In this document: one piece after another, positions 1 to 64,000 of the stretch
How the letters are laid out: each line of letters opens with the position of its first letter
Position numbering within the stretch: the stretch's first letter is position 1
DNA from: an uncultured Anaeroplasmataceae bacterium
Lineage (GTDB): Bacteria; Bacillota_I; Bacilli_A; Acholeplasmatales; Anaeroplasmataceae
Direction: 5' to 3'
DNA: 64,000 bases
Assembly: GCA_947629825.1 (NCBI GenBank)
Contig: CANRFF010000003.1
Coordinates: 1-64,000, forward strand
Made by a program: the position numbers and the translations under genes
The notes under the pieces: generated by a model
Seen by the model: only the letters and a program-made list of their open reading frames with translations
Told to the model about the DNA's origin: nothing
Database searches by the model: none

Positions 1-116
1 GATATCATGCCAATTGTAATTTTATTTACTTTTAATTATTTTTTTATTCCGTGTCTACTTGACAAGGGTCAGTTCAGTCCATAAGGACATCAAGGCCTTT
101 TTGTTTGTCGAAAAAC

Positions 117-3107
117 TTAAATTGCCCGAATACTGTCTACCGGTTTCTTTTTCGCAATGCTGTACACCGGCAAGAATGTCGCAACTACGGCAATCAAAAC
201 AGACAGTCCCAGAATCAACAAGATCGAAGTCGGTCCGAACACGAGAAGTTTGATTCCGTCCAACCCTTCGCCCATTCTTGTATTGATGATTTGACAGCCG
301 AAGAAACTGCCGATGATCGCAAGTACGAAACAAATAAAGACAATCACGAAAGATTCGCTGAAGAAAATCTTGAATACGTCGATTCCTCTTGCTCCCACGG
401 CCCGTAGAATTCCGATTTCCCGTTTTTTGTTTGTAATGGAAACGGAAATAAAGTTGAATAGCAACAAAGCCGAGAAGACCGCAATAATGATTCCTGCCCA
501 CAAGAAGATCATTTTCATAACGGAAATAAAACTATCTACCGTTTCCAAAGAGGAAATGATATAAGATTCCAGATAAATGAAACTGTCGTCCTCCGCAGGA
601 TTTTGAACTTTGTTCATTAAAGAGGTTAAAGAAGAAGTGTTTTTGTCATTGTAAATGAACGCTCCGAGGATATGTGCTTTTTTATCGACTTTATATTTGG
701 TTGTCTGCGTATAAGTCCAGGAAGAATCAGTAACGTAAAGTTGATCGTATAACGTATCCGAAGTAATAATGACGCTATCGTTTCCTTCTAATACAAAACC
801 GCCGATGGTAACGGTTTGATTGACATTGTTGTCCGGTTGATCCAAAATGATATTGTTGAAAATCAAATCATCAATCTGATGTTTCGTGATAAAAGAATAA
901 ACTTTTTTCCACGCTTCGATCCGTTCTTCCGGAGTTAAATTTTTTTGAGTTTCATTATCGAAATCCCAAGTCTGTCCGGATAAAAAGGAATTGAGCTGAT
1001 TCTGATAAGAGTCGTTTCCATCAACGAAAAACGAACCTTGACCGAAAAATTCGTCGTAGATTTCCGGGTCGATCGATTCCGAATAGAGATATTGGTTCAG
1101 TAAGGATTCAATGATATACGGGGTTACAAAGATTACGTTTTCTTGGGTATCGGAAGTGGAATTTCCGTTGAAATCAATCAGATCCATATCGCTTTTTTTC
1201 GCAATTTGGAAAGTATAAACCGGAGCATATTCTTTTTCGTCGGTAATATTCGGAAGATGTAAATCGATTTCGTCTCGTGTCCAATCCCCGATGCTTTGAT
1301 AGTTATTGGTGAAGTTGTTTTTATTCGCTTCGTAGAAAGTATCGGTAACCAAAACCAAAGAATAAATTCCTTTGTTTCTTTCTTCTTGCCACTGATATTG
1401 AGTCATTCCCTGTGCGTTTTCGTTGAGTAATTCTTTGAAACTTTCCGGAATCATATTTTCACAATCCCATACACCCGAAACGGTGAAAGAAACTTTCGAT
1501 TCGTAGAATTTGATTTTTTTATTGAGAATATCATCGTAATTGTTCAACGAAATCTTATCTTCGGAAGATCCGGTATCGACATTCCGCAATCCGTCGCTGT
1601 TTTTCAAACTGTTGAAAGTGAAAGAAGAAATCATGATTTCGTCGTTTTTGGTCGGATAGTGTCCGGCAACGATTCTGCTTTGCAGGGGATTGGTGGAATT
1701 GACACTTGCGAATCCGATGACTCCGGTAGAATAGAAGGCGTCATATTTATTGGACGTATTTTCTATCGAAAGATTCGAAGCATAAAATCCATTATTCTGA
1801 TATTGGTGTTTTTGAAAATTATAATAGAAAATCGTATTGTCTCCGTAATCTTTTTTCAGTTGTTCCACATCCTGATCGCCGAACAAAGTATATTGTTTTT
1901 GATCATAGGAATCATTTTCGTTTTCATATTCGATGTGAACGTTATATCCTTTGGCAACCGACAAATATTCCACTGAGGAATTTTTAATACTGTTTACCGC
2001 AACGTCGGTATAATTGTAAAACATCATTGTCGAAACAATTCCCAACATCACAAAAGAAACGACCGATAAAATAATGGTAAACAACAAACGGATCGGTTTT
2101 AATTTCAGACTGGAAGTTCCGATTTTTGCGGCATGACGAAGCGGCAATTTGGAACGAATCAATCTGGCGTCGGCTTCCGTATAAGATTTTAATGAAATTT
2201 CGTCTTCTTTTGTCGGTTTGAAATTTTCTCTGGAACCCTCTTGGCTGATTCTGGCTTGCGATTTATATCCTTTGATATCTTTGGATTGATTCGTGATCAA
2301 TATTTCTTCCTGTGAATTTTTCAAGAAGGAATTGATTCTTTCGATATCCTTTGCCGAAAGAGAAGTTCCGGTTTGAATGGAAATGGTATGTTCGTCGATC
2401 AAAGTCAGATTTCCTTCTTTTTTGGCCGAACTGTATTGTTTGGTTTCGTCGGAAATAATTTGTCCGTCTTTCAATTCGATGATCCGGTTTCCGTATTTTT
2501 CGGCAAATTCCCGATCGTGAGAAACGACGATGACCAGTTTGGTTTCGGAAAGTTTTTTCAACGTTTCCAAAACTTGTCTTCCCGTTGTGGAATCCAGCGC
2601 CCCGGTAGGTTCGTCGGCCATGATGATTTCGGGATCTTTGATTAACGCTCTGGCAATGGCGATTCTTTGTTTCTGTCCGCCGGATAAAGTATTCGGCTTT
2701 CTTTTCGCAAAATCCGTCAGATCCACATCTTCCAATAATTTTTGGATTTTTTCTTTATCTTTGGGTTTCCCCTGCAGTTCCAGTGCCAAAGCGATATTGT
2801 CTTCCACACTGAACTCATTCAAAATATTGTATTCCTGAAATACAAATCCGATAAAGGTGTTTCTGTAACTGTCGAAATCACTGCCGGAAAAAGAAGAAGA
2901 GCTTCTTCCTTTGACAATGATTTCTCCGGAATCCGCCGTGTCCAATCCTCCGCACAAATTCAATAAAGTGGATTTTCCGCTACCGGATTTTCCCAACAAA
3001 AATACCATTCCCGTATCGGGAAATTTAATGGAAACATCATTCAAGGCTTTTGTTACGACATTTCCTTTTGACTTATATGTTTTCGTCAAATGTTTTATTT
3101 CAAGCAT
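117..3107 (-). CDS. ABC transporter ATPase fused to FtsX/MacB-type permease
   Basis: The protein has 996 residues. The first ~225 form an ABC ATPase with Walker A (GKSGSGKST), signature (LSGGQKQR), Walker B (IIMADEPTGALD) and an H-loop (VVSHD). A linker leads to one membrane segment at about residues 339-362, a large extracytoplasmic region of about 480 residues, and three C-terminal membrane segments (about 862-890, 912-936, 952-980), which is the MacB/FtsX topology with ATPase and permease on one chain. Such transporters usually export peptides or lipoproteins or transmit mechanical signals; the substrate here is unknown. The start at 3107 is chosen over an in-frame ATG at 3188 because a strong GGGAGGAGC ribosome binding site lies just upstream and the promoter at 3139-3167 lies between the two. 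Both halves are fused, so it may act as a homodimer (inference). Confidence 0.93.
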   Translation of the reverse strand: MLEIKHLTKTYKSKGNVVTKALNDVSIKFPDTGMVFLLGKSGSGKSTLLNLCGGLDTADSGEIIVKGRSSSSFSGSDFDSYRNTFIGFVFQEYNILNEFSVEDNIALALELQGKPKDKEKIQKLLEDVDLTDFAKRKPNTLSGGQKQRIAIARALIKDPEIIMADEPTGALDSTTGRQVLETLKKLSETKLVIVVSHDREFAEKYGNRIIELKDGQIISDETKQYSSAKKEGNLTLIDEHTISIQTGTSLSAKDIERINSFLKNSQEEILITNQSKDIKGYKSQARISQEGSRENFKPTKEDEISLKSYTEADARLIRSKLPLRHAAKIGTSSLKLKPIRLLFTIILSVVSFVMLGIVSTMMFYNYTDVAVNSIKNSSVEYLSVAKGYNVHIEYENENDSYDQKQYTLFGDQDVEQLKKDYGDNTIFYYNFQKHQYQNNGFYASNLSIENTSNKYDAFYSTGVIGFASVNSTNPLQSRIVAGHYPTKNDEIMISSFTFNSLKNSDGLRNVDTGSSEDKISLNNYDDILNKKIKFYESKVSFTVSGVWDCENMIPESFKELLNENAQGMTQYQWQEERNKGIYSLVLVTDTFYEANKNNFTNNYQSIGDWTRDEIDLHLPNITDEKEYAPVYTFQIAKKSDMDLIDFNGNSTSDTQENVIFVTPYIIESLLNQYLYSESIDPEIYDEFFGQGSFFVDGNDSYQNQLNSFLSGQTWDFDNETQKNLTPEERIEAWKKVYSFITKHQIDDLIFNNIILDQPDNNVNQTVTIGGFVLEGNDSVIITSDTLYDQLYVTDSSWTYTQTTKYKVDKKAHILGAFIYNDKNTSSLTSLMNKVQNPAEDDSFIYLESYIISSLETVDSFISVMKMIFLWAGIIIAVFSALLLFNFISVSITNKKREIGILRAVGARGIDVFKIFFSESFVIVFICFVLAIIGSFFGCQIINTRMGEGLDGIKLLVFGPTSILLILGLSVLIAVVATFLPVYSIAKKKPVDSIRAI

Positions 3108-3138
3108 ATTTGCTCCTCCCTCTGTTTTTGATAAAAAT

Positions 3139-3167
3139 ATAATATCATTTTTTTCGGTCGAAAACAA
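3139..3167 (-). promoter_or_regulatory. Promoter of the ABC transporter gene
   Basis: On the minus strand a TTGTTT -35 box is separated by 17 bases from a TATTAT -10 box, about 30 bases before the ATG at 3107. This is a plausible housekeeping sigma promoter. Confidence 0.6.
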
Positions 3168-3297
3168 TATAAAGAGGGGATTTTTCAAATGGTGCCGAAA
3201 AAAATTTCAAGGGGAAACACAAAATCGGAAATCTTCCTTTTTTTGAAGAAGAACTTGTGATAAAATGAAAGTATCTGCTTGGGAAGGAGGGAAAATC

Positions 3298-5637
3298 ATG
3301 GATGTGAAAATCGCCGTCAAGGAATTGGCTGCTTTCGTTTGTCAATCGGGAGATCTGACTTCTTCGCAAATGAACAAAGCGGACTTGGTTGCCGGAACGA
3401 AAATTCATCAGATGATTCAGTCGAAATATCCCGCCTCCTCTCTTTCGGAACAATATATCAAAGAAGAGTTTTCCTATCACAATCACCGGATTTTTCTTCA
3501 TGGTTTTATCGACGGAATTCTCGAAGAAAACGACGAAACGATTATCGACGAAATCAAATCGACCAACGAGGATATGGAAGAACTTACGGAAGAAAGTCAT
3601 CCGGAGTATCTGGCACAAGTGAAATTATATGGCTATTTATATGCCTTACAACACGAAATGAAACAAATTCATTTGCGATTGACGTATGTTTCCGTGGTGG
3701 ATTATGAAATTCGCAAAATGGATTTTCGGTATGAACAAGACGAATTGGAAGAATTTTGTTTTTCCCTTTTGGAAGAATATCTTCGTTTTCGGGAAATGTT
3801 CGATTTGGCGCAAAAAAACAGACAAGAAACCATTCAGACATTGAAATTTCCTTATGATTCCATGCGTCAGGGACAAAGGGATATGATGAAAGCCTGTTTT
3901 CAGGCCATGAAAAATCAAGAGATTCTCTATTGTATCGCACCTACGGGAATCGGGAAAACCATTGCGACAATGTTTTCTTCTTTGAAAACCCTGAAAGAAA
4001 AAGAAAAACTTTTTTATCTGACCGCCAAAGGAAGCGGGAAAAACGCTCCGCTGGAAGCCATGAAACGAATGAATCGTCAGGGATTGAAAATCAAAACGAT
4101 CGACATTACTGCCAAAAAGAAAATTTGCAACAGCAAAAGTCCGACCTGCCATCCCGAAGAATGTCCGTATGCCAAAGGATATTATGATCGGGTACGGGAA
4201 ACGTTGGAAGAAATTTTCGAACAAACCGACATTTTCGATGCAGATACGATTTTACAAACGACCAATCGTCATCGTATTTGCGCTTTTGAATTCAGTTTGT
4301 ATTTGTCTTATTTTTGCGATGTGGTCATTTCCGATTACAATTATGTTTTCGATCCGAGAGTTCATCTGATCCGTTATTTCGATACGGACGACTATCAGGC
4401 GAAGGTATTGGTCGACGAGGCACACAATCTGGTCTCCAGAGGAAAAGAAATGTATTCTTCGGCGCTTTCGGAAACGACGATTCTGAATTTGCGGAAACGG
4501 TTGACCGGCATTCGGCCGTCGATTCGTACCGAATGCAATAAAGTTTTGGATAAATTCGAATCCGTTCGGGAATGGGTGACGCCGGATACGCCTTATTGCA
4601 GTTCGACATACGATCAGGAGTGGACGATTCTTTTAAAACACGTCATTGAAAAATGCGATTGGATTTTCGAAGAGAATCCCAAAATGCCCCATAAAGAAGA
4701 AGTGTGGGAAGAATATTTCAAAATCGTTGAATTTTTGGGAATTTCCCAGTATTTTTCTTACCAACATCGGTTTTTGATCCAATCGGACGACCAAGACGGT
4801 TTACAGATTCAGATGATGTGTTTGGACGCTTCCGATTTTTTACTGCAAACCATTCACGATGCCATTTCGGGAATCGTCTTTTTTTCGGCGACGCTTTCTC
4901 CGATTTCCTATTATGCGCAACTTCTGACCCAAGGCGAAGGGAAATTTTTGGAACTTCCTTCTCCGTTTCCGAAAGAACATCTGAAAATCGTCATTCATCA
5001 AAATATTTCGACGAAATATCGGATGCGGATTCATTCGGTGGACGAAATCATCGAAACGATTCGTATCGTAACGCAGGAAAAACCGGGAAATTATATCGCA
5101 TATTTTCCGTCCTACCGATATTTGAAAATGGTTACGGATTGTTTGGACGAGGAACCGTATCGGATTCTGATTCAAAAGGCCGAACAAACGGAAGAAGAAA
5201 AAGTTTCTTTGTTGAAACAATTCCAAAATACCGACGAATGTAAAGTGGGATTTTTCGTGATGGGAGGGCTTTATTCGGAAGGGGTCGATTTTATCGGCGA
5301 TCTGCTTTCGGGAGTCATTGTCATCGGCGTCGGCTTACCGCAATTATGTTTTGAAAATAACATTCTGAAAGAATATTTCGACCAAAAGTTTGACAACGGG
5401 TTCGATTATGCGTATACTTATCCCGGATTTACGAAAGTCATTCAAGCGGTCGGACGGGTAATTCGCAGTGAAACGGATTACGGAATTGCGATTTTAATGG
5501 ACGAACGGTTCGGATATGAGAAATACCAAAATCTGATGCCGTCTCACTGGGAAAAGCGCAGTAAAGTCGAAAATTTAAGACAATTACGTTGGGAAGTCCG
5601 CCGTTTTTGGCAAAACAGAAAAAAGGAGCCGAAATGA
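3298..5637 (+). CDS. PD-(D/E)XK nuclease fused to XPD/DinG-type Fe-S helicase
   Basis: A 779-residue protein. The N-terminal ~180 residues look like a RecB/Cas4-type nuclease: IIDEIKST followed by a QVKLYGYLYA helix, the usual acidic/lysine site and QxxxY motif. The rest is a superfamily 2 XPD/DinG helicase: Walker A APTGIGKT near residue 214, three cysteines near 276-290 and a fourth in HRICAFE that would bind a 4Fe-4S cluster, the VDEAHN box, FFSATLSP, and the C-terminal EGVDF and QAVGRVIR motifs. It would unwind and cut DNA, probably in repair or recombination. The start at 3298 has a GGAAGGAGGG ribosome binding site; an in-frame ATG at 3265 does not. The gene overlaps the next one by ATGA, so they form a two-gene operon. 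Confidence 0.92.
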   Translation: MDVKIAVKELAAFVCQSGDLTSSQMNKADLVAGTKIHQMIQSKYPASSLSEQYIKEEFSYHNHRIFLHGFIDGILEENDETIIDEIKSTNEDMEELTEESHPEYLAQVKLYGYLYALQHEMKQIHLRLTYVSVVDYEIRKMDFRYEQDELEEFCFSLLEEYLRFREMFDLAQKNRQETIQTLKFPYDSMRQGQRDMMKACFQAMKNQEILYCIAPTGIGKTIATMFSSLKTLKEKEKLFYLTAKGSGKNAPLEAMKRMNRQGLKIKTIDITAKKKICNSKSPTCHPEECPYAKGYYDRVRETLEEIFEQTDIFDADTILQTTNRHRICAFEFSLYLSYFCDVVISDYNYVFDPRVHLIRYFDTDDYQAKVLVDEAHNLVSRGKEMYSSALSETTILNLRKRLTGIRPSIRTECNKVLDKFESVREWVTPDTPYCSSTYDQEWTILLKHVIEKCDWIFEENPKMPHKEEVWEEYFKIVEFLGISQYFSYQHRFLIQSDDQDGLQIQMMCLDASDFLLQTIHDAISGIVFFSATLSPISYYAQLLTQGEGKFLELPSPFPKEHLKIVIHQNISTKYRMRIHSVDEIIETIRIVTQEKPGNYIAYFPSYRYLKMVTDCLDEEPYRILIQKAEQTEEEKVSLLKQFQNTDECKVGFFVMGGLYSEGVDFIGDLLSGVIVIGVGLPQLCFENNILKEYFDQKFDNGFDYAYTYPGFTKVIQAVGRVIRSETDYGIAILMDERFGYEKYQNLMPSHWEKRSKVENLRQLRWEVRRFWQNRKKEPK

Positions 5638-6758
5638 AAAACATCATATATTTTTTAAAAAAATACGGAAATCAATCTTTTCATGTGGTTCCGTTTAACG
5701 AAGTAGACAGTTTGATTTTGTGTCAGATTACGTATTTGAATTTGGAAGGAATCGTTCCCGAAGAGGAAAACGGCGCTTCTGCGGTTTCGCTTTGCGATCT
5801 TCTGGATGAAAAGACGATCGAACGATTATCTGTCGATACGCTGGATTATCAGAAAAACAAAAAAATGTTGAGAATTCTCAAAAACTGCGGAAGATACGAA
5901 GGGCTTCGGATGAATTATCTGAAAAATCATTTCAATTATGAAAAAGAAGAACAGTTTTTTTCCGTAACATTTCTGTTTGAAGATTTTATTTATGTCGGAT
6001 ATCGGGGAACGGATATTACGCTTTTGGGCTGGAAAGAAGATTTCAATATGGCGATTCTGGACGTGGTTCCGGCACAAAAAGATGCGATTACCTATCTCAA
6101 CGAAGTAGAACAAAAAGAACAGAAACCACTCTATGTCGGAGGACATTCCAAAGGCGGAAATCTGGCATTATATGCCGGTATGTTTTGCGAAGAATTCGTC
6201 CAAAAGAAAATGATCCGGATATATAATCACGACGGTCCCGGATTCAACAAGAAAATATATCAGTCTTTGGAATTTCAGAAAATGAAACCGCTCCATTTTA
6301 AAACGACACCGCAACAGGCCATGATCGGAATTTTGCTTTATCACGAAGAAGAAATCACGTTCATCAAATCGAAAGGGCTGGGGATTCTTCAACATGATCC
6401 GTATCATTGGCGGGTGACCAAAGACGGACATTTTCAACTCGTTAAAAACCCGACGCAGATGTCTTTGGCCTTCGGAAAAAGCATTCAATCGTTTTTAGAA
6501 AAAACCACAGTGGAAGAACGAACGCACTTTGTGGATTTGTTGTTTAAAATTTTTATGGAAAAACCCGATTCGACGGTGCTGGATATCAAAAGAAGACCGT
6601 TTCGCTATTTTCGGGGAATGAGGACAAGATATCGGGTATTTACGGTCGAAGAACGAAAGGAATTTAAAGGAATATTGAAAAAATACCGATTGATCTGGAA
6701 AACGAGTCTGAAAGAATGTAAAAAACAAAATAAAAATACCTCCAAAGTAAATTTATAA
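5634..6758 (+). CDS. DUF2974 (Mbeg1-like) alpha/beta-hydrolase-like protein
   Basis: A 374-residue protein with a clear nucleophile elbow, GGHSKGGN, placing the predicted catalytic serine at residue 172. Before it lies a stretch typical of DUF2974 (FLFEDFIYVGYRGTD...WKEDFNM). The family is common in Firmicutes, is thought to contain lipase/esterase-like hydrolases, and its substrate is not known. There is no signal peptide, so it should be cytoplasmic. The start codon overlaps the helicase stop (ATGA) and a GGAGCC ribosome binding site lies inside the helicase end, which implies translational coupling. Why a nuclease-helicase should be coupled to a hydrolase is unclear. A terminator follows directly. 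Confidence 0.85.
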   Translation: MKNIIYFLKKYGNQSFHVVPFNEVDSLILCQITYLNLEGIVPEEENGASAVSLCDLLDEKTIERLSVDTLDYQKNKKMLRILKNCGRYEGLRMNYLKNHFNYEKEEQFFSVTFLFEDFIYVGYRGTDITLLGWKEDFNMAILDVVPAQKDAITYLNEVEQKEQKPLYVGGHSKGGNLALYAGMFCEEFVQKKMIRIYNHDGPGFNKKIYQSLEFQKMKPLHFKTTPQQAMIGILLYHEEEITFIKSKGLGILQHDPYHWRVTKDGHFQLVKNPTQMSLAFGKSIQSFLEKTTVEERTHFVDLLFKIFMEKPDSTVLDIKRRPFRYFRGMRTRYRVFTVEERKEFKGILKKYRLIWKTSLKECKKQNKNTSKVNL

Positions 6759-6764
6759 TCTCGA

Positions 6765-6794
6765 GGTCCGACCCCCTAGGGGATTGGGCCTTTT
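6765..6794 (+). terminator. Intrinsic terminator after the helicase/DUF2974 operon
   Basis: GGTCC (6765-6769) pairs with GGGCC (6786-6790) around an inner CCCC-TA-GGGG stem, followed by TTTT. It lies between two convergent genes. Confidence 0.75.
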
Positions 6795-6856
6795 AATTAT
6801 TTTATTTGTCTACTTCAGAGGTATCATATCAATTCGGTTGCGGAGGTTTTCTTTTT

Positions 6857-8911
6857 TTAATTCAATTTATTTTCCGCAATGATTTTGGGTTGGAGGAAAG
6901 CAGGAACTTCTTCATATCCTTCGTAAACCCGATTGAAGAAGCCGGATCCTTGAGTCAAGGCTTTTAACACATTTGCATAATCCAGAATTTCCGCTTCCGG
7001 AACCAAGACGACGATTTCCTGATTCTGATATTCGATCTCGTTCATGGAAATCACTTTGGCCCGGCGGGTATTGATATCGGAAAGAATATCACCGATAAAT
7101 TCGTTGGTACTGTGAATCGTTACCCGGTAAATCGGTTCCAATAGCGTCGGTTCACAATGCATATAGGCTTCTTTGAACGCCAGAATCGCCGCCATTTTGA
7201 ATGCCAATTCGTTACTGTCGACAGGATGATATTTTCCGTCCAACAAAGTGGCTTGGATATTGATGACCGGGAACCCTGCCAGAAGTCCTTTTTCACATGC
7301 TTCCGTAAAGCCTTTTTCCACAGCCGGAAAATAATTTTTCGGAACGGCACCGCCGAAAACATCTTCTTTGAATTGATTTCCTTCTCCCGGTTCAAATCTC
7401 ATTCGCACGACTCCGTAATAACCGGAACCGCCACTTTGTTTGATATAGCGTCCGTCGGCCTCATAACTCTTTTTGATACTTTCACGATAGACGACTTTCG
7501 GAGAATCAACAGTCACATCGACTTTATAAGTGGACTTCATTTTCTGAATCACGTAATCCAAATGCGATACGCCGACTCCTCCCAACAGAAGTTGTTTGGT
7601 TTCCGTGTTTCTTTTGACTTCAAGACAAGGATCTTCCAACTGAAGCCGTTGCAATACCGAAGAAAGCTTGTCTTCGTCGGCCTTGTTTTTCGGAGTAATG
7701 GCTTTGAATAATACGGCCGTCGGATAGTTGGTTTTCCGATAAGTCAGAATCGCTTTCGGATCGCAAAGCGTCATGGAAGTCAAAACGCCGGAAAGTTTGG
7801 TTGTGGCAACGATATCGCCGGCATAAACTTCATTGGTCGGCTTTTGTGTTTTTCCGCAGAGATAAAACAACGTACTGATTTTGTCGGTTTTTTGCGTTTG
7901 CGGACAGTAAACTTCATCCCCGACGGAAAGTTTTCCGGAATTGACTTTCAAAACGGAAATCACACCGGCATAAACATCGACAATGGTTTTGATGACGTAT
8001 GCGCTGAATGGTTCGTTTTCGTCGGTTTTTTTCAAGATTTCTTTCTGATTGGCGTCGATTGCGGTATACGGATTCAAATCACTCGGTTTCGGCAGATAGT
8101 CGATACACATATCCAATAAGGTATGAAGTCCGATATTTTTGGTGGCACACCCTACCAAAACGGGAGTCAATTCACCGTTCAATACGCCGGTTCTGAGTCC
8201 TTCGTGAATTTCTTCGTGAGTCAGGGCTTCTCCGCCGAAGAATTTTTCCAACAGAGATTCCGATGTTTCGGCAACGGCTTCGCAAATCCGATTGTGCAAT
8301 TCGAAAACTTTCAGTTTCTTATCTTCGTAAATGACGTCGTCGACGCATTGTTTTCCGTCATAACGTCTGGCTTTCAAATCGACAACGTTGACAAATCCGT
8401 CAAAATGTTCCTGATGACCGATCGGATAAGAAAACGGTACGGCGGTCTTTCCCAACTTGTTTTGAATTTCTTCCAAAAGCACCGAAAAATCGGCATTTTC
8501 TTTGTCCATTTTATTTAAAAAGATAATGGTCGGAATATTCCTTTTTTTGAGCATTTGCCAATGTTTGATGGTTCCGACTTGGATTCCTTTTTCCGCATCG
8601 ATCACCAGAATGGCACCTTTTACCATACGAATGACCGACAAAATTTCTCCAACAAAATCGTCGTTGCCGGGCAAATCGATGAAATTCAATTTATGATTTT
8701 TGTAGACGGTCGGAATCAACGACAAAGAGAAAGAACTTAACTTTTCTTTTTCCTGATCCGAATAATCGCTGATGGTGTTCTTTTTTTCGACTTCGCCTTT
8801 GACGGAGATAAGTCCGCTTGTATAGGCGAGGGCTTCGGACAGGGTGGTTTTTCCGCTGGATTGATGTCCCAAAATAATGATATTGCGAATATTTTCCGGT
8901 GTAAATTTCAT
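6857..8911 (-). CDS. Elongation factor G-like translational GTPase (EF-G2 type)
   Basis: A 684-residue protein with the EF-G domain order. G1 is GHQSSGKTT, G3 is DLPGNDDF and G4 is NKMD; domain II and the C-terminal EF-G folds follow (VYRESIKK..., GAVPKNYFPAVEKGF...). The switch region differs from true EF-G: the RGITI motif is replaced by KLSSFSLSLIP. That pattern is typical of the EF-G-like paralogues (FusA2), whose role in translation is uncertain. The canonical fusA is elsewhere in this window at 56034-58100, so this is an extra copy. AAGGAGGATC before the ATG supports the start. It is not a convincing tetracycline-resistance protein, because the resemblance is to the EF-G-like family and the gene has a housekeeping context. 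Confidence 0.92.
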   Translation of the reverse strand: MKFTPENIRNIIILGHQSSGKTTLSEALAYTSGLISVKGEVEKKNTISDYSDQEKEKLSSFSLSLIPTVYKNHKLNFIDLPGNDDFVGEILSVIRMVKGAILVIDAEKGIQVGTIKHWQMLKKRNIPTIIFLNKMDKENADFSVLLEEIQNKLGKTAVPFSYPIGHQEHFDGFVNVVDLKARRYDGKQCVDDVIYEDKKLKVFELHNRICEAVAETSESLLEKFFGGEALTHEEIHEGLRTGVLNGELTPVLVGCATKNIGLHTLLDMCIDYLPKPSDLNPYTAIDANQKEILKKTDENEPFSAYVIKTIVDVYAGVISVLKVNSGKLSVGDEVYCPQTQKTDKISTLFYLCGKTQKPTNEVYAGDIVATTKLSGVLTSMTLCDPKAILTYRKTNYPTAVLFKAITPKNKADEDKLSSVLQRLQLEDPCLEVKRNTETKQLLLGGVGVSHLDYVIQKMKSTYKVDVTVDSPKVVYRESIKKSYEADGRYIKQSGGSGYYGVVRMRFEPGEGNQFKEDVFGGAVPKNYFPAVEKGFTEACEKGLLAGFPVINIQATLLDGKYHPVDSNELAFKMAAILAFKEAYMHCEPTLLEPIYRVTIHSTNEFIGDILSDINTRRAKVISMNEIEYQNQEIVVLVPEAEILDYANVLKALTQGSGFFNRVYEGYEEVPAFLQPKIIAENKLN

Positions 8912-8956
8912 AGAGATCCTCCTTGTTTTTTGAAAACGCTTTCCAATATTAAAATT

Positions 8957-8985
8957 ATTATAACATATCTTTTCGAAATTTCCAA
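8957..8985 (-). promoter_or_regulatory. Promoter of the EF-G-like gene
   Basis: On the minus strand TTGGAA is followed after 17 bases by TATAAT, 46 bases before the ATG at 8911. Confidence 0.65.
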
Positions 8986-9068
8986 ATAAAAAAGAAAAGT
9001 TTCATTTTTCTGTTTTTGTGGTAAGATATAAGGGAAGAGATCATGAATCGAAAAAGGAGGATACTTTG

Positions 9069-10028
9069 ATGAAAAAAAGAATTTTTTTTATTGTCGTATG
9101 CTGCCTTTTTTTGTTTTCGTGTACAAAAACGCTTCATAAAGAAGAATTTGTTTTTTATGCGATGGATACTACGGTTTCCGTGTCTTTTTACGATGTTGAA
9201 AATGCCCAAGAACATGCGAAGGAAATCGAAAATATCTTTTTGAAATATCACCGGATTTCCGATATGTATCAGGAAACGGGAGAAGTGTATCTTCTGAATC
9301 GCAATCGGCAAATCGAGGCTTCTGCGGACTTTGTGAAGTTGTTGGAATTTTCTTTGGAAATGCAACGGGAGACGAACGGATATTTTAATCCTTTGATTGG
9401 TGGTTTGTCGGAAAAATGGAAGGCGGCGTTGAAAGAAAAAAGAGCTCTTTCGGACGAAGAGGTACAAAACGAAGTAAGGATTTACAATGAGTCCTCGATT
9501 GAAATTCGGGGCAATGAGGTTTTTCTTTCGGGGGACGCTTTGTTGGATTTGGGTGGTGTTGCGAAAGGGTATGCGACGCAAAAGGCCAACGAATATCTGG
9601 AAAGTCAAAAGATCACATCGGTTCTTTTGAATGCCGGCCGGTCGAATATTGTTTTGAAAGAAAAAGGAACCGAAGAATTTCGTGTGGGATTGAATCAGGT
9701 TTTTTCCGATGGATACTTCCGGATTTTGAAGATGAAAAACATTTCTTTGGCAACGTCTTCGATCAAAGAACAGTATGAGAACATCGACGGACGGATTTAT
9801 TCTCATCTTCTGAATCCGAAAACGGGGTACCCGTCAACAACGATGGATTCTGTTTCGGTATTCGGGGCGGACAGCGGGAAATTGGACGCTTATTCTACGG
9901 CGATGTTTGCGATGAGTCTCGATGAGGCGATTCGTTTTGCGGAAGAGCGAAATCTGTGGTGGATTGCGACGAAAGAAGATCGGATTCTTTACGAGTCGGA
10001 AGAGGTCAAGACGTATGAAACGGATTAG
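9069..10028 (+). CDS. apbE: ApbE-family FAD:protein FMN transferase, lipoprotein
   Basis: A 319-residue protein whose N-terminus (MKKRIFFIVVCCLFLFSC) is a lipoprotein signal ending at the cysteine at residue 18. The rest matches ApbE: AMDTTVSVSFYD near the start, YFNPLIGGL, DLGGVAKGYATQKA, LLNAGRSNI and SHLLNPKTGYP. The enzyme transfers FMN from FAD to threonine/serine of extracytoplasmic redox proteins, using Mg2+. The start at 9069 has an AAAGGAGG ribosome binding site. The gene overlaps the next by 14 bases. Its neighbours, a NusG-II protein and a Gx transporter, often travel with ApbE in loci for membrane or extracytosolic flavin-based electron transfer; the FMN acceptor is not in this window. 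Confidence 0.95.
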   Translation: MKKRIFFIVVCCLFLFSCTKTLHKEEFVFYAMDTTVSVSFYDVENAQEHAKEIENIFLKYHRISDMYQETGEVYLLNRNRQIEASADFVKLLEFSLEMQRETNGYFNPLIGGLSEKWKAALKEKRALSDEEVQNEVRIYNESSIEIRGNEVFLSGDALLDLGGVAKGYATQKANEYLESQKITSVLLNAGRSNIVLKEKGTEEFRVGLNQVFSDGYFRILKMKNISLATSSIKEQYENIDGRIYSHLLNPKTGYPSTTMDSVSVFGADSGKLDAYSTAMFAMSLDEAIRFAEERNLWWIATKEDRILYESEEVKTYETD

Positions 10029-10368
10029 AAATGATTTGATTTTGATTGCGGTGCTTTTGACGGTTGCGGTTTTGATTTGGGTTTGGATTTATTTTTCTTC
10101 GCCAAAGGAAAATATGAGGGTTTACATTTATTACAAGGACGAGTTGTTGGAGACGGCGGAACTGAAACCTCGGGAAATTTCTTATGAATTGGAAGAGGGA
10201 ACGGTAACGATTGTGGTGGAAGACGACGGAGTTTTGATGAAGGAATCTTCTTGTCCGGATCACATTTGCGTTCACCAAGGGAAAATCAAACGAAGCGGTC
10301 AGACGATTACGTGTTTGCCGAATCGGATTTACATTGTTTTAAAAGGAGATGTCGATATTTCCAGTTAA
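10015..10368 (+). CDS. NusG domain II-containing membrane-anchored protein
   Basis: A 117-residue protein with one N-terminal membrane segment (about residues 7-26) and an outside domain carrying the family motif CPDHICVHQGKI...TITCLPN with three cysteines. Despite its name, the family is not a transcription factor; it is an extracytoplasmic domain that sits beside ApbE and Gx-transporter genes in Firmicutes. Its exact role is unknown, but the genomic association suggests flavin or quinone redox chemistry at the membrane (inference). The start at 10015 lies inside the end of apbE, giving translational coupling. The start follows the last apbE codons and precedes the hydrophobic segment directly. 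Confidence 0.87.
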   Translation: MKRIRNDLILIAVLLTVAVLIWVWIYFSSPKENMRVYIYYKDELLETAELKPREISYELEEGTVTIVVEDDGVLMKESSCPDHICVHQGKIKRSGQTITCLPNRIYIVLKGDVDISS

Positions 10369-10379
10369 GGAGGGATTTT

Positions 10380-10886
10380 ATGACGGTCAGACGAATAGCG
10401 ACGATTGCGATGTTGTTGGCGATTGCGATTGTGTTGAATATCATAGAATCTTTGATTCCGATGATGGTTCCGGGAGTCAAATTGGGTTTGGCTAATATTG
10501 TGATTCTGATTATGCTTTATGAATTTCGCATCGGAGAAGCATTTTTTGTGGATTTGGCGCGAATTTTATTGGTGGGGTTACTGCGCGGAAGTTTTTTAAT
10601 GCCGACGTTTTGGATGTCTCTTTCGGGAGGTGTTTTGTCTTTCGGCGTGATGTGGATTTTTTCCCGGATAAAGATTTTTTCGGTGATCGGCGTTTCGGTT
10701 TTGGGGGCGGTCAGTCACTGTGTCGGACAGATTGCGGTGGCGATGGTGCTTCTTTCCAGTCAGGCGGTCGTTTATTATTTGCCGCTGATTGCGGTTCTTT
10801 CGATTTTGACGGGAATTTTCAGCGGGTTTGTAGCTCGGTCGTATTTGCGTCGGAAAAATATTCAGGCGTATATAAAAAAAGTGTAA
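10380..10886 (+). CDS. Gx transporter family protein (heptaprenyl diphosphate synthase component I-like)
   Basis: A 168-residue, highly hydrophobic protein with about five membrane segments. It matches the Gx transporter family (PF07456, formerly annotated as heptaprenyl diphosphate synthase component I): IVLNIIESLIPMMVPGVKLG, LLRGSFLMPTFWMSLSGG, AVSHCVGQIAVA. The family resembles ECF-type substrate-binding membrane proteins, and its transported molecule is unproven. An AAGGAGGG ribosome binding site supports ATG 10380. It closes the apbE operon; a plausible joint role is supplying a cofactor or assembling a flavin-dependent membrane redox system (inference). Confidence 0.87.
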   Translation: MTVRRIATIAMLLAIAIVLNIIESLIPMMVPGVKLGLANIVILIMLYEFRIGEAFFVDLARILLVGLLRGSFLMPTFWMSLSGGVLSFGVMWIFSRIKIFSVIGVSVLGAVSHCVGQIAVAMVLLSSQAVVYYLPLIAVLSILTGIFSGFVARSYLRRKNIQAYIKKV

Positions 10887-10936
10887 AGTGAGAATGATTT
10901 GTGGCGATTTTGATGGATGAAAATCATCAATTCGGT

Positions 10937-10965
10937 TGACAAAAAGACGAGTTATTGTTATTATT
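10937..10965 (+). promoter_or_regulatory. Promoter of tRNA-Ser
   Basis: TTGACA and TATTAT separated by 17 bases, ending 38 bases before the tRNA. Confidence 0.7.
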
Positions 10966-11002
10966 GATATTGGCGTTTGGCAGTAAAAACGAGATCAAAT
11001 AC

Positions 11003-11092
11003 GGAGAGTTATCGAAGTGGTTATAACGAGCCGCACTCGAAATGCGGTTGTCCTTTTTGGGCACGTGGGTTCGAATCCCACACTCTCCGCCA
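11003..11092 (+). tRNA. tRNA-Ser (anticodon CGA), CCA encoded
   Basis: The acceptor stem GGAGAGT pairs with ACTCTCC, the anticodon loop is CTCGAAA between CCGCA and TGCGG, there is a long class II variable arm, and the T arm is GTGGGTTCGAATCCCAC. The discriminator G is followed by CCA. The last bases (CCGCCA) begin the direct repeat described below, so this tRNA is the anchor of the accessory island. Confidence 0.95.
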
Positions 11093-11285
11093 TAAGAAAT
11101 GAAATTACCCCCACTTCTTGGACTGGAATAGGTTACAATGAAATGGGGGTTTTGGTATTTTTTTCTTCCATTTTTCTTATTGAACGTACTGCCAAAATAA
11201 AGGCATAAACAAGGCAAAAAGGTATGGTTGCAAGTGCCATAACTTGGTCTTTCAAAATGAGAGAAAATTATTTTGTGGGAAAATC
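11087..11285 (+). repeat. Direct repeat copy A, starting at the tRNA-Ser 3' end
   Basis: This copy and copy B at 14055-14250 share long identical stretches: CCGCCATAAGAAATGAAATT, then a CCCCCACTTCTTGGACTG block, then GCCAAAATAAAGGCATAAAC, fading after about 190 bases. Within it, ACCCCCA...TGGGGGT forms a hairpin followed by T-rich sequence, which probably is the tRNA terminator. Copies placed at the 3' end of a tRNA on both sides of foreign-looking genes are typical of an attachment-site duplication, although no integrase gene is seen. Confidence 0.85.
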
Positions 11286-11754
11286 ATAGAAAAGTCTATC
11301 AAATCGGCATAAAAATCTTTGAAAGTTGTCGAAAATGTGCTATAATATGAATATATAGCATTTTATGATTGAACTACAAAGAATAATGTTGGGCAATAAA
11401 TGGTGCGATATATTTTCATAAGAAACAGATGACGTTTAAGTCGTCGTTGGGAGATAAGAAGAATAGTTATCTTGGATGAACTAATTACATAGGTCGAAAA
11501 CTTAGACTTGTGAATGCAGATGGTAGCGGAGGTTAAAGTAGAAAAGCTTGTCACTATTACAGAATACGGAAGGCAAATCATAGTGTGGGATGCATCAGCC
11601 TATCAGGCCGAAAAAAGATTCTGTCAGAAAGGAGAAGGCGTTCCGTTTGGATATGTCAAAAAATTCTATTTGCGAAAAGATTGCTCGTCAAAGTAATGAT
11701 GAACTGACTCATATCTTCTAAACGGATGGTTTTTTTAACTAAAAGGAGAAAAGT
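11286..11754 (+). other. Long leader region between repeat A and the first island operon
   Basis: A strong promoter (11319-11346) opens this stretch, which continues some 400 bases before the first convincing gene. A 60-residue open frame at 11514-11696 (the more likely start would be 11520) lacks a ribosome binding site and resembles nothing I recognise. Small hairpins such as AGATAA...TTATCT are visible around 11451. Near the end, CCGTTT (11643) and GATATG can pair with CATATC and AAACGG (to 11724), followed shortly by seven Ts (11730-11736), a terminator-like arrangement. The region may be a regulatory leader or a small RNA. Confidence 0.4.
11319..11346 (+). promoter_or_regulatory. Promoter of the first island operon
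   Basis: TTGAAA, a 16-base spacer and TATAAT. It lies just past the conserved part of repeat A, mirroring the promoter placement after repeat B. Confidence 0.65.
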
Positions 11755-12096
11755 ATGAACGATTATTTAGTAGTATTCGAAAAATTCAAAGACGTAAAAG
11801 AAATACACGATCTTTGTGACGATGTGCAAAAACTGCGTGAATATTATTACACAAAACAATTTCAAAAGATGCAGGAACATATAAAATCGTTGATGTTTAA
11901 ATATTCTTTTGAAACTCTTATGTGGAATGCTGTTAATACGCAACCGCCCCTTACGTGTGAGCAAGCATATATCAACGCCGAAAACTTTTTATGCGCTCAA
12001 GGCGCAAAGATTATTACCGAAAAAATATTCGGGTATCAAAACTGCCTCACCCCCGACGAAATCTCCTTCATCGAGTCTGTAAAGCCTAAGGAGTAA
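11755..12096 (+). CDS. Uncharacterised 113-residue island protein
   Basis: I do not recognise this protein. It is mostly helical in appearance and charged, with no signal peptide or membrane segment: an N-terminal part rich in lysine and glutamate (KFKDVKEIHDLCDDVQKLREYYY) and a C-terminal part with CEQAYINAENFLCAQGAK. An AAAAGGAGAAAAGT ribosome binding site precedes the ATG. It stops 2 bases before the start of the DUF4365-like gene, so the two are surely co-translated and probably work together, for example as a regulator, antitoxin or partner subunit (inference). Confidence 0.8.
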   Translation: MNDYLVVFEKFKDVKEIHDLCDDVQKLREYYYTKQFQKMQEHIKSLMFKYSFETLMWNAVNTQPPLTCEQAYINAENFLCAQGAKIITEKIFGYQNCLTPDEISFIESVKPKE

Positions 12097-12098
12097 TT

Positions 12099-13874
12099 AT
12101 GACATACGACAGAAAAACAATAGAAGAAAATGGTGTCGATTTAGTAAAAAAACAGCTAAGGACTTTGAATGTTTTGGATCCGAATATACCCACAAATGAC
12201 AAAGGGGTTTCGTGGGACGGATATGTTTTGGTATATCAAACTGTTCCATTTGCCAAAAACAAATTAAGGGCCAAAATTCCTACACAAGTCAAAACGCGAA
12301 CGTTCAATAGATTTAAGGATAAATTTAATATACCTATCGCCGATTTGAAAAATTATAGGAAAGACGGCTCAATTCTCTATTTTTTGGTCGAAAATGTTAG
12401 AGGAAAATCTAAAATATTCTACGTGCCGTTGTTCCTTATTGATTTGGAGCGACTTATTAATACATATTCTAATGCCACAAATGCCCCTGTCAAGTTTTTA
12501 CCTTTTCCAGAGGAAGTAACGGCTATTCGCAACATCATAGAAGATTATATAAAAATAGCCAATAAGCAAAAACAAATTTTGCCAAATGTTTATGACTTTG
12601 ATACATTTAGAAAACAGTATCCTAATCGTCCATTGTCCTTTGAACTGCATTTACCGATGAATCCTACCGCAAGAGATATTGTTAATTCTATTATTAGACA
12701 AAAACCGTATGTGTATTATCAATACGATAATGGATTGTCCGTTCCCGTTGGCAAAATGGAATCTGAAAAATTCAGTTTAATGATTGAAGATAATATTGAA
12801 ATAAGAGTAAATGATGAAATTTTATATTCAAAAATACGACAAGAGAATTTTAGTGATAAACTTCGTTTAAGAATTGGAAGTACTATCATTTTAGATTTGA
12901 AAGGAAACACTTTTGAAGTTAATTATAGTATAAAAAATGCAAATTTATCAGAAGCAATAAAAACATTGCAATTTATGATTGCGCTTATAACTAACGAACC
13001 CATATACTTTAACAATTTGAGAATATTTAGGGGCGTTTCAATAAATAAAGGCATTGATGTTAATGCCCTTAGAAAACAATTGGATATGTTTTTAGATATC
13101 CAAATATTATTCAATAGGCTGGGGATAAGGAAAAGTTTAGTACCGCGGTCTTTGTCTGATACAGAACTGAATAATTTAATAATGTTGTGCCAATCTGAGT
13201 TGTATAATAAAGAAGTTCCTTTGGGTTGCAAAGATAGCAACTTTGGGTATGTTAATATAGGCGATATACATATTCTCTGCTATTGCCAACAAGCGGCACG
13301 ACAAGGCTACTATATTATTAAGAGCATTTTTAATAAAGATTTATCGATATCATTTGCGTTGCCAGATGAAAACAGATCGCCCATTCCCGTAGGGTGCTAT
13401 TTGCTGCTGTTACAAGATGGTGTTAATAGTTTCAAACTTATTGACAACATAAACTATGATGATTTAATCGAATCGCTGAATGTAGATAAAATCCCGCCTC
13501 AAATAGAAGAAGCATACAATACTTTACTACTCAATATGCTAACATATTATGACGAAGTAAATTATGAGAAAATACTTGTTGCTTGCGAGTGGTTGTCAAA
13601 TTATTTGTGGACTAATTACGGCAAAGATATATATTTTATAAACTTATGTCAAGTTAAGTATCGTGTTAAGACTTTGACAGATAATGAGAAATCGGATATA
13701 GTAAAAATTAAAAATGCTACTGATAATATTATGATTAAATTGGCTTGCTGTATCTTATTGCATTCTTTTGAGGAAGGTCAAGTTTATTATAATCAACTAC
13801 AAACATCAGATAGAAAAATGTTTAATCAATCTCCAATCAATAATCTATGGCTTGCAAATAAAAATACTCAATAG
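12099..13874 (+). CDS. DUF4365-like (putative PD-(D/E)XK) defence-type protein
   Basis: A 591-residue protein. The N-terminal ~130 residues resemble DUF4365: GVDLVKKQLRTL, then VSWDGYVLVYQ (the acidic residue) and PTQVKTRTF (the Q-x-K motif), then YRKDGSILYFLVEN and YVPLFLIDLERL. DUF4365 is a nuclease-like fold found in many defence and mobile-element proteins. The remaining ~450 residues match nothing I know and show no clear motifs, and may sense or bind a partner. It is co-transcribed with the 113-residue protein at 11755. It has lower GC and different codon choice from flanking host genes, suggesting transfer. Antiviral function is an inference from the domain and the island position. Confidence 0.7.
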   Translation: MTYDRKTIEENGVDLVKKQLRTLNVLDPNIPTNDKGVSWDGYVLVYQTVPFAKNKLRAKIPTQVKTRTFNRFKDKFNIPIADLKNYRKDGSILYFLVENVRGKSKIFYVPLFLIDLERLINTYSNATNAPVKFLPFPEEVTAIRNIIEDYIKIANKQKQILPNVYDFDTFRKQYPNRPLSFELHLPMNPTARDIVNSIIRQKPYVYYQYDNGLSVPVGKMESEKFSLMIEDNIEIRVNDEILYSKIRQENFSDKLRLRIGSTIILDLKGNTFEVNYSIKNANLSEAIKTLQFMIALITNEPIYFNNLRIFRGVSINKGIDVNALRKQLDMFLDIQILFNRLGIRKSLVPRSLSDTELNNLIMLCQSELYNKEVPLGCKDSNFGYVNIGDIHILCYCQQAARQGYYIIKSIFNKDLSISFALPDENRSPIPVGCYLLLLQDGVNSFKLIDNINYDDLIESLNVDKIPPQIEEAYNTLLLNMLTYYDEVNYEKILVACEWLSNYLWTNYGKDIYFINLCQVKYRVKTLTDNEKSDIVKIKNATDNIMIKLACCILLHSFEEGQVYYNQLQTSDRKMFNQSPINNLWLANKNTQ

Positions 13875-14054
13875 AGATTCAAAATTTATTGGCGCAAAGG
13901 GATTACTCACGTGCTATTTAAGAGATAAAGGCAATTAAAACTATACACATCTTTTTTTGGGGGGGTGCACCCAATAAGTTAATTTGATATAGCACCTAAG
14001 CATTTGGGTGCTTCATAAAATTCAAGTACGAGTTCAACGAGAGTGGCACTCGTG
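13875..14054. other. Intergenic stretch between the two island operons
   Basis: No gene is visible. It contains seven Ts followed by seven Gs (to 13965), the palindrome GGGTGCACCC, and a hairpin AGCACC...GGGTGCT (about 13991-14012) that may end the DUF4365 operon transcript, although no T-run follows it. The last bases lead into repeat copy B. Confidence 0.4.
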
Positions 14055-14250
14055 CCGCCATAAGAAATGAAATTACCCCCACTTCTTGGACTGAAATAGG
14101 TTACAATGAATGGGGGGGGGGGTTGGTATTTGCTTCCTGTACTTATCGAACGCACCGCCAAAATAAAGGCATAAACAAGGCAAAGATGGTGGTCGCAAGT
14201 GCCACAAATTCGCCTTCAAAATGAGGGAAATTTACTTTGGGAGAAATGAA
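14055..14250 (+). repeat. Direct repeat copy B with an expanded G-run
   Basis: This is the second copy of the tRNA-anchored repeat, offset 2968 bases from copy A. It begins at the same CCGCCA. Where copy A has five Gs, copy B has eleven (14112-14122). The sequence upstream (GAGTGGCACTCGTG) is not the tRNA body, so only the tRNA 3' tail was duplicated. It is followed at 14292 by the promoter of the restriction-modification operon, just as copy A is followed by a promoter and operon. Confidence 0.85.
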
Positions 14251-14291
14251 TATATCTTTGTAGCAAAAAAGCCATTTTAACACGAAAACAT

Positions 14292-14320
14292 TTGCTTTTG
14301 TTCGAGATTTAGAATATAAT
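14292..14320 (+). promoter_or_regulatory. Promoter of the DpnII-like restriction-modification operon
   Basis: TTGCTT, a 17-base spacer and TATAAT, 26 bases before the methylase ATG. Confidence 0.65.
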
Positions 14321-14345
14321 AAAAGTATCAAAAGCGAGGTGCCTT

Positions 14346-15413
14346 ATGTTAAGTTATATTTCAGCAAAAGAAGCCGCCGAAAAGTGGAATATTTCACAAC
14401 GGCGTGTCGCAATTCTTTGTGGTGAAAACCGAATTGACGGAGCTATGATGGTCGGTAATATGTGGATTATCCCAAGCGATGCCGAAAAGCCCCTAGATAA
14501 AAGAATCATGCGATATGAAAAGGAACACAAAATTATGTTGAAGCCCTTTGTCAAGTGGGTTGGCGGGAAAGGGCAACTTATCGATGAACTTGAAAAGATG
14601 CTACCCTCAAACAACGGAAAGGTTCTGACGAGGTATTGTGAACCGATGGTTGGTGGCGGCGCACTTCTTTTCAATGTTTTGTCGAAGTATGATTTTAAAG
14701 AACTTTATATCAGCGACATTAATCCTGAACTTATCAATGCTTACAATACAATTAAAAAAGATGTTGTGGAACTGATTGCACGCCTTCAAGAGATGCAAAT
14801 GGTCTTTTTGCCAATGGGCGAGGACGGCAGAAAGTTTTACTACTATTCCATCCGCGATAAATTCAATTCCGTGATATTGACAGACGAAACGTCGGTTGAA
14901 AAAGCAGCCTATTTTATCTTTCTCAACAAGACTTGCTTCAACGGACTGTATCGGGTAAACCGCAAAGGACAATTCAATGTCCCTATGGGCGCATACAAAA
15001 ATCCGACGATTTGTGACGAGGAAAACTTGCTTAATATAAGCAAAGTTTTGCAAAACGTTACTATCGTTTGCGGCGACTATTCATTATCGAAAAAGTTCAT
15101 CGACAAGAATACTTTTGTATATTTGGATCCGCCTTATCGCCCCATTTCCGAAACGTCCGCTTTCACTTCATACAATGCCGATGCATTTGATGACAGCGAA
15201 CAAATACGACTTTCTGAATTTATTGGCGAAATAAACGCAACCGGCGCAAAAATTGTGTTAAGCAACTCCGATCCGAAGAACGTAAATCCCGAGGATACTT
15301 TCTTTGATGACTTGTACAAGTCGTATAGCATCAAGCGCGTATCCGCTTGCCGTATGATAAACAGCAATGCCGACAATCGTGGCAAGATCAATGAACTTAT
15401 AATCAGCAACTAA
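14346..15413 (+). CDS. Dam/DpnM-type adenine methyltransferase with N-terminal helix-turn-helix
   Basis: A 355-residue protein. Residues ~58-355 are a D12-class N6-adenine methyltransferase of the Dam/DpnM type: PFVKWVGGKGQL binds the methyl donor, FLNKTCFNGLYRVN follows, and DPPY (residues 261-264) is the catalytic motif. These enzymes methylate GATC. Residues 1-57 are a small DNA-binding domain of the excisionase/MerR-like kind (SAKEAAEKWNISQRRV) that is not part of Dam; it may autoregulate the operon or help target DNA. A GAGGTG ribosome binding site precedes the ATG. With the DpnII-like nuclease at 16527 it forms a GATC restriction-modification pair. Confidence 0.93.
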   Translation: MLSYISAKEAAEKWNISQRRVAILCGENRIDGAMMVGNMWIIPSDAEKPLDKRIMRYEKEHKIMLKPFVKWVGGKGQLIDELEKMLPSNNGKVLTRYCEPMVGGGALLFNVLSKYDFKELYISDINPELINAYNTIKKDVVELIARLQEMQMVFLPMGEDGRKFYYYSIRDKFNSVILTDETSVEKAAYFIFLNKTCFNGLYRVNRKGQFNVPMGAYKNPTICDEENLLNISKVLQNVTIVCGDYSLSKKFIDKNTFVYLDPPYRPISETSAFTSYNADAFDDSEQIRLSEFIGEINATGAKIVLSNSDPKNVNPEDTFFDDLYKSYSIKRVSACRMINSNADNRGKINELIISN

Positions 15414-15424
15414 AGGAGGAAAAT

Positions 15425-15667
15425 ATGGATTTCATCTTTCTTGATATTGTACTTGAATTGATAAAAATTATGACATCTCCGAATCTTCCGCAATATGTGA
15501 AAGAGAAGGAAATAAAGGATTTAGTGTGCAGAAGCATAGATATTCAGCCGAACTTTGGCCCAAACACCAAGAATGCATTAAAAATGCTTGTAAATGCTTC
15601 TCCCAATGAAATTGCGATGGCGGATAGTATATTCGGATATTTATCAACACACGATTGTAATAATTAG
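15425..15667 (+). CDS. Uncharacterised 80-residue protein in the restriction-modification operon
   Basis: I do not recognise it. It is small, probably helical, with no membrane segment. A perfect AAAGGAGGAAAAT ribosome binding site and tight spacing (11 bases after the methylase, 9 before the Mrr-like gene) argue it is real. It might be a controller or accessory factor, but nothing in the sequence shows that. Confidence 0.75.
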   Translation: MDFIFLDIVLELIKIMTSPNLPQYVKEKEIKDLVCRSIDIQPNFGPNTKNALKMLVNASPNEIAMADSIFGYLSTHDCNN

Positions 15668-15676
15668 GAGATACAA

Positions 15677-16516
15677 ATGGCAATTATTGAATTGAGCAAT
15701 GAAGAGATCAATAAATATTTGGACGAACTCTACTCTTGTTTTCCGACCGGAAGAGAATTCGAGATTTTTTTGAGTTCATTTTTAAGTGCTCTTGGCTTTG
15801 AGGAGGTTGTTACAACACAATATGTCGGGGACAAAGGAATCGACCTTACTTGCATTAAGCCCGGACTTGATCTGAATGGCACAGACACAATTAACTATTA
15901 CGTGCAGGCAAAACGCTATGCCCGTAACAACAAAGTACAAGCAAAAGAAGTGCGCGACTTGAAGGGAACAACCAAACGTGACAGGAATGGAAATATTTTG
16001 AACAGCAACTACATAAATGTTTTTATCACGACCTCATCATTTACAAAAGGAGCATTAGAAGAAGCATCGGACAATCCAAATATGCCGGTGATAACGATAG
16101 ATGGAATGCAACTTTTGCAATATTGCATTGAGAAAGGAATCGGCTTTAATTTTAAACCTGTGTTTTCAAAAAGCAGTATAATTGCGTTGACACATTCGGA
16201 ACAACAGCCTTCCCAAGCGATAACGATAGGCGGCGAATATCTGGTTGAACGTGAAATTACGGTAAATGATATCCGTGCGAAAATATTAGTTATACCGCAA
16301 ATTATTAAGAATACGCTTCATGAAAAAGAAAACCAATTTTCAGTTGTTTTTTGTGGGATAGAGAAAAATCTAAACATTGATAAACAACGTCGGTATTTCG
16401 GCGGTGTTACGGAATTTTATAGAAGATTCGGTCTTTTAGCTAATGATGGGACTGCCATAAGCAAAAAGGCAAAATGGAAATTCGCAGATGGGAAGATCAT
16501 TGTAGACATAATTTAA
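15677..16516 (+). CDS. Mrr-like restriction endonuclease
   Basis: A 279-residue protein whose first ~150 residues match the Mrr_cat family: FEIFLSSFLSALGFEEVV, GDKGIDLTC (metal-binding acidic residue), YYVQAKRYA (Q-x-K) and FITTSSFTKGALEEA. Mrr-type enzymes cut DNA, often modified DNA. The C-terminal ~100 residues are a separate region of unknown role, ending in a possible winged-helix (RYFGGVTEFYRRFGLL...ISKKAKWKF). It sits between the Dam-like methylase and the DpnII-like nuclease. It could be a second, type IV-like activity, or a partner of the second methyltransferase at 17590. Confidence 0.88.
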   Translation: MAIIELSNEEINKYLDELYSCFPTGREFEIFLSSFLSALGFEEVVTTQYVGDKGIDLTCIKPGLDLNGTDTINYYVQAKRYARNNKVQAKEVRDLKGTTKRDRNGNILNSNYINVFITTSSFTKGALEEASDNPNMPVITIDGMQLLQYCIEKGIGFNFKPVFSKSSIIALTHSEQQPSQAITIGGEYLVEREITVNDIRAKILVIPQIIKNTLHEKENQFSVVFCGIEKNLNIDKQRRYFGGVTEFYRRFGLLANDGTAISKKAKWKFADGKIIVDII

Positions 16517-16526
16517 GGAGAGTAAA

Positions 16527-17378
16527 ATGAAAAGAAATTTTAACGACTGGATAAAAAGTTTCAGAAATAGTATCTGCGACTACAAATATTACGTTGATTT
16601 TGAAAAGGTCTATGAAAATGTCGATTCCATAAAAATTGAACTCAACATTCTCAATTCCCTTATCGGTTCGAAAAATATTGAATCCGACTTTGAGGCACTT
16701 TTGACAAAGTATCCTGAGATTTTGAAGTGTATTCCCATCCTGCTAGCAATTCGAGGTCGGGAAATTTACGCTATTGATGGTGACGGAGAGTATTTGTTTG
16801 ATTTCTGCAAAATGAATTACTCTGCCGATGAGTACAAAGCGTTTATGCGCAAAACGGGATTGTTTAAACTGATTTCGCAAAAGCTGATTGGAAACCTCGT
16901 GGATTACGTTACAGGCGTGGAAGTTGGGCTAGACAGCAATGGCCGAAAAAATCGTGGTGGACACCTTATGGAAGACATTGTGGAATCATATTTGAAAAAG
17001 GCAGGACTTGTCAAAGATAACGACTATTTCAAAGAAATGTATATATCAGACATTGAACAGCGTTGGGGCTTGGATTTGTCGAGCATCTCCAATACGGGAA
17101 AAACCGAAAAGCGATTTGATTTTGTTGTTTACAAGGGGAATGTTGTTTACGGAATTGAAACGAATTTTTATGCAAGTAGCGGATCAAAACTTAATGAAAC
17201 GGCAAGAAGCTACAAAACCATCGCATTGGAAGCAAAAGACATCAATGGCTTCGCATTTGTGTGGATTACTGACGGACAGGGTTGGAAGTTCGCTCGACAC
17301 AATCTGGAGGAAACCTTCGCTGTTTTAGATAATATGTACTGCATCACCGATTTAGAAAACAGTTTAATTAAATTTTAA
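16527..17378 (+). CDS. DpnII/MboI-type restriction endonuclease (GATC)
   Basis: A 283-residue protein, close to the usual DpnII length. It matches the family along its length: DFEALLTKYPEILKCIPILLA, GRKNRGGHLMEDIVE and the probable catalytic strand pair RFDFVVYKGNVVYGIE followed by TNFYASSGSKLNE. The enzyme cuts unmethylated GATC. The cognate protective methylase is the D12 enzyme at 14346. An AAGGAG ribosome binding site supports the start. In the classical dpnII operon the order is dpnM-dpnA-dpnB; here an Mrr-like gene and a short gene are interposed and the second methyltransferase comes last and is of a different type. Confidence 0.93.
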   Translation: MKRNFNDWIKSFRNSICDYKYYVDFEKVYENVDSIKIELNILNSLIGSKNIESDFEALLTKYPEILKCIPILLAIRGREIYAIDGDGEYLFDFCKMNYSADEYKAFMRKTGLFKLISQKLIGNLVDYVTGVEVGLDSNGRKNRGGHLMEDIVESYLKKAGLVKDNDYFKEMYISDIEQRWGLDLSSISNTGKTEKRFDFVVYKGNVVYGIETNFYASSGSKLNETARSYKTIALEAKDINGFAFVWITDGQGWKFARHNLEETFAVLDNMYCITDLENSLIKF

Positions 17379-17394
17379 AATAAGGAGAAATGAA

Positions 17395-17586
17395 ATGAAC
17401 AAATGTAACAACGAAAACAATCAGAAACCAATCGTACAATCCCATGGATATAATGGGAGCGAACCCACTCGCATATGTCCGCATTGCGGTCAAGAAAAGC
17501 CCCTGAGCGATTTTGGATTTAGAGATATGGGTAACGGCACCATTCGGAACCAATCGTGGTGTAAGGATTGCAGATCCGATTCATAA
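17395..17586 (+). CDS. Small zinc-ribbon protein
   Basis: A 63-residue protein with CPHCGQEKPLSDF and WCKDC, a four-cysteine zinc-ribbon. Similar short modules occur next to or fused with HNH endonucleases, but no HNH follows here. A TAAGGAG ribosome binding site is present and the stop lies 3 bases before the next start, so it is translated with the methyltransferase. It may bind nucleic acid or assist one of the enzymes (inference). Confidence 0.8.
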   Translation: MNKCNNENNQKPIVQSHGYNGSEPTRICPHCGQEKPLSDFGFRDMGNGTIRNQSWCKDCRSDS

Positions 17587-17589
17587 GAC

Positions 17590-18330
17590 ATGGCGAAAAA
17601 GAAAATATCTTTACAACCCGAAAATTTTGAACTTGAAACCAACACGGTTTGGGCTTTTCCAGACCGAGGAAAGTGGGCAACTCATGATGCAAAATATCGC
17701 GGGAATTGGTCGCCGTATATCCCACGCAATGTGATTTTGCGCTATTCCCAAGAGGGCGATACCGTGTTGGATCAATTCGTGGGCGGTGGCACAACTGCTG
17801 TCGAGGCCAAACTGACGCACAGGAATTTTGTCGGCATTGACATAAATCCGAGTGCGATTGAACTTACGAAAAGGAAATGTGAGTTTGATTTTGATACACA
17901 GGCAACCACAACGCTTTCAGTTGGTGACGCGCGTGCTTTGCCGTTAGACGACAAGAGTGTAGACCTTATATGTACTCACCCGCCGTATGCCAACATTATT
18001 CATTACAGCGAGGATATTGACGGTGATCTGTCCCTACTGCCAATGAAAGAGTTCTTGTTTGAAATGGGCAAAATTGCCAAGGAATGTTATCGGGTATTGA
18101 AGAAGGACAAGTTTTGCGCTATCCTTATGGGCGATACAAGGCAAAAAGGTATGGTTCAACCGCTTGCTTTTGAAACCATGCGTGTGTTTGAACTCGCCGG
18201 GTTTAAGACAAAAGAGATCATCATCAAAGAACAGCACAACTGTAAGGCAACAGGCTATTGGAAAACGAACAGCATCAAGTTTAATTTCCTTTTGCTTGCT
18301 CATGAGTATCTGTTTGTGTTTAAGAAATAG
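17590..18330 (+). CDS. DNA methyltransferase (N4/N6 type, THPPY motif)
   Basis: A 246-residue protein. It opens with VWAFPDRGKWATHDAKYRGNWSPY, a conserved start in this methyltransferase group, then the methyl-donor motif DQFVGGGTT (from residue 61) and GIDINP, and the catalytic motif HPPY (residues 130-133) in ICTHPPYANIIHYSED. Motif order (donor site before catalytic site) differs from the DpnA group. It likely methylates adenine or cytosine amino groups in DNA. Possible roles are a second methylase for GATC or protection against the Mrr-like nuclease's own target. It is the last intact gene of the operon. I see no clear ribosome binding site before it, consistent with coupling to the zinc-ribbon gene. 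Confidence 0.87.
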   Translation: MAKKKISLQPENFELETNTVWAFPDRGKWATHDAKYRGNWSPYIPRNVILRYSQEGDTVLDQFVGGGTTAVEAKLTHRNFVGIDINPSAIELTKRKCEFDFDTQATTTLSVGDARALPLDDKSVDLICTHPPYANIIHYSEDIDGDLSLLPMKEFLFEMGKIAKECYRVLKKDKFCAILMGDTRQKGMVQPLAFETMRVFELAGFKTKEIIIKEQHNCKATGYWKTNSIKFNFLLLAHEYLFVFKK

Positions 18331-18334
18331 ATGA

Positions 18335-18625
18335 ATGAATTCTCAAAGTTTAGCTATGATGCACATTGATTTTGTAGATGAGAATGCTTCCCAAAGTGCC
18401 AAAGACGAAACGCCAAAGTGCCAAATTGACACTTTGGAATGTACTTTGGAAGAACTGGCGGTATTTTTAATAAAAAAGAATCCATCTGTTAAGCAAGTCG
18501 AACTTGCAGAATGAACAGGAAAGTCTGTCAGAAGCATAAAGCGCATCATAGACTCTCTGAAAGAGAAACAATATATCCGCAGAGTAGACGGCAAACGCTA
18601 TGGTAAGTGGGAAATTTTGGTTTAA
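18335..18625 (+). pseudogene. Broken winged-helix fragment with an in-frame TGA
   Basis: The frame runs 59 codons from ATG 18335 to a TGA at 18512-18514, then continues in the same frame to TAA at 18623-18625. The second part reads TGKSVRSIKRIIDSLKEKQ then YIRRVDGKRYGKWEILV. The combined text (LEELAVFLIKKNPSVKQVELAE, stop, TGKSVRSIKR) is the C-terminal winged-helix seen at the end of AlbA_2/Schlafen-type ATP-binding regulators. Only the tail remains, and it is further broken by the stop. It is probably a leftover of a previous insertion at this site. Confidence 0.7.
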
Positions 18626-18950
18626 CATAAATTAGGTAACGATATTACAAACAATAATAAAAGGCGGGAAAGTTGGAAGCCCATAATCCAAATAATTGAA
18701 GTAACTTCAGTCCGGAAACACACATAGTTTCTGGACTTTTTTACCGTCAAGCAGTTTTCGTCACTTGCTTCCGTTTCTTCGGAAATGTCATTCCATTGAC
18801 TTTTGAAATCTTCGATTTCGTATAACGGCAGTTTGCTCACCATTGTCTGCATCATTGTCCCAAATGCCAAGTGTTTTTTTCTATATAATGCAAACTTCCT
18901 TTGTATCATGATGGTGCAAAGGAAGTTTGTTTTCATTGAATATGCGGTTT
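18626..18950. other. Right margin of the island; no intact gene seen
   Basis: Beyond the terminator at 18709-18742 there is a perfect 13-bp inverted repeat (CAAACTTCCTTTG at 18891-18903 and its complement at 18917-18929). On the plus strand it is followed by TTTTC, on the minus strand by no T-run. A 110-codon open frame on the minus strand spans the region but has no ribosome binding site and crosses both hairpins. No third copy of the tRNA repeat is visible. Confidence 0.5.
18709..18742 (+). terminator. Terminator at the end of the restriction-modification island
   Basis: AGTCCGGAAAC pairs with GTTTCTGGACT (one G-U) around a 7-base loop, followed by six Ts. Confidence 0.85.
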
Positions 18951-20303
18951 TCAAAACTGTAGTTTTTTTGCATCTTCTGCGGTGTTTTGGAAGAACATAA
19001 TGTCATAAATCGGGAGATAGGTAATTTTGCCTTTTGTCGTGATTTTTCGTGCATTTGAGAGTACAAACGCCTTTTTAATGTGGTAGTCTTCGTTTTGCAC
19101 AAAGGCGGAAAGAGCGCTGTGTATGGTGTAATCTTTTCCGGATTTCACTTCGATCGGAACAGTGGAGAGGCTGTCGTAATCGTCAATCAAGAAGTCGACC
19201 TCGCCTTTGTTGCGGTTATCATAATAGAACAGTTTATACCCATGGGCCGCAAGCTCAGAAGCCACAGCGCTTTCATATACCGAACCGAGATTGATGCTTC
19301 TCTCATCATCCAAAATCGCACGGATGTTATTCCCATACAGAATACCGGTTAGGATGCCGGCGTCGTTCAGATACAGTTTCAATAAATTCTTTCCGCTGGA
19401 TTCAATCAACGGGAATACCGGATTGGAGATGGCTTGTACAGGAAGGGCAATTCCGGCACTGATCAGGAACTCAAACTCATCCTGATAATCCCGGAAAGTT
19501 TTTCCTCGTTTGTTTTCAATCATCTGTGCTACCACACGCTTCTTTTTGTTTTCCATATTGGACGGAATCAGGTCATAGATTCGCCGAATTTTCAGCTTGT
19601 TTTCCTCTCCGTATTTGGAAGCATCCACAGCGTAGTAATCGTGAATTTCACTTTGAATCTCCCGTATAGCCAGGATGTTCTTTTCGGAAAGATAGGCATT
19701 TACGGCATCCGGCAATCCGCCAACGAGCAGATATTTTCGAAATAAATCCATCATTTTTTCATGAATCGGTTCGTCGAGGGATTCTCGATTTTCAAATTTT
19801 TTTCGCATTGCAGAAATAGTGATTTCATTCATTCCATTTGCATAGAGGAACTCTTCGAAATCAAGTGGGAACATCCTGACTTTGCGAATACTGCCCATTG
19901 GAATGGAAGTCGTCTGCGAAAGCGTTACACCCAAAAGTGAACCGCTGGCGATAAAGGTAAATTTATCATCCTGCGACAAGAATTTGAGAAGTGTCAGCAG
20001 GTGAGGGTATGCCTGAATTTCGTCTAGGAAGATCAGCGTATTTTCCTTCTTTTTCATTTTGTTGCCGGCGAGCATACTGACCTGAAGATAGAAGTCCTCC
20101 ACCGATTTGGTATCTGCAAAGAGTCGGCTACCGAGCGAGTCTTCGACCATATTGATTTCGATAAAGTTTTCAAACAGTTTTCTGCCGACATATCGGATAA
20201 TATACGTTTTGCCGACCTGCCTTGCGCCGTCAATCAAAAGTATTTTTTTGGAGTCGGATGTTAGGTGTGACTCAATCAATGTTTCAATTTTACGGTATAA
20301 CAT
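18951..20303 (-). CDS. AAA ATPase with DUF4143 C-terminal domain
   Basis: A 450-residue protein. It has Walker A DGARQVGKTY near residue 26, Walker B TLIFLDEIQ, a sensor SGSLLG, and a C-terminal DUF4143 region with VDFLI...VPIEVKSGK, a PD-(D/E)XK-like signature. Hundreds of such ATPases exist, often many per genome in gut bacteria, and their function remains unsettled; roles in DNA handling or as defence/toxin-like modules have been proposed. The CCTCC complement upstream gives a good ribosome binding site (AGGAGGCGT) before the ATG. It is a single-gene unit with its own strong promoter, next to the island border, and could be part of the accessory region. Confidence 0.9.
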   Translation of the reverse strand: MLYRKIETLIESHLTSDSKKILLIDGARQVGKTYIIRYVGRKLFENFIEINMVEDSLGSRLFADTKSVEDFYLQVSMLAGNKMKKKENTLIFLDEIQAYPHLLTLLKFLSQDDKFTFIASGSLLGVTLSQTTSIPMGSIRKVRMFPLDFEEFLYANGMNEITISAMRKKFENRESLDEPIHEKMMDLFRKYLLVGGLPDAVNAYLSEKNILAIREIQSEIHDYYAVDASKYGEENKLKIRRIYDLIPSNMENKKKRVVAQMIENKRGKTFRDYQDEFEFLISAGIALPVQAISNPVFPLIESSGKNLLKLYLNDAGILTGILYGNNIRAILDDERSINLGSVYESAVASELAAHGYKLFYYDNRNKGEVDFLIDDYDSLSTVPIEVKSGKDYTIHSALSAFVQNEDYHIKKAFVLSNARKITTKGKITYLPIYDIMFFQNTAEDAKKLQF

Positions 20304-20329
20304 GATACGCCTCCTGACTTTTCAATATA

Positions 20330-20358
20330 ATTATATCGCAAAATTTGTGACATTTCAA
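20330..20358 (-). promoter_or_regulatory. Promoter of the DUF4143 ATPase
   Basis: Minus strand TTGAAA, 17-base spacer, TATAAT; 27 bases before the start codon. Confidence 0.75.
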
Positions 20359-20724
20359 TAGAATTTTTTCGGTATTTTTGTGACTTTTCAAATTTATGTG
20401 GAGTGGTGTTCTTGTTTATAAGGCAATAACAAAGGAACTTGCTGTCCGTAAGCGCAGGATGTTTTTTATTGAGGTTTATTTTTGTCAATTTACGGGGATA
20501 AATGATAACCGCAATTTATTATGTACGTTGATGATAGAAGAAATGACATTTCGAATTTTGTTTTTCGGATATGTTTGTATTCGAATGTGGTTTTCGTAGA
20601 GGCTTATCTCAAAAAATAATGACTTTGTATCGTAATTAGAAAAAACAAGAACATTTTATTCCGGTGGCGCATATAGTAAAGTGTATCGGCAGAAATGCCT
20701 TAATGATATAGATCATAAATAAAA
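20359..20724. other. Gene-free stretch upstream of glnA
   Basis: No convincing gene. A 67-codon frame at 20396-20599 has no ribosome binding site and no recognisable product. The glnA promoter must lie here, but I find no clear -35/-10 pair; a TATAGT near 20671 is the best candidate -10. No obvious GlnR-type TGTNA-N7-TNACA operator was seen. Confidence 0.4.
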
Positions 20725-20751
20725 GTCGCAGTTTTGTGGCTTTTTATTTTT
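20725..20751 (+). terminator. Terminator-like hairpin just before glnA (possible attenuator)
   Basis: GTCGCA (20725-20730) pairs with TGTGGC (20735-20740) around a GTTT loop, using two G-U pairs, followed by TTTTTATTTTT. It ends 16 bases before the glnA ATG. No gene lies directly upstream on this strand, so it is either a leader attenuator or a remnant. Confidence 0.55.
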
Positions 20752-20767
20752 AAAGGAAAGGGAAAAA

Positions 20768-22120
20768 ATGAAAGGGTATACCAAAGACGACATCAGAAGA
20801 ATTTGCAAAGAAGAAAACATCAAATACATTCGTATGCAGTTTACGGATATTATGGGGAGACTGAAAAATGTGGAGATTCCCATCACCCGGTTGGAAGACG
20901 CACTGGACAATTCGGTCATGTTTGACGGATCTTCCATTGAAGGATTCGTCCGGATTTATGAAGCGGATATGTTTTTACATCCCGACTTGGATACTTTTTT
21001 GGTACTGTCCTGGGAAGACAACTCTTACGGAAAAGTCGCCCGTTTTATCTGTGACGTTTATCGACCGGGAACCAAAGGGCAACACCTTCCGTTTGAAGGA
21101 GATCCCCGAGGCGTTCTGAAAAAAAATCTGAAGAAAATGGAAGAAATGGGATTTTCCGCATTGAACGTGGGAGTAGAACCCGAATTCTTTTTGTTTCGTT
21201 TGGATGACGAAGGCAATCCTACATTGAAATTCAACGACAAAGGAGGATATTTCGACATTTCTCCGATCGATTCTGCGGAAGACTGCAGAAGAGACATCGT
21301 CTTGGCACTGCAAAAAATCGGATTCACCATTGAAGCCGCTCATCATGAAGTTTCTTTCGGACAACACGAAATCAACTTTAAATTCGATTCCGCACTGGAA
21401 GCCTGCGACAATGTGCAAACCTTTAAATTGGTCGTCAAAAACATTGCCCGCAGACACGGACTCCATGCGACCTTTATGCCGAAACCGATCGAAAATATCA
21501 ACGGAAGCGGAATGCACGTCAACTGTTCTTTGATCACGCAAGATCAAGCGAATGCGTTTTATGATCCGAAAACCGCCAACCAACTGTCGCTCACCGCTCA
21601 AAAATGGATCTCCGGAATTCTGCATCATGCGAAAGGATTTTGTTTCATTACCAATCCGATCGTGAACTCTTATAAAAGAATCGTTCCCGGATATGAAGCC
21701 CCATGTTATATATCTTGGTCGGACTCCAATCGCTCGACCATGATCCGCATTCCCGCCGCCAGAGGAAACAAAACCCGAACGGAAATCCGCAGCGTCGACG
21801 TCGCAGCCAATCCGTATTTAGCCATCAGTGTGATCTTGGCCTCCGGGTTGGACGGCATTGCGGGAAACGTACCTCTGATCGATCCGATTTATGAAAATTT
21901 GTTTTTAAAAACAGAAGAAGAACGGAATCATCTGGGCGTTTCTTCTTTGCCCGCCGATTTAAAAGACGCCATGGAAGAATTCAAAAAAGATTCGTTGATT
22001 CAACAAGCTATCGGCAGTCATATCACCAACAAAATGATCGAAGCGAAAACACTGGAATGGGACGAATACCGCAAATACGTCTCTTTGTGGGAAATTCAGA
22101 AATATCTCAGCACCTATTGA
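20768..22120 (+). CDS. glnA: Glutamine synthetase, type I (alpha)
   Basis: A 450-residue GSI, the size expected for the short Firmicute alpha subfamily, which lacks the adenylylation insertion. Family sequence includes [27 protein letters not shown] (N-terminal active-site strand), [46 protein letters not shown] and the R-N-K region around [16 protein letters not shown]. It makes glutamine from glutamate, ammonia and ATP and is the cell's main ammonia entry. A GGAAAGGG ribosome binding site precedes it. No glnR is adjacent. The hairpin immediately upstream suggests transcript-level control. Confidence 0.98.
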
Positions 22121-22215
22121 AATTCAAGCTTTGAAATCCGGACGATTTTCGACAAAGTTTTCATAGAAAAAAAGAAAGCAGGATATAATATATATCAAAA
22201 GAGGTGTATCATGCG

Positions 22216-23322
22216 ATGAAACTCGTCGGCTTGATTTTCGGAGGAATTTTATATTATATCGGACTGTTTTTCATCGTGAGATCGATTTTCAGAGTATTTC
22301 AAATCAGAAGAATCAAAACGGGATATTTTTTGATGGGCATTTTCGTATCGGTACCGGTTTTTTGTATTTTCGACTATGTCTATCGGGGAAATCCGATTTT
22401 GATTTTTTTCGGCTCCATCGGTTATGTCATTGCGGCATTCCTGTTGTATTTTATATTGACATTGGGCGTTTTGATTCTGTTGAAAAGAATCTTGCGGTGG
22501 ATTCTTCGCAATCCTTCGAAATTGCTTCCGACTTTTTCGAAAAAAGCGATTATTGGCAGTGTGGCCACCGGCATGGTAGTATGTTGTATCGGCTTTTTCT
22601 GTGCCGTAATGCCTACCACCACCGAACTTTCCGTCGGAACCGGAAAAACGGAATATCGGATCGTTGCCGTTTCGGATATTCATTATGGTTCGACCGGCTC
22701 GGTTGTTTCTTTGCCGAGAATGGTACGGCAGATCAATGAAAAAAATCCGGATTTGATCTTTTTGTTGGGAGACGTCTTCGATAATAAAATCAAAGCGATT
22801 GACACCGCTTATTTTCTGAGCCAACTCGACCGACTCTCTGCCCCATACGGCGTATATGCGATTACGGGGAATCACGAATTTATCAATAATTCTTTGGAAG
22901 AAATCATAGATTTGTATCGTCAGAGTTCTTTGAAATTGTTATTGGACGAGGAAGTTTCGGTCAACAACCAATTCAGAATCTTGGGAAGAATCGACGTCAG
23001 ACATCCGAGAAAAGAAATCGATGCCATTGTGACCTCAAGCGAACTTCCGTTGATCGTTTTGGATCATCAACCGCAGAATTATCGGGACGCTCAAAAAATA
23101 TCGTCGGTACTGCAACTTTCGGGACATACGCACAATGGGCAGATTTTTCCGGGAAATTGGTTGATTTGGGGACTCAATCGTCTTTTGTATCAAAGCGAAT
23201 CCAACGGATTTCATCGGTATGGAAATTTTTCTTTGGAAATCACCAAAGGATACGGAACGTGGGGCTTTCCGTTTCGTCTGACGGGGAATTCGGAAATTTT
23301 AGAAATTCATTTTTGGGTATAA
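22216..23322 (+). CDS. Membrane-anchored metallophosphoesterase
   Basis: A 368-residue protein. The N-terminal ~135 residues contain four or so membrane segments; the remainder is a calcineurin-like phosphoesterase with all metal motifs: AVSDIHYG, LLGDVFDNK, TGNHEF, VLDHQPQ and SGHTHNGQI. This is the YaeI/YkuE-like architecture, whose substrates are thought to be lipid-linked or nucleotide phosphates at the envelope. ATG 22216 is preferred (AAAAGAGGTG upstream, 9-base spacing) over a GTG at 22204. It has its own -10 (TATAAT at about 22185). Confidence 0.9.
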   Translation: MKLVGLIFGGILYYIGLFFIVRSIFRVFQIRRIKTGYFLMGIFVSVPVFCIFDYVYRGNPILIFFGSIGYVIAAFLLYFILTLGVLILLKRILRWILRNPSKLLPTFSKKAIIGSVATGMVVCCIGFFCAVMPTTTELSVGTGKTEYRIVAVSDIHYGSTGSVVSLPRMVRQINEKNPDLIFLLGDVFDNKIKAIDTAYFLSQLDRLSAPYGVYAITGNHEFINNSLEEIIDLYRQSSLKLLLDEEVSVNNQFRILGRIDVRHPRKEIDAIVTSSELPLIVLDHQPQNYRDAQKISSVLQLSGHTHNGQIFPGNWLIWGLNRLLYQSESNGFHRYGNFSLEITKGYGTWGFPFRLTGNSEILEIHFWV

Positions 23323-23381
23323 TTTGGGGATAAGTGGTCTTTTTGAATTCAAGGGCTCGTATAGTTAAACAGGTGATAACT

Positions 23382-24641
23382 ATGTCGGGCGTTTTAATCG
23401 GAAAACCTGCAAATTTAAAAGGAACAGTAAAAATCAGCGGTGCCAAAAATGCGGCGATTCCGCTGATCTGCGCAGCACTTTTAGCCAAAGGGAAAGTTTT
23501 ATTGAAAAACGTTCCTCAAATCAAAGACATCGAGAATCTTCTGGAGATTTTAAGACGTCTGGATTGTAAGGTTTCGCAAAAAAGACATCGATTGCGAATT
23601 GACAATACGAATTTGAAATATCAACCGCTGACGTTCGAAGAAGTCAAAAAAATGAGAGGCTCGTATTATCTCATCGGCGTTTTTCTGACGTTGTTTTCCA
23701 AATGCGAAATCTATTTGCCGGGAGGGTGCAATATCGGGAAACGGCCGATCGATATACATTTGGATGCTTTCGAACAGTTGGGATTTTCTTATAAAATCAT
23801 TCAAGATACGTTGTTTATTGCGAAAGAAAAGGAATTAAAAGAGGTTTCTTTCCGGTTGAAAAATAAAAGTGTCGGGGCTTCTTTGAATGCGATCTTTGCG
23901 GCACTTTCTTTATCGAAAGTAACGATGATGAATACGTTGTTTGAACCAGAAGGGAAAGACGTGTTGACCTTTTTACAAAAAATCGGGTATTCCATTCGCC
24001 TTTGTTCTGACGAATTGGTCTATGAAAAGAAGCCGTTGGAATTTCGGATGATTTCACACAAGATGATTCCGGATCGGATTGAGGCGATGACGTATGTGGT
24101 TTTGGGACTTTTGAGCGGAAAAATTACGGTTTGCAATGTTTGTACGGAGGATCTCGAATTGCCGTTGGAATTACTGCGAAAAAGCGGATATGACATCGTG
24201 ACGGAAAACAAAAAGATGATCGCAACTTGTTCTCGGGGATCGGGAATGAACATCATCACAGAAGTCTATCCGGGCTTTCCTACGGACTTACAGGCGATTT
24301 TCGGAGTGCTTTGTGCCTTTGCTTCTACGGAATCGGAAATCACGGAAACGATTTTCGAAAACCGATTTCAGATTTACGAAGATTTGCATAGAGTCGGTAT
24401 TTCGGTTTGTAAAGAAAACAACAAAATCTTATTGAAACCACAAAAGTTTTCTTCGGATGCGGTGGTATTTCAGGCGAAAGATTTACGGCACGGAGCCGCC
24501 CTTTGTTTGTTGGGGTGTGCTCTTTTTCAGGATGTCGTTGTGGAAAATTTCGAATATGTCGAACGGGGATATGAAAACTTCATTGCCAAAATTCAGAGTC
24601 TGGGCGGAAATATCGAACGGATAAATGAAAAAAATAAGTAA
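23382..24641 (+). CDS. murA: UDP-N-acetylglucosamine 1-carboxyvinyltransferase
   Basis: The 419-residue length equals that of typical MurA. GAKNAA holds the conserved Lys-Asn pair near the N-terminus, and the active-site cysteine is Cys116 in LPGGCNIGKRP, so fosfomycin sensitivity would be expected. It transfers enolpyruvate from PEP to UDP-GlcNAc, the first committed step of peptidoglycan synthesis. The start 23382 has an AGGTGAT ribosome binding site; an upstream ATG at 23334 does not. The RASIW-type segment is replaced by MRGSYYLIG, which is common in the Firmicute MurA2 (MurZ) group, so this may be one of two paralogues. Confidence 0.92.
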   Translation: MSGVLIGKPANLKGTVKISGAKNAAIPLICAALLAKGKVLLKNVPQIKDIENLLEILRRLDCKVSQKRHRLRIDNTNLKYQPLTFEEVKKMRGSYYLIGVFLTLFSKCEIYLPGGCNIGKRPIDIHLDAFEQLGFSYKIIQDTLFIAKEKELKEVSFRLKNKSVGASLNAIFAALSLSKVTMMNTLFEPEGKDVLTFLQKIGYSIRLCSDELVYEKKPLEFRMISHKMIPDRIEAMTYVVLGLLSGKITVCNVCTEDLELPLELLRKSGYDIVTENKKMIATCSRGSGMNIITEVYPGFPTDLQAIFGVLCAFASTESEITETIFENRFQIYEDLHRVGISVCKENNKILLKPQKFSSDAVVFQAKDLRHGAALCLLGCALFQDVVVENFEYVERGYENFIAKIQSLGGNIERINEKNK

Positions 24642-24657
24642 ATTTTATTGACTTTGA

Positions 24658-24686
24658 ATTTGGTTTTGCATATAATAATCAATGGT
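24658..24686 (+). promoter_or_regulatory. Promoter of rplM-rpsI
   Basis: TTGACT, 17 bases, TATAAT, followed by a leader of about 60 bases before the ATG. Confidence 0.8.
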
Positions 24687-24748
24687 ACATTTTTTTAAAA
24701 ATCATCCACAATTGCCCTAATTTATGTAAATATTTTAGGAGGAAAATT

Positions 24749-25186
24749 ATGAACAAGACATTTATGGCAAACAATCAGACCGTACAACATGATTGGTATG
24801 TAGTAGATGCGACCGGATTAACATTGGGAAGATTGGCTACGGTGGTCGCTTCTTTATTGAAGGGAAAGCATAAGCCGATTTATACTCCGCATGTTAATTG
24901 CGGTGATCACGTGATTGTCATCAATGCAGACAAAATTCAATTAACCGGAAACAAGTGGCAAGACAAACTTTATCGAAATCACTCCGAATACAATGGTGGA
25001 CTTCGAACAATGACTGCCGAAACCGTATTGAAAAAATATCCGACGAGAATTGTAGAACATGCAGTTTACGGGATGTTACCTCATACGAAATTGGGAGATC
25101 AGATGAGAAAGCAGTTGCATGTGTATGCCGAGGCAACACATCCGCACAACGCACAACAACCAAAGGAATTTGTAGTGAAGGCATAA
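24749..25186 (+). CDS. rplM: 50S ribosomal protein L13
   Basis: A 145-residue protein matching L13 end to end: [72 protein letters not shown]. It binds 23S rRNA early in 50S assembly. An AGGAGGAAAATT ribosome binding site precedes it. It forms an operon with rpsI. Confidence 0.99.
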
Positions 25187-25202
25187 GGGGAGGAAAAAAT
25201 CA

Positions 25203-25601
25203 ATGGCAAAAAAATTAGTTCAATATCACGGAACAGGTCGTCGTAAGAGTTCGGTTGCTCGTGTCTATTTACGTCCAGGCAAAGGAAAAATTACGATCAA
25301 TGATCGCACATTTGAAGAATATATTCCTTCCGCAGCGATTCGTCTGGATGTTCTGCAACCACTGGAAATGACGGAAACGGTTAATAATTATGATGTTTTG
25401 GTAAATGTTCACGGAGGAGGATTGACGGGTCAAGCCGGTGCGATTCGTTTGGGAATTGCCCGTGCGCTTCTGGAAGTCAGTCCGGATTTCAGAGGAACAT
25501 TGAAACCTGCAGGATTGCTTACTCGTGATTCTCGTGCGAAAGAACGTAAGAAATACGGTTTAAAGAAAGCACGTCGTGCTCCGCAATTTTCAAAACGTTA
25601 A
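25203..25601 (+). CDS. rpsI: 30S ribosomal protein S9
   Basis: A 132-residue protein with the S9 signature: [38 protein letters not shown], and the basic tail [10 protein letters not shown] that reaches the ribosomal P site. GGGGAGG ribosome binding site. Second gene of the rplM operon. Three tandem hairpins follow. Confidence 0.99.
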
Positions 25602-25630
25602 TTTTGCGCAAAAAGTGTATGATACAAAAG

Positions 25631-25663
25631 AGTTCTGAAAGTTCTCGATTCGGGACTTTTTTT
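25631..25663 (+). terminator. Terminator 1 after rpsI
   Basis: AGTTCTGAA pairs with TTCGGGACT (with G-U pairs) around a 9-base loop, followed by seven Ts. Confidence 0.8.
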
Positions 25664-25677
25664 GTTGAAAAAACCTC

Positions 25678-25710
25678 AAAAAAAGAATCTCGTCCGGACA
25701 TTCTTTTTTT
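25678..25710. terminator. Terminator 2, bidirectional A/T-flanked hairpin
   Basis: AAAAAAAGAAT and ATTCTTTTTTT pair perfectly over 11 bases around an 11-base loop. With A-run on one side and T-run on the other it can act in both directions. Confidence 0.7.
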
Positions 25711-25737
25711 CTTGGAAAGAAACATTGAAGAAAAGCG

Positions 25738-25769
25738 AAGAATATCATAAAAATGGTATTCTTTTTTGT
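25738..25769 (+). terminator. Terminator-like hairpin 3 before prs
   Basis: AAGAATATCAT pairs with ATGGTATTCTT (one G-U) around an AAAA loop, followed by TTTTGTTTT. It ends next to the -35 of the prs promoter. Confidence 0.65.
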
Positions 25770-25798
25770 TTTACTTTTTCCGGGGGCTATGGTATAAT
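25770..25798 (+). promoter_or_regulatory. Promoter of prs
   Basis: TTTACT, 17-base spacer containing five Gs, TATAAT. The -35 overlaps the T-run of the preceding hairpin. Confidence 0.6.
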
Positions 25799-25833
25799 AA
25801 AATTGCCTTTTTTAGATGACGGAGGAAGAATAA

Positions 25834-26817
25834 ATGGCAGTTTTACTAGGGAAAAAAATTAAAATTTTCAGTTTATCCGCAAATCGTCAATTGGCGGAAG
25901 AAATCGCAGAGTCTGTGGGAATTCCGCTTTCCAGTTGTGAAATCTTGCATTTTGCGGACGGGGAAATCAATGTACAGATCGACGAAACGGTTCGGGGACA
26001 CAATGTTTTCGTGATTCAACCGACTTCGGCGCCGGTCAACGATCATTTGATGGAACTGTTGATTATGTGCGACGCTTTGAAAAGGGCGTCTGCGAAAACC
26101 ATCAATCTGGTCATTCCGTATTACGGATACAGCCGACAGGATCGTAAAGCGAGAAGCAGACAGCCGATTTCCGCCAAACTGGTTGCGGATTTACTGCAGG
26201 TGGCCGGAGCGGATCGTGTCATTTGTATGGATATTCATGCGGCTCAGATTCAAGGTTTTTTTGATATTCCCGTAGATAATTTTATGGGACTTCCGATTCT
26301 TGCCAATTATTTGATTGATAAAAAATTAGAAGACGTGGTTGTTGTTTCACCGGATCACGGAGGGACGACACGGGCTCGTGAATTTGCGAAAGTGCTGGAT
26401 ACCACTATTGCGATTATCGACAAAAGAAGACCGGAACCGAATAAAGCGGAAGTTATGAATATCATCGGAAATGTCGCCGGGAAAAACTGTATTTTGGTTG
26501 ACGATATGGTAGATACGGCCGGGACGTTGACGGTCGGTGCGCAGGCATTGAAAGAAGCCGGTGCCAAAAAAGTCTATGCGGCTTGTACCCACGGAGTATT
26601 ATCCGGCAATGCCGTTCAAAAAATTCAGGATTCTTATCTGGAAGAATTGATCATTACCAACACCATTCATTTGGATGATGCGAAAAAAATCGACAAAATC
26701 AAAGTTCTTTCCGTTGGTGCTTTGTTGGGACACGGAATTTTAAAAATTCTTTCCGACGAACCGCTTTCGGGATTGTTTACTTATTCTTATGATAAAAGCA
26801 AAAGGGAATTGTTGTAG
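25834..26817 (+). CDS. prs: Ribose-phosphate pyrophosphokinase (PRPP synthase)
   Basis: A 327-residue class I PRPP synthase: [37 protein letters not shown] (flexible loop), [35 protein letters not shown] and the PRPP loop [14 protein letters not shown]. It makes PRPP from ribose 5-phosphate and ATP for nucleotides, histidine and tryptophan. GGAGGAAGAATAA ribosome binding site. It ends 2 bases before pth, a pairing common in Firmicutes. Confidence 0.98.
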
Positions 26818-26819
26818 GA

Positions 26820-27389
26820 ATGAAATTGATTGTAGGATTGGGAAATCCCGGGGAGCAATATCAAAAAACACGGCATAATGTCGGTTTTATGACGGTGGAT
26901 GCTTTGGCGGGGAAATTGAATCTTTCTTTTCGTTTTGAAAAAAAGTTCCAAGGGGAATTGGCGATGGGAACGATTCAAGATGAAAAAGTTTTCCTTTTGA
27001 AACCCCATACATTTATGAATTTATCGGGAGAAAGTGTGAAGGCGGTTTTGGAATATTATCATATTCCCGTTGAGGATCTCTTGGTGATTTCCGATGATTT
27101 GGATAGCCCTTTGGGGCGAATCCGGTTTCGTGCGGAAGGAAGTTCCGGAGGACATAACGGACACAAAAATATCATTCTTCATCTTCATACCGAAGCATAC
27201 AAAAGACTGAAAATCGGAATCGGAAGAAGTACTGCTTTCTCGATGGTCGATTGGGTTTTGCAAAATTTCACTTCGGAAGAAACTTTGACGATTTCTCAGT
27301 CGATTTCAACCGCAACGGAAGCGTTGTTCGAATGGCTTTCGGGAGTTCCGTTTCATAAAATTTCGTCTTTATATTCGACAAAAGCGTAG
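26820..27389 (+). CDS. pth: Peptidyl-tRNA hydrolase
   Basis: A 189-residue Pth: MKLIVGLGNPGEQYQKTRHN holds the catalytic His and the conserved Asn, followed by KPHTFMNLSGESV, SDDLDSPLGRIR and GSSGGHNGHKNI. It frees tRNA from peptides lost by ribosomes. Its ATG lies 2 bases after the prs stop, with the ribosome binding site inside prs. Confidence 0.98.
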   Translation: MKLIVGLGNPGEQYQKTRHNVGFMTVDALAGKLNLSFRFEKKFQGELAMGTIQDEKVFLLKPHTFMNLSGESVKAVLEYYHIPVEDLLVISDDLDSPLGRIRFRAEGSSGGHNGHKNIILHLHTEAYKRLKIGIGRSTAFSMVDWVLQNFTSEETLTISQSISTATEALFEWLSGVPFHKISSLYSTKA

Positions 27390-27398
27390 GAGGCCCAT

Positions 27399-28463
27399 AT
27401 GTTTTTTGCGGAAACGTTAAACGGATTACAGTATTTTTTATATATTTTATTTTTGGTGATCGGTGTCGTTCTATTGGTCAAGGGAGCGGATTTTTTTGTG
27501 GCGTCTGCCTCCTCCATTGCGAAAAAATTCAAAATTTCTTCTTTGGTGATCGGGTTGACGGTGGTTTCTTTCGGAACTTCGGCTCCGGAACTGGCCGTAT
27601 CTTTGACTTCTTCCATCAAAGGAGCCAGCGGATTGGCTCTTGGGAACGTTGTCGGTTCGAACATTGCCAATCTTCTGTTGGTTTTGGGATCGTCGGCCGT
27701 GATTTCGGCCATTGCGGTCAAACAAAGCATTTGCAAGAGAGAATTTCCTTTTTTGCTTTGTGCGACGATCTTGTTGTTGATTTTTTCTTTTGACAATTTG
27801 TTTTCCGGATTTCAGGGAATCGAGAATCTGCTTTCCAGAGGAGAAGCGTTGATTTTTGTTTGCGGAATCGCCTTATTTTGTTATATGTCTATCGTTATGG
27901 CGAAAAAAGATGCGGCAAAAGAGGGGTTCGGCGAAGTTGCGACTCCCGAAGAGGAAATCAAAGAGTTGCCGTTGTCCAAAACGTTGATTTTGTTGGTCGT
28001 CGGATTGGCCGGAATCATTTTCGGTGCGGAATTCGTAACGACGCCGGCTTCCAAAATCGCAACGTCCATCGGCGTTTCTTTGGGAGTGGACGCTACCTTG
28101 ATGACAAATCTGGTCGGGTTGACCGTGGTTGCGATCGGAACTTCCTTACCGGAATTGGTAACTTCCGTAATGGCGGCCAAAAAAGGAGAAAATGATATTG
28201 CGCTTGGGAATGTCGTCGGGTCGAATATTTTCAATATTCTTTTTATCTGCGGGATCTCCGGACTGTTTACGGAATTGACAATGACCGCCGACATTATGAC
28301 GGATATGGTATTGTCGTTGATTTTCACGATATTGGTGTTCGGTTTTGCGAAAAGCGGAAAAATCAATCGGAAAATGGGAGGAATTTTATTGGGCTGTTAT
28401 GCGCTTTATCTCGGATATATCATTCTTCGTTTGTTTTATCCGAGCATGGTGCTCCCGGCATAA
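27399..28463 (+). CDS. Calcium/sodium antiporter (CaCA family, YrbG-like)
   Basis: A 354-residue protein with about ten membrane segments in two inverted halves, each carrying the ion-binding alpha-repeat: VVSFGTSAPELAVSLTSS followed by GNVVGSNIANLL, and VVAIGTSLPELVTSVMAA followed by GNVVGSNIFNIL. The family exchanges Ca2+ (or K+) for Na+. A GGAGGCC ribosome binding site. It starts 10 bases after pth, so it is the third gene of the prs operon, and a terminator follows. Confidence 0.95.
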   Translation: MFFAETLNGLQYFLYILFLVIGVVLLVKGADFFVASASSIAKKFKISSLVIGLTVVSFGTSAPELAVSLTSSIKGASGLALGNVVGSNIANLLLVLGSSAVISAIAVKQSICKREFPFLLCATILLLIFSFDNLFSGFQGIENLLSRGEALIFVCGIALFCYMSIVMAKKDAAKEGFGEVATPEEEIKELPLSKTLILLVVGLAGIIFGAEFVTTPASKIATSIGVSLGVDATLMTNLVGLTVVAIGTSLPELVTSVMAAKKGENDIALGNVVGSNIFNILFICGISGLFTELTMTADIMTDMVLSLIFTILVFGFAKSGKINRKMGGILLGCYALYLGYIILRLFYPSMVLPA

Positions 28464-28471
28464 ATCCATGG

Positions 28472-28498
28472 CCTTTAGAGAAATTCTAAAGGTTTTTT
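28472..28498 (+). terminator. Terminator after prs-pth-antiporter operon
   Basis: CCTTTAGA pairs with TCTAAAGG around GAAAT, followed by six Ts. Confidence 0.85.
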
Positions 28499-28520
28499 CA
28501 TTTCGGAAAGAAGGGATAAT

Positions 28521-29348
28521 ATGAAAGCAAATTATCATACGCACTTGGTTTACTGCAATCATGCGACAGGTCATGCGGAAGATTATATCGAAGAAGCGCT
28601 GAAACAGGGATTTCGGGAACTGGGAATTACCGATCATGCGCCGGTTTTGGAATGTATGATGACGCAAGAAGAATATCTTCATTGTTGGTGTCATCAACCG
28701 ATGAAACTCGATGTGGTGTATCGAAAATATTTACCGGAAATCCGAACCGCTCAAAAAAAGTATTCTTCCGAAATCAAAATATATACCGGATTCGAAGTGG
28801 AATATCTTCCCGAATTCGAATTTTACGTTCGGAAATTAAGAAAAGAAGTGGACTATCTGAATCTGGGAGTTCATTTCTATGAGATGAACGGAAAAATATA
28901 CAATTCTTATTATGATGTGAATCCCCGGACCATCGAAGGTTACGCCAAAGCGGCGATAGCGGGAATGAAAAGCGGACTGTTCAATACGTTGGTACATCCC
29001 GATTTGTTTATGTTCGAGTATAAAAATCGAGAGGGAAAACGCCAATTCGACGAGGCTTGCGAGAAAGTGTCCAGAAAAATCATAGAATGTGCGGTGGAGT
29101 GTCGGATTTATTTGGAATTGAATGTCAACGGATTGAAAAATTCGCAAGTTTACTCCGACGGAACGGAATGGTTGTATCCCGATCGTCATTTCTGGCAAAT
29201 TGCCGCAGAGTATCCGGATTTGAAAATCATTATCGGAGCGGACGCTCACGATCCGAAAGATTTGCAGAACGAAAATACGAAAAAAGTAGAACAATTTGCG
29301 AAAGAACTCGGGTTGAAAGTCGAAGAAACTATGGAAATCATTCACTGA
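28521..29348 (+). CDS. PHP-domain phosphoesterase (histidinol-phosphatase-like)
   Basis: A 275-residue PHP protein of the HisJ/HisK type: YHTHLVYCNHATGHAEDYIE, GITDHAP, GFEVEYLPE, LGVHF, and IIIGADAHDPKDL supply the metal ligands. HisK hydrolyses histidinol phosphate, but no other his genes are near, so the real substrate may be another small phosphate ester. AAAGAAGGG ribosome binding site. It leads a three-gene operon with a phosphatase-fold protein and an enzyme I-like protein (10-base gaps each). Confidence 0.87.
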   Translation: MKANYHTHLVYCNHATGHAEDYIEEALKQGFRELGITDHAPVLECMMTQEEYLHCWCHQPMKLDVVYRKYLPEIRTAQKKYSSEIKIYTGFEVEYLPEFEFYVRKLRKEVDYLNLGVHFYEMNGKIYNSYYDVNPRTIEGYAKAAIAGMKSGLFNTLVHPDLFMFEYKNREGKRQFDEACEKVSRKIIECAVECRIYLELNVNGLKNSQVYSDGTEWLYPDRHFWQIAAEYPDLKIIIGADAHDPKDLQNENTKKVEQFAKELGLKVEETMEIIH

Positions 29349-29357
29349 GGAGGAGTT

Positions 29358-30686
29358 ATGCACAAAGAAAAAATTTCACCGGATTACGAAGTGTATCAAT
29401 GGGACAGCCAGAAAGATTTTTTCGATGCGATCGAACAACGTCTGACAGCGGGATTCCATATTGTAAAACATATTCATCTTTGCGTTTTATTGGAAAAAGG
29501 GAAACAAAAACAACTGTTTTCTTTTTTACCTCTTCCCGAAATCGATGACCGGATCGAAGAAAAAATTCAAGAATGGGAAGAAGAGATTCCTTTGGCGGAG
29601 CCGAATTACGATAAAAGCATTTTAAACGTGATTTCTTCCATTCGAAAGTATTATCATCGACCGATCTGGTATCCGTCGTTAAAAAAGTGGGATAAGGAAC
29701 TGGCGGAAAAGCAATATCAGAACATCATCATCTTGTTGCTGGACGGATTGGGAATGAATATTTTGGAGAAACATTTGCCTGCGGACTCTTTTTTGAAACG
29801 GCATTTGGAAGATGTTCTGACGGCGGTTTTCCCGTCGACTACGGCGGCCGCAACCACTTCGACGAAAAACGGGTTGGCTCCGATCCGAACCGGTTGGTTG
29901 GGCTGGGAAAATTATTTTTCGGAAATTCGAAAAAATGTCGTTTTATTCAACGGCGTCGATTATTTTACCGATGAACCGACGGGGTGGGACACTTACAAAG
30001 TTCTGCCTTGGGTTCCGTTTTATGCCGACTTGGAAGGAGTCGAAGGGAACATCATCGAACCGGATTTTCATGTTCACCCTTACCCGTTTTCAAAAGTGTT
30101 GAAATCCTCTTTGAATCAACTGAAAACTTCCGAAAAACAGATTCAATATGTATATTTTCAGGAACCGGATACTTCTTTGCATTCCTATGGAGTGGATAGC
30201 GAAGAAGTCCGGCAAGTGTGTCTATCTTTGAATCGGGAAATCGAAAAATATGCGTCCGAACTACCGCCGTCCACGCTTTTATTCATTACGGCCGATCACG
30301 GACATACCGATGTTTCCGTGATTGAACTTTATCACTGTCAAACGATTTTGAAAATGTTAAAAAGACCGCCGGCCAATGATTCGAGATGTATCGTATTTTC
30401 CGTCAAAGAAGAATATCAGTCGGTTTTTCCGGAAATTTTCAATGGGTTATTCGGGTATGCGTATTGTCTTTATCCGTCGAAAGTGGCGATTGAAAAAGGA
30501 TATTTCGGGAAAGATACAGATGAAGCCTGTCCCCGCTGTGAAGAATTGTTGGGAGATTTTGTGGCCATCGGAATCAGAAATTATTATTTTAATTACAAAG
30601 GCGAACGGGCGGATATCTTCAAAAGCACTCATGCCGGACTGACAGCGGACGAGATGTTCATTCCGCAGATTATTTACAGGAAGTGA
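29358..30686 (+). CDS. Type I phosphodiesterase/alkaline phosphatase-superfamily protein
   Basis: A 442-residue protein. The central part is the alkaline-phosphatase fold: IILLLDGLG (first metal Asp), FPSTTAAATTS (catalytic threonine), and ADHGHTD (metal ligands), with the last metal histidine in STHAGLTADE. A CPRCEELLGD near the C-terminus is unusual. No signal peptide or membrane segment, so it should be cytoplasmic, unlike most nucleotide pyrophosphatases. It starts with an AGGAGGAG ribosome binding site 10 bases after the PHP gene. Its substrate is unknown. Confidence 0.85.
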   Translation: MHKEKISPDYEVYQWDSQKDFFDAIEQRLTAGFHIVKHIHLCVLLEKGKQKQLFSFLPLPEIDDRIEEKIQEWEEEIPLAEPNYDKSILNVISSIRKYYHRPIWYPSLKKWDKELAEKQYQNIIILLLDGLGMNILEKHLPADSFLKRHLEDVLTAVFPSTTAAATTSTKNGLAPIRTGWLGWENYFSEIRKNVVLFNGVDYFTDEPTGWDTYKVLPWVPFYADLEGVEGNIIEPDFHVHPYPFSKVLKSSLNQLKTSEKQIQYVYFQEPDTSLHSYGVDSEEVRQVCLSLNREIEKYASELPPSTLLFITADHGHTDVSVIELYHCQTILKMLKRPPANDSRCIVFSVKEEYQSVFPEIFNGLFGYAYCLYPSKVAIEKGYFGKDTDEACPRCEELLGDFVAIGIRNYYFNYKGERADIFKSTHAGLTADEMFIPQIIYRK

Positions 30687-30695
30687 TCAAGAGAA

Positions 30696-32210
30696 ATGAA
30701 AATAACACAGAAACAGATTTTATCCGAAGGAATTGCGATGGGGAAAGTCTATCTGGAACAAGGACACCGATATGTGTTTTCCGAACAGACTTCCGTTTCT
30801 CGGGAAAAATCGCTGTTCCTGAAAGCCGTCCGTCAGGCAACGGAGCAAATCGATGATTTTTTGAAAATTTCAAGCGAAGAGGATCGGGAATACCTGACGG
30901 TACAGAGACTTTTGATTCAGGATCCCGTCTTTATGAAAAAAACTCTTTTGAAAATCGAAGAAGGAGCGTTGGCAACGGTGGGGTTGTCCGGCGTTCTGGA
31001 CGAGTATGCCCAAGAGTTGAAAAAATCGGGGAACCGTTATTTGCAAGAACGGTTTTTGGATATTGAAGATGCGAAAGAAAGAATTTTGAATCAATTTGCT
31101 CAGATCGATCAACCGCAAATGCAAGGAAAGGTCATTCTGGTTGCGGAAGTATTGCACCCTTCTTTTTTGATCCAACATCGCAAAAACATTGTGGGTGTGA
31201 TAACGCAAAAAGGAGGATTTACTTCTCACGGGGCGATTTTGTGTCGGCAGTGGAATATTCCTTATATTCTTTCGCCGTATTCGTTTCCAAAGGAAAAGTT
31301 TTTGATTATCGATTCTTCCAAGCGGGAAATTTATCCGGATCCGTCCGAAGAACTTCAAAAGACATATCGGGAAATCTTACAGGGATTATCCAAAGAAAAA
31401 TTTGAGGCCGTTTCTCATGACGGGTATGGTTTTTGGGCAAATGTATCTACCAATCAGGAATTGGAAAAAGTGATGAATTACGGATTTGACGGCGTCGGAT
31501 TATATCGGACGGAAATGATTTTCATGAATCGTCAGCGTCCGTTGACGTTGGAAGAACAAACCGAAATTTACAGTAAAGCGGTATTGCGTTTGAAAGGTAA
31601 ACCGATTTGTTTCCGGACGTTTGATATCGGAGATGATAAACAACTCCCGTATTTGAAAAGTTCCCATAAAGGAATCGAAAACTATCTGAACAATCCCGAG
31701 TTGTTCGAAACGCAGATTCAGGCGCTCATCACTTCGAATATTTATCGAAATCTCAAAATAATGTTTCCGATGATTTATCGCAAAGAAGAATTCGTTTCTT
31801 TGAAAAATTGGGTTTTGAAGATTCGCAACCGAATGAATGACGATACTCCGATTCAGATCGGTATGATGTTGGAAACCAAAGAGGCACTCGACCATATCGA
31901 AGATTTTACGGAAGTCGATTTCATTTCCGTCGGCACGAATGATTTGATTGAGGCACTTTATCATATCGATCGGGAAGAACAGAGTCAGAGAATGGAAAAA
32001 TATTGGGTGGATTTATGGAAACACCTCAGACGAGTAGTGGAATTTTGTTTGAAAAACGACATCGAATGTTCCGTTTGCGGAGAACTGGCGTCTGTTTTGT
32101 CGGTTGCCAAAAAATTTTTTCAAATCGGATTGAAAAACTTGTCTGTTGCGGCTCCGATGATTCGTATTTTGAATGAGGCCTATCGGGAAGAAGTTTTAAA
32201 AGAGGTATAA
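30696..32210 (+). CDS. PTS enzyme I-like PEP-protein phosphotransferase
   Basis: A 504-residue protein resembling enzyme I (PtsI): GIAMGKVYLE at the start, the phosphohistidine site GGFTSHGAILCR (His178), then the PEP-binding barrel GVGLYRTEMIFMNR, FRTFDIGDDKQ, IMFPMI, DFISVGTNDLIE and CGELAS. It is about 70 residues shorter than ordinary enzyme I, with most of the loss in the HPr-binding N-terminal region and C-terminus. It may be the general PTS enzyme or a specialised paralogue; no HPr gene is adjacent. The 3' end overlaps the -35-like element of the next promoter. Confidence 0.85.
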   Translation: MKITQKQILSEGIAMGKVYLEQGHRYVFSEQTSVSREKSLFLKAVRQATEQIDDFLKISSEEDREYLTVQRLLIQDPVFMKKTLLKIEEGALATVGLSGVLDEYAQELKKSGNRYLQERFLDIEDAKERILNQFAQIDQPQMQGKVILVAEVLHPSFLIQHRKNIVGVITQKGGFTSHGAILCRQWNIPYILSPYSFPKEKFLIIDSSKREIYPDPSEELQKTYREILQGLSKEKFEAVSHDGYGFWANVSTNQELEKVMNYGFDGVGLYRTEMIFMNRQRPLTLEEQTEIYSKAVLRLKGKPICFRTFDIGDDKQLPYLKSSHKGIENYLNNPELFETQIQALITSNIYRNLKIMFPMIYRKEEFVSLKNWVLKIRNRMNDDTPIQIGMMLETKEALDHIEDFTEVDFISVGTNDLIEALYHIDREEQSQRMEKYWVDLWKHLRRVVEFCLKNDIECSVCGELASVLSVAKKFFQIGLKNLSVAAPMIRILNEAYREEVLKEV

Positions 32211-32233
32211 ATTCAAAAAAACGTATCATACTA
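32205..32233 (+). promoter_or_regulatory. Candidate sigma-G-type promoter of the spoVT-like gene
   Basis: GTATA at 32205-32209, a 17-base spacer and CATACTA at 32227-32233. This fits the forespore sigma-G pattern (GHATR, then CATNHTA) known to drive spoVT in Bacillus. The start of transcription would fall near 32240. Confidence 0.5.
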
Positions 32234-32238
32234 CAAAT

Positions 32239-32255
32239 AACGACAATTTGTCGTT
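32239..32255. promoter_or_regulatory. Near-perfect palindrome before the spoVT-like gene
   Basis: AACGACAA and TTGTCGTT flank a single T: eight paired bases on each side. It sits at the predicted transcription start and 16 bases before the ATG, where a dimeric regulator (perhaps the AbrB-like protein itself) or an mRNA hairpin could act. Confidence 0.55.
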
Positions 32256-32271
32256 AGATGGAGTACTGACA

Positions 32272-32784
32272 ATGAAAGAAACAGGAGTGATTCGGCGTTT
32301 AGATGAATTGGGTCGGATTGTAATTCCCAAAGAAATCCGCGATCGATTGAAAATAGATCATTCCGATATGATGGATATCTGTATCGAAGAAGATCAAATC
32401 ATTTTAAAGAAATTTCATCCGATGAGTAACGATTTAATAGGGATATCTTCTTTGTGTCAATCGTTAAAAGAAATTTATGGGTGCGATCTGATTGTAACCG
32501 ATCGGCATCAGGTATTGATTTACACAATGAAGACGGATTTGTCTTTCAAAGAATTGGATAAAACTTTCTTGACGAGAATGAATTCTTTTTCCGAACAGGA
32601 AGTGTCTTCTTTAAATAAAATGAATTTGACGCCGGATTTTCAAATCAACAAAGACGCCGTGGTTTATCCGATTCGCATTCGTGGCGAATTTTACGGATAC
32701 TTACTGATTATGGACGAAATGATCGGCAAGAAACAAAAGGAAATCGGAGACCTTGTTTTGAATTTTTTAAATCGTTGTCTGTAA
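32272..32784 (+). CDS. SpoVT-like AbrB-family transcription regulator
   Basis: A 170-residue protein, close to the 178 residues of Bacillus SpoVT. The N-terminal ~50 residues are an AbrB swapped-hairpin domain (GVIRRLDELGRIVIPKEIRDRL) and the C-terminal ~120 a GAF-like domain. SpoVT tunes forespore gene expression late in sporulation. The start at 32272 fits MKETGVIRR as the normal AbrB N-terminus, with a TGGAGT ribosome binding site; ATG at 32248 would overlap the palindrome. The gene follows the enzyme I-like gene by 61 bases but has its own candidate promoter, and ends with a terminator. It is one of two hints of a sporulating lineage. Confidence 0.9.
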   Translation: MKETGVIRRLDELGRIVIPKEIRDRLKIDHSDMMDICIEEDQIILKKFHPMSNDLIGISSLCQSLKEIYGCDLIVTDRHQVLIYTMKTDLSFKELDKTFLTRMNSFSEQEVSSLNKMNLTPDFQINKDAVVYPIRIRGEFYGYLLIMDEMIGKKQKEIGDLVLNFLNRCL

Positions 32785-32805
32785 AGCACCGAGAGGTGCT
32801 TTTTC
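32783..32805 (+). terminator. Terminator after the spoVT-like gene
   Basis: AAAGCACC and GGTGCTTT around a GAGA loop, followed by Ts. Confidence 0.85.
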
Positions 32806-32869
32806 CTTTTCTTTTTTTCTTTTTTCTTGTATAATAACTATATAATAAAAAGAAACGGGAGGAACCGAG

Positions 32870-33271
32870 ATGGATTGTTTGTTTTGTAAAATCATTTCCA
32901 AAGAAATTCCGAGCCATGTCATTTACGAAGACGAAAACACGCTGGCGTTTTTGGATATTGCGCAAGATGTCGAGGGGCATACGTTGGTGGTGCCGAAAAA
33001 ACATTCGACCAATGTTTTGGATGTCGCAACGGAAGATTGGCTTCACGTGATGGATACGGTTCGAAAAATCGCCAAGCATTATGTCGAAGACTGCGGATAT
33101 GACGGAGTGAATATTATCAATGCCAGCGGGAAAGATGCCCAGCAAAGCGTATTTCACTTGCATATTCACATCATTCCGCGAAAACACAATGACGGAGTTG
33201 ATGCATGGCCGCACTTTACCGGATGTGCCACTCCGCTGTTGCAGATGTGGGAAAAACTGAAAATCAAATAG
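32870..33271 (+). CDS. HIT family protein
   Basis: A 133-residue histidine-triad protein. CLFCKIISKEIPSHVIYED with its zinc-type cysteines opens it, and the catalytic triad HLHIHIIPRK lies near residue 100. These hydrolyse AMP-lysine or dinucleotide polyphosphates (Hint-type). GGAGG ribosome binding site. Monocistronic, with a -10 (TATAAT) about 35 bases upstream and a terminator at 33315. Confidence 0.95.
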   Translation: MDCLFCKIISKEIPSHVIYEDENTLAFLDIAQDVEGHTLVVPKKHSTNVLDVATEDWLHVMDTVRKIAKHYVEDCGYDGVNIINASGKDAQQSVFHLHIHIIPRKHNDGVDAWPHFTGCATPLLQMWEKLKIK

Positions 33272-33314
33272 AAACAAAAAGATTTTTCTTTTAAAAGGAA
33301 TTGATTCTTTCGAT

Positions 33315-33350
33315 ATCGACGGGCTTGCGGGAATGAGTCCGTCGATTTTG
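33315..33350 (+). terminator. Terminator after the HIT gene
   Basis: ATCGACGGGCT pairs with AGTCCGTCGAT (one G-U) around a 10-base loop, then TTTT. Confidence 0.75.
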
Positions 33351-33420
33351 CATTTCGAAAAAGAAGTGATAAGTTGCGAACTGTCATTTCGGATTTTTTG
33401 CGGTAAACTCGGAAAAAAAC

Positions 33421-33449
33421 TTGTACTTCTTCGGGAGTTATGTTATAAT
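33421..33449 (+). promoter_or_regulatory. Promoter of rpsF-ssb-rpsR
   Basis: TTGTAC, 17 bases, TATAAT. Confidence 0.75.
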
Positions 33450-33480
33450 GATAAAGCATTTTGATTTGGAAAATGCAAAT

Positions 33481-33519
33481 CCTTGCCTAATGAGAAATTA
33501 GGCCGAAAAGACCAGAAGG
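33481..33519 (+). promoter_or_regulatory. Putative S6:S18 leader (autoregulatory RNA)
   Basis: In the rpsF leader, CCTT (33481-33484) can pair with AAGG (33516-33519), which covers the Shine-Dalgarno AGGAGG. Inside, GCCTAAT and ATTAGGC form a hairpin with loop GAGAA, and a CCG follows the inner stem at 33503-33505 in the asymmetric loop. This is the layout of the known leader motif by which the S6:S18 complex represses its own operon, whose hallmark is an unpaired CCG. Confidence 0.6.
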
Positions 33520-33529
33520 AGGTATTGAT

Positions 33530-33817
33530 ATGAAAAAGTATGAAGTAATGTATATTCTTCGTGCAACGTTGGAACAAGAAAAAATCAAGGCAGAAGTGGA
33601 AAATGTCAATAAGATTTTTACTTCCAACGATTCTCAGGTTTTGGAATGCAAAGAGTGGGGGCTGAGAGAGTTGGCTTATGAAATCGAGCATGCTCGCAAA
33701 GGCTATTATGTATGGCTTATGGTGAATGCCACCCCGAAAGCACTGACGGAATTTGATCGTATTGCGGGATACAACGAAAACATTATTCGTCATATCGTTG
33801 TGGCTGACGGCGAATAA
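33530..33817 (+). CDS. rpsF: 30S ribosomal protein S6
   Basis: A 95-residue S6: MKKYEVMYILRATLEQEKI, GLRELAYEIEHARKGYYV, and the typical C-terminus IIRHIVVADGE. It binds S18 on the platform of the 30S subunit. AGGAGG ribosome binding site within the leader hairpin. First gene of rpsF-ssb-rpsR. Confidence 0.99.
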   Translation: MKKYEVMYILRATLEQEKIKAEVENVNKIFTSNDSQVLECKEWGLRELAYEIEHARKGYYVWLMVNATPKALTEFDRIAGYNENIIRHIVVADGE

Positions 33818-33835
33818 ACGAAGGAGGAAGAAAAA

Positions 33836-34285
33836 ATGAATCGTGTCGTTTTAATTGGCCGAATTACAAAAGATCCGGAATTACGGTATACGCAGACTGG
33901 GATTCCGACGGCAAGTTTTTCTTTGGCTGTCGATCGGGTGACGAGAGATGCCAACGGAAATCGTCAGGCAGACTTTTTCAATTGTGTCGCATGGAGAAAC
34001 CAAGCGGATTTTCTTTCGAGATTTATCAGAAAAGGATATTTATTGGCCATTGAAGGTCGTCTTCAAAGCAGAACTTATCAGGGGCAGGACGGACAAACCA
34101 GATATGTGACGGAAGTGGTTGTGGATTCTTTGGAAAACTTACAGCCTCGGGATCCGAATGCCCAACCGATGAACCCTGCACCGACACCGTCGCCTTCGTA
34201 TCCGACGCAGAATCATCCGACGGCTCCTGCCGAAGAAGTGCAGACATTCCAAGTGGATGTGGCAGACGATGATTTGCCGTTTTAA
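33836..34285 (+). CDS. ssb: Single-stranded DNA-binding protein
   Basis: A 149-residue SSB: OB-fold start [40 protein letters not shown], then a flexible proline-rich linker and the acidic tip DDDLPF that recruits partners. It coats single-stranded DNA in replication and repair. GAAGGAGG ribosome binding site. Middle gene of the operon. Confidence 0.99.
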
Positions 34286-34311
34286 AAAAGAGAACAAAGG
34301 AGGAATATATA

Positions 34312-34563
34312 ATGCAACAGAATCATAAAACAGATCGTGCGGACGTACAACGTCGCGGGCGTAAAAAGGTATGTTATTTTACCCAGAATCATATTGAACA
34401 TATTGATTTTAAAGATGTTGATTTATTGAAGAAATTTATCACGGACAGAGGTAAAATTTTACCTAGACGGATTACGGGAACTTCCGCAAAATATCAAAGA
34501 AAATTGGCGATTGCGATCAAGCGTGCCCGTCATATGGCATTGTTACCATTCGTCAAAGACTAA
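34312..34563 (+). CDS. rpsR: 30S ribosomal protein S18
   Basis: An 83-residue S18: [64 protein letters not shown] is a standard S18 core. AAAGGAGG ribosome binding site. Last gene of the operon; pairs with S6. Confidence 0.99.
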
Positions 34564-34575
34564 GTGAAAGGATTT

Positions 34576-34614
34576 GTCCTTCGTATCGAATCTTCCGGTG
34601 CGGAGGACTTTTTT
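34576..34614 (+). terminator. Terminator after rpsR
   Basis: GTCCTTCG pairs with CGGAGGAC (one G-U), then six Ts. The loop is 17 bases. Confidence 0.75.
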
Positions 34615-34668
34615 CTTTGCCTTTAAAATCCGAATTTATCCGATATAAAAGAGTTTATGACATTTGAC

Positions 34669-34699
34669 TTGACATTTTGAATAGGGGGGGGGGTATAAT
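34669..34699 (+). promoter_or_regulatory. Poly-G promoter 1 (candidate phase-variable)
   Basis: TTGACA at 34669-34674 and TATAAT at 34694-34699 with a 19-base spacer that contains ten Gs (34684-34693) directly against the -10. Loss of two Gs would give the ideal 17-base spacing. It drives the lipoprotein gene at 34745. The text around it (GACATT, ACTTGAC, TATAATCGAA) is shared with poly-G promoter 2. Confidence 0.85.
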
Positions 34700-34744
34700 C
34701 GAACCAAACAGCAAAAAAAATGACAAAATCCGAGGAGTGAAAAA

Positions 34745-36901
34745 ATGAAAAAGTATTTATGGATATTTTGTTTGCCATTCGTTCTGATGTTTGGTTTATG
34801 GTTATGTAGTTGTTCTTCCAAAGGAGTCGAAGGTCCCAAAGGAGATAAAGGGGATAAAGGAGATCCGGGAGAAATCGGAGAAGATTTTTATACCGCCAAT
34901 CCGCAAGGATTGATGTTTTATTTAATGGACGACGACACTTATGGTGTGGGAGTCGGCGGAGCGGGGTATCTGTCTACCATTACCATTCCGGAAACGTATG
35001 CCGATAAAAAAGTAACGACGATTGTAGAACACGGATTCGAAAATTCTTCCGTGGAAACATTGAAACTTCCGAGCGGAATCCGTTCGATCGGCGAATATGC
35101 TTTTGCGAATTGTGCGAAGTTAAGTTCGGTTTATTGCGGCGAAACCGAATGGAATTTGATTTTGGGTGAAACCGAAGTTCTGACGTCTGTGGAGAATGTT
35201 TCTTTCGGAACATCGTGTTTTGCGAACACGGATCTGCCGAGTGTTTCTTTTGCCGACGGAGATGAAGGGTCCAACATCAAAATCATTGTCAAAAACAATA
35301 ACGATTTATTTGATGCCATCGAGTATTCATTTGCGTTGAATACGGAAACGGATATTGTTTCTTCCGGAACGATTGAAAATATCGACAAGTCTTCCGTTAC
35401 GTATGAAGTCGATGCGAAAACGTATGGAAAATTTAAAAATTCAACGGTAAAATTATACAAATCGGAAAAAGAAGTGGCTTCTTTTTCTCCGACATCGGCC
35501 TATGCAGTCGCAGAGGAATATAATTTTGCGGAATTGAACGCAAGTTATCCGGTATTGGTGTTTACTTTGAAGTTGAAAGAAATCACCAAAGAAGGAACCA
35601 TTCCGACTTTTGTCAATCTGGACCGATTCAAAACATACGATTGGGATCATCTGATGTACAACGTCGACCGGATTCCGACGGTTGACAGAACCACGGCAAT
35701 TGAGGGCGGATTCCACACAATCAAGCATAAAATGGCTGAATATATCAAAGAACTTTATGAATTGAATCCCGATTCCAAGTTCAATTTGTATTGTGTGGAT
35801 AATTATCCGGAATTTATTCTGAAAATGTTTGTTGCCAATCGGATTCCCGAAGAAAACTGGACGGCTACGTTGTTGTCCGACGGGGTAGGTACCGCAGGGT
35901 TTTATTTGAAAAATGGTTTCGGAACCGTGGATGAGCCGATGAATAAATATTATGAAATGGTCGAAGAGTGGAAAAGAGTCAAGGAATATGTTTATGAAAA
36001 CGGCTATTCCGACGACGATATATTCAAAAATTTCAAATACACTCAAGAAACGTATTCGGTTTTGGGATACTATTCTTATGTGATTACCAAATTGGAACCG
36101 AATGTCCGCTGGATTGTCAATCGTCTGCGGGAAACCGAGAATTTAAAAGAAATCAATGAAAAAGATCCGTGGCTTGCGACAGATATCAGAAATACGGCGA
36201 TTTCCGAAGCAACCAATACGCTTCTTGAAAACCTTTCGGATACGGAACAGGCAGATTTCAAGAGAATGTATAAATTCAGCGATGATATGTTCTCGGTTGC
36301 GAAAGAACAGGATAAGAAAATCATGATTATTCTGGGGACGTCGTGGGAAAACGAAGGACAGGCTTTCTATGACTATATCAAAATGACGATGGAATATTAC
36401 GGAGATGACTATATCTATTATTATAAAGGACATCCGGGATACCCGACAGCCAACTATACGGAACGTAAAGAAATGTTGGATCGCTTGAACGAAGGGGATT
36501 CACAGATTATCGAACTGGATAATTCCATTGCGGCGGAAATCATTCTGTTTTATGAACCGAGCGTTTATTTGTGCGGTTGGCCTACGACGACGTTTTTGTC
36601 CGTTCAGTCTCCGCAAATGGCTTGTTCGTTGTTTAATACCACTCTTTCGGCTCAACCGAGTGAGTATGGTTCACTGATGGATATTTATATTTCCAAAATC
36701 GCAGACGAAAGTTCTCAATATCAGGATACCGATATTTCATTGGATTCCGAAAAACATTATTATGTAATGGAATTTAATCCGGTACAACAGGCTACGAACG
36801 GTTACGACAAGCATGAATTGGCGATTTACTGCGTCGAAGACCAAACGATTACTTATTATAAAAATCAAGGCGGAAATACTTATACCACAACCGACAAATA
36901 A
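34745..36901 (+). CDS. Lipoprotein with collagen-like, LRR and GT80-sialyltransferase-like domains
   Basis: A 718-residue secreted lipoprotein. The signal ends at L-C-S-C with Cys23 the likely lipidated residue. Residues 27-47 are seven Gly-X-Y triplets (GPKGDKGDKGDPGEIG), then a BspA-type leucine-rich repeat (residues ~100-125, LKLPSGIRSIGEYAFANC). The C-terminal ~430 residues resemble GT80 sialyltransferases (Pasteurella PmST1, Photobacterium): the D/E-D-G motif as S378-D379-G380 with the catalytic-base Asp kept; IILGTSWENEG (compare FTGTTTWEG); YIYYYKGHPG with H563-P564 (compare KIYFKGHPRGG); and YLCGWPTTTFLSV. The first acidic residue of the motif is Ser here. Photobacterium enzymes are lipoproteins too. 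CMP-sialate genes are not in the window, so donor and activity are unproven. Expressed from a poly-G promoter; RBS GAGGAG. Confidence 0.75.
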   Translation: MKKYLWIFCLPFVLMFGLWLCSCSSKGVEGPKGDKGDKGDPGEIGEDFYTANPQGLMFYLMDDDTYGVGVGGAGYLSTITIPETYADKKVTTIVEHGFENSSVETLKLPSGIRSIGEYAFANCAKLSSVYCGETEWNLILGETEVLTSVENVSFGTSCFANTDLPSVSFADGDEGSNIKIIVKNNNDLFDAIEYSFALNTETDIVSSGTIENIDKSSVTYEVDAKTYGKFKNSTVKLYKSEKEVASFSPTSAYAVAEEYNFAELNASYPVLVFTLKLKEITKEGTIPTFVNLDRFKTYDWDHLMYNVDRIPTVDRTTAIEGGFHTIKHKMAEYIKELYELNPDSKFNLYCVDNYPEFILKMFVANRIPEENWTATLLSDGVGTAGFYLKNGFGTVDEPMNKYYEMVEEWKRVKEYVYENGYSDDDIFKNFKYTQETYSVLGYYSYVITKLEPNVRWIVNRLRETENLKEINEKDPWLATDIRNTAISEATNTLLENLSDTEQADFKRMYKFSDDMFSVAKEQDKKIMIILGTSWENEGQAFYDYIKMTMEYYGDDYIYYYKGHPGYPTANYTERKEMLDRLNEGDSQIIELDNSIAAEIILFYEPSVYLCGWPTTTFLSVQSPQMACSLFNTTLSAQPSEYGSLMDIYISKIADESSQYQDTDISLDSEKHYYVMEFNPVQQATNGYDKHELAIYCVEDQTITYYKNQGGNTYTTTDK

Positions 36902-36927
36902 AGCCGGAATCACGAAAAAGATTTTCG

Positions 36928-36973
36928 AAAAGAATACGTAAGATGCGAAAAGGTCTTGGGTATTCTTTTTTTT
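36928..36973 (+). terminator. Terminator after the GT80-like lipoprotein gene
   Basis: AAAAGAATAC pairs with GTATTCTTTT, with an inner AAGA/TCTT stem, followed by Ts. Confidence 0.75.
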
Positions 36974-37068
36974 ATGATTGGAAAAGGGATGCGAATTTAG
37001 CGTAATTCGGTCGATGAACATTCTTTTGGCAGATTCATTACGAGAATCGACAACATAGGACATTCAAC

Positions 37069-37098
37069 TTGACTTTTTCACAGGGGGGGGGGTATAAT
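37069..37098 (+). promoter_or_regulatory. Poly-G promoter 2 (candidate phase-variable)
   Basis: TTGACT at 37069-37074 and TATAAT at 37093-37098 with an 18-base spacer holding ten Gs (37083-37092). Loss of one G gives 17. It lies 140 bases ahead of the CDP-sugar operon. Confidence 0.85.
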
Positions 37099-37145
37099 CG
37101 AAGTTGTCGGAATGGATTTTATTTTTCTCTGAAGAGAAATAATGA

Positions 37146-37174
37146 TTGTAAAAGAGTATAAAAATTGATATAAT
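37146..37174 (+). promoter_or_regulatory. Second, conventional promoter of the CDP-sugar operon
   Basis: TTGTAA, 17 bases, TATAAT, downstream of the poly-G promoter. It could give a fixed basal level while the poly-G promoter adds a switchable one. A small hairpin TTTCTC-TGAA-GAGAAA lies just before it. Confidence 0.65.
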
Positions 37175-37237
37175 ATTTAAAAATAATGGAGCGTTGGGAA
37201 TTAAAGACCATAGGACAAAGAAGAAAGCGAGATTATT

Positions 37238-38290
37238 ATGTTGAATTTATCGTTTTATAAAGGAAAAAAAGTATTGCTGACGGGACATACGGGTTTTAAA
37301 GGAACATGGTTGACGAAAATATTGGTTCAAAACGGAGCCATTGTACTGGGATATTCTTTGAATCCGCCGACGGAACCGAATCTTTTTACGTTATCCAAGG
37401 TGGAAAACTCCATTCGCTCCGTCATCGGTGATGTTCGGGATTATGAGCATTTGAAAAAAGTTTTCGATGAATTCCAACCGGAAATCGTGATGCATTTGGC
37501 AGCACAACCGTTGGTCAGGGATTCTTATCGGGAACCGAAATATACGTATGAAACCAATGTTTTGGGGACAGTCAATATTTTGGAATGCGTCAGACAGACA
37601 CCGTCGGTGAAAAGTTTTTTGAATGTGACGACCGATAAAGTTTATTTGAATGACGATATTCCGGATCATCCTTTTCGGGAAGATGAGGCACTGGACGGCT
37701 ACGACCCTTACAGCAATTCCAAATCTTGTAGCGAACTGGTAACGCACAGTTATAAAAAATCGTTTTTTGCGGATCGGGATTGCAGTATTTCCACGGCCAG
37801 AGCGGGAAATGTGATCGGCGGAGGAGATTTTGCGAAAGACAGAATCATTCCGGATTGTATTCGGTCGGTGGAAGCGGGACGGGAAATCATTGTTCGGAAT
37901 CCATTGTCCACCAGACCGTATCAACACGTGTTGGAACCGCTCTATATTTATTTGGATATTTGTCAAAAACAATATGAAAATAAACAATTCGAGGGATACT
38001 ATAATATCGGACCGGACGATTGCGATTGTGTAACGACGGGAGATTTGGTGGATCTTTTTTGCAAGGCGTGGGGAAATGTTCGTTGGAAAAATCAAAATGA
38101 CGGGGGTCCTCATGAAGCGGCTTTTTTGAAATTGGATAACTCCAAAATCAAAAAAGTATTCGGATGGAAGCCGAGATGGCACATTGAAAAGACGATGGAA
38201 CAAATCGTGGCGTTCACCAAGGTATATTTGAAAAACAAAGAAATGATCCCGGAAGAGATGGAAAGAGAAATCAAAGAATTTTTCAAATAA
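37238..38290 (+). CDS. rfbG: CDP-glucose 4,6-dehydratase
   Basis: A 350-residue extended short-chain dehydrogenase: the cofactor loop LLTGHTGFKGTWL, MHLAAQPLVRDSY, NVTTDKVY, the active-site YSNSK in GYDPYSNSKSCSE, and RAGNVIGGGDFAKDRIIPD, which are hallmarks of RfbG rather than RmlB. It turns CDP-glucose into CDP-4-keto-6-deoxyglucose. The partner cytidylyltransferase RfbF is not in the window. Leads a three-gene run (TPP enzyme and epimerase/reductase follow at short gaps). The ribosome binding site is weak (GCGAG). Confidence 0.9.
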   Translation: MLNLSFYKGKKVLLTGHTGFKGTWLTKILVQNGAIVLGYSLNPPTEPNLFTLSKVENSIRSVIGDVRDYEHLKKVFDEFQPEIVMHLAAQPLVRDSYREPKYTYETNVLGTVNILECVRQTPSVKSFLNVTTDKVYLNDDIPDHPFREDEALDGYDPYSNSKSCSELVTHSYKKSFFADRDCSISTARAGNVIGGGDFAKDRIIPDCIRSVEAGREIIVRNPLSTRPYQHVLEPLYIYLDICQKQYENKQFEGYYNIGPDDCDCVTTGDLVDLFCKAWGNVRWKNQNDGGPHEAAFLKLDNSKIKKVFGWKPRWHIEKTMEQIVAFTKVYLKNKEMIPEEMEREIKEFFK

Positions 38291-38313
38291 AAAAATAGAA
38301 GAGGAGAAAAGCA

Positions 38314-40149
38314 ATGAAAAAAAGAGTAGCGGATTATTTTGGCGAATATCTCGTCAAACAGGGAATTACGACAGACTTTACTTTGCCGGGTGGCGGAGCG
38401 ATGCATTTGGATGATGCGTTTGCCCATACCGACGGAATGACGTGTATTTTCGTTCAGCATGAGCAATCTGCGGCGATTGCGGCGGAATCTTTTGCGAGAC
38501 TTCACAATCAGATTCCGGTGGTTTGTGTTACGACGGGTCCCGGCGGAACCAATACATTGACGGGAGTCGTGGGAGCATGGTTGGATTCGATTCCGATGTT
38601 GATTATTTCCGGACAAGTTCGTTATGCGACGACCGCCAGAGCGGCAAAAGTCGGTGTTCGGGCGATGGGAGATCAGGAATTCGATATTACGAAAGTGGTA
38701 GCGCCGATGACCAAATATGCCGAAATGATTGCGGAGCCGAAAATGGCGATGTATCATTTGGAAAAAGCATTGTTCTTGGCGAAAAACGGCAGACCGGGTC
38801 CGTCTTGGGTCGATGTTCCTTTGGATGTTCAGAGTGCGATGATGGAAGAAAAAGATTTCATCCATTTCGATCCGGTCAAAGAAGGATATGTTCGGGAATA
38901 CGATGTCGATGAAGCGACGGTTCGCAAGGTTGTGGAATTGGTTTCCAAAGCCAAACGACCGGTGTTCAATGCCGGTAACGGAATTCGGATTGCCGACAGT
39001 CATTCGGAATTTTTGGAAGCGGTTCGCTTGTTGGATATTCCGGTAGTTACGGGATGGGACAGCATTGATTTGATTGCCGATGCCGATCCGCATTATGTCG
39101 GTCGTGCCGGAATTATGGGAGATCGTCCGGGAAATTGGGCGGTTCAAAACAGCGATTTGTTACTGTCTGTCGGATCTCGGTTGGGAGTTCGTCAAGTCGG
39201 ATACAATAAAGATACGTGGGCAAGAGAATCATTTGTCATAATGGTAGATATCGACGATGCCGAATTGAAGAAACCGTCGATTCATGTGGAAATGCCGATT
39301 TGTGCCGATGCGAAAAAATTTTTGCAGAAACTGAATGCCGTATTGAAAACCGAAAAAGTCGCACCGCACAACGATTGGAATCAGATTTGCCAGAAATGGA
39401 AGAAAGATTATCCTGTGGTTCAGCCGAAGCATTATGCGAAAGCGCCACTGGCCAATGTATATTGTTTTATTAAAGAATTGAGCCGAAGATTACCGGAAAA
39501 TAAAATTACGGTTGTGGGAAACGGATCTGCCTGTGTGGTCGGAAGTCATGGCTATGAGATCAAAAACGGACAACGTTTCATTATCAACAGCGGAGCGGCA
39601 AGTATGGGATATGACTTGCCTGCGGCCATCGGTGCGGCGTTTGCTTCCAAAGAAGAAATCATTTGCTTGTCGGGAGACGGTTCCATTCAGATGAATTTAC
39701 AGGAATTGCAAACGATTGTACATCATCATCTGCCGATTAAAATTTTCGTGATCAATAACGACGGATATCATTCCATGAGACAAACCGAAAGTAATTTGTT
39801 CCCGGAACATACGATGTTCGGAGTCGGGCCTCACGACAGTTATGATTTGTCGTTCCCGTCGATGAAAAAGATTGCGAAAGCCTACGGAATCCCTTATGTT
39901 GCGATTTCCAATAACGACGAAATGAAAAAATTGGATCGTATTTTGGCAACTCCGGGATATATGATGATTGAAATTTTTGTGGACAGAGAACAGAAATTCG
40001 AACCGAAATCCGCAACGAAGAAATACGAGGACGGAACGCTTGTTTCTCCTCCGCTGGAGGACTTGGCACCGTTTTTACCTCGGGAAGAATTACAGAAAAT
40101 TATGATTATTCCGCTATTGGAAGACAGTAATCCGTTATTGAAGGATTAA
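38314..40149 (+). CDS. Thiamine diphosphate-dependent enzyme (acetolactate synthase/YerE-like)
   Basis: A 611-residue enzyme of the IlvB fold: the catalytic Glu in VQHEQSAAIAAESFAR, TTGPGGTNTLTG, SGQVRYATTAR, and the TPP-binding CLSGDGSIQMNLQEL...VINNDGY. Acetolactate synthases have the same plan, but the neighbours point to sugar work. YerE in yersiniose biosynthesis is a TPP enzyme that adds a two-carbon unit from pyruvate to a CDP-4-keto sugar, and is commonly encoded beside RfbG. The CDP-3,6-dideoxy enzymes (E1/E3) of the yersiniose pathway are absent here, so the acceptor could be the 3-hydroxy sugar. A GAGGAG ribosome binding site supports the start. Confidence 0.82.
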   Translation: MKKRVADYFGEYLVKQGITTDFTLPGGGAMHLDDAFAHTDGMTCIFVQHEQSAAIAAESFARLHNQIPVVCVTTGPGGTNTLTGVVGAWLDSIPMLIISGQVRYATTARAAKVGVRAMGDQEFDITKVVAPMTKYAEMIAEPKMAMYHLEKALFLAKNGRPGPSWVDVPLDVQSAMMEEKDFIHFDPVKEGYVREYDVDEATVRKVVELVSKAKRPVFNAGNGIRIADSHSEFLEAVRLLDIPVVTGWDSIDLIADADPHYVGRAGIMGDRPGNWAVQNSDLLLSVGSRLGVRQVGYNKDTWARESFVIMVDIDDAELKKPSIHVEMPICADAKKFLQKLNAVLKTEKVAPHNDWNQICQKWKKDYPVVQPKHYAKAPLANVYCFIKELSRRLPENKITVVGNGSACVVGSHGYEIKNGQRFIINSGAASMGYDLPAAIGAAFASKEEIICLSGDGSIQMNLQELQTIVHHHLPIKIFVINNDGYHSMRQTESNLFPEHTMFGVGPHDSYDLSFPSMKKIAKAYGIPYVAISNNDEMKKLDRILATPGYMMIEIFVDREQKFEPKSATKKYEDGTLVSPPLEDLAPFLPREELQKIMIIPLLEDSNPLLKD

Positions 40150-40153
40150 ATTT

Positions 40154-41074
40154 ATGAAACTGAAAAATGTAGTGATTACAGGTCCGACGGGGGCTGTCGG
40201 AGTGGCGTTGATTCGGGAATTATTGAATCACGGAAGCACGGTGTATGCCGTTTGCCATAAGAATTCCAAACGAATCGGCAACATTCCTTCCTCCGAAAAA
40301 GTTCATATTGTGGAATGCAATCTGGATTCCATCGGGGATTTGGTTGATATGATTCCGCATTCGATCGATGCTTTTTATCATTTTGCATGGGACGGAACTT
40401 ACGGACAATCCAGAAACGACGCCGAAACGCAATGCCGGAATATCGTCGATTCGATGGAAGCCTGTCGGGTGGCCAAAGAATTGGGATGCAAAGTGTTTGT
40501 CGGGGCCGGTTCCCAAAGCGAATACGGACCGTCCGATCGGATGAAAGGCCCCAAAGACGTTTGTCTGCCGGATAATTTCTACGGGGCTGCCAAACTGGCG
40601 ACGTCACAAATGACGAGAGTCTATTGTAAGCAAAACGGAATTCGACACATCTGGTGTAGAATTTTCAGTCTGTTCGGTCCTTGTGACGGAGAATATACGA
40701 TGATTATGTCTTCGATTCGCAAAATGCTTCATAAAGAAGTATGCGATTTTACAAAGGGAGAACAAATTTGGGATTATATTTATTCGAAAGATGCGGCGAA
40801 AGCCTTTCGCTTGGTCGGACAGCGGGGAATTGACGGAAGCGTTTATTGTTTTGCGTCCGGTCAGACCCGCCGTTTGAAAGAGTATATCGAATCGATGCAT
40901 CAGATTGTGAATCCGGACTGTGAAATCCGGTTCGGTACGATTCCGTATTATGAACATCAGGCGATGAATCTGACGGCCGATATTTCGAATTTGAAAAAGG
41001 ATACCGGCTTCGAACCGTCTTATACGTTTGAAGAGGGTATCGTCGATTTATTGAAAGAATTAACGCAGAAATAA
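40154..41074 (+). CDS. NAD-dependent epimerase/reductase of the sugar operon
   Basis: A 306-residue extended short-chain dehydrogenase: the nucleotide loop VITGPTGAVG, FYHFAWDGTYG, FVGAGSQSEYGP, and the active YxxxK in NFYGAAK. It starts 4 bases after the TPP enzyme stop, so it is the same operon. It probably reduces or epimerises the product of the two previous enzymes (YerF has that role in yersiniose), but a plain epimerase role remains possible. No clear ribosome binding site ahead of the ATG (40154), consistent with coupling. Confidence 0.85.
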   Translation: MKLKNVVITGPTGAVGVALIRELLNHGSTVYAVCHKNSKRIGNIPSSEKVHIVECNLDSIGDLVDMIPHSIDAFYHFAWDGTYGQSRNDAETQCRNIVDSMEACRVAKELGCKVFVGAGSQSEYGPSDRMKGPKDVCLPDNFYGAAKLATSQMTRVYCKQNGIRHIWCRIFSLFGPCDGEYTMIMSSIRKMLHKEVCDFTKGEQIWDYIYSKDAAKAFRLVGQRGIDGSVYCFASGQTRRLKEYIESMHQIVNPDCEIRFGTIPYYEHQAMNLTADISNLKKDTGFEPSYTFEEGIVDLLKELTQK

Positions 41075-41130
41075 GGAAAAGTTTTTCCTTATTTTTGATT
41101 GTAAAAGGCGGTACAGAATGGAGGGACAAA

Positions 41131-43098
41131 ATGAAAAACTTGGTAAAAAACAAAATCTATATCATTCTACTCATATTAACTGTCGTTCTTTTTGTCGATA
41201 AAATTCTTAATGTGTTATCTGTTCGGGATTTTATTTTGGTAAATCCATCTTCCGTTTTATCTGTTACCGACGGATTTCAATGGAATTTATGGTATTTATT
41301 GTTGATGAAAATCTGCTCTTTGAATACAACTTTCGGAGCAATATTGTATGTGATTGTTGATGTATTGTGTATCGATTTTTCCGTCATTGCACTATTGTAT
41401 CTTGGAAAAGTCAAAAATTTGTCCGGAGAAAAGAAAACTCTTTATCAACTGATTGTGTTTTTGTTTTACGGATTTCATCTGTTTTTGGGTGTTCGTGAAA
41501 CATTGAGTCTGGATTTGTTTGTTGCGATATTTATCGGAATGTTTTTGCTTCGATTTTATCACACCGAGTCCAAAAAAGTCTTTTGGACGTTATGGGGCAT
41601 CAAACTGGTACTCATCGTTACGACGTTTCATTTTTTATATCTTTCGTTTCTCATATTCGATTTCATTGAGGTATGGAAACGGAAAAAGAAACCGATTTTG
41701 TGGATTCCGGAGTTGTTGTGTTTCGGCGTCGGACTTTCTCTGCTGATTTTGTCGGGATTCAAATTACAAATCGATTGGAATCGTTGGATCGGATATTGTT
41801 ATTTATCTTTGATTCCGAACGTGCCGATTTTGAAAAATTTCGAATTGTTGACATATATTGTGTTTTTTGTTGCGTATGTCTGGTTGATTGTTATTTGGGG
41901 ATGTTCGCTGAACGAAAGAAGCGAAGAGTTCTGGATGGGAATTTGCAGTATGATTTTATGTTTTTTGATGGTACTGTTCATTCCGATGGATTCCTGGTTT
42001 TACAAAAGCGAAACGATTTATGTCTATTGTTCTTTGGCGTATGTGGGGATTTTTGCACTGACGGCGGTCAGCGGGACGTATCATTCTTTGGGCAATACTT
42101 ATTTTAATCTTCGTTTTTTCCGATATGGAATATGTGCGTTGTTGGGAATTTTCTGTTTTGTTAATGTCTGGAACGAAGAAAAACATTCTTTCGCCGATCA
42201 GGTTTATTATGCCGTATCGTATGATATCGATTCTTTAAAAGAAATCAACGGAAAAAATATTTTCGGATATTCCAACTACGAATTGAGAAATCAGCCCGAA
42301 TTGTATGCCGAATATGCCGAAAAGTATCGGGTGGTTTATGATGTGGACCGAAACTATCAGACGGAACATACGGCTTCTTGGAAGCGGGGATTTTTAAGAT
42401 ATGACGGAATGGCTTGTGTTGCCGAAGGATATTCCGTTATCGAATATTACGGAGCCACCCAACTTCTTTATGCGGATTTTGCATTTGATAAAAAAATGAT
42501 CGGAAACTATTATTTGGTGGTGAAAATCAATAACGAAGTGGTGGAATCTTCTTTGATTCAAAGCGAAAGTTTCAAAAGGACATACGACTTATTCGAACAT
42601 TATTGGGGAAGAACGCTTTTTGTTTCTTTGATTATCGAAAATGAGCAGCATCAGATTTATGACGGAGAATATAAAATCAATTATCTGTATATGTATCAAC
42701 ACGAAAATCCGAGTCTGACGGATTTGAGACACGGTACCATTTTGAATGGAATCTGGGCAGAGTCCTGGAAAGAATTCTATACGCACAACGAAGGATCGTT
42801 TTTGATGAATTGCGCAGCAGATGAGATCTGGATCGAATATCATATTTTGTCTCATATCGATATCAATAATTTTCATCATCGACTTCGGGTTTTTGTCGGC
42901 AATCAAACGGTATATGATGCCGTTCTCGACCCTTTGAAAACCAATATTCATTTCAAATTTCAAAGTAAGAAACCATTGAACAGAGTCTATGAAATCCGAT
43001 TGGTCATCGATGACGGCGGTTTGAATCTGGATGCTCCGTGGGGGATTGAAAATATTTATGTAAAGGAGAATTACAATGTTGAAAACACTGAAAAATAA
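41131..43098 (+). CDS. Multi-spanning membrane protein with C-terminal beta-rich domain
   Basis: I do not recognise a named family. The 655-residue protein has about ten to twelve membrane segments in its first ~360 residues and a C-terminal ~290-residue outside domain rich in beta strands (GYSVIEYYGATQLLYADFAFD, MNCAADEIWIEYHILSH). That plan resembles GT-C glycosyltransferases with an extracytoplasmic domain, and the next genes share it. The start at 41131 has GGAGGG; an ATG at 41095 does not. It overlaps the next gene by 23 bases. It follows the CDP-sugar operon after 56 bases with no terminator seen, so it is likely co-transcribed from the poly-G promoter 2 region. Confidence 0.75.
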   Translation: MKNLVKNKIYIILLILTVVLFVDKILNVLSVRDFILVNPSSVLSVTDGFQWNLWYLLLMKICSLNTTFGAILYVIVDVLCIDFSVIALLYLGKVKNLSGEKKTLYQLIVFLFYGFHLFLGVRETLSLDLFVAIFIGMFLLRFYHTESKKVFWTLWGIKLVLIVTTFHFLYLSFLIFDFIEVWKRKKKPILWIPELLCFGVGLSLLILSGFKLQIDWNRWIGYCYLSLIPNVPILKNFELLTYIVFFVAYVWLIVIWGCSLNERSEEFWMGICSMILCFLMVLFIPMDSWFYKSETIYVYCSLAYVGIFALTAVSGTYHSLGNTYFNLRFFRYGICALLGIFCFVNVWNEEKHSFADQVYYAVSYDIDSLKEINGKNIFGYSNYELRNQPELYAEYAEKYRVVYDVDRNYQTEHTASWKRGFLRYDGMACVAEGYSVIEYYGATQLLYADFAFDKKMIGNYYLVVKINNEVVESSLIQSESFKRTYDLFEHYWGRTLFVSLIIENEQHQIYDGEYKINYLYMYQHENPSLTDLRHGTILNGIWAESWKEFYTHNEGSFLMNCAADEIWIEYHILSHIDINNFHHRLRVFVGNQTVYDAVLDPLKTNIHFKFQSKKPLNRVYEIRLVIDDGGLNLDAPWGIENIYVKENYNVENTEK

Positions 43099-45538
43099 AT
43101 CCGTTTATGTTGTAATATTTCTTTTTACGTTTTTATTGGGATTGGTGTTATTACGTCACTGTCTCATCGGAGAGTATACCTTTTTATCCAAACTGCAGTT
43201 ATCCGATTTGGTCAGAGCCAATCTGCCGACATATACGATGATTTATGATGAATTTGCAACGGGATTCAATATCTGGCAGTGGGAAATGGGAATCGGTACC
43301 AGTATATTTACCCACGCAGACGTCTTGTTTGATCCGTTCACATATATTTGTTTTTTAGGCGGAAGAGCCAATATCGCCGAAATGATGGGGTGGAGTCTGC
43401 TGATTAAGTTGTGTGCGGAAGCCGTTACCATGGGCGTGTTCCTGAAACATTTCAAACTTGGGGATTTTTCGGTTTTTCTCGGCGGAATTTTGTATGCGTT
43501 TTGCGGATATTCGTTGATTATGGGAAGTAATTTGGCTTTAGGAACGTCTTTGGTTTATTTTCCTTTGGTATTGCTTGGGGTCGAAAAGATGCTTACGGAA
43601 AATAAAAAAGGCGGTCTGTTGTTTGCCTTGTTTTTGGTAGCGATTTATTATTATTACTATTTCTTTATTATCGGAATTTTGTCTTTGGTGTATCTGATTG
43701 CGAGATTGTGGATGATGAAGGCGTCGCCGAAACAATGGAGAAATGCCGTTTTTTCATTGGCGATTTTGGGAATGATTTCCGGTTTATTGAGTGCGTTTAC
43801 CATTTTACCGCAGGCTCTTCTGGTTTTCGGCGGAACCCGGGTCAAGAGCAAAGATGTTCCTTTTGATGTCAATTTGTTTTTGCCGAATCTGGAAGTTTTG
43901 ACCACTTCTTTGTCCCGGATCTTTGCGAATGATATTTTGGGATCGAAAGTCAATGCACAGTATTACGGATACCATAACGACTATTTTCAATTGACTTTCT
44001 TTGTTTCGTGTACGGCGGTGATTTTTATAGTCCAATACGTTCTTTATCACAAAGAACAACGGAAAAAAGTATTCGGAATTGCGATTGCTTCTTTGATTGG
44101 AATTTCTTTCGGGCTTGTGGCCTATTTATTCAATGCCTTTTCCACGATCAATTACCGATGGGCGTTTATTTACAATTTCCTTTTGGTTTTCGGAATGGCG
44201 TTGGGAGTGGATTCCGTTTTGAAAAACGGCGGATTTCATACCAAAAGATTGATTGCGTCGATTGTCGTTTCTTTGTTTGTGATGGGGTATTCCGTTTTAT
44301 CCAGAACGCAGACGACGGATATTTTTAAAGGACATTTAAGTAGTAACAGCGAAGTTTTTTCGGTTGTGATTTACATTTATCTGGCGTTGATTGTGCTGGA
44401 TATGATCTATAAACTCATCAAAGGAAAAATCGGGATAAAAGGATTCCGGATTTCTTTTTCCATTGTACTTCTGGCTCTTTTGAGTCTGGAAATCATGGCG
44501 AATTACAGAACGTGGCTTTCTCCCGACAATTTATCGAAATACGGGCAAGAACCGCAGTTGAATTATGAAGACGGAAGTATGGATGTGATCGCAAACATTC
44601 AAAAAAAGGATCAGAGTTTTTATCGGATCAACAAAACGTTCGATTCGGTGGTTGATGGTGTTACCATTCCTTCTTGTAACGATGCGATGGTACAGAAATA
44701 TTACGGACTGAAGTGTTACAATAGTATCAACAATGCCAACTACATCTATTTTTTACAGTCGGCAGGAGTATATGTTTGTCTTCCGTATAGTGTTTCTCCC
44801 TATAAAGAACAGAATAAAACGCCGTTTGATATTACGGGACAGGATCTGAACTTTATTTGCGGAGTTTACGAACGATATGATCTGATGTGTTATTTGGGCG
44901 TGAAATATTTAATCAGCGATCGCAATATGGATTCGGATCTTCCGCCGTATTTTGAATTGAAAGAAAACAGTCAGGGCTATTTTGTTTATTACAATCATGC
45001 TTATTGTCCGCTGGCATTCAGTAATTCCGGAATCATTTCCTATTCCGAATATTTGAAACTGAATGAAGAATTACGAGGGATTGCCTTATTGAAATATACT
45101 GTTCTTTCCGATGAATTGATGGCGGAAAAACATATCACGTCCGCACAGATTGATGTTGATGTTTCGGAGGATTTGGAAAATCTGGTTTTACAGAAACAAC
45201 AGAATTATAGTGAGATTTCGTTTGCGGAAAATCACATAGAATTCGAAATCGATATGGCCGAAGACGGATATTTGTCGTTGGGAATGCCGTATGATTCGAA
45301 TTGGCAGATTGTGGTTGACGGTAAAAAAGTTCAAACGGAAAAAATCAATTGCGGTCTGTTGGGGGCAGTTACCACCGGCGGACATCATCGGGTGGAAGTT
45401 CGTTATGTCGGAAAAGACTTCATTGCCGGAACGGCGATTTCCGTTGTTACCTTGATCGGCTTGGTCTCTTTCGGTATCTGGTGGCAGTGCAGAAGAAGAA
45501 AAGAATCGGAAGGGGGCGTTCAAGATGGAAATGAGTGA
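43076..45538 (+). CDS. YfhO-family membrane protein
   Basis: An 820-residue protein of the YfhO family (PF09586): DEFATGFNIWQWEMGIGTS, HADVLFDPFTYICF, GFCGY-like AFCGYSLIMGSN, then about twelve membrane segments, an outside domain and a final membrane segment near residues 790-810. YfhO in Firmicutes is linked to glycosylation of lipoteichoic acid. The family is a GT-C-type glycosyltransferase or flippase-like protein. The ATG lies inside the previous gene (23-base overlap), AAAGGAG ribosome binding site. It overlaps the acyltransferase by 14 bases. Confidence 0.87.
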   Translation: MLKTLKNKSVYVVIFLFTFLLGLVLLRHCLIGEYTFLSKLQLSDLVRANLPTYTMIYDEFATGFNIWQWEMGIGTSIFTHADVLFDPFTYICFLGGRANIAEMMGWSLLIKLCAEAVTMGVFLKHFKLGDFSVFLGGILYAFCGYSLIMGSNLALGTSLVYFPLVLLGVEKMLTENKKGGLLFALFLVAIYYYYYFFIIGILSLVYLIARLWMMKASPKQWRNAVFSLAILGMISGLLSAFTILPQALLVFGGTRVKSKDVPFDVNLFLPNLEVLTTSLSRIFANDILGSKVNAQYYGYHNDYFQLTFFVSCTAVIFIVQYVLYHKEQRKKVFGIAIASLIGISFGLVAYLFNAFSTINYRWAFIYNFLLVFGMALGVDSVLKNGGFHTKRLIASIVVSLFVMGYSVLSRTQTTDIFKGHLSSNSEVFSVVIYIYLALIVLDMIYKLIKGKIGIKGFRISFSIVLLALLSLEIMANYRTWLSPDNLSKYGQEPQLNYEDGSMDVIANIQKKDQSFYRINKTFDSVVDGVTIPSCNDAMVQKYYGLKCYNSINNANYIYFLQSAGVYVCLPYSVSPYKEQNKTPFDITGQDLNFICGVYERYDLMCYLGVKYLISDRNMDSDLPPYFELKENSQGYFVYYNHAYCPLAFSNSGIISYSEYLKLNEELRGIALLKYTVLSDELMAEKHITSAQIDVDVSEDLENLVLQKQQNYSEISFAENHIEFEIDMAEDGYLSLGMPYDSNWQIVVDGKKVQTEKINCGLLGAVTTGGHHRVEVRYVGKDFIAGTAISVVTLIGLVSFGIWWQCRRRKESEGGVQDGNE

Positions 45539-46661
45539 AAATCAAAGCGCCGGAATTTTAACGATTGCCCCGAAAAAACAACGAAATTCAACCATTGAAT
45601 TGCTTCGGATTATCTGTATGCTGATTATTGTTGCCCACCACTTTGTCGTTCACGGAGGGGCGATGGAAATAGAAAGCGGAGCCAATCGTATTTTGGCGTA
45701 TCTGTTGATTCCGGGCGGTAAAATTGCATTTTGTTGTTTTATCGCTATCAGTACGTGGTTTTTGTGTGAAAGCCAATTCAAAACCAAAAGATTTTTAAAG
45801 ATATATCTGGAAACGTTGTTTTATTCGGTTTTGTTGACGGTATTGGCCGTTGCCTTGGGGAAAAACATTGACTTTAAAACGGCAATTTCGGTTTGGTTTG
45901 TGATTGCGGGAAACTCTCATGGTTTTGCGGCAGCGTATCTGTTGTTTTACCTGTTCCTTCCGTTTTTGCATAAAATAACCAAAAACATCACCAAAAAGCA
46001 ATTGATTGTTTTGACGGTCTTGTTGTTTTATGCTCAGATTCTTTCGCAAAACTTGGGAATATTTTTTAACTATCGGCAAAGTTTTGCTTCGGAACTGTTA
46101 TTGTTCGTTTTGTTTTATTTCACTTCGCTGACTCTGAAAAGATATCCGCCGAATTTTATTTCTCGGAAGTGGTTGCTCGGAATCATTTTTGTCATCTCCT
46201 GGATTTTGTGCTATGCCCTTTATATTACCAGCAGTAAGAACAACAACAGTACCATTCAATATTTTCTGGATATCTTCCGGGACGAATCGAGTATTTTAAA
46301 TATTGCGGCGGGATATAGTTTATTCTTGTTTTTCAAAGATTTTCAACTCAAACCGAATAAACTCGTCAACCGCATCGCAAGTTGTACGTTTGGCGTTTTG
46401 CTGATTCATGACCACAATATTTTAAGAAACGTTTTCTGGAGTAAAATTTTTCCGGTGAGGGTATGTTTTGCTTTTCCGTTTTATCAATTCGCACTTTGTC
46501 TGATTGGGTTTGTGCTGGCGATTTTTATCGTCTGTGCGCTTTTCGATTATTTCAGACAAGTGGCTTTGGAAAAACCGCTTTTCAATCTTGAAAAATTAAA
46601 TGTTTTTTGCGATCGCATCGATCGTTGGCTCAATGAAGAGAAAGGAAGCAATTGTCAATGA
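45525..46661 (+). CDS. Acyltransferase 3 family membrane protein
   Basis: A 378-residue protein with about ten membrane segments and the acyltransferase 3 start: STIELLRIICMLIIVAHHFVVHGG, whose histidine pair is catalytic. These O-acetylate or otherwise acylate surface glycans. The gene overlaps the YfhO gene before it and the next by ATGA, so its product probably modifies the same glycan that the neighbours build. Confidence 0.88.
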   Translation: MEMSENQSAGILTIAPKKQRNSTIELLRIICMLIIVAHHFVVHGGAMEIESGANRILAYLLIPGGKIAFCCFIAISTWFLCESQFKTKRFLKIYLETLFYSVLLTVLAVALGKNIDFKTAISVWFVIAGNSHGFAAAYLLFYLFLPFLHKITKNITKKQLIVLTVLLFYAQILSQNLGIFFNYRQSFASELLLFVLFYFTSLTLKRYPPNFISRKWLLGIIFVISWILCYALYITSSKNNNSTIQYFLDIFRDESSILNIAAGYSLFLFFKDFQLKPNKLVNRIASCTFGVLLIHDHNILRNVFWSKIFPVRVCFAFPFYQFALCLIGFVLAIFIVCALFDYFRQVALEKPLFNLEKLNVFCDRIDRWLNEEKGSNCQ

Positions 46662-48442
46662 ACAGCAAATCGGAACGAATCTTAAAAACAGCCATTGCTT
46701 TTTTTGTTCTGGTATTATTTTCTTTTGTTGTGAATCGTTTCTTCCGAATTGATTCTTTTGTCGGAGACGATTTGGTTGAATTGAACGATTTCAGAACACT
46801 TTCGTTTGTCGAATTTGTAGGGCGACTTCCTCGGTTCCGGCCATTCAGCAATTTGTTTGTTTATCTGGAGTTATGGATTTGTCGCAATCATATGATCGGT
46901 GTTCAGTTTTATAATATTTTTGCGTTTGCTTTGCTGGGGTTTGTATTTTACCTTGTTTTATATGCTATGACCGATAAATATTTATTATCGTTGTTTTTGG
47001 CGGTTTTAACGGTGACGTCCCGACTTTCCTGGTACAACTCCACACAAATTCTGGGAAGAATGGAAGACATCTGTATCATTTTGGTTTTGTTGATTGTTTA
47101 TGTGCTTTTTCGGTTTTCAAAAAAGCATCACAACGGATTCATTGCGTGGGTATGTCTGTTGTATGCGTTGCTTTTGCTTTCCCACGAGCGGTATTTTATT
47201 ATGGGAATCCCCCTCGTTTTGTTTTTCTTGATTCGGGGAAAGAAAAACGAAAAAATTTACGGAACGTTCGGTCCGCTGGTTGTCTTTGCTTTATATTATT
47301 TTTTAAAAATTGGAATTCTGAAAATTCCATTTGCGATGGATACCGGTGGAACCGATCCGGTATCGATTGATTTTTTCAAAATGATATTGAACGCCTTGAT
47401 CGGTTTGGGAAATATCTTGCAACTTCCGCTGGCACCGGATTATCTGGTGGGGCTTCCGCTTTCGTCAATGGCGTGGCCGCTACAAATCTTTACGTATCTT
47501 GTTTTCGGCGGAATGACATTGCTTTTTCTGTTCTGTTGTGTGAAAATCGTGGTTTTGTTGGTTCATAAAAAATATCAGGAGGCGTTTTCTTTGCCGTTCT
47601 TTCTTTTGGTTATGATTGCATTTTTTCTCGGATCCGTATCGGTTGCCAAAAGAATCGAAATGCGCTTTTTATATTCTTCATTCGTATTGTTGTTGCTTTT
47701 TTTCGGTGTTTCCCTTTCTTCTTGGAACATCACACCGATGAAAACGGTCGTAAAGAAAGGTGCGGTGGCAGTGTTTTCTTTGGTACTGGTTTTTCATTTT
47801 GTGATGATTGCGAATGCCAAACCGTTTTACTATATCGTGCAAGATAATTCGTGGGGAAACGTTTATTATCGGGAAATCTATCGGAAAAACGCAGAAGAAT
47901 TGAAAAACAAAAAATTGATTTGCATTTGGGACGAAGCCGAACGGACAAGAACCAATCTGGATCTTTATTTGAAACAATTCGATTTGCCGTACGGATTTGA
48001 AATTTATAATGATTCAGAAGAGTTTGATTTGCTTTCTTTTTTGAATGAACATGCGGAAAATCAAATCATTGTACGGAATCATAACGGAACCATTCAGACG
48101 ATTTCTCCCCGGAATACGAAATTGAATTTGTCAAACGTCTGGTTGGAAGGCGAAGAAAATGAATTCGTCGGGTACAGTGAAACGGGAGAAATTACATTGG
48201 AGTTTCGTATTCCGAGCGACGCTTTTGCGAATATGAAATATCATATCTGTATCAATGATGAAGAAGTACCTCAAAAGGAAAACTTCGAAAGCAATCAAAA
48301 CTATCAATATCAAATTTCATCGATTGAAAAAAATCGGTATTTCAAACTGACGATTCGCTGTGAACAACCATATTGTCCGGCGGATCACGGGCAAGCGGAT
48401 ATTCGACAGTTGGCAATGTATGTTGTGTCTTTGGAAAGTTGA
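46658..48442 (+). CDS. Multi-spanning membrane protein, GT-C-like, beta-rich tail
   Basis: Family not recognised. The 594-residue protein has ~12 membrane segments over residues 1-395 (an early acidic pair SFVGDDLVELNDF, as in GT-C enzymes) and a C-terminal outside domain of about 200 residues that ends in a beta-sandwich-like part (NMKYHICINDEEVPQ...FKLTIRCEQPY). ATGA overlap with the acyltransferase; AAAGGAAG ribosome binding site. ATG 46652 is an alternative two codons earlier. Confidence 0.75.
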   Translation: MNSKSERILKTAIAFFVLVLFSFVVNRFFRIDSFVGDDLVELNDFRTLSFVEFVGRLPRFRPFSNLFVYLELWICRNHMIGVQFYNIFAFALLGFVFYLVLYAMTDKYLLSLFLAVLTVTSRLSWYNSTQILGRMEDICIILVLLIVYVLFRFSKKHHNGFIAWVCLLYALLLLSHERYFIMGIPLVLFFLIRGKKNEKIYGTFGPLVVFALYYFLKIGILKIPFAMDTGGTDPVSIDFFKMILNALIGLGNILQLPLAPDYLVGLPLSSMAWPLQIFTYLVFGGMTLLFLFCCVKIVVLLVHKKYQEAFSLPFFLLVMIAFFLGSVSVAKRIEMRFLYSSFVLLLLFFGVSLSSWNITPMKTVVKKGAVAVFSLVLVFHFVMIANAKPFYYIVQDNSWGNVYYREIYRKNAEELKNKKLICIWDEAERTRTNLDLYLKQFDLPYGFEIYNDSEEFDLLSFLNEHAENQIIVRNHNGTIQTISPRNTKLNLSNVWLEGEENEFVGYSETGEITLEFRIPSDAFANMKYHICINDEEVPQKENFESNQNYQYQISSIEKNRYFKLTIRCEQPYCPADHGQADIRQLAMYVVSLES

Positions 48443-48488
48443 TGAATTTCTCGGAAATGGTTCGAAAAAGGTTCAAAAAACCGAAAGT

Positions 48489-48517
48489 TTGATAATTTTG
48501 GGAAAACATGTTATAAT
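48489..48517 (+). promoter_or_regulatory. Promoter of the membrane-protein/GT87 pair
   Basis: TTGATA, 17 bases, TATAAT, 24 bases before the ATG at 48541. No G-run here. Confidence 0.75.
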
Positions 48518-48540
48518 GACTCAAAATCAGAGGTGAAGCC

Positions 48541-50136
48541 ATGAAAACATTTTTGCGCACAAACAGATATCAACTGTTGTTTATTTTCTTTTTGCTGGCG
48601 TTTTTCATTTTGGGTGTTACATTAAAAGTGTTCCAGCAAACAGATGAATATTATGAACTGGCGTTTTATTCGGAAAAACTTTTGTATTTGTCTCATGGGG
48701 ATTGGAAACAGTTTTTTTTCACTTCTGTATTTTCTTATGAAAACAGTTTATTTTATAACCTGTTGTTGATGATCTTTCGCTCGCACTTACCATCGTTTAT
48801 CAATGTCTTCGGTATTCTGGTGGATATTTTATTGTTTTTGACGCTTTCTCTTTTTCCGATATTCAAAAAGAATAAGACGATTTGGTTTCTGGTCATTTAT
48901 TTTATCGGAATTTATGATCTGGCATTGAATGACTTGTATGCCTTTTTCATTGAAACGAAATTAACGATTTTAATGTATTCGCTATTGTATTTGTTTTATC
49001 GGAAAAACAGCAAATTTACGTTGGCTTACGAAATATTTTTGACCATATTTTTCTTTTCTGTTTTTTTGGTTTTTGTATTTGCGTATCATTTGATTTTTTC
49101 CAAAGAAAGAAAACAATATATTCTCTTCGGATCTTTATTGGGACTTTATTTGCTGGCCTTTGTTTTTTGGATTCATCCGACGTTTCAAATGAATGTCGAT
49201 TGGATCAAAACTTGTTTTGTGCCGGTGTTTGACTATCATCCGATTGGACTTCCGTCTTTACTCTACTGGCACTTATTCAATCTGGTATTTTTCTTGGTTT
49301 TCATTTTATCGCTGGTTTTTATCTTTTGTTATCATCCGAAAAAATATTCTTTGGGTTTTGTCATCTTTTTTATCGCCCTGATCGGATATGCTTCTACGAC
49401 CAATGCCCGTCCGGAGACGGCGGTGTTATTGAAACATTATTTTCTGGCTTTCTTTTTGATGATGATGTATCTGACGGAAGAACAATATCTTCAAACGGAA
49501 AAAATGAATTTATTTAACGATCGGAAATTGCATTTTTCTCTGATGCGCTTGTTTTTCCCTTTCGTTTGTTGCCTCTTTGTTTTGGGCTTTTCTTCCGTTT
49601 CTGTTCAATCGGAAAGTCCGGATTCCTTTATGTATAAAATAAAATATGACAGTGAATATAATGTGGATACCCACCGTGTGGAACACAATCCTTTTGGACT
49701 GGAATTCGGCGACTATAAGCAAAAATTGGAATCGTTTGGAATTTCTTTGGATTATTGTCTGGAAGAACATATGGAATACGGAAGTTTTAAAAACGAAGAC
49801 ATTTTTGTATATGGCTTTGGAAAAGCAGAAGATTCCAACGGAAGCAGATGGACGGAAAATGACAGTGCGGTGAATATGTTCGGTCGAAGAGGAGACTCCT
49901 TGTTGGTTTCTCTCTATATGCCTTTGGATCAAGCACCGTTCGAATTTAAAATTCTGGTAGATAATTGCGAAGTTTATCAGGGGATTACCAAAGACGGCAG
50001 TCAGAATATCATTGTCCCATTGGATATTACCGACGGGAATCATATCATCAAATTCGAATGTCTCGATATCAAAGAATCGTCTTACTGTCTATATGTAACC
50101 AACATTGTCTTGGCAAATCCGGCATTTTTAGGGTAA
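48541..50136 (+). CDS. Multi-spanning membrane protein with beta-rich tail
   Basis: Family not recognised. The 531-residue protein has about ten membrane segments through residue ~360 and a ~160-residue outside tail that looks beta-rich (SLLVSLYMPLDQAPFEFKIL...NHIIKFECLDIKESSY). DEYYELAFYSEKL after the first segment resembles the first-loop acidic motif of GT-C enzymes. AGAGGTG ribosome binding site. Thirteen bases separate it from the GT87 gene. Confidence 0.75.
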   Translation: MKTFLRTNRYQLLFIFFLLAFFILGVTLKVFQQTDEYYELAFYSEKLLYLSHGDWKQFFFTSVFSYENSLFYNLLLMIFRSHLPSFINVFGILVDILLFLTLSLFPIFKKNKTIWFLVIYFIGIYDLALNDLYAFFIETKLTILMYSLLYLFYRKNSKFTLAYEIFLTIFFFSVFLVFVFAYHLIFSKERKQYILFGSLLGLYLLAFVFWIHPTFQMNVDWIKTCFVPVFDYHPIGLPSLLYWHLFNLVFFLVFILSLVFIFCYHPKKYSLGFVIFFIALIGYASTTNARPETAVLLKHYFLAFFLMMMYLTEEQYLQTEKMNLFNDRKLHFSLMRLFFPFVCCLFVLGFSSVSVQSESPDSFMYKIKYDSEYNVDTHRVEHNPFGLEFGDYKQKLESFGISLDYCLEEHMEYGSFKNEDIFVYGFGKAEDSNGSRWTENDSAVNMFGRRGDSLLVSLYMPLDQAPFEFKILVDNCEVYQGITKDGSQNIIVPLDITDGNHIIKFECLDIKESSYCLYVTNIVLANPAFLG

Positions 50137-50149
50137 AGAGGTGGAAAAA

Positions 50150-51349
50150 ATGAAAAAGAAATCACTTTATATTTATTGCGGATTATTGATTTTTTCCAGT
50201 ATCCTCTTTTTGATTACAATCAACACAATCAGTAAAAATTTTTATGATGCGTTTTTGGTTGCTTCCAGCGGTGGAGTCAGCGGGGACGATCGGTTTATGG
50301 ATTTTTTCAATTCGATCCGTGATGCCCGGGACGGAAGAGTTTATGACCAAAGAGGAGTGATTTATCCGGCATTGATCAATTGTTTTTTCTGGGGAGTTTC
50401 AGTCTGTCTTCCGTTTTTGGACGAAGGTTGGGGAGTTCCCGAAATGCATGCTTCGGCGGCAAGCCATATTGCGTATATTGCTTTTATTGCGCTTTGTGTC
50501 CTGTTTTATTGGATTATTTTAAGTAAGGCTTTTCCTCAACAGAAAAAAATGAAACTTTTACTGTTTTCGGCGACGTTCCTTTCGATGCCGATGTTATGGG
50601 CACTGGAAAGAGGGAATGTATTGATTGCCTCTGTTCTCTGTGTGATTTCTTTTATTCTTTTAAAAGATCACGAGAATAAAAAGATCAGAGAATTGGGATT
50701 TGTTTTATTGGCGGTTGCGACAGCGATCAAAATCTATCCGGCACTTTTCGTTTTATTGTTGTTGTTTGAAAAACGATACAAAGAATTGATCCGGACAGCG
50801 ATCTACATCTTCGTTCTTTTGATTTTACCGTTTGTTTTTTACGACGGATATACGGGATTGGCTTATGTGGCGAAAAGCATTTTCAGATTTGTGGATTTCC
50901 ATAATATCAAAGAAAGTCAGGCGTATGCCACCAGTTTGGCGGAATATTTGAAAAGATTTCAGATTACTCTTCCGTCGGCGGCAATTCTTTTAACGTATGT
51001 TTTTTATGTGATTTTATTGATTTTCAGTAAAAAAACCTATGCAAAATGTTTGATGATCACCTTAATTATTTTGAATATGTCCGGAAGTCAGATCATTTAT
51101 AATTCATTATATCTGTTGATTCCGATTATGGCGCTTTTCAAGGAAAAAGAATTGAACATTTTCGATTTGCTGATTTTTATCGTTTTGGGTTTTACGCAAT
51201 TTTTAAATGCCATTCCGCTTTCTTTTTTGAAAACCGATTACTTATTATGGAATAACTCGATATTCTATCTGATTGTCGCATTGTCTTTTTTGGTTGGTGT
51301 GAACATCGTGGTGGAACGGTGTCGAAGAAAACCACTCGCTCAGTCCTGA
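50150..51349 (+). CDS. GT87-family membrane glycosyltransferase
   Basis: A 399-residue polytopic protein matching the GT87/DUF2029 family: DFFNSIRDARDGRVYDQRGVIYP, LWALERGNVLIASVLCVISF, VATAIKIYPALFVLLLL. These GT-C enzymes use polyprenyl-phosphate sugars to add mannose-like residues outside the cell. The start 50150 is chosen because AGAGGTGG precedes it; a GTG at 50141 lies inside that ribosome binding site. Confidence 0.85.
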   Translation: MKKKSLYIYCGLLIFSSILFLITINTISKNFYDAFLVASSGGVSGDDRFMDFFNSIRDARDGRVYDQRGVIYPALINCFFWGVSVCLPFLDEGWGVPEMHASAASHIAYIAFIALCVLFYWIILSKAFPQQKKMKLLLFSATFLSMPMLWALERGNVLIASVLCVISFILLKDHENKKIRELGFVLLAVATAIKIYPALFVLLLLFEKRYKELIRTAIYIFVLLILPFVFYDGYTGLAYVAKSIFRFVDFHNIKESQAYATSLAEYLKRFQITLPSAAILLTYVFYVILLIFSKKTYAKCLMITLIILNMSGSQIIYNSLYLLIPIMALFKEKELNIFDLLIFIVLGFTQFLNAIPLSFLKTDYLLWNNSIFYLIVALSFLVGVNIVVERCRRKPLAQS

Positions 51350-51435
51350 CAAAAAAAGAGAGAATCTTTTGTTTTTAAATGTAGGGATAACCATTTTTCA
51401 AATGAAGCGAATAAACCAAAGGAAAGGGAAAATAT

Positions 51436-52200
51436 ATGAAGAACCGGTTCAGAATCTTTTTTCGAATGTTTTTATTTTTGTTGACAGTCATCGGATGTTT
51501 CGGTTGTCAATCGCCAAATTCGCAAACAAAAGAGATAGATTTTTCACAGATGACGTATGTGGCTCTCGGCGACAGTATTACCTATGGAGCCGACAATTCT
51601 TTGGGATATTTGCCGATGGAGTTTCCGTATTGTGAACTTGTCAAAGAAGAATTGGGATTGAAAAAAGTAATCAATTACGGTGCAAACGGAACGTATCTGA
51701 CCGACTATAAAGAAGACGGAAGTGCGATGGTGATTCGCTATAAAGAGATGGAAGATCAGGCCGATATTGTCAGTGTTTTGGGTGGAATCAATGATTTTTG
51801 CGAAGGGGACGGAAAACAAACTTCCGTTTCATTGGGAACGATTGAGGATCGAAATCCGAAAAGTATTTATGGTGCTTTGAATCTCCTTGCGGAAGGATTA
51901 AAAGAAAAGTATCCGCAGGCGTTTATCTTTTTTATGACGCCGATGACGGTAACACCGCCACATTATCCGCCGGTTATTTCTTACTCGCTGGAACGATTGG
52001 TTCAAGCGATGATCGAAGTTGCGGAAAAGCAGAATCTTCCCGTGTTGGATTTATATCGGGATTGTCCTTTTGAAGAAGAGATGTCAAAAGAGAATAGCGA
52101 CGGCATTCATCCGTCTCAAGAATTCGTAAAAAACGAATTGGCACCGCTGATTTCGGAGTTTATCCGAAAAAACTATAATGCGACAAAAAAAGCGGATTAA
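51436..52200 (+). CDS. SGNH/GDSL-hydrolase lipoprotein
   Basis: A 254-residue secreted lipoprotein with signal and lipobox LTVIGC. The SGNH blocks are visible: ALGDSITYG (Ser nucleophile), INYGANG, GGINDFCEG (Asn) and SDGIHPSQEF (Asp and His). Such hydrolases remove acyl groups, commonly acetyl, from glycans, so it may counter the acyltransferase at 45525. AAAGGAAAGGG ribosome binding site. Stand-alone; a long hairpin terminator lies at 52377. Confidence 0.9.
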   Translation: MKNRFRIFFRMFLFLLTVIGCFGCQSPNSQTKEIDFSQMTYVALGDSITYGADNSLGYLPMEFPYCELVKEELGLKKVINYGANGTYLTDYKEDGSAMVIRYKEMEDQADIVSVLGGINDFCEGDGKQTSVSLGTIEDRNPKSIYGALNLLAEGLKEKYPQAFIFFMTPMTVTPPHYPPVISYSLERLVQAMIEVAEKQNLPVLDLYRDCPFEEEMSKENSDGIHPSQEFVKNELAPLISEFIRKNYNATKKAD

Positions 52201-52376
52201 AGGAAGACTGCAGATTTTTGTTGTTTTATTCCGAAATACCGACAGAATGGAATTCTCTTTATCGTTTCTTTGGTTTTTATTCATTTTGCAGGCAATATGA
52301 CAAGCACGGAATTTCTGAAAAAGAGACGGCAGAATGAAAGATTTTTAAAAATATTAGATATATAAGAATAAGATTG

Positions 52377-52439
52377 CGCATCAAAACAGTGTATATGAAA
52401 TGTGATAAGAATATACGTTGTATAAAGATGCGTTTTTTT
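52377..52439 (+). terminator. Long-stem terminator ahead of the third poly-G promoter
   Basis: CGCATC pairs with GATGCG and an inner ACAGTGTATAT pairs with ATATACGTTGT (two G-U), followed by seven Ts. It separates the GDSL gene from the next unit. Confidence 0.6.
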
Positions 52440-52492
52440 GTTGTGACAAGTGGGATTTCAACGAACTTTTTTTGCGTTTCGCACGGTTGCTC

Positions 52493-52518
52493 TTGACATA
52501 GGGGGGGGGTGTTATAAT
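52493..52518 (+). promoter_or_regulatory. Poly-G promoter 3 (candidate phase-variable)
   Basis: TTGACA at 52493-52498 and TATAAT at 52513-52518, with only 14 bases between, of which nine are Gs (52501-52509). Three more Gs would make 17. In this sequence state the promoter would be expected to be weak or off. Confidence 0.8.
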
Positions 52519-52545
52519 ACGGGCGTAAGAAAGAAGGGACCCGTT

Positions 52546-54543
52546 ATGACAAAAATGGACAAGCCATTGAAATGGTTCAAAAATAAAACATGGTTGGCAT
52601 TATTGTTTTTATTAGGAGTTTATGGGGCGTATCAACTGGTCTTTATCAACCGATTTTTTCCTTTAACGGAGGGTTGGTTTTCGGAAGATTCGATGTATCT
52701 TTTATCTGGCGATGTGATGTATAAGGATTTTGCGATGTATATGCCTCCGCTTTATCCGCTGATTGTTACGGCAATCAATAAAATATTCAATTATTCTTTT
52801 TTGGCACTGAGAATTTACGGATTGTTTGAAAGACTGTTGATTTTAGCGCTTTTATTTGAGATGTTAAAGGATATTTTCGGAAATAAAGTATCTGTGATAG
52901 CGTTATTGGCGGGAGGAATTTTTTATACTGCCAATCTGGCAGATATTTTTTATAGTCATTATCAGACGGCTTTTTTATTCGGCGTGATTTCTCTGTTCTT
53001 TTTTTACAAAGCGTATCGTCATGGAAATGAGAGCAAAAAAAGATTATGTTATATGGCGTTGTGTGGTCTTGGTCTGGGATTGACGACTTTTAGCAAACAT
53101 ACACTCGGAATCGTCTTATTTATTTTATTTTTCGGTTTGGCAGTGGCTTTCTTTTTTCTGAAGAAAACGGAAATCAAAAAATCTCTTCCGCTTTTGTGTT
53201 TGTCTTATATGCTTGTTTTGGCGATTGGAGTAGGAATACTCGCAGGAACCGGCGCTTTGACGGAATGTATTCAACAACTGTTTGGGACGGACAGCAAAGG
53301 ATCTATTACTTCCGTTTTATTCGGGATGTTTCGCAATGATCGTGTCGGATATATGAATATTTTGCCGTATGTTTTATTGGTGATTTATTTAATCATCAGT
53401 CTTCATTTGTTTCGAGATTCCGAGTTTATGATATTGAAAATGATTTTGGATATTATTTTAACGGGGTTGTTGTTGGGATATACCATTTACAAATACATTC
53501 ATTATGCCAACCCTGTTTATTGGATTTGTTGTATTTTTGCGTTGGTATTTTCGATATGTGTGATTCTATCAAAATATTTTCGCCGTTTGAAGTTTCTTCC
53601 GGTTTTTTCGTTCGTCGGACTTTCGGCGGTTTCTTTTTCGATTTTACTTCATATCAATACCGTCAAAATCCATGATTTTTCGATATCCATACTGAATAGT
53701 TACAGTTATGTGTGCTTTTTTGTTAATTTGATTGTGGCCGGTTTCCTATTCGGTTATTTGATAAAAAACCGGAAAAATGACATAATGAAACCGATGTTGT
53801 TATTTATTTTAATGGGATTTTCCTGTTCGTTTTTATATGTTCATGGAATGAGTAATGCTATGGAACCACACGGAACTCTTTTGGCGAATGCGATTATGAT
53901 CGGTTTGGTTTTATATCCTTTGATGAATCAAACGGTAGCAATAAAACAGTGGAACGTCATTAAAACCGGTACGACTTGTTTTGCGATGTTTTTGACGGTT
54001 GTCACAGTTATGATTGGTGTTATGGGACAAAAAATCGAAGCACCTTATCATTGGTGGGGAGCGGGAGATTCTCCGAGAATCACCGATGCCGATACATCTT
54101 TGGAAGATCCGAATTTAAAAGGCTTTTTGGTTGAAAAAGAGTTTGCGGAAGAAATGAATGAAATTTATCAATTGGTGAATGATTTGAAACAAGAAGGAGA
54201 TCAAATGTATACGTATCCCAATTGTAACTATTTTAATGTGATGAGCCAATTGAAAAGCCCGACATTTGCGAAAGTTCATTTTTTTGATGTCTGTCCGGAT
54301 TCTTATGCGCTTTCGGATTTGAAAATCATACAAGAAACCAAACCCGAATTTATCATTTATATGAATGTTTTCGAAGACTGTTACATTGCACATGAATACT
54401 TGTTCCGTGGCGGAAATCCTTGTGGGCAAAGAACGTTGTTTGCAGGACTTCTGGAATTGTGTCAAAGTGACGAATATGAACTTTTTTATGTATCGGGACA
54501 TATTTCGGAAGATCCTATTTATTTTTATCATAAAAAAGGATAA
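52546..54543 (+). CDS. Large GT-C-like membrane glycosyltransferase
   Basis: A 665-residue protein with about thirteen membrane segments over residues 1-510, then a soluble tail. SEDSMYLLSGDVMYKDFAMYMPPLYP near the N-terminus is the first-loop acidic motif and proline box of GT-C (GT39/RgtA-type) glycosyltransferases using lipid-linked sugars. The start 52546 is preferred (AAGAAGGG upstream); an upstream ATG at 52450 would translate through the promoter and G-run. It is alone behind poly-G promoter 3 and is followed by a weak terminator. Confidence 0.8.
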   Translation: MTKMDKPLKWFKNKTWLALLFLLGVYGAYQLVFINRFFPLTEGWFSEDSMYLLSGDVMYKDFAMYMPPLYPLIVTAINKIFNYSFLALRIYGLFERLLILALLFEMLKDIFGNKVSVIALLAGGIFYTANLADIFYSHYQTAFLFGVISLFFFYKAYRHGNESKKRLCYMALCGLGLGLTTFSKHTLGIVLFILFFGLAVAFFFLKKTEIKKSLPLLCLSYMLVLAIGVGILAGTGALTECIQQLFGTDSKGSITSVLFGMFRNDRVGYMNILPYVLLVIYLIISLHLFRDSEFMILKMILDIILTGLLLGYTIYKYIHYANPVYWICCIFALVFSICVILSKYFRRLKFLPVFSFVGLSAVSFSILLHINTVKIHDFSISILNSYSYVCFFVNLIVAGFLFGYLIKNRKNDIMKPMLLFILMGFSCSFLYVHGMSNAMEPHGTLLANAIMIGLVLYPLMNQTVAIKQWNVIKTGTTCFAMFLTVVTVMIGVMGQKIEAPYHWWGAGDSPRITDADTSLEDPNLKGFLVEKEFAEEMNEIYQLVNDLKQEGDQMYTYPNCNYFNVMSQLKSPTFAKVHFFDVCPDSYALSDLKIIQETKPEFIIYMNVFEDCYIAHEYLFRGGNPCGQRTLFAGLLELCQSDEYELFYVSGHISEDPIYFYHKKG

Positions 54544-54583
54544 GTTTATAAAAAATTGAAAAAGAAAAATATTGTTAAAAATT

Positions 54584-54609
54584 CCGGTTCTTTTCGAAGG
54601 CCGGTTTTT
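54584..54609 (+). terminator. Terminator after the GT-C-like gene
   Basis: CCGG(TTC)...(GAA)GG-CCGG hairpin followed by five Ts; the stem carries a two-base bulge. Confidence 0.55.
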
Positions 54610-54660
54610 CTTTGAAACGGAAAGAAATTTTCATAAATAAGGAGGTCTATTTTCGTGCTT

Positions 54661-54700
54661 AAAATAAAAAAATCAGTTTTTCGAAACTGATTTTTATTTT
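54661..54700. terminator. Bidirectional terminator beside tRNA-Arg
   Basis: AAAATAAAAAAATCAGTTT and AAACTGATTTTTATTTT form a long A/T-flanked hairpin with a TTTCG-type loop; on the minus strand it lies directly behind tRNA-Arg. Confidence 0.8.
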
Positions 54701-54704
54701 GGAT

Positions 54705-54779
54705 TGGCATCCCCTCCGGGAATTGAACCCGGATCTACAACTTAGGAGGTTGTTGCGTTATCCGTTACGCTAAGAGGAC
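54705..54779 (-). tRNA. tRNA-Arg (anticodon CCU), CCA encoded
   Basis: Read on the minus strand: acceptor GTCCTCT pairs with AGGGGAT, the anticodon loop is CTCCTAA between ACAAC and GTTGT, the T arm is CCGGGTTCAATTCCCGG, discriminator G, then CCA. It reads AGG codons. Confidence 0.93.
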
Positions 54780-54981
54780 GTATAAAAATATTATAACAAA
54801 TCCGAAAGGTTTTTACAAACCGGACTTGTCGATAAGATAGACACGAGTTCGTGTGTTTTTTCAGAAATTCACAAATTTTCATAAATCGGAAAAATCGGGA
54901 TGTGCGTTGTGTTTTTCTTGCACACGGTTTTTTGTGTTTTTCATTTTCTTCGAAAAAAATCAAAAAAGTCTCTTTTTTTCG

Positions 54982-55009
54982 TTGACTTCTGTTTTTTTTT
55001 TGATATAAT
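54982..55009 (+). promoter_or_regulatory. Promoter of the rpsL-rpsG-fusA operon
   Basis: TTGACT, a 16-base spacer containing ten Ts, TATAAT. The T-run is a homopolymer inside the spacer but in an A/T-rich context. Confidence 0.75.
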
Positions 55010-55026
55010 CAAAATGCTGTGTTAAA

Positions 55027-55048
55027 ATACCTTTTCGGATAAAGGTAT
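55027..55048 (+). promoter_or_regulatory. Hairpin in the rpsL leader
   Basis: ATACCTTT and AAAGGTAT pair over eight bases around TCGGAT. A second small one, ATTCTT and AAGAAT, lies before the ribosome binding site. Possible leader control of the str operon. Confidence 0.4.
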
Positions 55049-55090
55049 GAAATAAAAAATTCTTCAAAGAATAGAAAGGAGTAAAACTTT

Positions 55091-55507
55091 ATGCCAACGA
55101 TTGAACAATTAGTACGAGATGGAAGAACCGATAAAGTTTCGAAATCCAAATCTCCGAGTTTGGGAGTGGGCTTTAATACCTTAGAGAAGAAATATACGAA
55201 AATTCCTTCTCCTCAGAAGAGAGGGGTTTGTACCCGTGTTACAACGATGACGCCGAAGAAACCGAATTCCGCATTGCGTAAGTATGCCAGAGTTCGTTTG
55301 ACCAACGGAATCGAAGTAACGGCATATATTCCCGGAATCGGCCATAGTTTACAGGAACATAGTACTGTTTTGATTCGTGGTGGCCGTGTGAAAGATTTAC
55401 CGGGGGTTCGTTATCATGTTATCCGCGGTGCATTGGATACTACCGGCGTTGCCAACAGAATGCAAGGTCGTTCCAAATACGGTGCCAAGAAACCGAAACA
55501 AAAATAA
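55091..55507 (+). CDS. rpsL: 30S ribosomal protein S12
   Basis: A 138-residue S12: [20 protein letters not shown] holds the streptomycin-site lysine in the wild-type form, as does [21 protein letters not shown]-type features are standard. It guards decoding in the A site. AGAAAGGAG ribosome binding site. First gene of the str operon. Confidence 0.99.
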
Positions 55508-55544
55508 ATCAGTATAATATCAAATCAAAAAGGAGGAAACGAAC

Positions 55545-56015
55545 ATGCCTCGTAAGGGACATATAGCAAAAAGAGATGTGCTTCCCGATCCGATTTATAA
55601 TTCGAAAGTTGTCACCAGAACGATCAACGCAATTATGTTGGATGGTAAAAAGGGAACGGCACAAACAATTTTATATGGTGCTTTTGACCGTGTGAAAGAA
55701 GCAACAGGGCAAGATCCACTGGAAGTATTTAATAAAGCATTGGAAAACGTAATGCCTGTATTGGAAGTAAAAAGTCGTCGGATCGGCGGGCAGAATTATC
55801 AAGTGCCTGTCGAAGTAAGACCGGAAAGAAAACAGACATTGGGGTTGAGATGGATTATCAGATACGCTCGTCTTCGCAACGATAAGACGATGGAAGAAAA
55901 GTTAGCAAAAGAAATTATGGATGCTGCCAACGGCGTCGGCGGCGCTTGCAAGAAAAGAGAAGATACGCACAAGATGGCCGAAGCCAACAGAGCATTCGCA
56001 CATTATCGTTGGTAA
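55545..56015 (+). CDS. rpsG: 30S ribosomal protein S7
   Basis: A 156-residue S7: [83 protein letters not shown]. It binds the 3' domain of 16S rRNA and feeds back on the str operon in other bacteria. AGGAGG ribosome binding site. Confidence 0.99.
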
Positions 56016-56033
56016 TTTGGGAGAAATTCAATT

Positions 56034-58100
56034 ATGTCGAGAGAGTATACATTAGAAAAGACGCGTAACATCGGAATTATGGCTCATATTGATGCCGGTA
56101 AAACAACAACGACGGAGCGCATATTATTTCATACAAAAAAGATTCATAAAATCGGTGAAACACACGACGGTGCTGCGACAATGGACTGGATGGCTCAGGA
56201 ACAGGAGCGTGGAATTACCATTACTTCTGCCGCAACGACGGCGATCTGGAAAGGATATCGGATCAACATTATCGATACCCCAGGTCACGTGGACTTTACC
56301 GTGGAGGTTTCCCGGTCTTTACGTGTTCTGGACGGTGCGGTAACGGTACTGGACGGACAAGCCGGTGTCGAACCGCAAACGGAAACGGTTTGGCGTCAGG
56401 CAACCGATTATAATGTACCGAGAATCGTATTTGTCAACAAAATGGATAAAATCGGTGCCGATTTCGAATATTCCGTCAACACCATTCACGATCGTCTGGG
56501 TGCGGTTGCGGCTGCGGTACAGTGGCCGATCGGTGCGGAAGATCAGTTCAAAGGCCAAGTGGACTTGGTGGATATGGTGGCCTATATTTATGACGGAGCG
56601 CAGGAAGAAAATTATCAAACGGTGGAAATTCCTGCCGATCTGTTGGAAATATGCAAAGCCAAAAGAGAACAGTTGATCGATACGCTTTCTCAATTTGATG
56701 ATGATCTTGCGATGATGTATCTGGAAGGAGAGGAAATCTCTGCGGACGAAATCAAAAGAGTCATTCGGAAAGCGACCTTATCGGTAGAATTCTTCCCGGT
56801 ATTCTGCGGATCCGCATTCAAGAATATGGGAGTTAAGAAGATGTTGGACGGCGTTTTGGATTATTTGCCGGCACCAACCGATGTACAGGTAATCAAAGGA
56901 ACCGATGAAAACGGAAACGAAGTGGACATTCATCCGACCGACGATGCGGAATTTGCCGCTTTGGCGTTCAAAGTCGTCAGCGATCCGTTTGTCGGGAAAT
57001 TGACATACTTCCGTGTGTATCAAGGGCATATCACTTCGGGTTCTTATGTAAAGAATACGACGAAGAACACGAAAGAACGGTTGGGGCGTATTATGCAGAT
57101 GCATGCCAACCACCGAGAAGAAATCAAAGAAGTTTATTCGGGAGATATTGCCGCTGCGGTCGGATTCAAAGCGACAACGACCGGAGATACGTTGTGTAGT
57201 GAAAAATTCGAAGTCATCTTGGAGAAAATGGTATTTCCGGAACCGGTTATCAGTGTTGCGGTAGAGCCGAAAACCAAGGCAGATCAGGAAAAGATGACGG
57301 CGGCTTTAATGAAACTGGCCGAAGAAGACCCGACTTTCCGTACGTATACGGATCCGGAAACTTCCCAGACGATTATTGCCGGAATGGGAGAACTTCATTT
57401 GGATATCATTGTCGACCGTATGAAACGGGAATTCAATGTTCTTGCGAATGTCGGTGCTCCGCAGGTTTCTTATCGGGAAACGATTACGGTTCCTGCCGAT
57501 TGCGAAGGAAGATTCATTCGTCAATCCGGAGGTCGTGGACAATACGGACATGTATGGATTCATTTCGAACCGAATCCGGAAAAAGGATATGAGTTTGTGG
57601 ATAAGGTTGTCGGGGGAACAGTTCCTCGGGAATATATTCCTGTGGTGGATAAAGGTTTACAGGAAGCATTGCCGAACGGTGTTTTGGCCGGATATCCGAT
57701 GATTGATATCAAGGCGACGTTGTTCGACGGTTCTTATCACGAAGTCGACTCTTCCGAAATGGCATTTAAAATTGCGGCTTCCATGGCACTCAAAGTTACC
57801 AAAGAAAAATGTAAACCGGTTCTTCTGGAACCGATTATGGAAGTTGACGTAACTGTTCCGGAAGAATATGTGGGAAATGTCATCGGAGATTTGACCAGTC
57901 GTCGTGGACGGTTGGATTCTCAGGAAAAACGCGGAAACGGGATGAAAATCAGAGCCTATGTTCCGCTTGCCGAAATGTTCGGATATGCAACGTCATTACG
58001 TTCGAATTCCCAAGGTCGTGGAAATTTCATTATGCAGACACACCATTATGAAGCCGTTCCGAAGAACATTCAGGACGAAATCGTGAAGAGCAGATCATAA
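56034..58100 (+). CDS. fusA: Translation elongation factor G
   Basis: A 688-residue EF-G with canonical motifs: [15 protein letters not shown] (G1), [12 protein letters not shown] (switch I), DTPGHVDFT (G3), [10 protein letters not shown] (G4), then domains II to V ([23 protein letters not shown]). It drives ribosome translocation and, with RRF, recycling. It carries the RGITI motif, unlike the paralogue at 6857. TTGGGAG ribosome binding site; third gene of the str operon. Confidence 0.99.
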
Positions 58101-58126
58101 TTTTTGGGAAATTAGAAAGCGAATAC

Positions 58127-58155
58127 TTGAAAACCCACGCCAATTAGGGTAAAAT
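58127..58155 (+). promoter_or_regulatory. Promoter of tuf
   Basis: TTGAAA, 17 bases, TAAAAT, followed by a ~55-base A-rich leader. Confidence 0.65.
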
Positions 58156-58212
58156 AAGAATTGGTAAAAATAAAAACAAAAAAATAAAAATAAAATTAGG
58201 AGGACCATTAAA

Positions 58213-59397
58213 ATGGCAAAAGAAAAATTTGTACGTACCAAACCACATGTGAATATCGGTACGATCGGACACGTCGATCACGGGAAAACCACTTTGACCG
58301 CAGCGATTACGACAATCCTTGCAAAGAAAGGGTTGGCTCAGGCCAAAGCGTATGATCAGATCGATGCTGCTCCGGAAGAAAAAGAGCGTGGTATTACCAT
58401 CAACACCGCTCACGTTGAATATGAAACCGCAAAGCGTCACTATGCACACGTTGACTGCCCGGGTCATGCCGACTATGTAAAGAACATGATCACCGGTGCT
58501 GCCCAGATGGATGGTGCAATTCTGGTTATCGCCGCAACCGACGGGCCGATGGCTCAGACTCGGGAACACATTTTGCTTGCTCGTCAGGTAGGAGTACCTA
58601 AATTGGTGGTATTCTTAAATAAATGTGATATGGTTGACGATGAAGAATTGATCGATTTAACCGAAATGGAAACTCGTGAATTGTTGAACGAATATGAATT
58701 CCCGGGAGACGATATTCCGGTTGTTCGTGGTTCTGCGTTGAAGGCTTTGGAAGGAGATCCTGTTTGGGTTGCCAAAGTAGAAGAATTGATGGATATTGTC
58801 GATGATTACATTCCGACACCGGTTCGTGATAACGACAAACCATTCTTGATGCCAATCGAAGACGTATTCACGATTACCGGTCGTGGAACCGTTGTTACGG
58901 GACGTGTAGAACGTGGACAAGTTCGTGTCGGCGATGCTGTTGAAATCATCGGTATCAAAGAAACTCAATCTTCGGTTGTTACCGGAGTTGAAATGTTCCG
59001 TAAATTATTGGATTATGCAGAAGCCGGAGACAATATCGGTGTATTGCTTCGTGGTATTAACCGTGATCAAGTTCAACGTGGTCAAGTACTCGCAAAACCG
59101 AAATCAGTAACTCCTCACAAGAAGTTTACTGCTCAGGTTTACGTACTTTCCAAAGATGAAGGTGGTCGTCATACTCCGTTCTTCTCTAACTATCGTCCTC
59201 AATTCTATTTCCGTACTACCGATGTGACAGGAATTATCACTTTGGCTGCAGGTACCGAAATGGTTATGCCGGGCGATAACACGACAATGACTGTAGAATT
59301 GATTCACCCAATCGCAATGGAACAGGGAACCAAGTTCTCTATCCGTGAAGGTGGACATACGGTTGGTGCCGGTTCCGTTGTAAGTATCTTAGAGTAA
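58213..59397 (+). CDS. tuf: Translation elongation factor Tu
   Basis: A 394-residue EF-Tu: [18 protein letters not shown] (G1), [36 protein letters not shown] (G3), [11 protein letters not shown] (G4), and domains 2-3 ([15 protein letters not shown]). It delivers aminoacyl-tRNA. AGGAGG ribosome binding site. It follows fusA after 112 bases and has its own promoter and terminator, so it can be expressed alone. Confidence 0.99.
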
Positions 59398-59413
59398 TTG
59401 AAAGATATTTTGG

Positions 59414-59442
59414 GGGTAGTTCATAGAACTATCCCTTTTTTA
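59414..59442 (+). terminator. Terminator after tuf
   Basis: GGGGTAGTTC pairs with GAACTATCCC (one G-U) around ATA, followed by six Ts. Confidence 0.9.
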
Positions 59443-59453
59443 TTGGTAAGATT

Positions 59454-59481
59454 TGCATTTTATCTTACGAAATAGTATAAT
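59454..59481 (+). promoter_or_regulatory. Promoter of vanZ-tatD-htrA
   Basis: TTGCAT, 16 bases, TATAAT. Confidence 0.55.
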
Positions 59482-59552
59482 AAATTGTATTTTAAAAAGT
59501 GTTAATAAACGATTTTCGGCATAAAATATTATTTGAAGATATTTTATGGGTG

Positions 59553-60059
59553 ATGATATTGAACAAGAAACGAATCGTGGTTTTGTGGGTATTGTCAATC
59601 GTCGGGTGGTTGGGTGTGATTTATGCGTTTTCCGATCAAACGGCGCAAGGGTCTGCCCAAATCAGCAATCCTTTGACCGAAAAAGTCATTGATTTGTTTT
59701 TTAAAAACGAATATCGGTCTTTGACGTCATCTCAACAAAAATTGTTTTATTATCAGGTCTCTTTTTTCATTCGGAAAACGGGACACTTTCTGGAATATGC
59801 CATTTTGTTTTTATTGATTTGCTCGATCTTATGGGTTTTGATCCGTAAAAAATGGGTGGTATATCTTCTTTCCGTCGGAAGTTGTTTTCTGTTGGCGATT
59901 CTCGATGAATTTCATCAACATTTTGTTTTCGGAAGAGTCGCTTCATGGAAAGACGTCGGAATCGACGGGTTGGGAGTCATCACGGCGTATTTATTGTGGA
60001 TTACGGTTGCGGAAATCAAAAAAGTAAGGAAAATGAAATATGATCATCGACACACATAG
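59553..60059 (+). CDS. VanZ-family membrane protein
   Basis: A 168-residue protein with four to five membrane segments and the VanZ core RKTGHFLEYAILFLL followed by DEFHQHFVFGRVASWKDVGIDGLG. VanZ-like proteins alter membrane or envelope traits and are common in Firmicutes; the molecular activity is unknown. The start is uncertain: ATG 59553, or TTG 59559 with a GGTGAT-type ribosome binding site at 59549. It overlaps tatD by 20 bases. Confidence 0.88.
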   Translation: MILNKKRIVVLWVLSIVGWLGVIYAFSDQTAQGSAQISNPLTEKVIDLFFKNEYRSLTSSQQKLFYYQVSFFIRKTGHFLEYAILFLLICSILWVLIRKKWVVYLLSVGSCFLLAILDEFHQHFVFGRVASWKDVGIDGLGVITAYLLWITVAEIKKVRKMKYDHRHT

Positions 60060-60807
60060 TCATTTATTTGACGAACAATTCGATTCGGATCGTCAAGAAT
60101 GTATCCGAAGAGCCAAACAAGCGAACATAGAAAAGATTCTGTTGGTGGGATTTTCTTCGGAAACCAATCGACAAGCCATGGAAATGTCTCAAAAAGATGC
60201 CGTTTTTTATCCGACCGCAGGACTTCATCCGAGTCTTGCCTCATCGGTAAACGAACAGATGCTTGACGAATATACGGAATGGGTGGAAAACCATCGGATA
60301 TATGCGATCGGAGAATGTGGCTTGGACTATCATTACGGCAAAGAAGATATGGACAAGCAAAAGGAATTATTTCGCTTTCAACTGGAATTGGCTCAAAAAA
60401 AGAATTTGCCGGTGATTATCCACATGAGAGATGCCCAACAGGATACGTTTCAGATTGTCCGTTCTTTTGCGGGGAAAATTACAGGTGTGATGCACTGTTA
60501 CAGCGGGTCTTGGGAAATGGCTCGGGAATGGATCAAATTGGGTTTTTATATTTCTTTGGGAGGGCCGGTAACTTTTAAAAATGCCAATGAAAGTAAAAAA
60601 ATTGCCCAAGAAATACCCTTGGATCGATTGTTGGTGGAAACAGATTGTCCGTATCTGGCTCCCACCCCGTATCGCGGAAACAGAAATGAAACCGCCTATA
60701 TTGTTTATGTAATTGAAGAAATTGCCCGATTAAGAGGAATTTCTTTTGAAGAAGTCGCACAGAAAACTACTGAAAATGCGATGAAATTATTTCATTTGGA
60801 GGGATAA
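60040..60807 (+). CDS. tatD: TatD-family metal-dependent hydrolase
   Basis: A 255-residue TatD: DTHSHLFD (two metal His), GECGLDYHYG, HMRDA, MHCYSGSW and ETDCPYLAPTPYRG carry the metal and active residues. It acts as a DNase/exonuclease in repair or quality control. ATG 60040 overlaps vanZ; it is followed 2 bases later by the htrA-like gene. Confidence 0.96.
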   Translation: MIIDTHSHLFDEQFDSDRQECIRRAKQANIEKILLVGFSSETNRQAMEMSQKDAVFYPTAGLHPSLASSVNEQMLDEYTEWVENHRIYAIGECGLDYHYGKEDMDKQKELFRFQLELAQKKNLPVIIHMRDAQQDTFQIVRSFAGKITGVMHCYSGSWEMAREWIKLGFYISLGGPVTFKNANESKKIAQEIPLDRLLVETDCPYLAPTPYRGNRNETAYIVYVIEEIARLRGISFEEVAQKTTENAMKLFHLEG

Positions 60808-60809
60808 CG

Positions 60810-61880
60810 ATGAAACATAAAATCGGTATTGTATTTGCAATTCTTTTTCTTTTCGTATTGACGGGTTGTTCTTTATTCGAAAATCAACTGGACGAACCGA
60901 ATATCATTGAAAAAGAAGTGGTCGAAATCGAAAGTACGGTTACGGAAGTTTACGAACAAGCTGCGAAAGGATGTACGGGAATTTACGCTTCCAATTCCAA
61001 AAAAGGCGTGGCCTCGAGCGGTTCCGGTGTTATTTATAAAAAAGAAAACAAAACTTATTTTGTCGTAACCAACTATCATATCGTGGACGACATGGACGAA
61101 TACAAAGTTTATTTGGGAGGAACCAAATATTATGATGCGGAACTTATCGGATACGATTCTACCAATGATCTTTGCGTATTGACTTTTTCCACAGACATTT
61201 TGGGCGGTGAATTTTATGTTCATGATATTTTCAATTATCCGGAAGAAATCGTCAAAGTCGGGCAAACCGTCTTGGCGATTGGTTGTCCGCTTGGGCTTTC
61301 CAACTTCAATTCTTTGTCTACGGGGGTGGTTTCCCGTATCGGTTCTACGTTGATTCAAACGAATGCGGAAGTCAATCCGGGAAACAGCGGTGGCGGATTA
61401 TTCAATCTTTCCGGAAGATTGATCGGAATCAATTCTTCCAAAGATGTTTATACCACCGGAACAGATGAAACGACGGGACAAAGTACGGAAGTTCCGGTAG
61501 AAGGTATGGGATATGCGATTCCTTTGAAAACCATCAAGAATTGTATTACGACAATCGAAAAACGTCATGGTGCAGTCGAACGGCCGACGTTGGGAGTTAC
61601 GGTTTCGGCCTATAACCGATATTTACAGACCGATGCGGAAAAGTATTTGCCGAGTTCTTTGGATCAAGGTGTGGTTGTGCTTGAAGTGACGTCCGGAAGT
61701 CCGGCAGCCAAAGCGGGAGTGAAAGTCAATGATGTCATTTTATCTCTCGATTCCAAATCGGTGGTTACTTTAGATGACATTACGGAGATTTTGCATTCCA
61801 AAGAAAAAGGGGAAACGTTGATCATGAAAATCTGGCGTTCAAACGAGAACGAGCCTTTGTCTTTGACGATTTCTCTTTGA
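60810..61880 (+). CDS. HtrA/DegP-type serine protease, lipoprotein
   Basis: A 356-residue protein with a lipoprotein signal ending LTGC. The trypsin-fold triad is present: His in VVTNYHIVDD, Asp in STNDLCVL, Ser in NPGNSGGGL. One PDZ domain covers the last ~90 residues (GVVVLEVTSGSPAAKAGVKVNDVILS). It should degrade misfolded exported proteins outside the membrane. Most Firmicute HtrA proteins use a transmembrane anchor; here lipid replaces it. GGAGGGATAACG ribosome binding site overlapping the tatD end. Confidence 0.94.
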   Translation: MKHKIGIVFAILFLFVLTGCSLFENQLDEPNIIEKEVVEIESTVTEVYEQAAKGCTGIYASNSKKGVASSGSGVIYKKENKTYFVVTNYHIVDDMDEYKVYLGGTKYYDAELIGYDSTNDLCVLTFSTDILGGEFYVHDIFNYPEEIVKVGQTVLAIGCPLGLSNFNSLSTGVVSRIGSTLIQTNAEVNPGNSGGGLFNLSGRLIGINSSKDVYTTGTDETTGQSTEVPVEGMGYAIPLKTIKNCITTIEKRHGAVERPTLGVTVSAYNRYLQTDAEKYLPSSLDQGVVVLEVTSGSPAAKAGVKVNDVILSLDSKSVVTLDDITEILHSKEKGETLIMKIWRSNENEPLSLTISL

Positions 61881-61984
61881 TCGGAAAAAGGTTTCCGAGT
61901 TTTGATCCGGAGAAAGAAAAACGGATCTGATATGCGAAGTTCTCGGATACGGATGGCGAAATCGTCCTATTGAAACAAATAAGG

Positions 61985-62014
61985 AAAAAGCCTTAGGCAA
62001 ATAAGGCTTTTTTT
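61985..62014 (+). terminator. Terminator after the htrA-like gene
   Basis: AAAAAGCCTTA and TAAGGCTTTTT pair perfectly over 11 bases around GGCAAA, ending in Ts. Confidence 0.9.
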
Positions 62015-62040
62015 CATATATTAAAATTAGGGGTGATATC

Positions 62041-62184
62041 ATGGCAAATACTTGTTGTAATAACACAACGACTCAGACAAACGGCTGTTCGAACAATAAT
62101 TGCGGCACTACGGGTGGCGGATTTGCGTTTATCTTAGTTCTTTTCATTTTAGTTATTTTAGTCGGTGCCGCATGGGCTTATTAG
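62041..62184 (+). CDS. YjcZ-like tiny membrane protein
   Basis: A 47-residue protein: an N-terminal part rich in Asn, Thr and Cys (four cysteines) followed by GGGFAFILVLFILVILVGAA, a single membrane helix. This is the form of the tiny membrane proteins of Bacilli annotated YjcZ/sporulation, whose helix is usually GGFALIVVLFILLIIVG. A GGGGTGAT ribosome binding site precedes the ATG. No promoter is evident after the terminator at 61985-62014. Function unknown; some relatives are spore proteins. Confidence 0.75.
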   Translation: MANTCCNNTTTQTNGCSNNNCGTTGGGFAFILVLFILVILVGAAWAY

Positions 62185-62236
62185 TTTTGACACATTTGTA
62201 ATACCTGAAGATGTTTTCTTTGGGTTTTTATTTTTT

Positions 62237-63955
62237 TTAAGCGGAATTTTCGGAAGAAAGTTGATTGATTTTTTTTAGAAAAATCGTTTTCGGCAATCGT
62301 TTGATTCCGTTGTTTTTCAGTTCCCGGTTATCCAGATACCCTACCCATACGGAAACCAGATACTGTTCGTTAAAGCCGATCATATAACTGTCATAATCCG
62401 TCAGTCCGCTTTTTCCGTAACACTCTGTCGTTAAAAAAGGAGAAATCACATTGCCTGTCGCATGCGGAATCGAAAGATCGAAAACGGAAGACATCAGATT
62501 TTTGATTTGTTTGAAATAACGGGGAATTCCCAAGATGACGGATTGTTTGTTCTGATGAAACAGAACTTTGTCTTTGATTCGGATTTGTTCGATAAAATGA
62601 AGAGATAAATACTCTCCTTCCGTAAAAAATTGAGTGTAGATCCGGGTCAACTGATAAAGGCTCATACCGATACTGCCTAAAGCCAAAGAAGGAAGAGAAG
62701 GAGCGTCGATCTGATATTTTTTCAGATGATTGGCCAGGGTCTTCATTCCGATGTCCAAGTGGGTTTTGATGGCATAAATGTTGTCGGAAGTGGCTAAGGC
62801 TGTTTTCATGGAGATTTCTTTCATCGGATAGTAGGTTCCGCTGTTTTGAATGGTAATCCATTCGTTTTGGTACTGAAACGAAAACGGTGCGGAATATTGC
62901 GTGGTTGCGGGAGTATAACCGCATTTTAAGGCTTCGTAATAAAGAAGGGGTTTAATGGTGGATCCGATATCTCTTTTTCCGTTGAAAGCGATGTTGAATC
63001 CGGAAGCGGAATAATCGCTGTCTCCCAGACAGGAAACGATGAATCCTTCTTTATCAACCGCCAGCAAAGCGACGCTTGCGGACGTTTCCGTCGGTGTCAT
63101 TGTCGGAAGATACCGTGTCTGTATTCGGATAATTTCGTGAAATTTCGCTTTCAAGACGATCGTTTTGAATTCCTGATAGACGGCGTCGGTATAATAGAGA
63201 AGATCGTCGGGGTAGATTTTCGTATTTTCGGAAAATTCCAATGGTTTGATTGCGTTTTGATATTCATCGGCGGTAATTTGTTCTCCTTTGAGAAGCATGT
63301 GGGCGATTTCGTTTTTTCGTTGATTCCATAAATCGAGATGTTCGCTGTAATAAGAAGGCGCATTCAACAAGGCGATGAAAGAAATCATTTCCGCAGCGGT
63401 CAATTCGAAATAATGTTTTCCGAAATAGAAAAGACCGGCATTTTCGATTCCGTAAATATTGTTTCCAAGATAAATACAATTCAGATAGCCTTCTAAAATT
63501 TCATCTTTGGAAGCCAGTTGTTCGAGTTTGATCGCATAATAAATTTCTTTGATTTTTCTTGTCCAACTCTTGTCGGAAGACAAATATACGTTTTTGATAT
63601 ATTGTTGGGTAATGGTGGAAGCACCATGTGACTGATGACGGGTCCAATTGGTCCAGAGGGTCTTTAAAATTCTTTGAAAGTTGAATCCGCTGTGTCGATA
63701 AAAGTCCCGATCTTCCATATATAACAACAAATCGATGTTTTTTTGACTCATCAAAGACAAGTCAATCGGCGTGATTCGGTGTTCGTTGATATAGTGCATG
63801 ATTTCTTGTCCGTGGGCATCTTCGATAACGATTTCCGGATTTTGATGAACATCTTGCAGGGAGGTCAACGGTTGAATGAAAAAGAGCAGAAGAATTCCCA
63901 AAATCAGAAAAAAAACAATGGTGCCCACCAAAATTTTAACCCATGTTTTTCTCAT
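62237..63955 (-). CDS. Class A penicillin-binding protein
   Basis: A 572-residue, membrane-anchored PBP. After one N-terminal membrane segment (about residues 9-29) comes the GT51 transglycosylase: EDRDFYRHSGFN (catalytic Glu) and GASTITQQ, then the transpeptidase with GSTIKPLLYY (SxxK), ATSDN (SxN) and YGKSGLTD (KTG-type, here KSG). It polymerises and crosslinks peptidoglycan. At 572 residues it is clearly shorter than the usual 700+; there is no C-terminal extra domain. It converges with the YjcZ-like gene. AGCGGTGAA ribosome binding site. Confidence 0.93.
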   Translation of the reverse strand: MRKTWVKILVGTIVFFLILGILLLFFIQPLTSLQDVHQNPEIVIEDAHGQEIMHYINEHRITPIDLSLMSQKNIDLLLYMEDRDFYRHSGFNFQRILKTLWTNWTRHQSHGASTITQQYIKNVYLSSDKSWTRKIKEIYYAIKLEQLASKDEILEGYLNCIYLGNNIYGIENAGLFYFGKHYFELTAAEMISFIALLNAPSYYSEHLDLWNQRKNEIAHMLLKGEQITADEYQNAIKPLEFSENTKIYPDDLLYYTDAVYQEFKTIVLKAKFHEIIRIQTRYLPTMTPTETSASVALLAVDKEGFIVSCLGDSDYSASGFNIAFNGKRDIGSTIKPLLYYEALKCGYTPATTQYSAPFSFQYQNEWITIQNSGTYYPMKEISMKTALATSDNIYAIKTHLDIGMKTLANHLKKYQIDAPSLPSLALGSIGMSLYQLTRIYTQFFTEGEYLSLHFIEQIRIKDKVLFHQNKQSVILGIPRYFKQIKNLMSSVFDLSIPHATGNVISPFLTTECYGKSGLTDYDSYMIGFNEQYLVSVWVGYLDNRELKNNGIKRLPKTIFLKKINQLSSENSA

Positions 63956-64000
63956 AATTTCACCGCTTTTATTATGCCAAAAATCAGTGGATATTATTTG

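Follow-up and report, generated by a model that had tools for sequence, protein, structure and literature searches.

Does a run of ten Gs inside the promoter of a lipoprotein gene of an uncultured Anaeroplasmataceae bacterium act as a switch that raises and lowers transcription of the gene behind it? The locus lies in a stretch of 64,000 nucleotides that was analyzed as a whole (the window, to which coordinates without a contig label refer). The initial annotation had described ten Gs between TTGACA and TATAAT and a 19-base spacer, and direct reading of positions 34669 to 34699 confirmed this description. The elements of the locus are given below; the -35 hexamer, the nine bases that follow it, the poly-G tract, and the ribosome-binding site were read from the sequence.

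34576 to 34608, plus strand: hairpin resembling an intrinsic terminator, 13 pairs and a T-run (tail TTTTTTCTTT), at the end of the upstream rpsF-ssb-rpsR unit
34669 to 34674, plus strand: -35 hexamer TTGACA, full consensus
34675 to 34683, plus strand: TTTTGAATA, the 9 bases between the -35 hexamer and the G-run
34684 to 34693, plus strand: poly-G tract G10 (GGGGGGGGGG), adjoining the -10 hexamer
34694 to 34699, plus strand: -10 hexamer TATAAT, full consensus
34732 to 34737, plus strand: ribosome-binding site GAGGAG
34745 to 36901, plus strand: gene for a 718-aa lipoprotein with lipobox LCSC, collagen-like Gly-X-Y, BspA-type LRR, and a C-terminal GT80-like domain with KGHP

The two hexamers match the consensus at 12 of 12 positions, and the homopolymer lies wholly inside the interval between them. 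Since the strong terminator-like hairpin at 34576 to 34608 ends the preceding ribosomal-protein unit, the lipoprotein gene, an isolated transcription unit, has no evident promoter other than the poly-G one. The window holds 12 overlapping matches to GGGGGGGG, against 0.86 expected, and none of 100 shuffles reached 12.

The same layout occurs twice more within the window, in front of a sugar-nucleotide/glycan operon and of a gene for a PMT_2 membrane protein.

37069 to 37098, plus strand: second poly-G promoter, TTGACT, 8 nt, G10, TATAAT, spacer 18
37146 to 37174, plus strand: possible further promoter, of ordinary type, for the operon behind the second poly-G promoter (TTGTAA-17-TATAAT, the -10 hexamer preceded by TG), by consensus match only
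37238 to 51349, plus strand: co-directional glycan gene cluster
52493 to 52518, plus strand: third poly-G promoter, TTGACA, TA G9 TGT, TATAAT, spacer only 14, TG before the -10 hexamer
52546 to 54543, plus strand: gene for a 665-aa PMT_2-type membrane glycosyltransferase, downstream of the third poly-G promoter

The cluster at 37238 encodes an NDP-sugar dehydratase, a TPP enzyme, an epimerase, YfhO, an acyltransferase, a GT87 protein, and unassigned membrane proteins; its operon may own a second, G-free promoter, which counts against poly-G control there. In the whole genome (1,416,372 bases in 12 contigs), seven runs of at least eight Gs have TTGACW at promoter distance upstream, and six of the seven sit before surface-protein or glycan genes: a giant BspA-LRR membrane-anchored protein (C1:199575), an exported InlB-repeat protein (C3:124724), a BspA-LRR lipoprotein (C5:37746), and the window lipoprotein, glycan cluster, and PMT_2 protein. 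The seventh (C2:8777), with a spacer of 21, is followed by a 49-aa open reading frame and then by a gene without an export signal, and on account of its spacer we did not count it as a clear case. Nor did we count C4:77715 and C4:87341, where a -10-like hexamer adjoins the run and the -35 element is weak. Runs of at least eight Gs in mnmA, in the coding sequence of an exported protein, and at the 5' end of an ABC ATPase open reading frame were set aside as not being promoter tracts, as were the G-runs at window position 14112 and at C5:35711, which lack promoter-like hexamers. Several of these runs have features of their own. At 13959 to 14122, runs of G7 and G11 with no promoter hexamers around them lie about 220 bases upstream of a gene for a D12-class adenine DNA methyltransferase (14346 to 15410). 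At G000:C2:184638, the coding sequence for an exported protein of 690 aa closes with a G9 run, a possible translational switch of the C terminus of that protein. At G000:C4:77682-77724, a G10 run adjoins a TATAAT, and this hexamer overlaps with the TTGACA of another promoter, of ordinary type; genes for a small membrane protein and for a peptidase of the C92 type follow.

The product of the lipoprotein gene had been taken for a secreted candidate glycosyltransferase. Secretion was borne out by the lipoprotein signal LWLCSC read from the sequence of the 718-aa protein, which also contains a short collagen-like Gly-X-Y stretch and one BspA-type LRR stretch (PF13306, E 9e-10). The GT80-like designation held in part: the window protein, searched alone against Pfam, has no PF11477 (GT80) match up to an E value of 10, and its C-terminal domain (residues 298 to 718) alone has no Pfam match above threshold, whereas a four-sequence profile matches structures of the PM0188 sialyltransferase (GT80) at E 9e-8 and homologs match PF11477 at 6e-6. 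At the level of profiles, then, labeling the putative enzyme domain GT80-like, of the PM0188-like sialyltransferase type, is justified. Of the HP motif and the acidic DG motif expected in PM0188-type enzymes, KGHP at residues 561 to 564 is invariant, as is DG at 379 to 380, but in the window protein the residue before DG is S; an AlphaFold2 model of the domain made from two sequences had a pLDDT of 40, too low for use. Within the genus, orthologs of the window lipoprotein matched in the LRR part only, with no ortholog of the enzyme domain; homologs of that domain are located in other families, and a relative in one Clostridia assembly (L103) stands under its own poly-G promoter. In congeners (G006:C11, G004:C8, and G003:C3), BspA-type LRR matches fall within open frames some 16,000 aa long.

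The promoter layout recurs well outside this genome. With the pattern TTGAC-N-G6+-TATAAT used for the family and class searches, matches were found in 16 of 55 family genomes and three of seven genera, whereas the same pattern read backwards and its poly-C counterpart were each found in 0 of the 55; these two controls, together with the shuffles, place the TTGACA-G10-TATAAT layout well beyond chance. In a class-wide sample, the motif was present in 22 of 395 genomes (15 of 192 genera) and the reversed pattern in 0 of 395. A scan of bacteria and archaea, taking one genome per species, returned at least 117 stretches with the motif, and the matches listed came mostly from uncultured gut Bacilli and Clostridia, with others from Saccharibacteria, Spirochaetes, Helicobacter, Streptobacillus, Streptococcus, and Blautia. 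Cultured isolates, such as Streptobacillus notomytis, Blautia luti, and a Streptococcus sp., carry it too. Only two viral contigs matched, and the notion of a phage feature was rejected on that account.

The genes that follow these promoters tend to be of the exported type. Exported status was called by a simple hydrophobicity rule, with the same gene calling and the same rule for all sets, and by this measure the first gene was exported or N-terminally membrane anchored in 22 of 28 cases in the family and in 83 of 104 cases in the wider set, so that 79 to 80% of poly-G promoter targets across relatives bear an exported signature. The corresponding figures were 4 of 24 for first genes behind ordinary promoters (TTGACA-N-TATAAT) in the genome that the window comes from and 150 of 534 for the other genes at poly-G loci (Fisher p 1.7e-5 and 6e-23 for enrichment against the comparison sets). 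Of ten representative targets searched against Pfam, several had no match; the matches to others included MBG/Ig-like domains, choline-binding repeats, and an LPXTG anchor.

The number of Gs in the family promoters forms a hump at 8 to 10 (three tracts of six, one of seven, 14 of eight, ten of nine, six of ten, and four of 11). Since chance runs would fall steadily in number from six upward, the hump suggests a maintained tract of a size known to slip. Spacers of the family poly-G promoters have a mode of 18 and a mean of 17.8, compared with a mode of 17 and a mean of 16.5 for ordinary promoters of the window genome (Mann-Whitney p 5e-5); most poly-G spacers measure 17 to 19, and one window locus has 14. 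The proposal that eight Gs would represent the ON state, which took 17 as the optimal spacer, is not upheld by these values: with a family mode of 18 against 17 for ordinary promoters, the ON length cannot be read off the sequence. Either many of the assembled genomes captured a weak state or poly-G promoters favor a longer spacer. A deficit of spacers of 17 was noticed post hoc (13 observed and 24.8 expected, p 0.002; p about 0.009 after dereplication by arm); it may reflect lineages that differ in preferred spacer, and we kept it out of the evidence.

Comparison of 83 pairs of homologous poly-G promoters, a set that cannot show tract loss because the loci were found by carrying a tract, gave a different number of Gs in 29 pairs and the same number in 54. 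The most telling pair comes from two species of one genus (L017 and L157), which are 97.5% identical over 3,031 bases with four gap openings and have G8 and G6 tracts, with spacers of 18 and 16. The two orthologs also differ near positions 1400 to 1500 of L017, where in one of them the ribosome-binding site and start region are duplicated as a short tandem repeat. Other close orthologs have equal tracts (G10 in both at 98% identity; G8 in three species at 88 to 93%), and the tracts may therefore change slowly; differences between species are in any case a mark of mutability and not of switching within a population. Another genome, G418, has a row of exported paralogs with near-identical promoters, each with G9 except for one with G8. 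These paralogs (beginning MKNLKMFAI) lie about 2 kb apart on contigs C6 (L215 and L216) and C41 (L217), and the row looks like a variable surface-protein array. Tandem arrays of this kind were found only in G418 and a few other relatives and are absent from the window genome; the search of the genus around G418 allowed too narrow a gap, and long-armed promoters were missed.

We consider it likely that the G10 tract is a contingency tract of the porA type and that the lipoprotein gene undergoes transcriptional phase variation through slippage in the spacer. The promoter is of the sigma-70 type and has the tract in its spacer; slipped-strand mispairing at replication would add or remove Gs, and the change would alter the distance between the -35 and -10 hexamers and with it the rate of transcription of the lipoprotein gene. 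As one member of a genome-wide set of seven tracts with TTGACW upstream, it would belong to a group of poly-G promoters that probably let cells raise or lower surface genes at random, and in related gut bacteria with the same layout, cells would come to carry differing combinations of surface proteins and glycans. The initial annotation had also proposed phase variation, and its proposal is favored by the recurrence of the tract, the enrichment of exported genes, the hump of lengths, and the near-identical promoters with unequal tracts, apart from the assignment of the ON length.

The main rival is a slow polymorphism, in which the G number would drift between lineages and set expression for each lineage, with no switching at a useful rate. 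Several orthologous promoters keep their G number at 88 to 98% identity, as such drift would predict, and homopolymer variation in Cutibacterium (Propionibacterium) acnes followed the clades, which suggested that it had built up slowly (PMC4746626). We nevertheless regard it as unlikely, given that poly-G tracts elsewhere among bacteria are variable at these lengths of 8 to 11 (PMC7864442), that the run is held at 8 to 10 with no decay, that the targets are the class of gene expected for phase variation, and that the tracts of one 97.5%-identical pair are two Gs apart. A fixed architecture, with G-rich DNA beside the -10 hexamer setting promoter strength or binding a regulator and variation in length being incidental, would fit both the near-constant contact of the G-run with TATAAT in one set of hits and the longer mean spacer, as if tuned to another geometry; it is rendered improbable by the fact that a binding or structural element needs no uninterrupted homopolymer varying from 6 to 11 and by the lack of conservation, between loci, of the arms upstream of the run. 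Most of the genomes compared are short-read metagenome assemblies, which could raise the suspicion of a sequencing or assembly artefact (two-color poly-G), or else of a chance G-run, but the tract falls precisely between -35 and -10, the reversed and poly-C controls are zero, orthologs occur in separate assemblies, and cultured isolates carry the motif, and we give this explanation almost no credence.

Beyond the single locus, we lean slightly toward the view that poly-G-spacer promoters constitute a widespread, multilocus system of surface-gene phase variation in uncultured gut Bacillota, with some Saccharibacteria and Spirochaetes, including paralog arrays whose members have slipping promoters of their own. 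If the tracts slip, a simple DNA pattern would reveal phase-variable surface genes in many lineages not yet cultivable, their states could be read from existing metagenomes through counts of G length, and they would point to varied surface proteins and glycans, presumably under immune or phage pressure.

In Mycoplasma hyorhinis, every promoter of the vlp lipoprotein family contains a variable poly-A homopolymer; the promoters described here likewise serve multigene surface sets with one homopolymer per promoter, and the G418 paralog array resembles the vlp layout, whereas the homopolymer is poly-G instead of poly-A and the window genome has no tandem paralog array. In Neisseria porA, the -10 and -35 elements flank a poly-G tract, and the gain or loss of a single G alters transcription (PMC3899988, PMC7864442). 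As in Neisseria meningitidis porA, the run here occupies the spacer of a sigma-70-type promoter with a surface-protein gene downstream; unlike porA, the layout is repeated at several loci of a genome and belongs to gut Bacillota, of the Anaeroplasmataceae type and others, and we count the spacer of 14 at window locus 52493, beside others mostly of 17 to 19, as a further difference. HPT_37 of C. acnes, a poly-C tract five or seven bases long between -10 and -35 whose length was linked to a difference in expression between strains (PMC4746626), shares with our set a G/C homopolymer at this position in a Gram-positive organism but is a single poly-C tract with clade-following variation. Poly-G tracts of at least eight upstream of surface-protein genes also occur at the tpr loci of Treponema pallidum, where length varies within isolates (PMC7864442). 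The tracts analyzed here are similar in length and in the genes they precede, although the tprL tract overlaps the -10 region and ours lie in the spacer. Spacer slippage is thus a mechanism of a kind already known, and its breadth in these lineages looks new, a limited literature search having found no paper that describes promoters with a poly-G spacer as common among gut Bacillota. Phase variation in gut commensals is discussed mostly through the invertible promoters of the Bacteroidales, to which the proposed poly-G system would be a slippage-based counterpart.
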